DNA from: a virus
DNA length: 21,826 nt
Strand: one strand, 5' to 3'
IMG/VR virus record: IMGVR_UViG_3300032220_001120
Coordinates: 1 to 21,826 of that record
In this document: positions 1 to 21,826 of the stretch, piece by piece
Layout: every line of letters starts with the position of its first letter
Numbering within the stretch: the first letter of the stretch is position 1
Notes under the pieces: model-generated
What the model saw: the letters and a program-made list of their open reading frames with translations, nothing else
What the model was told of the DNA's origin: nothing
Databases searched by the model: none
Made by a program: the position numbers and the translations under genes

Positions 1-162
1 ACTTACAAGAAAGCAGAACAGGTTTTAAATAATCCAGAGAAGTATATCAATCAAGTGGTGGATAAGGTTGTTGATAGAGTTGTTGAAGAACAGGTAAATA
101 AAGCATTCGAAAAATTACCTATTCCCAAACTAAATACTGGGATGTTTAAGTTACCTTTCTGA
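1..162 (+). CDS. C-terminal end of unknown protein (partial)
   Basis: Frame 1 is open from the first base to a TGA at 160-162, giving 53 residues of a C-terminus; the start lies outside the window. The piece is charged and rich in Val, Asp, Glu and Lys over its first 40 residues, with a helical look (repeated VVD/VVE units), and ends in a Pro/Phe-containing tail. The stop overlaps the next start by one base (TGATG), so the two genes are probably translated together. I do not recognise the family. That this is coding follows from the open frame and the coupled junction; no function can be assigned. Confidence 0.7.
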   Translation, partial: TYKKAEQVLNNPEKYINQVVDKVVDRVVEEQVNKAFEKLPIPKLNTGMFKLPF

Positions 163-578
163 TGTCATTAAAAGATCCCTACATCTATCGTATCAAACAA
201 ATCACAAGAGTAATCGATGGCGACACTATTGATGCTGACATTGATTTGGGTTTTGATATCTCCCTTACTAAGCGAATTCGTCTTGCTGGTGTCGATACCC
301 CAGAGAGCAGAACAGCTGATGCGAATGAAAAGAAATATGGTCTCGAATCTAAAGAATGGCTTAAACATCAATTAGAAGGTGCGGTAGATATTATTATCAA
401 GACAGAATTGCCAGACAGCACGGAGAAATATGGACGTATTCTTGGCCATCTGTTTGTGGGCAGCGATCACTTACACTCTCTCAATGAGAAAATGATTGTT
501 GAAGGGTATGCTTGGACTTATGATGGTGGGACCAAGAAGAAAAACTTTCCTGAACTTGATGCGAAGCGTAAGAAGTAA
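162..578 (+). CDS. Staphylococcal-nuclease-like (thermonuclease) protein
   Basis: A 138-residue protein with the SNase fold signature: IDGDT at 18-22, IRLAGVDTPE at 39-48 and KYGR at 89-92. By alignment with Staphylococcus nuclease, R40, E48 and R92 fill the places of catalytic R35, E43 and R87, and D21, D45 and T46 those of the calcium-binding residues, so the enzyme should be an active Ca-dependent nuclease of DNA or RNA. I see no signal peptide, so it is presumably made and used in the host cytoplasm. It is nearly all SNase domain, somewhat shorter than the mature bacterial enzyme (about 149 residues). Its start overlaps the upstream stop by one base. Its stop at 576-578 directly abuts the stop of the opposing gene. 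Its role in the phage (host DNA breakdown, packaging or repair) is inference. Confidence 0.9.
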   Translation: MSLKDPYIYRIKQITRVIDGDTIDADIDLGFDISLTKRIRLAGVDTPESRTADANEKKYGLESKEWLKHQLEGAVDIIIKTELPDSTEKYGRILGHLFVGSDHLHSLNEKMIVEGYAWTYDGGTKKKNFPELDAKRKK

Positions 579-1349
579 TCACTTATCATGAAACTTTTTA
601 TATTGTTCTAACTTCTGCTTCTTCTGTTCTTTTTTGAGTATCTTATTAAGTTTCTTTTGATGTTCAAAAGCAAAAAAATCTTGAACTTCATAATCAGTCA
701 AATCTTTATTCAAAAGTTTTTTACTGCGGATCCAAAATTGGTTTGCTATTGGTTTAAAGAACTTTAATAGAAACTCTACTGCCGACTTACCTAGAAGTGC
801 CGCTGCTGTTGCTGCCATTGCAGTAGTACCTGCCAGTGCCACTTCTTTGTTTGTGGGTACTGGAACTGCTCCCAAAATAGGAACATGTATCTCTGCTGAT
901 ATAGGTTTCTCTGTGTTTGATTGAGTGCCCGTAGTATCTGCGGATGGTTCGGATTTGTTTTGTTGTGGTTGAACAGCATTAATTGCTGGTATTATTCTTG
1001 GCGGTGAATCAGATAGTTTTCTTTCTTTTTCCTTTTCTTCTTTCTCCTGCGACTGCTGTTTTTCGTTATTTGATTTTACGGCAGCATCATATTCCGCCTG
1101 TGTAGGTACATCAATCACAGGATACTTTATATTAGGTCGTGGCACATCCACTATGGGAGGTGCCAGACCATTAGTAAATGGAACCGACCCTTTAGGTGAC
1201 GGGAGTTGCTCTACTATAGTCGGGGCTATCCCCTGGATCGCAGTTTGAGCAACCTGGGGTTGCTTCGGCGGCGACAGTTGGTTCGACTGGAGCGATGGGA
1301 TCAATGATGAATTCGGGTTCGGGATCCCTTCTAGTGGGTTTATCGGCAT
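579..1349 (-). CDS. Proline-rich protein with one C-terminal hydrophobic segment
   Basis: A 256-residue protein in three parts: residues 1-90, low complexity and rich in Pro, Ser, Asn and Gln; about 95-165, charged then Pro/Thr-rich; about 170-200, an Ala-rich hydrophobic stretch that could span a membrane or pack as a helix. A very basic, Lys-rich tail with coiled-coil character follows. There is no in-frame Met between residue 1 and about 174, so the ATG at 1349 is the natural start; a purine-rich AAGGGAG lies 12 nt upstream, further than ideal. The first 158 nt overlap the preceding gene in another frame, and both frames are proline-rich there. It lies last in the C39 peptidase-lysozyme unit. 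I do not recognise the family; a lysis accessory or virion protein is possible. Confidence 0.65.
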   Translation of the reverse strand: MPINPLEGIPNPNSSLIPSLQSNQLSPPKQPQVAQTAIQGIAPTIVEQLPSPKGSVPFTNGLAPPIVDVPRPNIKYPVIDVPTQAEYDAAVKSNNEKQQSQEKEEKEKERKLSDSPPRIIPAINAVQPQQNKSEPSADTTGTQSNTEKPISAEIHVPILGAVPVPTNKEVALAGTTAMAATAAALLGKSAVEFLLKFFKPIANQFWIRSKKLLNKDLTDYEVQDFFAFEHQKKLNKILKKEQKKQKLEQYKKFHDK

Positions 1350-1518
1350 CGTCGTCTTTATCTCCCTTCTTTAGGGTATCAACTCCAAAGGTTGCTGCAG
1401 CAGCAGTGAATACTGTAGCAATAAATGTAGGGTCCATCTTAGCGAGTAGACCAGCATAACTAGCAGTTAGAAGAGCGGCACTCCAACTCAAAACACTAAT
1501 CCTAATAATCGTGCTCAT
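1192..1518 (-). CDS. Small two-helix membrane protein (holin candidate)
   Basis: I choose the ATG at 1518 over one at 1545 because it follows AAGGAAAA by about 7 nt, a good ribosome site; this gives 108 residues. Residues about 5-23 and 29-47 are hydrophobic and Ala-rich and look like two transmembrane helices. A Lys/Asp-rich stretch, then a Pro/Glu-rich tail with a CSNC pair follow. A short protein with two helices directly downstream of a lysozyme has the layout of a class II holin, but no family motif proves it. Its last 158 nt overlap the next gene in another frame. A +1 frameshift would join the two frames; I see no convincing slippery site. Holin is inference; coding is better supported than function. 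Confidence 0.6.
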   Translation of the reverse strand: MSTIIRISVLSWSAALLTASYAGLLAKMDPTFIATVFTAAAATFGVDTLKKGDKDDDADKPTRRDPEPEFIIDPIAPVEPTVAAEATPGCSNCDPGDSPDYSRATPVT

Positions 1519-1569
1519 ACATTTTTCCTTTTTGTTTTCGGCCATTTGTCTTTAAGGGTTAATCGTGGG

Positions 1570-2235
1570 TTACTTTTTCCAAGATTCGCCTTCTGCTTTT
1601 CTTCTACGGGCAAGTCCTGCTTCTACATTAGAACCAGGATTTCTGTACAAGTAAAGCGCATCGGGAACTTCGTCCCATTCTTTATTCTTCAGTGTGCGTG
1701 TAATAGTATTGAAGTTATCGCCACCATAAAAACCAGCGCCAAGATTATAAGCAAAGGAGAGAAGTGCTCCTCTTTGTCCATCAGACATTTCATTCCAATG
1801 TGGTATTTTACGAAGTGCTGGAAGAAAGTGCTTGCGGCATTCGTCAACTAGTAATGAATCTGCCTCTGCTTGAGTGATGGTTTGTCCCATTCTAAATGGG
1901 CCACCATTCTTATCTCTGGTGCTTCCCCAGCCAATAGTGATTGGAAGATTGCCAGAAAGAGGATCTGGATATGCATTCAACCTACAGCCTTCAAACTCTT
2001 TAATGAGTTTAAGTCCAGATGCAGGAAGATCATCGCCACCAGATGCTACAGCAGGTAAAGATACTTTTTCTGCTGCAGCACTATGCTTTTTTCCTCTATA
2101 AATTTCTGCCCACTCTACATTATCCTCAAGATATTTTGCAGGTAGGTGATCTTCCATCCACTGAACACCCTTCACATGGTTGGGGTTCTTTTCATCATAA
2201 TACTTGAAGAAGTTGTGTAAATCTACTTTTGCCAT
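1570..2235 (-). CDS. GH24 (T4-type) lysozyme with extra N-terminal domain
   Basis: A 221-residue protein. Residues 70-221 form a phage-type muramidase that cleaves the glycan strands of peptidoglycan: FEG with E82, AYPD with D91 and TIGWG with T100 give the Glu-Asp-Thr catalytic set of the T4/P22 lysozyme family. The end carries the usual GLARRRKAE motif. Residues 4-47 form a separate small domain (starting DLHNFFKYYDEKN) nearly the same as the N-terminus of the neighbouring peptidase, joined by a Ser/Ala-rich linker at about 50-68. There is no signal peptide, so release in lysis would need a holin; alternatively the protein may be carried in the virion. An AGGAG ribosome site lies about 8 nt before the ATG, 14 nt after the upstream gene. 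Confidence 0.9.
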   Translation of the reverse strand: MAKVDLHNFFKYYDEKNPNHVKGVQWMEDHLPAKYLEDNVEWAEIYRGKKHSAAAEKVSLPAVASGGDDLPASGLKLIKEFEGCRLNAYPDPLSGNLPITIGWGSTRDKNGGPFRMGQTITQAEADSLLVDECRKHFLPALRKIPHWNEMSDGQRGALLSFAYNLGAGFYGGDNFNTITRTLKNKEWDEVPDALYLYRNPGSNVEAGLARRRKAEGESWKK

Positions 2236-2249
2236 TGTTCTATCTCCTA

Positions 2250-2930
2250 TCAGTTAAAAATACGACCCCAGCCATCGTTGCCACCTGGGCACCAACGATG
2301 CTTGAGAACTGCTTTTGTGTAAATGGTCTTCTTGCCATTCTCTACTGGACCAGTATAGTTATCATTTAATGAACCATAAGGATCATTAATATAATATCCT
2401 TTACCATCAGGAGTAGTACCGATAACTACAACCATGTGCCCGCCAGTAGGTGCAGAAAGAGAACCCCTGTGCAGAATCCCAATAACGACAGGTTTGCCAG
2501 CGGATAAACTTTTATCAATATCAGAAAAAGAAAGATTGTAACTAAAGTGTGACTTAACACCATAACCTTCAAGAACACGGGTTTGAACTTCGTGATCTGT
2601 TGAGTCACCAATTGCGAATACTTTTTGAACATAGGCATCATCGCCCTTTGCTCCTTTGAGTGTACCTGGTTTTAGAAACTCAAGACACATCGCACACGAA
2701 GAAGAGTTACAAGTTCTATGTGCGTCTCTGTAATTATCTACTTGATTGAAATAAGGAACTGCCAATACTGCTGGAGTAGGTGGCTTAGTTCTGAAAATCT
2801 GTACCCATTCAGTTTCAGAATCATCCATATATTCAGCAGGAAGGTTATCTTCTAACCACTGTACTGCTGCTACATGATCTGCGTTCTTCTCATCATAATA
2901 CTTAAAAAAGTTATGAAGATCTAGAGTCAT
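2250..2930 (-). CDS. C39-like cysteine peptidase with shared N-terminal domain
   Basis: A 226-residue protein. Residues 56-190 match the peptidase_C39-like (papain-fold) pattern: VPYFNQVDN at 58-66, catalytic Cys C74 in TCNSSS, His H165 in GGHMVVV and Asp D183 in INDPYG. Such domains in phages usually cut peptide cross-links of peptidoglycan or other peptides. Residues 4-48 (DLHNFFKYYDEKN onward) repeat the N-terminal domain of the lysozyme next door. The gene is first in its unit: a T4-type late promoter (TATAAATA on the minus strand) lies 26 nt before the ATG and AGAGGAC just before it. The substrate is inferred; a virion maturation role is the main alternative to lysis or wall entry. Confidence 0.85.
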   Translation of the reverse strand: MTLDLHNFFKYYDEKNADHVAAVQWLEDNLPAEYMDDSETEWVQIFRTKPPTPAVLAVPYFNQVDNYRDAHRTCNSSSCAMCLEFLKPGTLKGAKGDDAYVQKVFAIGDSTDHEVQTRVLEGYGVKSHFSYNLSFSDIDKSLSAGKPVVIGILHRGSLSAPTGGHMVVVIGTTPDGKGYYINDPYGSLNDNYTGPVENGKKTIYTKAVLKHRWCPGGNDGWGRIFN

Positions 2931-2955
2931 AGTCCTCTTTATAATTGCACTAAGG

Positions 2956-2963
2956 TATTTATA
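2956..2963 (-). promoter_or_regulatory. T4-type late promoter for the peptidase-lysozyme unit
   Basis: The minus strand reads TATAAATA, the exact T4 late promoter element recognised by the phage late sigma (gp55 family), 26 nt upstream of the C39 peptidase start at 2930. It directly follows the T-run of the hli terminator and shares its last bases. This places lysozyme and peptidase in the late expression class, as expected of lysis or virion genes. Confidence 0.85.
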
Positions 2964-2988
2964 AAAAAAGCGCCCTTTTGGGGCGCTT
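2961..2988 (-). terminator. Rho-independent terminator of the hli operon
   Basis: On the minus strand an 8-bp stem (AAGCGCCC pairing with GGGCGCTT, at 2968-2975 and 2981-2988) with a 5-nt loop is followed by a run of seven T (2963-2969). It lies 17 nt after the stop of the second hli gene, so it closes that operon. The stem is GC-rich in an otherwise AT-rich region. Confidence 0.9.
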
Positions 2989-3004
2989 GATTATGTTCAG
3001 TAGA

Positions 3005-3112
3005 TCACCATACTCCAGGAATTACCTGGCCAGTAAGTGCATAAGCACCCATAGCAGCAATGACACCAATCATTGCAAACCAACCATTAATACGTTCTGC
3101 GCGTTCGTTCAT
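3005..3112 (-). CDS. hli: Very short high-light-inducible protein (HLIP)
   Basis: A 35-residue protein, too short for usual ORF cut-offs. It carries the chlorophyll-a/b-binding signature ERINGWFAMIG at 6-16 and ends TGQVIPGVW, a typical cyanophage HLIP tail. HLIPs are single-helix thylakoid proteins that bind chlorophyll and carotenoid and protect photosystem II. The pigment-ligand Glu (E6) and Asn (N9) are present, but the usual Arg of NGR is Trp (W11). AGGAG lies 8 nt before the ATG and overlaps the stop region of the gene before. It is last of three genes in the operon and is followed by a strong terminator. A host-derived photoprotection role during infection is established for cyanophage hli genes. 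Confidence 0.9.
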   Translation of the reverse strand: MNERAERINGWFAMIGVIAAMGAYALTGQVIPGVW

Positions 3113-3123
3113 TGTTTTTCTCC

Positions 3124-3210
3124 TTAATAAGTTTTTGAAAGTTGATTGACGGAATGTGCAAGAAGCACAAAGAAGACAATACTGGTAACAGTAAAGATTG
3201 CTTCTCCCAT
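3124..3210 (-). CDS. 28-residue single-helix membrane microprotein
   Basis: An ATG at 3210 shares a base with the TGA of the 69-residue hli gene (TGATG), and the frame runs 28 codons to TAA at 3124-3126. After MGEA, residues about 5-18 (IFTVTSIVFFVLLA) are strongly hydrophobic and should span a membrane, followed by a polar tail HSVNQLSKTY. The size and layout recall small photosystem or cytochrome b6f subunits, but I could not match it to PsbM, PsbT, PsbN, PetG, PetL, PetM, PetN or Psb30 from memory. Coupling to an hli start on one side and overlap of its stop region with the ribosome site of the next hli argue that it is truly translated. A thylakoid partner of the HLIPs is inference. Confidence 0.7.
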   Translation of the reverse strand: MGEAIFTVTSIVFFVLLAHSVNQLSKTY

Positions 3211-3419
3211 CAGATTACACCAAAGAAGAGGTGTCCTGTTGTTGCATAGGATACAATTGCAGCAACAAATCCAAGCATTGCCCAACGTCCATTAGCAAGC
3301 TCTGCTCTTTCGTTGTGTGTCATCATACCATATTTGATGGCATCTTCATCAGAGATGTACATCTTAGGCTCACGAGCGAACATATTTTGTTGCCCAAACT
3401 CATTAGTCGTTACAGTCAT
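3210..3419 (-). CDS. hli: High-light-inducible protein (HLIP), 69 residues
   Basis: Residues 37-52 (ERAELANGRWAMLGF) contain the full ExxNGRxAMLGF signature of the chlorophyll-binding helix, with E40, N43 and R45 as pigment ligands and salt-bridge Arg. The first 35 residues are a polar N-terminal arm with no signal peptide; the tail TTGHLFFGVI is as in other HLIPs. The role is binding chlorophyll and carotenoid near photosystem II and quenching excess light energy in the infected cyanobacterium. It is first gene of the operon, 29 nt from the -10 box of a near-consensus promoter, with a weak CGGAAA ribosome site. Its TGA overlaps the start of the 28-residue membrane protein. Confidence 0.95.
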   Translation of the reverse strand: MTVTTNEFGQQNMFAREPKMYISDEDAIKYGMMTHNERAELANGRWAMLGFVAAIVSYATTGHLFFGVI

Positions 3420-3447
3420 TTTCCGTTTTGTTACGAAACATTACAAT

Positions 3448-3476
3448 ATTATATAGGAAACGTAAAGAAAAGTCAA
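3448..3476 (-). promoter_or_regulatory. Sigma70-type promoter of the hli operon
   Basis: On the minus strand TTGACT (3471-3476) and TATAAT (3448-3453) are separated by exactly 17 nt, close to the bacterial housekeeping consensus, with the start codon 29 nt downstream of the -10 box. This is the form expected of an early phage promoter read by unmodified host RNA polymerase. The -35 box begins 7 nt beyond the stop of the GT25 gene, with no terminator between, so read-through from the glycan operon is also possible. Confidence 0.88.
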
Positions 3477-3482
3477 GGGTTT

Positions 3483-4292
3483 TTATGTGCCTTGTTGTGC
3501 TGCTGAATTTTCGGTTATCCGACCCAAATAAGGATCATAATCCATATATTCCTTAATATCAATATTAGCCCCGTTCTGTTCCCAGAATTGGGATAAGGCA
3601 TTATAGTTTGCCTTATGAAATGCATCAATATGATCTGGATGAATGGAAGATCCAAGTTCAGTTTTATAAAGAAGAAGAGGAATTGAGTATGTGTTTCCTG
3701 TATTATAAATCAAGTCATCTGCAACAGGACGTGGTTTAACACCGTTATCAAGTTTATACTTATCACCTCTACTATGAAACCTAAGAAGTTTCTCTGCATG
3801 ATGGCGATTAATTAGATAGCAAGCAGTAGAGAAATCATTTACAAATCTCTTGTGCAACTTAACATGAATATCTCCTGTACAGATAATAGCAATTTGTACC
3901 ACATCCCAATCATAAGGAATGTGTGCATAGAAATCATCCCAAGTAAAGTTCCAGAACCTCACCAAATCCAAATTACAATCATCTTCCATGATGATTGCAT
4001 AAGGACTATCAGATGTTTCCATCCAATGTTTAATTGCTTTTAAATGAGAAGTAATGCATCCAATTTCGCCAGAAGTCATCATCTCAGGATATCTTCCAGA
4101 AACAATATCACTCAGATCATCTTCACGCCCATCATATGCAGAGATGCGTGTGTAATTTTCAATCTCCCAATACTTAAATTGATCTTCCATATACTCTTTT
4201 CTTTCTGGTTGACCATCAAGATTTAAGTAATAAATTGGACCAATACCTTTAACTTTATATGCAGATTTATTCCTATCAAATAGTTCAGACAT
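3483..4292 (-). CDS. GT25 family (LPS-type) glycosyltransferase
   Basis: A 269-residue protein with the GT25 motifs in order: YYLNLD and ER at 21-30, RISAYDG at 49-55, GEIGCITSH at 75-83, IMEDD at 101-105 (metal-binding acidic group) and a later DDLIYN. GT25 enzymes add galactose, glucose or related residues to lipooligosaccharide, or to collagen hydroxylysine in animals. I see no membrane segment. It is last gene of the 20-gene glycan operon; the ATG lies 9 nt past the previous stop. The acceptor here is unknown. Confidence 0.88.
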   Translation of the reverse strand: MSELFDRNKSAYKVKGIGPIYYLNLDGQPERKEYMEDQFKYWEIENYTRISAYDGREDDLSDIVSGRYPEMMTSGEIGCITSHLKAIKHWMETSDSPYAIIMEDDCNLDLVRFWNFTWDDFYAHIPYDWDVVQIAIICTGDIHVKLHKRFVNDFSTACYLINRHHAEKLLRFHSRGDKYKLDNGVKPRPVADDLIYNTGNTYSIPLLLYKTELGSSIHPDHIDAFHKANYNALSQFWEQNGANIDIKEYMDYDPYLGRITENSAAQQGT

Positions 4293-4301
4293 AATTAATT
4301 A

Positions 4302-5099
4302 CTATTTTTTAAGATAAACATCATTTAAAAAGTTTTCTGGAACCTTATCCCATAAGGTTGGCATAAAAACTTCTGCTTTACATCCGCCAAACCACCAAGA
4401 ACATTCGGGAAATGTACTACCAAATGTTGCATATAATTTTTTATGACATTGGGATAACAAATACATTTCAATAAATGCTTCTTGAGTTTGTGTAATGTCA
4501 TCCAAACCACCGTCATCTCTGATTACATCAACACTTCTTGGATATGTAATTATTTGATCACTGAATTTATTCACAAAATAATTAGTCACATTAATATTAT
4601 CTGTAGCCAAAAAAATCTTTTGATCTGGACCAAGATTTTCAATCTCTCTTTCATATCCCTCAAAATCTACCCACACACTTCTGCTGCCATCACCGTTTGG
4701 AGGTAGAAAACTTCTAATATTTACCCCCACCATATTATCCTTGTTCCAGTCTTGGGTAAAATCATCTATAATTTTTTTAATTTCTGGTCTAATTTTTATT
4801 TTTTGGAATATTGGCAAATACTTATCAATAAAATATTGTGGAATTTTATTGTAAAATTGATCTATTGTTTTGTAATTATCAATATATTTTTCTTCTTCTT
4901 CATCAACAAGAAGTCTCCAAACTGATCCAGTAGAAGGATACTTTTGAAAGTCTTCTTCTGTTGCCAACTCAAAATTTTCAAACAAATGAATGTCTGTGGG
5001 TTTTTCAATTTTTATAGTTTCATATCTTGCCATATGAGAAACATATGACTTAATTCTATTACCTAAAGCCGCAGATCTTCCAACAACAAATGTACTCAT
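4302..5099 (-). CDS. Fucosyltransferase-like GT-B protein (NodZ/O-FucT style)
   Basis: I take the ATG at 5099, which makes a 4-nt ATGA overlap with the upstream stop as at many junctions here; an upstream ATG at 5123 would intrude 28 nt into that gene. The 265 residues show ALGNRIKS near 11-18, resembling the GLGNRL loop of nucleotide-sugar-binding fucosyltransferases, then VGVNIRS near 131-137 (compare H.R of the donor pocket), LATDN about 30 residues later and a C-terminal ATFGSTFPECSWW, like the S/T-rich end motif of that superfamily. GDP-fucose or a similar GDP sugar is the likely donor. The family call is by motif resemblance only, so it is less certain than its GT11 neighbours. Confidence 0.62.
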   Translation of the reverse strand: MSTFVVGRSAALGNRIKSYVSHMARYETIKIEKPTDIHLFENFELATEEDFQKYPSTGSVWRLLVDEEEEKYIDNYKTIDQFYNKIPQYFIDKYLPIFQKIKIRPEIKKIIDDFTQDWNKDNMVGVNIRSFLPPNGDGSRSVWVDFEGYEREIENLGPDQKIFLATDNINVTNYFVNKFSDQIITYPRSVDVIRDDGGLDDITQTQEAFIEMYLLSQCHKKLYATFGSTFPECSWWFGGCKAEVFMPTLWDKVPENFLNDVYLKK

Positions 5100-5998
5100 T
5101 TCACTAACTCCAATGATACCCATTCTTTAAGATTAACTTTAGGTTCCCATCCAAAAACTGTTTTTATTTTATTATTATCCGCAAGAGTTGTTCTTGCTTC
5201 TCCATCTCGTATGGGTATATTTATATGATTGTCTGAAATCATATGAGCAATTTCATTGATGGAATAATTAAAAGCATTTCCGACATTATATATTTGCCCG
5301 TAATATGCGTCTTCAATATTGGTAATTGCAGAAAGAATATTTGCATTTACAACATCTTGGACATGAACAAAATCTCTACGTTGAAGACCATCACCAACAA
5401 TTGTGAGAGGTTCTCCTGCATTACGTTGACGGAGAAAAATACCAATTACAGGAGCATATTGTCCTGTAGTAGGAGAGCGTTCACCATACACATTAAAGTA
5501 TCTGAAGATAACTGTCTTAAGACCATACAAATTTGTATACATCTTACAGAGTTCTTCTCCAGAAACTTTAGAAACAGAATAAGGATTCAAACAATCATTA
5601 GGGTCAGTTTCTACATTAGGAAATTTATTGAGGCCATACGCAGAAGAGGTTGAAGAATAAATTACCTTCTTAACTCCTGCTTCTCTTGCACACTGAAGAA
5701 CGGTGCAAGTGCCAACAGCATTTTTGTTTACAGCATTAATTGGATTTTCAATAGCAGGTTGAAGTCTAGATTCTGCAGCAAGGTGAAACACATAATCTAC
5801 CTTATCATATAGATCTCTAGTAAACTCATAATCACAAATATCTAGTTTGTGATTATCTGCTTTTAAGTTCCAATAAAACTTCTCATTACAATCTGCAGTC
5901 TCATTGTCAATAACGACAACTTCCCAATTCATATCGACCAATCTGTCTACAAGATTTGATCCAATAAATCCTGCTCCTCCAGTTACAAGTGCTTTCAT
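5096..5998 (-). CDS. NAD-dependent sugar-nucleotide epimerase (extended SDR, GalE/WbpP-like)
   Basis: A 300-residue protein starting MKALVTGGAGFIGSN, the Rossmann NAD-binding loop of extended SDRs. The active site is present: YSSTSSAYG supplies Ser/Thr, and PYSVSK the Tyr-x-x-x-Lys pair. FRYFNVYGERSP and RDFVHVQDV are typical of UDP-glucose/UDP-GlcNAc 4-epimerases. The ATG at 5998 forms an ATGA overlap with the gene before, so the upstream TTG in frame is not needed. It follows the HAD/cytidylyltransferase gene and may act on its nucleotide-sugar product, or may supply UDP- or GDP-galactose-type donors. The substrate cannot be read from sequence. Confidence 0.87.
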   Translation of the reverse strand: MKALVTGGAGFIGSNLVDRLVDMNWEVVVIDNETADCNEKFYWNLKADNHKLDICDYEFTRDLYDKVDYVFHLAAESRLQPAIENPINAVNKNAVGTCTVLQCAREAGVKKVIYSSTSSAYGLNKFPNVETDPNDCLNPYSVSKVSGEELCKMYTNLYGLKTVIFRYFNVYGERSPTTGQYAPVIGIFLRQRNAGEPLTIVGDGLQRRDFVHVQDVVNANILSAITNIEDAYYGQIYNVGNAFNYSINEIAHMISDNHINIPIRDGEARTTLADNNKIKTVFGWEPKVNLKEWVSLELVK

Positions 5999-6717
5999 TT
6001 TAAAGATTCGCAAATTTTATTTTTAAGTTTAGTAGTAGAGTATTCGTGGCTTCTATCAACAAAAACAATACTTATGTCAATATCTTTTCCAGTATAAGAT
6101 CCATCATTATAATCATCACCAAGAAATCTAATGTCATAATCTCCAGACTCAAGATACCAAAGAAAAGTATCTTCAGCCTGATACACAACGATATCATCAA
6201 CGTACCTAATTGCTTTTAGAATTTCTTTTCTTTCTTCAACAGTTTGCACTGGTTTAAGTTTATTTGGTCTTGCAAAAGAAGGATCTTCATGAAGTGCAAC
6301 TGTCAAATGATTACAATGCAATTTAGCATCCTTAAACATACGGATATATCCAGGATGAATTACGTCAAATGCGCCTGCAATAATACCTTTTTTCAGTGGA
6401 ATAGTTTTCTTCCACTCTTCAACATCAATACCTTTATCATCAATAAAAATATCTGCTGTTGGTTTACAAAACATTGGAAATAGTTCGTGGTACTTATACC
6501 CCCAATCATTAAGTTGTTTCGTGGTTAGTTCTGTATGATCAATACCAGATCCCTTTCCCCTAGCAGTTTGCATAATGATATGGTTTCCTTCATCATATAA
6601 GCGATTGACCTGCTCAACCATGAATGGTATTGGTCTGGCATTCAGATAATCAGGTTTTCCCAATTCATTATTAGGTGTGTCACATAAAGTCCCATCAATA
6701 TCAAAACAATAAATCAT
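5995..6717 (-). CDS. HAD phosphatase fused to TagD-like cytidylyltransferase
   Basis: A 240-residue two-domain protein. Residues 1-105 are a HAD phosphatase of the capsule-cluster type: DIDGTLCDT at 6-14 (nucleophile D6, general acid D8), TARG at 51-54, KP at 85-86 and IDDK at 92-95. Residues 108-240 are a nucleotidyltransferase: GAFDVIHPGY at 115-124, VQTVEERKEIL at 157-167, LGDDY at 199-203 and YSTTKL at 226-231, closest to glycerol-3-phosphate cytidylyltransferase. The HxGH motif is HPGY here, its last His replaced by Tyr. The start at 6717 gives an ATGA overlap. Placed after an SIS isomerase and near a GHMP kinase, it could dephosphorylate and then activate a sugar phosphate in a heptose-type path. 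The nucleotide (CTP?) and sugar are inferred. Confidence 0.85.
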   Translation of the reverse strand: MIYCFDIDGTLCDTPNNELGKPDYLNARPIPFMVEQVNRLYDEGNHIIMQTARGKGSGIDHTELTTKQLNDWGYKYHELFPMFCKPTADIFIDDKGIDVEEWKKTIPLKKGIIAGAFDVIHPGYIRMFKDAKLHCNHLTVALHEDPSFARPNKLKPVQTVEERKEILKAIRYVDDIVVYQAEDTFLWYLESGDYDIRFLGDDYNDGSYTGKDIDISIVFVDRSHEYSTTKLKNKICESLK

Positions 6718-7220
6718 ACTACTCCATGAAGAAAGATTTGATGGACACATTCAACAATCCCATAATCCCTACTATCAATATGATAGTCCCATAGAGCAGT
6801 ATTAGCAATACTTCTTGCTTTATTTGTGGCACTAAATCCAGTAAGAATTCCATAGGAAGTTTTATTAAATTCGCACCACTTAATACAATTAAGAATATTC
6901 TTTGATTCTCCACCAGAACTAATTAAAATGCATAAAGTTTCTGGTGTTGCATAATATTCAAGAAACTTTCGATAAGCATTCTCCATTCCAAAATCATTGA
7001 TAAAACAAGTTAACATTGATGGATCAGAAAATACAAGAGAATGCTTATTATGAAACTTTACATAATCTTGAGAAATATGAGAAGCAACAGAATTGCTCCC
7101 ACCATTACCGAGAATGATAATATTTTGATGGGCATTAAATGCAACTTGAAATTTTTCAAATTGCTCTTCAATATGCGCTCCCTGAAGGGCTTCAATATAA
7201 TTCAAAAAGGGATTCATCAT
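6714..7220 (-). CDS. SIS-domain sugar-phosphate isomerase (GmhA-like)
   Basis: A 168-residue single-SIS-domain protein: GNGGS at 39-43 and ASHISQDYVKF after it form the phosphate-binding and active-site start; ISSGGESKN binds phosphate; VECVHQIFLH near the end matches the helix that carries the catalytic His of GmhA. GmhA converts sedoheptulose-7-phosphate to D-glycero-D-manno-heptose-7-phosphate. Against E. coli GmhA the pair of Glu after the His (HFAEE) reads Q-D here, a change also typical, as I recall, of the O-antigen-cluster branch. It lies between a methyltransferase and the HAD/cytidylyltransferase fusion with ATGA overlaps on both sides, and close to a GHMP kinase. The order supports a heptose-type role, but another ketose phosphate is possible. 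Confidence 0.82.
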   Translation of the reverse strand: MMNPFLNYIEALQGAHIEEQFEKFQVAFNAHQNIIILGNGGSNSVASHISQDYVKFHNKHSLVFSDPSMLTCFINDFGMENAYRKFLEYYATPETLCILISSGGESKNILNCIKWCEFNKTSYGILTGFSATNKARSIANTALWDYHIDSRDYGIVECVHQIFLHGVV

Positions 7221-7978
7221 GCTTTCTTCTTAAGGCAGAAATAAATGCTATTGCCCATATCTTGATGGTTACGAAACATTGCATTACCAAAAAGATATCC
7301 AAAAAATACTCCTCTAATATTAGCAACAACTCCTTGAGGTTTTTCTGGATGATGAGGGTGCTCAAGTCCTGCAGGAGCGGCAGGCCAATTTGGATCAATT
7401 GCCAACTCAAATCCATTATCAAAAAGAATATTAATCCACTTTGCTGGATTAAACACTGACTGATGCCTACTAATCAACTTGCCATCAAGATATCCAACAT
7501 CATCACGAACTACTGCAATTGAACAACAAAGAACTCCGTCATCTTTCAAATGATTCTTAATATTACTAAAGAACATTTCAAGATCTTCTTCGGCAATATG
7601 TTCAATAACTTCCCATGTTGTAATCAAATCAAATTCTACTTTTTCGTTCTCATCATACAACTGATAAGGCTTAGTAAGATCTACAGTAAATAAGTTCTTA
7701 TCACCATACCTATCCCAGTTATGCTTTCCTGCACCTTGTTTTCTTGCTAGAGGAGACCCTTCAAGTCCTACTGCATAATCTCCCATTGAAATAAAATCTG
7801 CAATTAGTTGTCCACCAGCACAACCAAGATCCATTACCTTAAGTGGGGACTTTTTAAAATACTTTTTAATTGCCTCAATATATTCAATATCAGTAGTATT
7901 GTCATTTACGGTTCCAACTGGCGCAATATGATCTGGAGAATCTAATGCAGCAGGATAATCTGTTTCTAATCTAATCAT
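7217..7978 (-). CDS. SAM-dependent class I methyltransferase
   Basis: A 253-residue protein with the SAM-binding motif VMDLGCAGG at 48-56, an acidic LEGS loop after it, the conserved TTWEVIEHI and the strand FDLIT before it. It belongs to the Methyltransf_23/11-like small-molecule methyltransferases. The C-terminal third is long, with an unusual HPHHPEKPQG stretch, perhaps for substrate recognition. It is inserted between the GHMP kinase and the SIS isomerase, overlapping both by 4 nt (ATGA). The product may be an O- or C-methylated sugar or a capped glycan end; the acceptor is unknown. Confidence 0.85.
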   Translation of the reverse strand: MIRLETDYPAALDSPDHIAPVGTVNDNTTDIEYIEAIKKYFKKSPLKVMDLGCAGGQLIADFISMGDYAVGLEGSPLARKQGAGKHNWDRYGDKNLFTVDLTKPYQLYDENEKVEFDLITTWEVIEHIAEEDLEMFFSNIKNHLKDDGVLCCSIAVVRDDVGYLDGKLISRHQSVFNPAKWINILFDNGFELAIDPNWPAAPAGLEHPHHPEKPQGVVANIRGVFFGYLFGNAMFRNHQDMGNSIYFCLKKKA

Positions 7979-8922
7979 AATTTTTTACCTTTTACACCAT
8001 CAGGGGATACATTAATTTTAACTGAAGAATACGGTAATGTCAATTTATCCTTTTCTGAAAAGGTTAAAAAGAACCCACCATTACCTGCGCCGCAAAGTTT
8101 GTGTGCAACCACAAGCGGACTATTTAGTAAATATTCATCAATCGTTTTTATCATAGGATTTTCATTAATTGAAGAGCTTGTTTGTTTCTTTTGCTCCCAA
8201 CTTTTGTTTAAATGAAATAAAAATTCATCATAATTTTTTTGAAGAAGGCAATCATATGCGACTTCAAGAGTGTCAAGAAGTGGTGGAATTTTATCAAGAT
8301 TGTCACTTACATCTTTTAATACATTTTTTGAATTTCTTGTTATTCCAGTAAATACTAAATGTGCATCATAATTTTTAAAAAGTTCTGTAGATTGAAAATC
8401 ATATTTTACAATTCCACCTCTTTGAAACTCAATCCTTTTAAATCCACCAATACCACATCCATATGGATCTTGATATCCACAATAAGGATTGAATTCTCTT
8501 TCTAATTGATATGCAAGAGTACAGATCTCAATATCGGTCATATTAAGATCTTTAAACATAGAAACACACTTAATCAAATTGATAAGATATGACGAAGATG
8601 ATGCCAAACCACTTCCTTGAGAATATGCATCACTTGTCATACTCACATTTAAGGGGTGACATCCAAAATGATTTAAAACAACTCTGACCAAATCATTTTG
8701 AATATCGTCAATATATTTTGTTTCTTCACGTTTTGAATAATTTACAATATACTTACCTCCTTGCATATTGTATCCAAACTTATCTTCGTGCAAAGAAATA
8801 TAAGTTTTTAAATCACAAGTAAAACTAATTACAGCACCATATCCATACTTTTCAACAAAGTATGGATTATCTGTTGAACCGCCAAATAAAGAAACCCGAA
8901 GAGGGCAAGAGGAAACATACAT
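7975..8922 (-). CDS. GHMP sugar kinase (HddA-like)
   Basis: A 315-residue kinase with all three GHMP motifs: PLRVSLFGGSTD at 7-18, GSGLASSSS at 103-111 (ATP phosphate loop) and GAGNGGFF at 278-285. The arrangement matches the D-glycero-D-manno-heptose-7-phosphate kinase (HddA) branch, whose N-terminus reads PLRIS(F)xGGGTD; galactokinase and fucokinase are the alternatives. The reaction would be ATP-dependent phosphorylation of a sugar or sugar phosphate at C1. It starts inside the stop of the GT11 gene (TAATG) and ends with an ATGA overlap into a methyltransferase, two genes before the HAD/cytidylyltransferase. With the SIS isomerase it makes three of the classic four steps to an NDP-heptose. 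Confidence 0.82.
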   Translation of the reverse strand: MYVSSCPLRVSLFGGSTDNPYFVEKYGYGAVISFTCDLKTYISLHEDKFGYNMQGGKYIVNYSKREETKYIDDIQNDLVRVVLNHFGCHPLNVSMTSDAYSQGSGLASSSSYLINLIKCVSMFKDLNMTDIEICTLAYQLEREFNPYCGYQDPYGCGIGGFKRIEFQRGGIVKYDFQSTELFKNYDAHLVFTGITRNSKNVLKDVSDNLDKIPPLLDTLEVAYDCLLQKNYDEFLFHLNKSWEQKKQTSSSINENPMIKTIDEYLLNSPLVVAHKLCGAGNGGFFLTFSEKDKLTLPYSSVKINVSPDGVKGKKL

Positions 8923-9779
8923 TAAATTACAATCCAGTTATCTACATAAACATCTTTAGTATCTTTATCAGCATATGCAGGCCCAAACCACATTTTAGGA
9001 GCAACTACTTTTTTGTTTGAATTTTTAATCAACCAAGCACCCCACCAACTCATACTACTATTAGCTATTATAGCATGTGAGCATAAGGACATCAAGCACA
9101 AATCAGAATATGGAGTGTAAGAGCCATCTTCATATTTGTCTACTGGTTCAGAAACAAAAAATCTATCGCTAGCAAAAAATTCTTGTTCATTTACCCATTC
9201 AGGAGAATCAGAAAAAACAATAACAGGTTGATTATCTTCAAACTCTGCAAGTGCTTTTTCATAGTATTCTATTGGTTGAACAGGATGTTGATCCGAACAA
9301 TTCACATATGCCCATTTGAACCCACGAGGATCAACCAGATTTGGATCACCACGGCGGACATGAAGCATGATGGGTTCCTGACCATCAAACTGTTGCATAA
9401 ATTCTTTGCATGGATCCAAATGCTCATCAAGAAATGCAAAATCTTTACAAATCTCATCCGAAATATGTTGAAAATATTTTTCAGATTGAAAAAATCCATG
9501 AAGACTTACATCATCTGGACATTTGTTAAAGAGTTCATCATCAAAATGAAAGAACCTTTCCTGAACATAATTCAAATCTTCACGATAAGCAAGATTATTT
9601 TCCTTTACAGATTCTAATTTAAAGCATTTATGAAGACTATAATTTTCAATCCCCTCCATATCAAATGGAGGAATGCACCATTCATATCCATGCTTTGCAG
9701 CAATCCCACGAACAGTGGCATACTCAAACATTTGATTTCCAAGCCTTCCAAGATTTCCAATATAATTAAATGCTAGCAT
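8922..9779 (-). CDS. GT11 alpha-1,2-fucosyltransferase-like (copy B)
   Basis: A 285-residue protein with the three GT11 peptide motifs: GRLGNQMFEYA at 11-21, HVRRGD at 140-145 (GDP-binding) and FSDSPEW at 189-195, followed by ANSSMSWWGAWL at 239-250. Family members move L-fucose, and in some cases galactose, from a GDP or UDP donor to a sugar 2-OH. It is close kin to the gene at 11341-12126: both continue RGIAAKHGY after the first motif and share GFFQ(S/T)EKYF. No membrane helix. The start overlaps the previous gene by 14 nt. Confidence 0.9.
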   Translation of the reverse strand: MLAFNYIGNLGRLGNQMFEYATVRGIAAKHGYEWCIPPFDMEGIENYSLHKCFKLESVKENNLAYREDLNYVQERFFHFDDELFNKCPDDVSLHGFFQSEKYFQHISDEICKDFAFLDEHLDPCKEFMQQFDGQEPIMLHVRRGDPNLVDPRGFKWAYVNCSDQHPVQPIEYYEKALAEFEDNQPVIVFSDSPEWVNEQEFFASDRFFVSEPVDKYEDGSYTPYSDLCLMSLCSHAIIANSSMSWWGAWLIKNSNKKVVAPKMWFGPAYADKDTKDVYVDNWIVI

Positions 9780-10593
9780 ATTTCTTAAGGTAGGTTTGAT
9801 TTGAATAATATTCTTTAAGTTGTTCTTTATTCATTTGCTGAAGAGAATTCCACAATTCAAAATTTTGCTCCATATATGGATTACCTTGAATTGAGGCTGG
9901 CCAAGAGTTGGGACCACGACTATGTTCTAAATGATAAATCCAATTATCAATTCTTCCTACATTATAACCCAAAGTTGTAAATCTAAAAAATCTTTCTTTA
10001 TCTTCAGGAGATGATCCTCTAAAGTTTTCGTTTTCCATTCCTCCTTCAAAATAAGAAGAACGTTTGAAGAATTGCACCCATCCAAAATCAGAAGAACTAA
10101 CTTGAGAATTTTTGTCAAGAATGGAGAAATTAAAATCTTCATTCAAAAATTCAGAAACAATATCATCATTTACATTAACTTGCTTCTGATAGTTACCATT
10201 TCCATAAGGATAGACAACATCGCATGTTCCATTTAGAATTGATTCATATGCATTTACATATGTCTGAACTGGCATTAAAACATCACAATCATAATTAATA
10301 ACAACATCAGTTTTAACCATCGCAAGCATCTCATTTAGAATATGCATACGATAAAAAACAGGATCATCTGATTTTTCAAATATATGAGTTATATGCGAAT
10401 CTCTACCTAAAAACTCTTGAATTTGCGGAACAACTTCTTTTACAAAAACTGAAGAATTATCTACTTCTTTTATAATAATTTTAGTATCAAAGTTACCCAA
10501 TAAGAAGCAAAGAAGAGTGATTATATTTCTCATCCTATCTGCAGATTCTATCCTCAGAGGAATAATAAAAGTAGCATTTGAAAGATCAATCAT
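9766..10593 (-). CDS. GT-A galactosyltransferase-like protein (GT7-type C-terminal motif)
   Basis: The first ATG, at 10593, gives 275 residues and overlaps the gene before by 8 nt; the frame extends further only by a TTG at 10614. NYDCDVLMP at 100-108 is a DxD metal-binding site. GGMENENFRGSSPEDKERF at 184-202 resembles the GG(M/L)NExFxGWGxED block of beta-1,4-galactosyltransferases (GT7) and polypeptide GalNAc transferases. It should therefore transfer galactose, GalNAc or a like sugar from UDP in a metal-dependent way. The N-terminal IPLRIESADR is as in related bacterial GT-A enzymes. The exact donor and acceptor are unknown. Confidence 0.75.
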   Translation of the reverse strand: MIDLSNATFIIPLRIESADRMRNIITLLCFLLGNFDTKIIIKEVDNSSVFVKEVVPQIQEFLGRDSHITHIFEKSDDPVFYRMHILNEMLAMVKTDVVINYDCDVLMPVQTYVNAYESILNGTCDVVYPYGNGNYQKQVNVNDDIVSEFLNEDFNFSILDKNSQVSSSDFGWVQFFKRSSYFEGGMENENFRGSSPEDKERFFRFTTLGYNVGRIDNWIYHLEHSRGPNSWPASIQGNPYMEQNFELWNSLQQMNKEQLKEYYSNQTYLKKYASI

Positions 10594-11356
10594 TTGGATA
10601 TTCCCAATTCTCAAAAAAATCTTTATGTTTTTCTTGAAGATATTCTAACTCACTTTGAATAAATTGCCAAGCAGATCCATCACCTTCAATGACAATATCA
10701 TATTGAGATTCGAGTTGAGCAGAAACTCTATCATCACGAATTCTACTTGTGGTTAAAATGTCATTCAATATTGCTGGCATTCCATATTTCATTCGCAATT
10801 GATGATACCATTCATGATCAATTCCCATCATAATATTAACATCAAAATAAACTTTTGAATCATTTCTAATCGTAACATTAGTAGGAGCACCTATTAAGTT
10901 ATTACCAACTAAAAGATGATCTGGATACTCTGGTTTTTTATCATTGAAAAAAGTTTTTCCATCATGAGTATGATTAAATCCATTAATTAGCCATTTCTTT
11001 TTTGTAGAATCCAAAGTATTCACAATTTTTTTCAATGCATCAGTATCTACAAAAAAATCATCATGGTGAAGTATTTTAATATATTCACCACAACAATGAT
11101 CCATTACAACATTTGCATTTTTAGTTGGCACTCCTCTTCCATAAAAATTTTTAATATAAACAATTTTCATACGTGAAGAATATTCTTCACATAAATTTAT
11201 TAAATCATTAGATATAGAATGATCAGATACTACAACTTCATAGTCAACAAAAGTTTGAGTTAAAATAGAATCAAAAGATTGTTTAAGATATTGAACTCCT
11301 GCATGATCTTTTGCGTATGCAGGAATTGCAATTGATACCTTTACAGAGTTTTCCAT
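10586..11356 (-). CDS. GT2 family (GT-A) glycosyltransferase
   Basis: A 256-residue protein starting VSIAIPAY at 7-14, followed by SFDSILTQTFVDYEVVVSD, the standard start of inverting GT2 enzymes, and the metal-binding HHDDF at 97-101. After the catalytic core there is a shorter than usual acceptor region, and no membrane helices are seen, so it is a soluble or peripheral enzyme. It starts 16 nt before the stop of the GT11 gene and ends with an 8-nt overlap into the next transferase. GT2 covers many donors, so specificity cannot be given. Confidence 0.87.
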   Translation of the reverse strand: MENSVKVSIAIPAYAKDHAGVQYLKQSFDSILTQTFVDYEVVVSDHSISNDLINLCEEYSSRMKIVYIKNFYGRGVPTKNANVVMDHCCGEYIKILHHDDFFVDTDALKKIVNTLDSTKKKWLINGFNHTHDGKTFFNDKKPEYPDHLLVGNNLIGAPTNVTIRNDSKVYFDVNIMMGIDHEWYHQLRMKYGMPAILNDILTTSRIRDDRVSAQLESQYDIVIEGDGSAWQFIQSELEYLQEKHKDFFENWEYPND

Positions 11357-12126
11357 CTTGCTGGAATCAAATCAGTTGTTTTTACATCTGATGCAGCAGG
11401 CCCATACCATTTCTTAGGAGCAACTACATCATTTGATCCAGATAACCATGCACCCCACCAACTAAATGAACTATTTGCGATGATGTGATGAGAACATAAT
11501 GTCATTAAACACATATCAGAAAGATTCCAACCACTTTCAGATACCATGAATCTATCTGAAGAGAAAAATTTATGGTTCATACACCAAGAAGGATCGTCAG
11601 AAAAAACTAGTACTGGCAGATTATCATCAAACGTTTTAAGTGCTGCATCATAATAATCAAAGTCGCAAGGAGGATGATACTTAGATTTCTCAAGATAATC
11701 AGTTCTCCTGACATGAAGAGAAATAACTTTGTCAAATGTAAAAGCTCTCTTACATGGATTTAATATTGAATCCTTAAATTTAAAATCTTCACGAATACTA
11801 TCTGAAATATTTTCAAAATATTTTTCTGTTTGGAAAAATCCAAATAAACTTACATTGTCTAAACAGTTATTGACATATTCTTCACTATAAACGTGTGAAT
11901 GGTTTTCATCTTCCCTATAATATTCAGAAGAAGCAAATCCTTTGTTCTTTAGATTAGGGAGATCAAATGCTTCATAAAGTTGATGTTGATTCCATTGATC
12001 ATGAAATACTGTTTCTGGAATCATAAAATCATATCCATGTTTAGCAGCAATACCCCTAAGAGCAGCATACTGAAACATTTGATTTCCAAGTCTTCCGTTT
12101 TTTCCTAAGTGGTTGTATCCAATCAT
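11341..12126 (-). CDS. GT11 alpha-1,2-fucosyltransferase-like (copy A)
   Basis: A 261-residue protein. GRLGNQMFQYA at 11-21, HVRRTDY at 138-144, FSDDPSW at 175-181 and ANSSFSWWGAWL are the GT11 motifs. The second motif has Thr where most members have Gly (HxRRGDY), which may alter donor handling though the Arg residues are kept. A GDP-fucose (or GDP-L-galactose) donor is likely; the 3,5-epimerase gene that opens the operon could make the latter. AGAGGA lies about 9 nt before the ATG, one of only three junctions in the operon without overlap. It resembles copy B throughout. Confidence 0.9.
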   Translation of the reverse strand: MIGYNHLGKNGRLGNQMFQYAALRGIAAKHGYDFMIPETVFHDQWNQHQLYEAFDLPNLKNKGFASSEYYREDENHSHVYSEEYVNNCLDNVSLFGFFQTEKYFENISDSIREDFKFKDSILNPCKRAFTFDKVISLHVRRTDYLEKSKYHPPCDFDYYDAALKTFDDNLPVLVFSDDPSWCMNHKFFSSDRFMVSESGWNLSDMCLMTLCSHHIIANSSFSWWGAWLSGSNDVVAPKKWYGPAASDVKTTDLIPARWKTL

Positions 12127-12128
12127 AA

Positions 12129-12833
12129 TTAATCCTCTAATGTAATTCCTGGGGGTAGTCTATAATGAAATCCAAATGGAATAATTCCTTTATTTTCTGA
12201 AACTTCTGTCTCATATGAAAATTTAGCAGCAAGTTCAACATTTGGAAACTTGCATCCTTGTTCAATGAATAGATGGCGATTGTGAACACAAATATTACCA
12301 TCTTCGGCAAAATTATTTGCATTAAAGTGTTTATAGAAATCACCTTTAGTACAATCAAATGGAATTTCTATCTTTAATGGAACTTCTAAAAGTTTTTTAC
12401 TACGAAGAGAGAACCCACCATTTCCAACTCGTATGTGCTCATTAAATGGAGTTAAGTAAGAATTTTCTTGATAAGGCCATGGAGCACCAATATAATCATA
12501 TTCTAAAAACTCATCAGTCCATGCATTTGGATTTATAACAAATGCATGGTCCTGAATAATTAAAACAAAATCCGTTTCTACATGACGATGTAAATCGTAA
12601 AGTATATACTTACTATATTGGTTAATATCCGTAATTGGATATACCATTTCTTCAAGTTCAATACCATCTAACGATAATTCATTAGTATATTTTGATATTA
12701 TCTCATTTGAAGTAACTAACTTTATTGCTCCAAATTTAATATGTTGAGTACTGGTATGAATTGCCTTGATTGTTCCATCTATTCTATTCGTATTATCAAT
12801 AGCAAGTAAAGTTACTCTCGGTAAATTAATCAT
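12129..12833 (-). CDS. DUF5672-type glycosyltransferase-like protein
   Basis: The ATG at 12833 gives 234 residues and an 8-nt overlap with the aminotransferase-like gene; an ATG at 12881 would add a hydrophobic 16 residues read from inside that gene and is rejected. The pattern fits DUF5672: VTLLAID at 7-13, IKFGAIKLVT at 32-41, QDHAFVINPNAW at 94-105, YDYIGAPWP at 112-120 and VGNGGFSLRS at 136-145. This family is placed near GT-A transferases and is common in surface glycan clusters. QDH may replace the DxD metal site (often QDG/QxD in the family). The donor is unknown. Confidence 0.8.
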   Translation of the reverse strand: MINLPRVTLLAIDNTNRIDGTIKAIHTSTQHIKFGAIKLVTSNEIISKYTNELSLDGIELEEMVYPITDINQYSKYILYDLHRHVETDFVLIIQDHAFVINPNAWTDEFLEYDYIGAPWPYQENSYLTPFNEHIRVGNGGFSLRSKKLLEVPLKIEIPFDCTKGDFYKHFNANNFAEDGNICVHNRHLFIEQGCKFPNVELAAKFSYETEVSENKGIIPFGFHYRLPPGITLED

Positions 12834-14139
12834 CTTTGTAAGCATCCATAAAGTTATTAATAATACTATCAATATAATCAATCATTTTATCATTAATTGT
12901 TGGGGAACATCCAAGAAAAAATACTTTATCTAGTACTTTATTTGCCTCTGGATATTTAGATGCATCGTCAAGATGCGAATATCCAGGATGAAGAAGAATA
13001 TTTCCAGCAAAATAATTGCGAGTTTGAATTTTATTTGCTTCAAGATAAGAAACTAAAGATATTTTTAATTTCTTATTATCACAAATAATAGGAACTCCAA
13101 ACCAACTTGTTTCAGATTCCTTTCTTTCATTTACAACTCTAACGCCGGGAATTTTTTCAACAATATTTTGAATCTTAAGTTTATTATTTCTACGAATATT
13201 GTGTATCTCTTCAAACTTAATAAGTTGAACAGAACCAACAGAACCCTGAAGATCAAGGGGCTTTAGATTGTATCCCATATTTGAGAAGACATACTTATGA
13301 TCTACGACATCTTCATAGTTTTCCAACCAAGTATCAAATCTCTTTCCACAAACTCCATTAGAAAGAAGATTTTGTTGACCAACACAATAGCAACCTCTTC
13401 CCCACCAAGCAAAACTACGAGCAAGATCTACAATTTCCTTATTATTTGAAGAAACCATACCACCTTCAATCGTGCAGATATGGTGAGCAGGATAGAAAGA
13501 ACAAGAAGCAGCAATTGCAAAATCAGTTATATATTGCCCATTCCATTTACTACCAAGACTATCACAATTATCTGCAATCAGTTCAATATTATTTGTCTTA
13601 CAGATATCTACAATCTTATCAATGTCATAAGGATTGCCAAGAACCGGAGAAGAAATCACTGCTCTCGTTCTATTAGTAATCTTTGATGCAACTTGCTCCA
13701 AATCCCAATTCAAATCCTCCCAATCAATATCAACAAAGACTGGTTTTAATCCACACTGAGCAATAGGAGCAACTGTAGTAGCAAAACCACAAGCACAAAC
13801 AATAATTTCATCTCCATCTTCCCATCCAAAATACTTTTTAAGAGCAGCAAACATTACAAGGTTAGCAGAACTACCAGAGTTCACCATTACTGAGTGCTTA
13901 AAGTTAAACTTCTTAGAGAATTCATGTTCAAACTTATTGACCTTTTCACCCGAAGATAACCACTTACCTTTCAGCACAGAATAGATTAATTCTCTTGCCT
14001 CAAGATCATCCCAATAAGGGCCAGAATAATAAACACTATCCTTTCCAGCAACAAATTCTTTTTTGTTTGCTATGAAAGGAAAAATATCAGTATCAATCTC
14101 TTTTGCAGATTGAATAAAGCTATCAATTAATTGGTACAT
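12826..14139 (-). CDS. rfbH: RfbH-type 3-dehydrase of 3,6-dideoxyhexose synthesis
   Basis: A 437-residue member of the DegT/DnrJ/EryC1/StrS fold. The normal PLP Lys is replaced by His: FYPAHH at 215-220 with H220, followed by IEGGMV. That, and four Cys at 192, 250, 252 and 264 (in DNCDS, GCYC and VCGKRF), mark CDP-4-keto-6-deoxyglucose-3-dehydrase (E1; RfbH/DdhC/AscC), a PMP and [2Fe-2S] enzyme that removes the 3-OH of the sugar with electrons from a reductase. DHKYVFSNMGYNLKPLD is also typical. E1 is described with Cys spaced 57, 1 and 7 residues apart; here it is 57, 1 and 11. No reductase partner (E3) is in this window. The start overlaps the previous gene by 13 nt. Confidence 0.87.
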   Translation of the reverse strand: MYQLIDSFIQSAKEIDTDIFPFIANKKEFVAGKDSVYYSGPYWDDLEARELIYSVLKGKWLSSGEKVNKFEHEFSKKFNFKHSVMVNSGSSANLVMFAALKKYFGWEDGDEIIVCACGFATTVAPIAQCGLKPVFVDIDWEDLNWDLEQVASKITNRTRAVISSPVLGNPYDIDKIVDICKTNNIELIADNCDSLGSKWNGQYITDFAIAASCSFYPAHHICTIEGGMVSSNNKEIVDLARSFAWWGRGCYCVGQQNLLSNGVCGKRFDTWLENYEDVVDHKYVFSNMGYNLKPLDLQGSVGSVQLIKFEEIHNIRRNNKLKIQNIVEKIPGVRVVNERKESETSWFGVPIICDNKKLKISLVSYLEANKIQTRNYFAGNILLHPGYSHLDDASKYPEANKVLDKVFFLGCSPTINDKMIDYIDSIINNFMDAYKDD

Positions 14140-14945
14140 AATTCGTTAATAATTTTTTTGGTGGAGATTGTTTGAGTAAATCCTAATTGATTTAATTTAG
14201 TCGTATCAAGCCAAAAATCTTTTGCCTGAACAATTTTATGAAACTCTGGTGCTTCTTTATATTTGATTTGAGATGTAGAGTTAAGACACTCTTTTGCTGT
14301 TTCAATTATAGCACCTATAGTAGTTGGTTGTCCACTACCAATATTATAAATTTCATTCAAGTTGCCTTTATCGCACACCAATTTAATTGCAGAGCATACA
14401 TCATTAACATGCATAATATCTCTGATTGGAGTTCCATCATCGTATAGATAAACATCTTCATCTTTCTTCAAAAGTTCAATCATATAACTCAAAGCATTTT
14501 TCTTTGATGAAGATTTTCCATCACCAACTCCCATAACATTACAAAGTCTCATAATTCTATAATTAACTTTGTAAGTTCGGCAGAAAGAAATTAGAAGATC
14601 TTCCGCTGCCTTTTTGGTGATTGAATAAAACCCAGTTGGATTGCAGTGATAAATTTCTTTTGCAGGTAGTTCTGTTTCTCCATAAACAAACCAAGAACTA
14701 ATAAAATTAAAGGTAATATCTTCTTCTCTACAATAATCTAATACTTCACAAAGAACTTTTAAATTTGTTTCAACATCCAAAGTTATATTTGTATGGATAT
14801 TATAATTGTCCACTGTAGAGATAAGATATAAAATTTCTTTTGTTCTTGGTTTTCTTTCTTCTCTTTCTTGTCTCACAATCAAATCGGGATAGAGGTTGCA
14901 GAACCTACTACCTACAAATCCCGATGCACCATATACGCTAATCAT
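14127..14945 (-). CDS. NAD-dependent epimerase/dehydratase (extended SDR)
   Basis: A 272-residue protein: GASGFVGS at 5-12 is the Rossmann loop, SSWFVYGE and FYSITKK give the Ser and Tyr-x-x-x-Lys active site, and RDIMHVNDV and YNIGSG are family blocks further on. It is somewhat short for the class, lacking much of the usual second-strand region after residue 30. It lies directly upstream of the RfbH gene with a 13-nt overlap, so it may make or reduce a 4-keto or dideoxy sugar in the same path (4,6-dehydratase or 4-reductase); this is inference from position. The start has a 4-nt ATGA overlap with the FkbM gene. Confidence 0.85.
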   Translation of the reverse strand: MISVYGASGFVGSRFCNLYPDLIVRQEREERKPRTKEILYLISTVDNYNIHTNITLDVETNLKVLCEVLDYCREEDITFNFISSWFVYGETELPAKEIYHCNPTGFYSITKKAAEDLLISFCRTYKVNYRIMRLCNVMGVGDGKSSSKKNALSYMIELLKKDEDVYLYDDGTPIRDIMHVNDVCSAIKLVCDKGNLNEIYNIGSGQPTTIGAIIETAKECLNSTSQIKYKEAPEFHKIVQAKDFWLDTTKLNQLGFTQTISTKKIINELCTN

Positions 14946-15646
14946 GCAATCCTTTTATTCTTAAACAGAGCATCACCACCTGCACAATCAACAAAGGGAA
15001 ATGTTGCGAGAAGATCAAAATTTTCTGAAAGCATTTCAATAATGCCATCAAGATAAATCTGATCCTTGTACATTTCTTGATTATAATATTCAGTGTAAAC
15101 ATAATCAATATTTGAATATGTTTCTTTCATTCCAGAAAGAACTTCTCTTTCAGCACCTTGAGTATCCATCCAGATAAAATCAATATGATTAATATGATAT
15201 TCTTTACAGAAAGAATCTAAACTTCTACCTTGAGCCTGGACTGTTTGATCAAACAGAATGCCAGGGTACATAGATGCTTGGTCAATTGGATCATGAATAG
15301 ATCCAGAATATCTACCAACCTCATAACCCTCACCAGGACATCCTAAAGTTCTGGATCGTTTAAAGGTGATAATCTTATCTTCTTCACATATTGCATATGG
15401 ATGAAAAATATTTCTTTGGTCCAGAATAATATCATCATTTAATTCATCTACACAGTTTTTTGTTCCAAGAACTGTCAGTGCTTTAATATTAACTGGTTCT
15501 GGATCAAATGTGTATAGTTTAAGATTGTCTCCAAAGGTATTGAGAAAATTTCTTGTATCTCTTCCATCGGCACATCCAATTTCAAAAATTACAACTTCTT
15601 CTTTTTCCCCAATCAATTGTTTAATTTGGTCGTGAGTAATTGCCAT
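14942..15646 (-). CDS. FkbM-family SAM methyltransferase
   Basis: A 234-residue protein with IFEIGCADG at 20-28 (SAM motif I), TFDPEP at 46-51 (FkbM-type acidic motif II), the RSLDSF block and IDFIWMDTQGAEREVL, the hallmark WxDxQGAE/DVEGAE segment of FkbM O-methyltransferases. Such enzymes O-methylate sugars in polyketide, capsule and glycoprotein glycans. There are no membrane segments. AGGAGA lies about 8 nt before the ATG, overlapping the stop of the gene before (3-nt gap). The substrate is not known; a terminal sugar hydroxyl is likely. Confidence 0.87.
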   Translation of the reverse strand: MAITHDQIKQLIGEKEEVVIFEIGCADGRDTRNFLNTFGDNLKLYTFDPEPVNIKALTVLGTKNCVDELNDDIILDQRNIFHPYAICEEDKIITFKRSRTLGCPGEGYEVGRYSGSIHDPIDQASMYPGILFDQTVQAQGRSLDSFCKEYHINHIDFIWMDTQGAEREVLSGMKETYSNIDYVYTEYYNQEMYKDQIYLDGIIEMLSENFDLLATFPFVDCAGGDALFKNKRIA

Positions 15647-15649
15647 GAT

Positions 15650-16729
15650 CTATTCTCCTAAAATTCTTTTTTGAAATTGAAACTGATTTAATAAATTTTG
15701 CAATGCTTGAGTTTTAATTTGATTGTATTGAACTCCAATATCACCTTTCATCCAAGGGAGAGTATTGCTAGCATTTTTATAATGAAAAATAAATGCATCC
15801 TGAAGAAGATTATCGTCAGTTTCAAACTTTAGAAAATCAACAAACGTTGGTTTAGGGAAATTATTTTCTCCAGCAACTTTCATGATTGTATCAAAGTTAT
15901 TATATGCATATTCCCAATAGTTTTCTCTTTCCTTTTGATGAGGGAATGTTCTTAGATTAGATTCTTGATAGTCTCTAATATTAACTTCTCCCCGATCAAA
16001 ATCAGCAAACATTTGAGCGCACCCGTTTAAACTAATTTCATATGGGGGATTAATATCAACGAGAACTCCCCACTGATCAATGTACTTAGTTTTCAGTTTA
16101 TCTTCATATTTTTGAAGATAATGATAAACTTCGCCACCAACATCAACAGCAATATTCTTAACTTCACCATATCCCCAACTAATTTCTTCGGGATTTGGCA
16201 TCTCATATGGTTTAGCCATCACAAGACCATTCCAGGGATATTTAAATGCTATGTTTCCCCTATTATTTTCATCTTTATATTGATTGGTATATCTATATGA
16301 TGGAACATATGCAAAGTTATGTTCTGCCATTTCTTCATTCAAAGAAATATCTCTAATAAAAAACATATCAGAATCAATAATGACTGATAGACAATCATTC
16401 TTTGCGATATAATTTTTCCATCCCCAGGTATATGAATATGCACAAGCAATGTTTCCATTAAGGTAACTATCACCATCGAACATTTTTACACCATTCATAT
16501 ATTGAAGTTCTGGGTCCAATTCTACACGAATGCATTGAATGCCCAGACTTTCACATATATCATTAATTTGACCTATTTTATTTTCATCAAATCCACCATC
16601 TCCACCTGGTCTTTCATTATTAAAGACAATAAACTCATAGTCATCCTTAACGTGACGTTTGATTGCCTCATACTGAAGTTTGATAAAATCAGGACGGTTA
16701 TGAGAGTAAGTGTAAATTTTCATGATCAT
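15650..16729 (-). CDS. GT-A type glycosyltransferase-like protein
   Basis: A 359-residue protein, the longest transferase candidate here. MKIYTYSHNRPDF at its start and VIIDSDMFFIRD at 117-127 (a DxD site on a buried strand) are as in GT-A nucleotide-sugar enzymes; between them ACAYSYTWGWKNYI resembles the donor-loop helix of that fold. A C-terminal HYKNASN may carry a metal-binding His. I cannot assign a CAZy family by eye. The ATG at 16729 makes an ATGA overlap; a second ATG two codons later is also possible. No membrane helices are seen. Confidence 0.7.
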   Translation of the reverse strand: MIMKIYTYSHNRPDFIKLQYEAIKRHVKDDYEFIVFNNERPGGDGGFDENKIGQINDICESLGIQCIRVELDPELQYMNGVKMFDGDSYLNGNIACAYSYTWGWKNYIAKNDCLSVIIDSDMFFIRDISLNEEMAEHNFAYVPSYRYTNQYKDENNRGNIAFKYPWNGLVMAKPYEMPNPEEISWGYGEVKNIAVDVGGEVYHYLQKYEDKLKTKYIDQWGVLVDINPPYEISLNGCAQMFADFDRGEVNIRDYQESNLRTFPHQKERENYWEYAYNNFDTIMKVAGENNFPKPTFVDFLKFETDDNLLQDAFIFHYKNASNTLPWMKGDIGVQYNQIKTQALQNLLNQFQFQKRILGE

Positions 16730-17688
16730 TTTCCTCTATAAAATTCATTATTTTTTTTATATTCCTGATATTCAGATTTGCAGTCACTTCCAATCATTAG
16801 ATTACCATCGCGGTCTAACCAATTCCATTCGTCAACAATTGAATCGTCAGGCCTCCACCATCCATCAGATATTTTCCAATCAAACCAATACTTAGGAGCA
16901 ATAACTGAGCAATCTTTATTTGTCCAAACAGGCCAAAATGCAAATGTAGATGAAGAAATAATAGCATTTTTAGCAGTATTAAGAATAGAATAATCAACTC
17001 CAACTGGACCGCCAGGATACCTATACCACCCTATACTTCCCTGATATGGATCCTTTTCATCCATCAAAGCAGATCCTACAACTTCTGCAAATGGAATAAA
17101 CTTCATTGCATGTTCTGCATCATCAGTTACAACAACAAACTTCATATTTGGATTTTTTTCTCGCATTCTAAATGCAGCATTATGATAATATTCTGGAGGA
17201 ACCCAAGATGCTCCAGTCAAATAATCACCACCACGAAATTGAATTACGCAAATGTCATCGGAAGAATAATCAGTGATTTTATTATCATATTGTAACCAAT
17301 CAATGATTTTATCACGCTTATCATTGATATAAGACATCTTTTGAAAGCACCCTTCAATCTTAGTATTATCCTGAAGATTGTCCCAAAGATTTTTATCAAA
17401 AAACATTGCATCGTGTCCTCCCATATGTGGGGGATATGGATCTATACGTTCTTTGTAATAATTAAGAATTCCATCTGGAAGACTTGTAGGAGGACCTCCC
17501 TCTGGGCCCGTTCCTCCATTGACTTCTTCACCAAAATAAAAATCCTTCATAAAGGCACATGCCTTAAATGGATTTGATTTTTTTACTCCCCACTTATATC
17601 CATGACGGTCAGCAACAATTCTAGGAACAATAAGATTCCATAATTGATTACCAAGTCCAGATCCACTATAAATTTCAGAAACAATCAT
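16726..17688 (-). CDS. GT11-like (fucosyltransferase-related) protein
   Basis: A 320-residue protein with a diverged GT11 plan: SGLGNQLWN at 10-18, QFRGGDY at 150-156, VVTDD at 186-190 and IISSSTFAFWPVW at 243-255, aligning with the GLGNQMF, HxRRGDY, FSDD and NSSFSWWGAW blocks of the two closer GT11 copies. The first Arg of HxRR is missing (QFRGG), so donor choice may differ. An insert at 55-95 is rich in Gly and Pro. It overlaps both neighbours by 4 nt (ATGA). GDP-fucose or GDP-L-galactose is the inferred donor. Confidence 0.78.
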   Translation of the reverse strand: MIVSEIYSGSGLGNQLWNLIVPRIVADRHGYKWGVKKSNPFKACAFMKDFYFGEEVNGGTGPEGGPPTSLPDGILNYYKERIDPYPPHMGGHDAMFFDKNLWDNLQDNTKIEGCFQKMSYINDKRDKIIDWLQYDNKITDYSSDDICVIQFRGGDYLTGASWVPPEYYHNAAFRMREKNPNMKFVVVTDDAEHAMKFIPFAEVVGSALMDEKDPYQGSIGWYRYPGGPVGVDYSILNTAKNAIISSSTFAFWPVWTNKDCSVIAPKYWFDWKISDGWWRPDDSIVDEWNWLDRDGNLMIGSDCKSEYQEYKKNNEFYRGK

Positions 17689-18551
17689 TTTATTAAATAT
17701 GCATATTTTTCTTTATTTTCAACTAGATATTCTGGAAAAGAATCGTCAATAGAAACAGTTTCATATGATGTATAGTTTCTTCCAAATGGATCTAAGTTAT
17801 TTTTAACCTGAGAGATATTATTTTTTATTTGATCAGTATTAAGTTCTGGATGAGATGAGCACTCTATTTTCTTGATTAATCTATCTTCAACAGAAATACC
17901 TTCACTTCCAACATAACTCCAGTGCCAACCACCAGGATTTATAATGAAATTTTCAATGTCATCACGATTATTTCTAAGTTCTGTCATTGAATATTTTTCA
18001 AGTAATGAAAATCCAAATAACTTAGATCCAAACCATTTTCCTGGCATACCAAAATCTCCAGTCATAGATCTGATTGTACCAGATACTTCTTTTAGATTGA
18101 GATAAGATATGTAGTTATCTTGAGCAAACTGATATATGCCACTATCTTGAAAATATGTGCGTATGTCACCAATTGCTTCTGGATTTGGAACTTCGTCAAG
18201 ATCGCTCCAAATAATTATATCATCCTCATTACAAACTTCCAATAAAATATTTTTAATATTATCTTTTTGGTAAGTATCTCTTTGCTGAGCTTTAACTCTA
18301 GTATTATACTTTACTCCATATGTATCAAGTTGATCGTCACTAATATCTTCTACAATATTGTGAATAATTTTGTGATTAAACTTTTCAAATTTATCTTTAT
18401 TATTTGAATAATAAAGTTCCTTTTCTGCTCCTTGAAATGTTTTAGTAGATTCGCTGATTACAAAATAATCAACGTAGGGATCTAAAAGATTTAATCTTAT
18501 TTCTAATAAATCAAGTTCATTAAAGAATGGGAATACATCAAATATTTTCAT
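17685..18551 (-). CDS. GT17-family N-acetylglucosaminyltransferase-like protein
   Basis: A 288-residue protein whose start, DVFPFFNELDLLEIRL at 5-20, then VISESTKTFQG at 31-41, and SDLDEVPNPEA at 116-126 match the GT17 family (the catalytic part of animal MGAT3, which adds bisecting beta-1,4-GlcNAc), well known also in phages and bacteria. PGGWHWSY further on is another family block. It lacks the membrane anchor and stem of the animal enzyme. The start overlaps the previous gene by 14 nt, the end by 4. The donor is likely UDP-GlcNAc or a relative; the acceptor is unknown. Confidence 0.87.
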   Translation of the reverse strand: MKIFDVFPFFNELDLLEIRLNLLDPYVDYFVISESTKTFQGAEKELYYSNNKDKFEKFNHKIIHNIVEDISDDQLDTYGVKYNTRVKAQQRDTYQKDNIKNILLEVCNEDDIIIWSDLDEVPNPEAIGDIRTYFQDSGIYQFAQDNYISYLNLKEVSGTIRSMTGDFGMPGKWFGSKLFGFSLLEKYSMTELRNNRDDIENFIINPGGWHWSYVGSEGISVEDRLIKKIECSSHPELNTDQIKNNISQVKNNLDPFGRNYTSYETVSIDDSFPEYLVENKEKYAYLIK

Positions 18552-19395
18552 AGTCTTTTCTCATTTCATTGAATACTTTAGCAATACCGGTCTCAATTGA
18601 AGTCTTTGGTAACCACCATTTATTAATATACATATCTGGACGATTCTTTTTATCCATTTGGACTATATCCTTTTCTTCTGATGGTTTAATTTTGACATCA
18701 TATTTATTAATTAAATTAAATTGTCCTTTAATAATCTGAGCTATATCCAAAATTTTAGTTGGGTGAAAACTAGTAATATGAAGATTATCTTCGCAAGTGA
18801 AGTCTGTATAGTTTTCCATAATTGATTCAAGTGCTTCACAACAATCTTCGGCATAAAGAAACTCACGTTCCTCTTCACCATCAGTAAGCATGTCAATTAC
18901 ACCAGTTTCAAATCCCTTACGAATAAAGTCTGTGATAACATGCGATTTCTCATGATCATTTTCAACACCATAAACATTCCAAAACTTTACAATAAGTCCA
19001 TTTAAAGATTTGGTATAAAGTTCTCCAACTTTTTTTAGAACTCCATATGGAGAGTAATTCATATTACTCATTTGAGATGATGCAAAAATAAATCTCTTAT
19101 TATACTTTTGAAGAAGTCCAAAAGCATTAGTCATCAAACGAGTATTGTTATTAATAAATTGAAAGGTGTGTTGATACTTCTTAAGATAACGAGAACCGCC
19201 AACATCAAAAGCCAAGAAGAATACAAAATCAGAATTCAAAATTCTTTCATCAAGAAGAGGATTAGGAATCAATGTGAGATCTTGATCTTCTCCGTTTACA
19301 ATATCAAATTCTGTTACTTCGTGTCCCTTATTACGAAGATATTCTGTTAAATAAACACCAATTTGTCCACCAGAACCTAGAATAGTTATTTTCAT
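18538..19395 (-). CDS. NAD-dependent epimerase/dehydratase-like SDR
   Basis: A 285-residue extended SDR: ILGSGGQIG at 5-13 is the dinucleotide loop, FASSQMS supplies the Ser, and YGVLK the Tyr-x-x-x-Lys pair. VKFWNVYGVEND and REFLYAEDC match sugar-nucleotide epimerases. The loop is GxGGxxG, with fewer conserved residues after it than in the other three SDRs here. FLAFDVGGSRYL echoes the AADMGG stretch of GDP-mannose 3,5-epimerase, whose likely relative lies directly upstream (ATGA overlap), hinting that the two act in one GDP-sugar path. The exact reaction is unknown. Confidence 0.8.
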   Translation of the reverse strand: MKITILGSGGQIGVYLTEYLRNKGHEVTEFDIVNGEDQDLTLIPNPLLDERILNSDFVFFLAFDVGGSRYLKKYQHTFQFINNNTRLMTNAFGLLQKYNKRFIFASSQMSNMNYSPYGVLKKVGELYTKSLNGLIVKFWNVYGVENDHEKSHVITDFIRKGFETGVIDMLTDGEEEREFLYAEDCCEALESIMENYTDFTCEDNLHITSFHPTKILDIAQIIKGQFNLINKYDVKIKPSEEKDIVQMDKKNRPDMYINKWWLPKTSIETGIAKVFNEMRKDYENI

Positions 19396-20438
19396 TTGTT
19401 TTTAATTTGCTCAACAATCCAAAAATAAGTTTTAGCAATACCTTCTTCCAAACTTTGAGAATAATCCCAACCAAGTTCTTTACGAACTACATCATTATTT
19501 GAATTACGTCCACGAACTCCAAGAGGTCCATCAATATGATTTTTTTCTACATCTTTACCTGCAACTTTTGCAGCAGTCTCTACGAGTTGATTGATAGTGA
19601 CCATTTCTTCTGAACCAATATTTACTGGTCCAATGAAATTAGAATTCATCATTCTACGGGTTGCTTCGATACATTCATCAATGTAGAGGAATGAACGTGT
19701 TTGTTTTCCATCTCCCCACACTTCAATCGTTCCACCTACATCAGGAAGTTCTGCAACTTTACGGCAGATAGCTGCAGGTGCTTTTTCCCTACCACCAGTC
19801 CAAGTCCCTTCTGGTCCAAAAATATTGTGGTATCTAGATACACGTACAGGAATACCATAGTTACGATGATAAGCAAAATACAGACGTTCCGAAAAGAGTT
19901 TCTCCCATCCATATTCGGAATCTGGGTTTGCTGGATATGCGGATTCTTCACGGCAATCGGGATTATCAGGATCTAATTGATTATGTTCTGGATACATGCA
20001 GGCAGATCCAGAATAGAAAATTTTTGTGAAATTCTTTCCAAGAAAATCATTAAACTTACGAACTGATTCTAATACATTCAGATTAATCGTAACTGAATTA
20101 TGCATGATGTCTGCATCATTCTCACCAGTGAAAACAAATCCAGCCCCACCCATATCGGCAGCAAACTGATAGATCTCATCAAATCCTTGAAGATAACGTG
20201 AAGGAACAAAATTATAAAAGTTCCCACGGTCTCCTTTATATTGAATTACTCTTTCCACAAAAGTAACATCTCTCAAATCTCCAAGCACAAATTCGTTTGC
20301 TTCGGTAGAAGAATACTCAGGATACTTAAGATCTACACCACGTACCCAATATCCTTCGGAACGCAGTCTTTTAACCATATGACTTCCAATGAAACCACCA
20401 GCACCAAGGACAAGTGCCTTCTTAACATATTGACTCAT
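19392..20438 (-). CDS. GDP-mannose 3,5-epimerase-like SDR
   Basis: A 348-residue protein close in pattern to plant GDP-mannose 3',5'-epimerase (GME). LGAGGFIGSH at 11-20 binds NAD; AADMGGAGF at 93-101, YSGSACMYPE at 142-151 (acid/base C147), SEYGWEK at 174-180 (Y176, K180) and RYHNIFGPEGTW with GGREKAPAA (second acid/base Lys) reproduce the GME active site. Product: GDP-L-galactose (or GDP-L-gulose) from GDP-mannose, which would feed the GT11-type transferases. The ATG at 20438 has no clear ribosome site; the -10 box of its promoter is 30 nt upstream. It is the first gene of the operon. Confidence 0.87.
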   Translation of the reverse strand: MSQYVKKALVLGAGGFIGSHMVKRLRSEGYWVRGVDLKYPEYSSTEANEFVLGDLRDVTFVERVIQYKGDRGNFYNFVPSRYLQGFDEIYQFAADMGGAGFVFTGENDADIMHNSVTINLNVLESVRKFNDFLGKNFTKIFYSGSACMYPEHNQLDPDNPDCREESAYPANPDSEYGWEKLFSERLYFAYHRNYGIPVRVSRYHNIFGPEGTWTGGREKAPAAICRKVAELPDVGGTIEVWGDGKQTRSFLYIDECIEATRRMMNSNFIGPVNIGSEEMVTINQLVETAAKVAGKDVEKNHIDGPLGVRGRNSNNDVVRKELGWDYSQSLEEGIAKTYFWIVEQIKNK

Positions 20439-20445
20439 AAATCAA

Positions 20446-20475
20446 TTGATTAGTGTATGTACTATGTATTATACT
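20446..20475 (+). promoter_or_regulatory. Possible weak plus-strand promoter
   Basis: TTGATT (20446-20451) and TATACT (20470-20475) are 18 nt apart on the plus strand, ahead of the 54-residue ORF. It overlaps the minus-strand promoter of the glycan operon. The expected start site leaves only about 9 nt before the ATG, so the call is weak. Confidence 0.35.
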
Positions 20476-20496
20476 AAAAAAGGAGAGTTTATGCAA
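20468..20496 (-). promoter_or_regulatory. Sigma70-type promoter of the glycan operon
   Basis: On the minus strand TTGCAT (20491-20496) and TATAAT (20468-20473) lie 17 nt apart, with the start codon of the first glycan gene 30 nt past the -10 box. The -35 box falls in the loop and 3' arm of the terminator hairpin at 20482-20502, and the T-run forms part of the spacer. This suggests early or middle expression by host polymerase. I found no other promoter inside the 17 kb operon. Confidence 0.8.
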
Positions 20497-20502
20497 CTCT
20501 CC
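20476..20502 (-). terminator. Rho-independent terminator downstream of the 20701-21170 unit
   Basis: On the minus strand GGAGAGTT and AACTCTCC (20495-20502 and 20482-20489) pair perfectly over 8 bp around a 5-nt loop, followed by six T (20476-20481). It would stop transcripts coming from the two small genes upstream. On the plus strand the same hairpin would hold the ribosome site of the 54-residue ORF in its stem, with the ATG in the loop and 3' arm. Confidence 0.75.
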
Positions 20503-20655
20503 CCTCAGGTCTACCAGGCTCGCCACCAATTTTTTAACTGGAAATTGGAAACCAGGCGGCAGTTATCCCCACCCGCACCACTTGCTCTTTGGGAAAGCAA
20601 GAAACCAAATAGGGTCAAATTTGACTCCACCAGTACTGTTAAAGTCCATCCGTGA
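20491..20655 (+). CDS. Small plus-strand ORF, 54 residues, unknown
   Basis: AGGAGA lies 5 nt before the ATG at 20491, a strong ribosome site, and the frame runs 54 codons to TGA at 20653-20655. The protein is soluble, basic and rich in Pro, Gln, Trp and Lys, with QFFNWKLETRRQLSPP in the middle; I do not recognise it. Local GC content is visibly higher than in the genes around. It faces opposite to everything from 579 to 21826 and lies antisense to the run-on of the 20701-21170 unit. A small RNA or leader element instead of a protein is possible. Confidence 0.5.
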   Translation: MQLSPQVYQARHQFFNWKLETRRQLSPPAPLALWESKKPNRVKFDSTSTVKVHP

Positions 20656-20700
20656 CTGAGGGGGTTTCCCGACCAGGGCTAGTTTATAGTCATACCGAGA

Positions 20701-20958
20701 CTATTGATCCCACCATTCAATATCATTAGGATCCATATAGCAAGGTTGATCAGTTAACCATTTCGCGTATTCAATATCTTCCATTGCAGTAGAACACTGC
20801 ATAGAATTATCAAACAAATAAACGTCATGCCACCTTTTAGTATAATGATCTTGCATTTGAAGACGGAAATCAGGTTTACCGTTGAGTTCAATAATACCCT
20901 TTTCCACAAAACGGAATCCTTCACGTTCAAGAAGAACTTTAGGAAGTGTGGTTGTCAT
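20701..20958 (-). CDS. Small unknown protein, 85 residues
   Basis: An 85-residue acidic protein with several Trp and Asp (DIEYAKWLTDQ, PNDIEWWDQ at the end) and no signal or membrane segment. Its ATG makes an ATGA overlap with the gene before, so the two are a translationally coupled pair. I do not recognise the family. The stop at 20701 is followed by about 200 nt that hold the opposing 54-residue ORF before the terminator. Confidence 0.75.
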   Translation of the reverse strand: MTTTLPKVLLEREGFRFVEKGIIELNGKPDFRLQMQDHYTKRWHDVYLFDNSMQCSTAMEDIEYAKWLTDQPCYMDPNDIEWWDQ

Positions 20959-21170
20959 ACTAATTCTACAGTTTCAAGATCTTGAGCAAGACATTCAATT
21001 AGAATGTCATAATTATCTAAAGGATCCTCAGAGAATACTACACCTTCATTTTGATAGTAACGGCGAACCTTTTTGTAAAGTTTCGGATTCTTTACATCTA
21101 GATAAAAGTCACCATTAGTAGCACCACGAAGAGTACTAATATCTTTTTTGAATTTAGCAGCGAGAGTCAT
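20955..21170 (-). CDS. Small unknown protein, 71 residues
   Basis: The ATG at 21170 is chosen since a TTG further up (21221) lies inside the -35 box of a clear promoter. The 71-residue product is basic in its first half (KFKKD, KLYKKVRRYY) and acidic at its end (DNYDILIECLAQDLETVE), with no membrane segment. No good ribosome site is seen, but the start is 23 nt past the -10 box. It is first of a two-gene early unit and overlaps its partner by 4 nt. I do not recognise it; early phage genes of this size often bind host proteins, but nothing here shows that. Confidence 0.72.
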   Translation of the reverse strand: MTLAAKFKKDISTLRGATNGDFYLDVKNPKLYKKVRRYYQNEGVVFSEDPLDNYDILIECLAQDLETVELV

Positions 21171-21192
21171 TGTTTTGAATGTTGACTTAGTA

Positions 21193-21221
21193 ATTATAGG
21201 AGAAATGAAGTTGAAAGTCAA
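21193..21221 (-). promoter_or_regulatory. Sigma70-type early promoter
   Basis: TTGACT (21216-21221) and TATAAT (21193-21198) on the minus strand with 17 nt between them, 23 nt before the ATG at 21170. It is nearly the same as the hli promoter, including TTT after the -35 and CC before the -10 region. It sits 26 nt past the tRNA gene. Confidence 0.88.
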
Positions 21222-21246
21222 GAGAGACAGTTGGTTATCTGTCTGA

Positions 21247-21320
21247 TGCTCGTTGTGGGAATCTAACCCACCTTCGGCGCTTTATGAGAACGCTGCATTC
21301 AAACAGATTGCTAAACGAGC
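21247..21320 (-). tRNA. tRNA with CAT anticodon (Met or Ile2)
   Basis: A full 74-nt cloverleaf: 7-bp acceptor stem (GCTCGTT with AACGAGC), D-stem GCA/TGC, anticodon stem GCGTT/AGCGC around loop CTCATAA, 5-nt variable loop CGAAG, T-stem GTGGG/CCCAC around TTAGATT, discriminator A. The anticodon is CAT. Acceptor pair 1-72 is G-C, so it is not an initiator; elongator Met or lysidine-modified Ile cannot be told apart here. Position 56 is A rather than C and the D-loop seems to offer T at 19, which would restore the pair. CCA is not encoded. The 5' end overlaps the HNH gene by 10 nt. Confidence 0.88.
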
Positions 21321-21730
21321 GTTTGTAGAAACTCTCCCCAACTGCCACCATAATGAAATATATTGTGGCAATTATGGCAAAGAAGGTCGCATTTATCAAC
21401 TTCTTCCTTGATTGTTTCCCATTTTCTATTAGCAAAAGATCTCCCATCAAGTTTTAATTCTTTTTGAGAAGGATCTCTGTGATGAAAGCATAGAGTTGCA
21501 GGTCTATCTTCACCACATTGCCGACACTTACCACCTTTATATTGGAGAGCTTTCCATTTATTAGAATATGCTCTCTCTTTTTGTTCGGTATAAGTGTTTC
21601 TATTCATAACACAAGGATCATTTCTGTAACGCCACTTTTGACGGCAGGTTTCATTACAATAAAGTTTTGCTCTCCCACCTTTTCTTTGGTGTTGTGGAAC
21701 TTCTTTATTACACGATTTACAGTTAATCAT
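21311..21730 (-). CDS. HNH homing-type endonuclease with zinc fingers
   Basis: I take the ATG at 21730 (139 residues), since the start at 21751 lies only 6 nt from the late promoter and would be at or before the RNA start. Residues 4-29 hold CKSC and YCNETC, a zinc ribbon; residues 69-84 hold CRQC and CFHH, and near the end DLLCHNCHNIFH, completing a zinc-bound HNH nuclease with H83/H84 and a final His. It should cut or nick DNA; free-standing HNH genes spread between phages. It lies between two tRNA genes, its stop codon falling on tRNA bases 8-10. Confidence 0.87.
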   Translation of the reverse strand: MINCKSCNKEVPQHQRKGGRAKLYCNETCRQKWRYRNDPCVMNRNTYTEQKERAYSNKWKALQYKGGKCRQCGEDRPATLCFHHRDPSQKELKLDGRSFANRKWETIKEEVDKCDLLCHNCHNIFHYGGSWGEFLQTLV

Positions 21731-21756
21731 TTGTGTTATGAAGATATACATACACC

Positions 21757-21764
21757 TATTTATA
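21757..21764 (-). promoter_or_regulatory. T4-type late promoter before the HNH gene
   Basis: The minus strand reads TATAAATA, identical to the T4 late element, 26 nt before the chosen HNH start. It follows the palindrome at 21775-21798 after a short AT-rich spacer. Confidence 0.75.
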
Positions 21765-21774
21765 AAATAAATGC

Positions 21775-21798
21775 ATTCGCTATTCGCGAATAGCGAAT
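21775..21798. repeat. 24-nt perfect palindrome, possible terminator stem after tRNA
   Basis: ATTCGCTATTCG and its exact reverse complement meet at TCGCGA in the centre. On the minus strand it starts 6 nt past the 3' end of the partial tRNA and is followed by GCATTTATTTTAT, so the RNA hairpin plus T-rich tail may end tRNA transcripts. As DNA it could also be a binding site. Confidence 0.7.
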
Positions 21799-21803
21799 AG
21801 AAG

Positions 21804-21826
21804 TACGAGTGCCTGGATTCGAACCA
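21804..21826 (-). tRNA. 3' end of a second tRNA (partial)
   Basis: On the minus strand the window begins TGG, then T-loop TTCGAAT, T-stem CCAGG, acceptor strand CACTCGT and discriminator A, the standard 3' part of a tRNA. The 5' part and the anticodon lie beyond the window, so the amino acid is unknown. CCA is not encoded. Confidence 0.8.

Follow-up and report, generated by a model that had tools for sequence, protein, structure and literature searches.

The stretch of DNA analysed here, referred to as the window, corresponds to positions 1 to 21,826 of the IMG/VR record IMGVR_UViG_3300032220_001120 (21,826 nt); it is a fragment of a T4-like cyanophage, and the cassette described below lies inside a glycan island. 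Four overlapping minus-strand genes (5995-8922) encode an HddA-like GHMP sugar kinase of 315 aa, predicted to act as an anomeric (1-)kinase (7975..8922), an accessory class I SAM methyltransferase (7217..7978), a GmhA-like SIS sugar-phosphate isomerase of 168 aa (6714..7220) and a fusion of a HAD phosphatase with a nucleotidyltransferase (5995..6717). They are followed on the same strand by a GalE-like extended SDR (5096..5998), which probably starts at 5998. The ORFs were confirmed and our domain calls agree with those of the first-pass annotation. The cassette genes are joined by 4-base ATGA overlaps, and although the longest ORF of the fusion begins at 6750, its start is probably Met12 (base 6717), because the ATGA overlap with the isomerase stop is kept in 112 of 114 loci. 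A family 11 glycosyltransferase is encoded immediately upstream of the kinase (8922..9779, minus strand) and a family 25 glycosyltransferase downstream of the SDR (3483..4292, minus strand), and both are candidate users of the cassette product. The position of the former is conserved in close relatives only, and most related loci keep the latter in its place after the SDR.

The kinase, isomerase, HAD-transferase fusion and SDR occur together in 98 of 98 related loci, a count that covers only loci not cut by a contig end and in which some contigs were entered twice; about 100 IMG/VR loci contain the core. Measured against two relatives each, dN/dS is about 0.05 for the kinase, 0.07-0.15 for the isomerase and 0.08-0.17 for the fusion. 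Since the set is intact in every complete locus and dN/dS lies between 0.05 and 0.17, the cassette is not a chance assembly. The methyltransferase, which had been described as packed together with these genes, is indeed present in the window; however, based on the locus survey it is an optional member, found in 31 of the 98 complete loci, absent from the isolate SynMITS9220M01 and from host copies, and replaced in one locus (L002) by another methyltransferase that is 37% identical. The same core is also present in Prochlorococcus chromosomes. These host copies form one clade apart from all viral copies (support 0.99-1.0), and a recent capture of the cassette from the host is therefore not supported. 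No gp23 was found in the genomes behind L037-L043, which fits chromosomal islands but is uninformative alone.

The HddA-like identity of the kinase is well supported by domain and model matches and by residue conservation. It matches GHMP_kinases_N at 2.7e-08, and its best NCBIfam model is HddA (7.6e-25; 88 bits, followed by fucokinase with 56 and mevalonate kinase with 38). While it misses the HddA equivalog cut-off NF049969 (88 vs 600 bits), HddA is still the best of all models. Mutation of R13, D22, S118-S120, Q162 or D163 has been reported to abolish the activity of the heptokinase WcbL, and the corresponding residues R9, D18, S108-S110, Q151 and D152 are invariant in 20 sequences of the cassette kinase. 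Equivalents of Q151 and D152 are, however, also carried by L-fucokinase, so that these two residues do not prove a heptose substrate and the value of Q151 as a heptose marker is weakened. In the distant bacterial HddA relatives L041-L047, which form one large class, other cassette parts were not found nearby.

The isomerase matches GmhA models at about 1e-12, which is under their cut-offs, and with 15.8 bits it does not reach the Pfam SIS_2 cut-off of 27. Its AlphaFold model (pLDDT 88.8) predicts a SIS fold of the GmhA class, and the 37 top-ranked Foldseek matches are without exception GmhA or DiaA (TM, normalized to the query, 0.66-0.88). The GNGGS and NDFG signatures are retained, as are H48 and H165. 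The zinc ligands of GmhA (H64, E68, Q175 and H183 in B. pseudomallei numbering) have been described as fully conserved among orthologues, whereas the predicted metal site of the cassette isomerase is H48-D52-E157-H165. Two of the four ligands thus differ (E68 to D52 and Q175 to E157), and this H-D-E-H pattern is invariant in relatives. In addition, V45 occupies the position of the GmhA channel residue D61, the loss of which leaves 6% activity. The same H-D-E-H pattern was found in a GmhA-like isomerase of an independent operon on a Cyanobiaceae chromosome (L153), next to an HddA-like kinase and an HddC-like plus GmhB-like fusion, a predicted canonical heptose set as judged by gene content. This association favours heptose over pentose. 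Two other Cyanobiaceae loci (L154 and L155) encode HAD plus isomerase fusions, but we did not take these to prove that the HAD domain has a role in a heptose pathway, since their isomerases have the canonical H-E pattern and L154 adjoins NeuB-like and PseF-like genes.

The HAD domain of the fusion (6403..6717) carries DxDGT, TARG and DDK motifs and resembles AfhF rather than GmhB; none of the GmhB models (HAD-IIIA/histidinol-phosphatase type) matched it. The nucleotidyltransferase domain (6001..6396) is TagD/HldE-C-like. It matches CTP_transf_like (4e-10), lacks the NTP_transferase domain (PF00483) typical of HddC and finds its best structural match in TagD (1coz, 2b7l). In all 84 sequences of its group HPGY replaces HxGH, and this exchange of the second histidine for tyrosine leaves the transferase chemistry unproven; other transferase relatives found retain this histidine. 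Within the TagD signature RTEGISTTK, Arg233 is invariant, STTK is kept in the window and the middle differs. The arginine at the TagD Arg113 position is kept; E. coli HldE lacks it, and this hints at CTP as the nucleotide. In the 595-kb phage LR756511, the kinase is fused to the same HPGY transferase and followed by the same SDR. Together with the HAD-transferase fusion in the window, this ties the modules to one another.

For the SDR, present in every related locus, an epimerization of the product had been suggested. GalE models and structures score above HldD, and a threonine is found at the position aligned to Lys178, the catalytic residue of the HldD heptose 6-epimerase. We therefore reject an HldD-type function; from its sequence, the protein is probably an NDP-sugar epimerase or oxidoreductase.

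Taken together, we propose that the cassette encodes a nucleotide-sugar pathway, most likely for a heptose, and we assign a probability of about 0.58 to this reading including the following order of five steps. The SIS isomerase, with a metal held by H48, D52, E157 and H165, would act on a ketose phosphate to yield the aldose phosphate; its most likely substrate is sedoheptulose 7-phosphate, drawn from the Calvin cycle or the pentose phosphate pathway. The HddA-type kinase would then phosphorylate the anomeric hydroxyl to give a 1,7-bisphosphate, in the alpha configuration by analogy with WcbL, and the HAD domain would remove the terminal phosphate. This is the same kind of step as that recorded for AfhF, which acts on a sugar 1,5-bisphosphate. 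Next, the TagD-like domain would attach a nucleotide, perhaps CMP derived from CTP, to the 1-phosphate, and the GalE-like SDR would epimerize or oxidize the NDP-sugar. The methyltransferase may decorate this sugar in some phages, and the nearby glycosyltransferases may transfer it to a glycan carried by the infected cell or the virion. The analysis shows the gene content and its conserved order, the conservation of motifs, purifying selection and the predicted folds of both the isomerase and the fusion, while the reaction order, the seven-carbon substrate, the nucleotide and the final acceptor are inferred. None of the cassette enzymes reaches the curated heptose cut-offs, and because heptose and Kdo have been reported to be absent from cyanobacterial LPS, there is no known host acceptor.

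An unlikely alternative is that an activated pentose such as NDP-d-arabinose is made, from ribulose 5-phosphate via arabinose 5-phosphate, the 1,5-bisphosphate and arabinose 1-phosphate, in analogy to the supply for DNA arabinosylation in RB69-like phages. The only close solved relative of the HAD domain is the d-arabinose-1,5-bisphosphate phosphatase AfhF of phage HY126 (9iqw; 9.5e-11, 34-36% identical), the HAD profile also finds RB69p051, a member of the arabinose cluster of RB69, at 3.6e-22, and the isomerase deviates from GmhA at catalytic positions. However, RB69 p055, the arabinose-5-phosphate isomerase (GutQ-type), and p052 and p053 (ORF53_52-type protein) do not match the isomerase, kinase or transferase profiles of the window even at E = 10; E. 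coli GmhA, by contrast, matches the isomerase profile at 4.6e-13. Furthermore, the kinase is HddA-type, the cassette is also chromosomal in Prochlorococcus, and it lies among surface-glycan glycosyltransferases while the RB69 cluster adjoins DNA polymerase. A complete RB69-type arabinose pathway is rejected, as only the HAD is in common.

We consider it somewhat less probable again that a salvage-like unit consisting of the kinase, transferase and SDR acts on a hexose or 6-deoxyhexose, either free or made by the host, in the manner of the fucokinase/guanylyltransferase FKP, to which the kinase shows secondary similarity, with the isomerase and HAD serving a different or earlier step. LR756511, which has no window-type isomerase, would be consistent with such a unit, as would the three family 11 glycosyltransferase genes in the window, a family that includes fucosyltransferases. 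Against it, the kinase and SDR flank the isomerase and HAD in each of the 98 complete loci, from cyanophages and hosts alike, the ends of the genes overlap, and the HddA model is ahead of fucokinase by 32 bits. Least probable is a pathway that ends at the sugar 1-phosphate or borrows a host transferase, the HPGY domain being inactive or otherwise employed, since this domain, despite the replaced catalytic histidine, still has the first histidine as well as Arg174, Asp213, Arg233 and STTK, evolves under purifying selection and has, depending on the phage, one of two fusion partners.

If a heptose is indeed made, marine cyanophages of a common group, and some Prochlorococcus with them, would produce a sugar reported to be absent from cyanobacterial LPS, using an uncharacterized enzyme combination that starts from a central carbon intermediate, which would be relevant to the remodelling of host or virion glycans by cyanophages. 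It is possible, though we advance this tentatively, that T4-like cyanophages and some Prochlorococcus share a third way of heptose activation, in which an H-D-E-H GmhA variant, an HddA-type alpha-kinase and an AfhF-type phosphatase with a TagD-type HPGY transferase yield CDP-heptose, neither GDP- nor ADP-heptose, which is then epimerized. The findings also bear on annotation, as two names are misleading: PHROG 1238 and many phage records call the lone HAD gene phosphoheptose isomerase, and the SDR has been labelled a heptose epimerase.

The first-pass annotation had recognized the four activities of known heptose routes and regarded such a set in a phage as unusual. The order of activities, the HddA-like kinase and heptose as the most likely sugar stand; in the structure comparison it proposed the isomerase matches the GmhA fold, but the HAD (nearest AfhF) and the transferase (nearest TagD) are not known heptose enzymes. 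The set is only partly unusual, as the general idea has already been reported for one cultured cyanophage. In Synechococcus phage SynMITS9220M01 (MT408532), the kinase, isomerase and SDR were named heptose LPS genes in 2020 (PMC7378029). The order of kinase, isomerase, fusion and SDR is the same (63, 63, 71 and 63% identity); its locus lacks the methyltransferase, its fusion is annotated as hypothetical, and the sequence of its SDR does not support the name heptose 6-epimerase. P-SSM2, S-CAM1 and S-CAM3 have a gene set related to the ADP-heptose pathway with HldE; relatives of the HAD and transferase genes are present in P-SSM2 and S-CAM3, and no match to the GmhA-like gene was found in the stretches of these two examined. 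Compared with the E. coli HldE pathway, the CTP_transf_like domain is shared, but a GHMP kinase replaces the PfkB kinase and HPGY replaces HPGH/HAGH. The HY126/RB69 arabinose cluster (9iqw; PMC6024577, PMC13390438) shares the HAD domain; its isomerase, kinase and transferase belong to other families and it is tied to DNA modification. With TagD, a glycerol-3-phosphate cytidylyltransferase, the cassette domain shares STTK and the Arg113 position but differs in the tyrosine of HPGY and in its fusion to a HAD. Finally, the GmhA/HddA/GmhB/HddC route (PMC10680097) agrees with the cassette in the order of activities, the HddA-type kinase and the GmhA fold, whereas the cassette has an H-D-E-H isomerase, a non-GmhB HAD, a TagD-like transferase in place of HddC and an SDR that is always attached, so that its enzymes, as judged by sequence, form an unusual mosaic with a predicted product.

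The cassette lies on the minus strand of the window, a virus record of 21,826 bases from IMG/VR, where the genes named in the first-pass annotation were all confirmed: a GHMP kinase (7975-8922), a methyltransferase (7217-7978), an SIS isomerase (6714-7220), a fusion of a HAD domain with a nucleotidyltransferase (5995-6750) and an SDR (5096-6013). An ATGA overlap is present at the four junctions between these genes, and at the isomerase stop in 112 of 114 loci. The overlaps therefore most likely place the start of the fusion at Met12 (6717) and that of the SDR at 5998. A Met12 start also agrees with the model, in which residues 1-10 of the fusion are disordered. Searches of IMG/VR that used the kinase and the fusion as queries yielded about 110 loci, and kinase, isomerase, fusion and SDR occur together in every locus where no contig end interrupts the cassette. 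The methyltransferase is accessory: it is missing from 67 complete loci and present in 31 (some contigs being counted twice), is replaced in one relative (L002) by a protein 37% identical to it and has no counterpart in another (L013). Comparing the window with two relatives gave dN/dS values of roughly 0.05 in the kinase gene, 0.07-0.15 in that of the isomerase and 0.08-0.17 in the fusion gene.

The surrounding island encodes glycosyltransferases (families 2, 11, 17 and 25) as well as more SDRs and a protein resembling RfbH. Three of the genes belong to family 11 (8922-9779, 11341-12126 and 16726-17688, the third slightly under the Pfam cut-off). The RfbH-like protein (12826-14139) scores 370 bits against a cut-off of 423, which suggests a route from a CDP-sugar, or another NDP-sugar, to a deoxy- or aminosugar; neither RfbF nor RfbG was recognised in the window. 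Elsewhere, an adjacent phage lysozyme and C39-like peptidase (1570-2235 and 2250-2930) share roughly 48 N-terminal residues (DLHNFFKYYDEKN...), which may form a joint targeting domain. Among named records, Synechococcus phages and contigs of marine viruses are the closest, and the T4 major capsid gene gp23 is found in four of five large cassette-bearing records.

The four-gene core is also present in hosts, namely in three Prochlorococcus single-cell genomes (L037, L038 and L040; the island in L037 adjoins cbiB, ilvC and clpP), in a genome that consists of one 1.94-Mb contig (L147) and on a 581-kb contig (L148). Among 400 Cyanobiaceae genomes, five contain a cassette-type isomerase at high score. 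In a five-domain tree the host copies form a single clade separate from all viral copies (support 0.99-1.0), for which one old virus-host exchange, in either direction, fits best. A cassette-bearing contig binned as Acidimicrobiaceae (L039, PBYV01000054.1) groups within the viral clade and is probably viral.

HddA is the best NCBIfam model for the kinase (88 bits versus 56 for fucokinase and 38 for mevalonate kinase), and its best PDB matches are the heptokinase structures 3k85, 4n3o and 4usk. The WcbL mutants R13A, D22A, S118A/S119A/S120A, Q162L and D163A are all inactive (PMC4691232), and the counterparts of these residues (R9, D18, S108-S110, Q151 and D152) are invariant among 20 sequences. 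Q151 distinguishes the kinase from galactokinase; L-fucokinase, however, carries a Q-D pair at this position as well.

The transferase domain is structurally closest to TagD (1coz, 2b7l) and next to HldC (5xf2). It retains His132, Arg174, Asp213, Arg233 and the STTK motif, while Tyr135 takes the place of the second HxGH histidine throughout the 84 sequences that make up this HPGY group; stand-alone and HldE-like relatives retain the histidine. Arg233, at the position of TagD Arg113, is present in P-SSM2-type transferases and not in E. coli HldE, and hints weakly at CTP as the nucleotide donor. In the 595-kb phage LR756511 (L157:9971-12880), a 463-aa ORF fuses the GHMP kinase to the same HPGY transferase domain and is followed by the same SDR; the cassette-family isomerase is absent from the whole record.

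The top-scoring structures and models for the SDR are GalE-like, and a threonine aligns at what we take to be the position of the HldD catalytic lysine. The 2020 annotation of this SDR in Synechococcus phage SynMITS9220M01 as a heptose 6-epimerase is thus unsupported; by its likeness to GalE, it would be a C4-directed epimerase or oxidoreductase.

The HAD domain matched none of the GmhB models. Its close relative among solved structures, 9iqw, carries the deposited name AfhF, the D-arabinose-1,5-diphosphate phosphatase of phage HY126, and the same family includes RB69p051 (L167:7709-8095), which lies in the part of the RB69 genome associated with DNA arabinosylation (PMC6024577; PMC13390438) yet is annotated as a phosphoheptose isomerase. 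That name, also given to lone HAD phosphatases in PHROG 1238 and many phage records, is wrong; it may originate from fusions of an AfhF-like HAD with a canonical GmhA-type isomerase, as in two Cyanobiaceae islands (L154:9227-10153 and L155:9057-9977). The L154 fusion adjoins NeuB-like and PseF-like genes. Family ties thus indicate removal of the far phosphate from a sugar 1,n-bisphosphate, and the domain does not tell which sugar. Synthesis of activated arabinose by the cassette is less likely, since the HAD alone is common to it and the RB69 region: at E = 10, profiles built for the cassette isomerase, kinase and transferase were not matched by the RB69p055 isomerase or by p052 and p053; E. 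coli GmhA, in contrast, gave a match at 4.6e-13.

Heptose is the most likely candidate for the sugar of the cassette. The AlphaFold model of the isomerase (pLDDT 88.8) has GmhA and DiaA as its top structure matches, and we infer that the enzyme works like GmhA. The D/E pattern of its metal site is shared with the isomerase of Caulobacter phage Cr30, likewise beside an HddA-like kinase, and with that of a Cyanobiaceae operon (L153:7642-10522), in which the gene for a GmhA-like isomerase precedes those for an HddA-like kinase and for a protein with one HddC-like and one GmhB-like half (83 and 86 bits respectively, both under cut-offs). All four canonical heptose activities are predicted in this operon, and no other single observation argues as strongly for a heptose role of the D/E isomerases.

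According to a review, cyanobacterial LPS contains neither Kdo nor heptoses (PMC4390846), and LPS-related genes have been described in marine myophages (PMC7029224). In the literature searched, with partial coverage, no description was found of the HAD-transferase fusion, the D/E isomerases or the HPGY group. The zinc ligands of B. pseudomallei GmhA (H64, E68, Q175 and H183) are described as completely conserved (PMC5705639). The window isomerase differs from GmhA in this defining feature: H48, D52, E157 and H165, invariant among its relatives, align with H61, E65, Q172 and H180 of E. coli GmhA. In addition, V45 stands in place of the GmhA channel residue D61. The cassette had been read as a nearly whole activated-heptose path; the gene set is real and the proposed chemistry broadly right, but the cassette is a mosaic and does not copy a known route.

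Follow-up and report, generated by a model that had tools for sequence, protein, structure and literature searches.

The gene considered here is predicted, with considerable confidence, to encode a nucleotide-sugar 3-dehydrase of the E1/SpnQ type. It lies in a 21.8-kb virus fragment (the window, meaning the whole stretch of DNA that was analysed), and it belongs to a clade for which no dedicated reductase was found in the viruses examined, nor beside the gene in the cells examined. A fuller reading, which we hold to be moderately probable, is that the enzyme depends on PMP, is fed by ferredoxin, acts on a dTDP-linked substrate, and passes its product to a short-chain dehydrogenase encoded immediately upstream (SDRup). 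The broadest proposal is offered only tentatively. Here, the widespread E3-less clade, brought by cyanophages to hosts that mostly lack it, would draw electrons directly from the ferredoxin of photosynthesis, at times a phage-encoded one, to make a dTDP-linked 3,6-dideoxyhexose, tying the building of a glycan during infection to photosystem I.

The dehydrase gene (12826..14139, minus strand) is a single uninterrupted reading frame of 437 codons that runs from 14139 down to 12826; the plus strand across the same interval is full of stops. It is one of 20 genes of a glycan cluster on the minus strand (3483..20438), where genes overlap or nearly do so, most of them sharing 1-56 bases with their neighbours. 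Downstream, and overlapping the dehydrase gene by 56 bases, lies the gene for a DUF5672 protein (12129..12881, minus strand), probably glycosyltransferase-like, a homolog of which is present in 80 of 88 viral dehydrase loci. A scan for promoters upstream of the cluster stayed at chance level (6 found, 4.7 expected). At its lysozyme and C39 peptidase end, the window has matches in 283 phage records, every one of them bearing a name of the cyanophage type (Synechococcus 232, Cyanophage 43, Prochlorococcus 7, Marine 1), and a tRNA-Met is found at 21247-21320. Thus, the window comes from a T4-like Synechococcus/Prochlorococcus phage. Large cyanophages are described as carrying LPS clusters near tRNAs (PMC3037559), a setting that the window fits.

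In enzymes of this kind, a histidine replaces the lysine that would bind PLP. The initial annotation had recognized this switch and had assigned it to H220. The switch itself stands, but the numbering was off by one: it is His219 (codon 13483..13485, minus strand) that aligns with the catalytic H220 of E1, and the lysine in the H220K chain of E1 (3bb8) falls over His219 as well, while His220 (13480..13482, minus strand) aligns with E1 H221. Neither histidine varies across the 81 aligned viral reading frames (the window's own copy, L001, plus L002-L081) or across the 18 cell-genome loci.

The putative ligands of a [2Fe-2S] cluster are Cys192 (13564..13566), Cys250 (13390..13392), Cys252 (13384..13386) and Cys264 (13348..13350), with all four codons on the minus strand; they correspond to C193, C251, C253 and C261 of Yersinia E1. 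They sit exactly where the initial annotation had put them, and the four extra residues that it had noted before the last cysteine are there when E1 is aligned, the spacing being 57/1/11 in the window and 57/1/7 in E1. The stretch of 11 residues between Cys252 and Cys264 (13351..13383, minus strand; 7 residues in E1) occurs throughout the viral alignment (82 of 82 rows) and is seen in 18 of 18 cell loci. By these alignments it is the mark of a widespread clade, and no one-off insertion. The protein has 12 cysteines, of which just these four recur in every one of the 80 viral relatives, in all 18 cell loci and in E1; a further one, C213, is fixed in the clade and absent from E1. Retention of the four is, as far as alignments can tell, more than chance.

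Were these cysteines relics, the enzyme would be a cluster-free dehydratase like ColD, with the product freed by hydrolysis and PMP renewed by glutamate. ColD does, of course, come second among families in the sequence comparison (184 bits), genuine ColD-like versions do exist in cyanophages, and Cys192 is not diagnostic alone, for the cluster-free ColD-like phage paralogs also have cysteine there. However, those paralogs have no cysteine equivalent to C250, C252 or C264, three positions that are kept in each of the 80 viral and 18 cell relatives, while most other cysteines vary. We consider the ColD-like reading improbable.

Weaker homologs of the dehydrase are carried by phages ACG-2014f and S-CAM7. 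These keep the histidine pair, miss the three later cysteines, and are in this respect ColD-like; that of S-CAM7 has been deposited in two records as a “putative CDP-4-keto-6-deoxy-D-glucose-3-dehydrase.” Because the three later cysteines are missing from these versions, both cluster-bearing and cluster-free dehydrases appear to occur in cyanophages.

Comparisons of family and fold lead to the same type of enzyme. The Pfam family DegT/DnrJ/EryC1 (PF01041) matches at 253 bits, the chains in the PDB closest by sequence are E1 3bcx (225 bits) and 3bb8, with ColD following, and the top NCBIfam model is RfbH (NF011936), whose score of 370 bits lies under its cut-off of 423. Identity to E1 is 33.5% over 400 columns. 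Given this low identity and the RfbH score under the cut-off, the substrate of E1 is not transferable to the phage enzyme. An AlphaFold2 model built from a 34-row alignment has a mean pLDDT of 82.5 and a pTM of 0.83. Foldseek, given this model, ranks E1 first, and VIA-align places it closest to E1 3bb8 and 3bcx (Z 45.2 and 44.9, the 45.2 over 400 residues), ahead of aminotransferases (at most 42.6) and ColD (41). In the model, residues 215-223, 247-253, 265-271 and 278-290 have pLDDT below 50. These include the loop holding Cys250 and Cys252 and the stretch just past Cys264, and the model therefore says neither yes nor no to the geometry of a cluster. Residues, family and fold thus uphold the E1/SpnQ-type assignment, without ColD-like character. 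The C-X57-C-X1-C-X7-C pattern of E1/RfbH proper is not matched, 57/1/11 being the spacing throughout the clade. As the spacing differs, the score lies under the cut-off and the E3 partner was not found, the dehydrase is not filed as RfbH/E1 proper.

The clade was assembled from two scans. A viral scan gave 206 relatives, of which 80 were kept; because L019/L020 and L073-L075 look near-identical, these viral loci are not all independent. The homolog in S-B05, a phage that also has an RmlC-type protein, is about 77% identical to the dehydrase of the window. A genome scan gave 18 loci, including entries from Prochlorococcus, Nostocales, Bacteroidota, Pseudomonadota, Nitrospirota and Actinomycetota, among which L091, a Saprospiraceae MAG by its label, looks like a phage contig. 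Alignment A3 was made without L066 and L106, where the matched stretch overruns the stop by a few codons. In the tree, E1 and the ColD-like phage proteins sit on very long branches apart from the clade, and most phage sequences fall into a 28-row group that also takes in L091 and a single sequence from Prochlorococcus (UFBoot 94, aLRT 99, a node that bears no star for support). Three phage sequences (L079, L086 and L085) are placed among those of cells, from which it follows that the gene has probably been exchanged between phages and cells more than once.

The gene might also, of course, have no function at all. Sullivan et al. (2010; PMC3037559) raised the possibility that the LPS genes of cyanophages are mere filler in headful packaging. 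For the dehydrase, this would be in keeping with its rarity in the host family (3 of 101 genomes, G045-G047) and with the variable gene order of the cluster. Nei-Gojobori dN/dS, however, is 0.03-0.11 in five pairs, and the residues of catalytic type are all invariant across sequences that are 70-90% identical. The gene is under purifying selection. This speaks against filler DNA, a reading that is barely credible here.

If the cluster-bearing assignment is right, electrons must reach the cluster. E1 obtains them from the reductase E3, which we take to carry the NAD_binding_1 domain (PF00175). The initial annotation had reported E3 missing from the window, and a wider search agrees: PF00175 was found over its cut-off in none of 49 phage records, many of them fragments, with one weak match below the cut-off. 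These 49 are made up of 8 records of named phages and of viral contigs, 41 having been taken from the 80 with longer ones prevailing; six are phage genomes of more than 200 kb deposited as complete, of which S-B43, RB11-B, S-B05 and RN05-S carry the cluster-type dehydrase and two the ColD-like type. Such a search is, of course, blind to an unrelated reductase.

Cell genomes that carry the clade dehydrase have PF00175 matches in 13 of 17 cases, L102 having been left out because it is in the same genome as L101. None of the 20 PF00175 places inspected (24 in total) falls within the dehydrase locus. The Pfam tally near the 18 cell loci covers 96 hand-picked proteins (144 reading frames listed) and gives the 25 commonest of 129 families, a depth at which a single E3 could escape. 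In Nostocales HT-58-2, one complete chromosome with two copies of the dehydrase gene, there is a single PF00175 protein with an FNR-like C-terminus, and the PF00175 proteins of four Prochlorococcus genomes have FNR-like C-termini as well. Such a C-terminal sequence is, we presume, typical of FNR, and it is on this ground that the single cyanobacterial proteins are called FNR. Across the host family, PF00175 is found in 94 of 101 genomes, with exactly one such protein in 90 of them and two in 4. Hosts, then, usually have one NAD_binding_1 protein, and because the dehydrase gene is found in so few of their genomes, the phage in most cases introduces an activity that is absent from hosts of this kind.

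The initial annotation had suggested that a host or phage ferredoxin takes the place of E3. This suggestion has gained weight, with 90 of the 94 genomes having a single PF00175 protein and Fer2 being present in 19 of the 49 phage records, of which 13 are among the 41 viral contigs and 6 among the 8 named phages. Because E3 was not found in the phages and hosts mostly have one PF00175 protein, a ferredoxin, of phage or host, is the likely donor, in keeping with SpnQ, for which a review describes pairs with ferredoxin or flavodoxin that take the role of E3 (PMC8987622).

A more specific partner, the phage gene petF, was considered and demoted. The Fer2 protein of S-H68 is a plant-type ferredoxin over the cut-off (147.8 against 81.15), petF lies some 11-12 kb from the dehydrase gene in S-H68, RB11-B, S-B05 and RN05-S, and it is present in all five named Synechococcus phages that have the cluster-type dehydrase. 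These five phages, however, are close kin, petF is far from the dehydrase gene in S-B43, and petF is frequent in cyanophages generally: at 60% identity or more, 279 cyanophage records have petF, against 471 for NrdB, and petF is reported in 44 of 153 genomes (PMC10452541). Its co-occurrence with the dehydrase is therefore weak evidence. The window itself has no ferredoxin gene. A 106-kb record that shares the window's lysozyme end (G004, L005) has psbA (two Photo_RC genes) and no Fer2.

The RfbH name implies a CDP-linked product; the genes of the phages point rather to dTDP. There are 43 viral loci that are well flanked, with 8 kb or more of sequence upstream and 7 kb or more downstream. SDRup is present in 41 of these, an RmlB-type gene in 28, a TagD/HldE-like nucleotidyltransferase in 23, RmlC in 21, Gmd in 6 and RmlA in a single one. 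In locus L034 the genes stand in a row, nucleotidyltransferase-RmlB-RmlC-SDRup-dehydrase, with scores of 404 for RmlB (cut-off 365) and 234 for RmlC (cut-off 156), against 117 for the CDP-glucose dehydratase model (cut-off 278). An RmlA (449, cut-off 361) adjoins RmlB in locus L018. In cells, the Nostocales locus L102 has RmlB (380, cut-off 365) just upstream of the dehydrase gene, and an actinomycete MAG (L106) has an RmlA-like gene upstream, at 290 bits under a cut-off of 360.65. Because a dehydratase of the RmlB type is found at most of the well-flanked loci and one of the CDP type at none, a dTDP-linked substrate is favoured, if unproven, at what we would call an even chance. An RmlB-type gene is, of course, missing nearby in 15 of the 43 loci, neither RmlB nor RmlC is in the window, and the RmlB and RmlC genes of the phages could serve rhamnose instead.

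An orthodox RfbH/E1 would instead take CDP-4-keto-6-deoxy-D-glucose, provided by the host or else made by the TagD-like cytidylyltransferase of the phage together with a dehydratase, toward a sugar of the abequose, paratose or ascarylose type. RfbH is, after all, the top named family and E1 the top structure, CDP-glucose 4,6-dehydratase is encoded in 35 of the 101 genomes of the host family, and many loci (23 of 43, L034 among them) have a cytidylyltransferase-like gene ahead of the dehydratase. The CDP-glucose 4,6-dehydratase model, however, finds nothing in the 49 phage records; an NTP_transferase of the RmlA/RfbF type occurs in one, where it is RmlA; and the phage cytidylyltransferase is unlike RfbF, resembling ethanolamine- and glycerol-phosphate enzymes and domain II of HldE. 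RmlB is over its cut-off in 72 of the 101 host-family genomes, and the three of these that carry the dehydrase gene have RmlB in all cases and the CDP enzyme in one. A CDP-linked substrate is thus rather unlikely.

SDRup (14127..14945, minus strand; 272 amino acids; Pfam Epimerase) shares 13 bases with the dehydrase gene, and it lies immediately upstream of that gene in 52 of 88 viral loci (the window counted) and in 10 of 18 cell loci, from several phyla. Its relatives are general epimerases and dehydratases. The sequence has the Rossmann glycines and YxxxK and lacks the DE pair of 4,6-dehydratases, which we take to be the motifs of short-chain dehydrogenases and 4,6-dehydratases. On this pattern SDRup is likely a ketoreductase or epimerase, the proposed next step.

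The window cluster also holds GmhA, an HddA-like kinase and a HAD-nucleotidyltransferase fusion, which would permit a heptose branch, where an NDP-heptose is made and its 4-keto-6-deoxy form is 3-deoxygenated by the dehydrase. Heptose genes, however, stand beside the dehydrase gene in just 14 to 17 of the 88 viral loci, and none of the window's translations is a 4,6-dehydratase bearing the DE motif. A heptose substrate is therefore highly improbable.

The mechanism that we favour, a ferredoxin-fed 3-dehydrase acting on a dTDP-sugar, would run as follows. The enzyme would be cytosolic, and its PMP would form a Schiff base with an NDP-4-keto-6-deoxyhexose, as reviews describe for E1 and SpnQ. 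The substrate, most likely dTDP-linked, would be made by a dehydratase of the RmlB type, encoded by either the phage or its host. His219 would promote expulsion of the hydroxyl at C3, and a [2Fe-2S] cluster held by Cys192, Cys250, Cys252 and Cys264 would deliver two single electrons to the resulting PMP-glucoseen adduct, giving an NDP-4-keto-3,6-dideoxyhexose. A plant-type ferredoxin (the host's, or PetF of the phage where present), charged by photosystem I or FNR, would supply these electrons. SDRup would then reduce or epimerise the product, in some phages alongside a 5-epimerase of the RmlC type, and the glycosyltransferases of the gene cluster would use the sugar. What the data show directly is the residues, how well they are conserved, the selection on the gene, its neighbours and, for the records searched, the lack of E3-type domains; the iron-sulphur cluster, the donor, the nucleotide, the product and the acceptor glycan are here what we infer.

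That rfbH is a metabolic gene of viruses is already known. Marine viral metabolic genes are described as including rfbH/ascC/ddhC (PMC10653327), and rfbH is named in Sargassum viruses (PMC11295528); the available text of these two papers gave no analysis of residues, clade, partner or nucleotide. Literature searches found nothing on the clade, its use of ferredoxin or its nucleotide. What is new is the clade, the missing E3 and the dTDP context. The carriers described for 3,6-dideoxyhexoses in one review are CDP and GDP (PMC8987622), to which dTDP would be added if the proposal is true. At least one ocean-wide gene catalogue is described as excluding cyanophage LPS clusters by rule (PMC11360552). 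The results speak against viewing those clusters as filler DNA. The proposal also yields a testable rule, that the clade without a dedicated reductase should run on ferredoxin. This, in turn, would give the phage ferredoxin a role beyond bilin reduction and electron flow, and would link photosynthetic electrons to the synthesis of surface sugars during infection.

Four known systems invite comparison. The gene row of L034 (nucleotidyltransferase, 4,6-dehydratase, RmlC-type epimerase, short-chain dehydrogenase, 3-dehydrase) matches the steps of the ascarylose (asc) set, if the roles of the asc genes are as we presume them to be; it differs in having no E3, a nucleotidyltransferase that is TagD/HldE-like, and a dehydratase of the dTDP kind. 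ColD (GDP-4-keto-6-deoxymannose 3-dehydratase) has the fold and the histidine in place of lysine in common with the phage enzyme, but is without a cluster, whereas the phage dehydrase keeps all four cysteines. E1 (AscC/DdhC/RfbH), the CDP-6-deoxy-L-threo-D-glycero-4-hexulose-3-dehydrase of Yersinia pseudotuberculosis, shares the fold, the histidine, and the four cysteines with their spacings of 57 and 1. From E1 the phage enzyme differs in sequence (33.5% identity), in its last gap of 11 residues instead of 7, and in its company, phages in which neither an E3 gene nor a CDP-glucose dehydratase was found. SpnQ of Saccharopolyspora spinosa differs in turn, its substrate being a 2,6-dideoxy sugar, and it is likened to the phage enzyme by its description in a review, not by sequence. 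It nevertheless serves as the working model, for that review describes a four-cysteine [2Fe-2S] enzyme that uses PMP, takes a dTDP-linked substrate, and accepts electrons from ferredoxin or flavodoxin (PMC8987622).

Within the window, a gene on the minus strand (5995-6750) encodes what appears by eye to be an N-terminus like that of a HAD phosphatase, fused to a nucleotidyltransferase resembling TagD or the C-terminal part of HldE. Adjoining this is GmhA (6714-7220), with an HddA-like kinase nearby (7975-8922). Together, judging from sequence, these genes would constitute a compact, putative pathway to an NDP-heptose that is phage-coded. A TagD/HldE-like nucleotidyltransferase is also found at the viral dehydrase locus L034 (7162-7662), where its gene overlaps, and is coupled to, that of an RmlB-type dehydratase. 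Comparison of loci places RmlA at this position in L018, also viral.

Next to the lysozyme gene of the window, two minus-strand ORFs (579-1349 and 1192-1545) overlap in different frames. This arrangement is like that of a spanin pair; calling them spanins is a guess.

The contig L091 (DKPS01000090.1, 9.5 kb) is assigned to a Saprospiraceae MAG. Because its glycan genes are cyanophage-like and its dehydrase is 77% identical, it is probably a phage contig within that bin. In an uncultured phage record of 642 kb (LR756502.1), one dehydrase of this clade (53%) adjoins a second homolog (29%). Nostocales HT-58-2 holds two very similar dehydrase copies (L101 and L102), near genes for haem biosynthesis (porphobilinogen synthase, hemC, and coproporphyrinogen oxidase).

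The database labels the 3-dehydrase homolog of cyanophage S-CAM7 (L090, 5953-7086) a CDP-4-keto-6-deoxyglucose 3-dehydrase, despite its ColD-like residues. Both it and the homolog of cyanophage ACG-2014f (L087, 7917-9110) have the His pair and lack Cys250, Cys252 and Cys264, a ColD-like pattern of residues.
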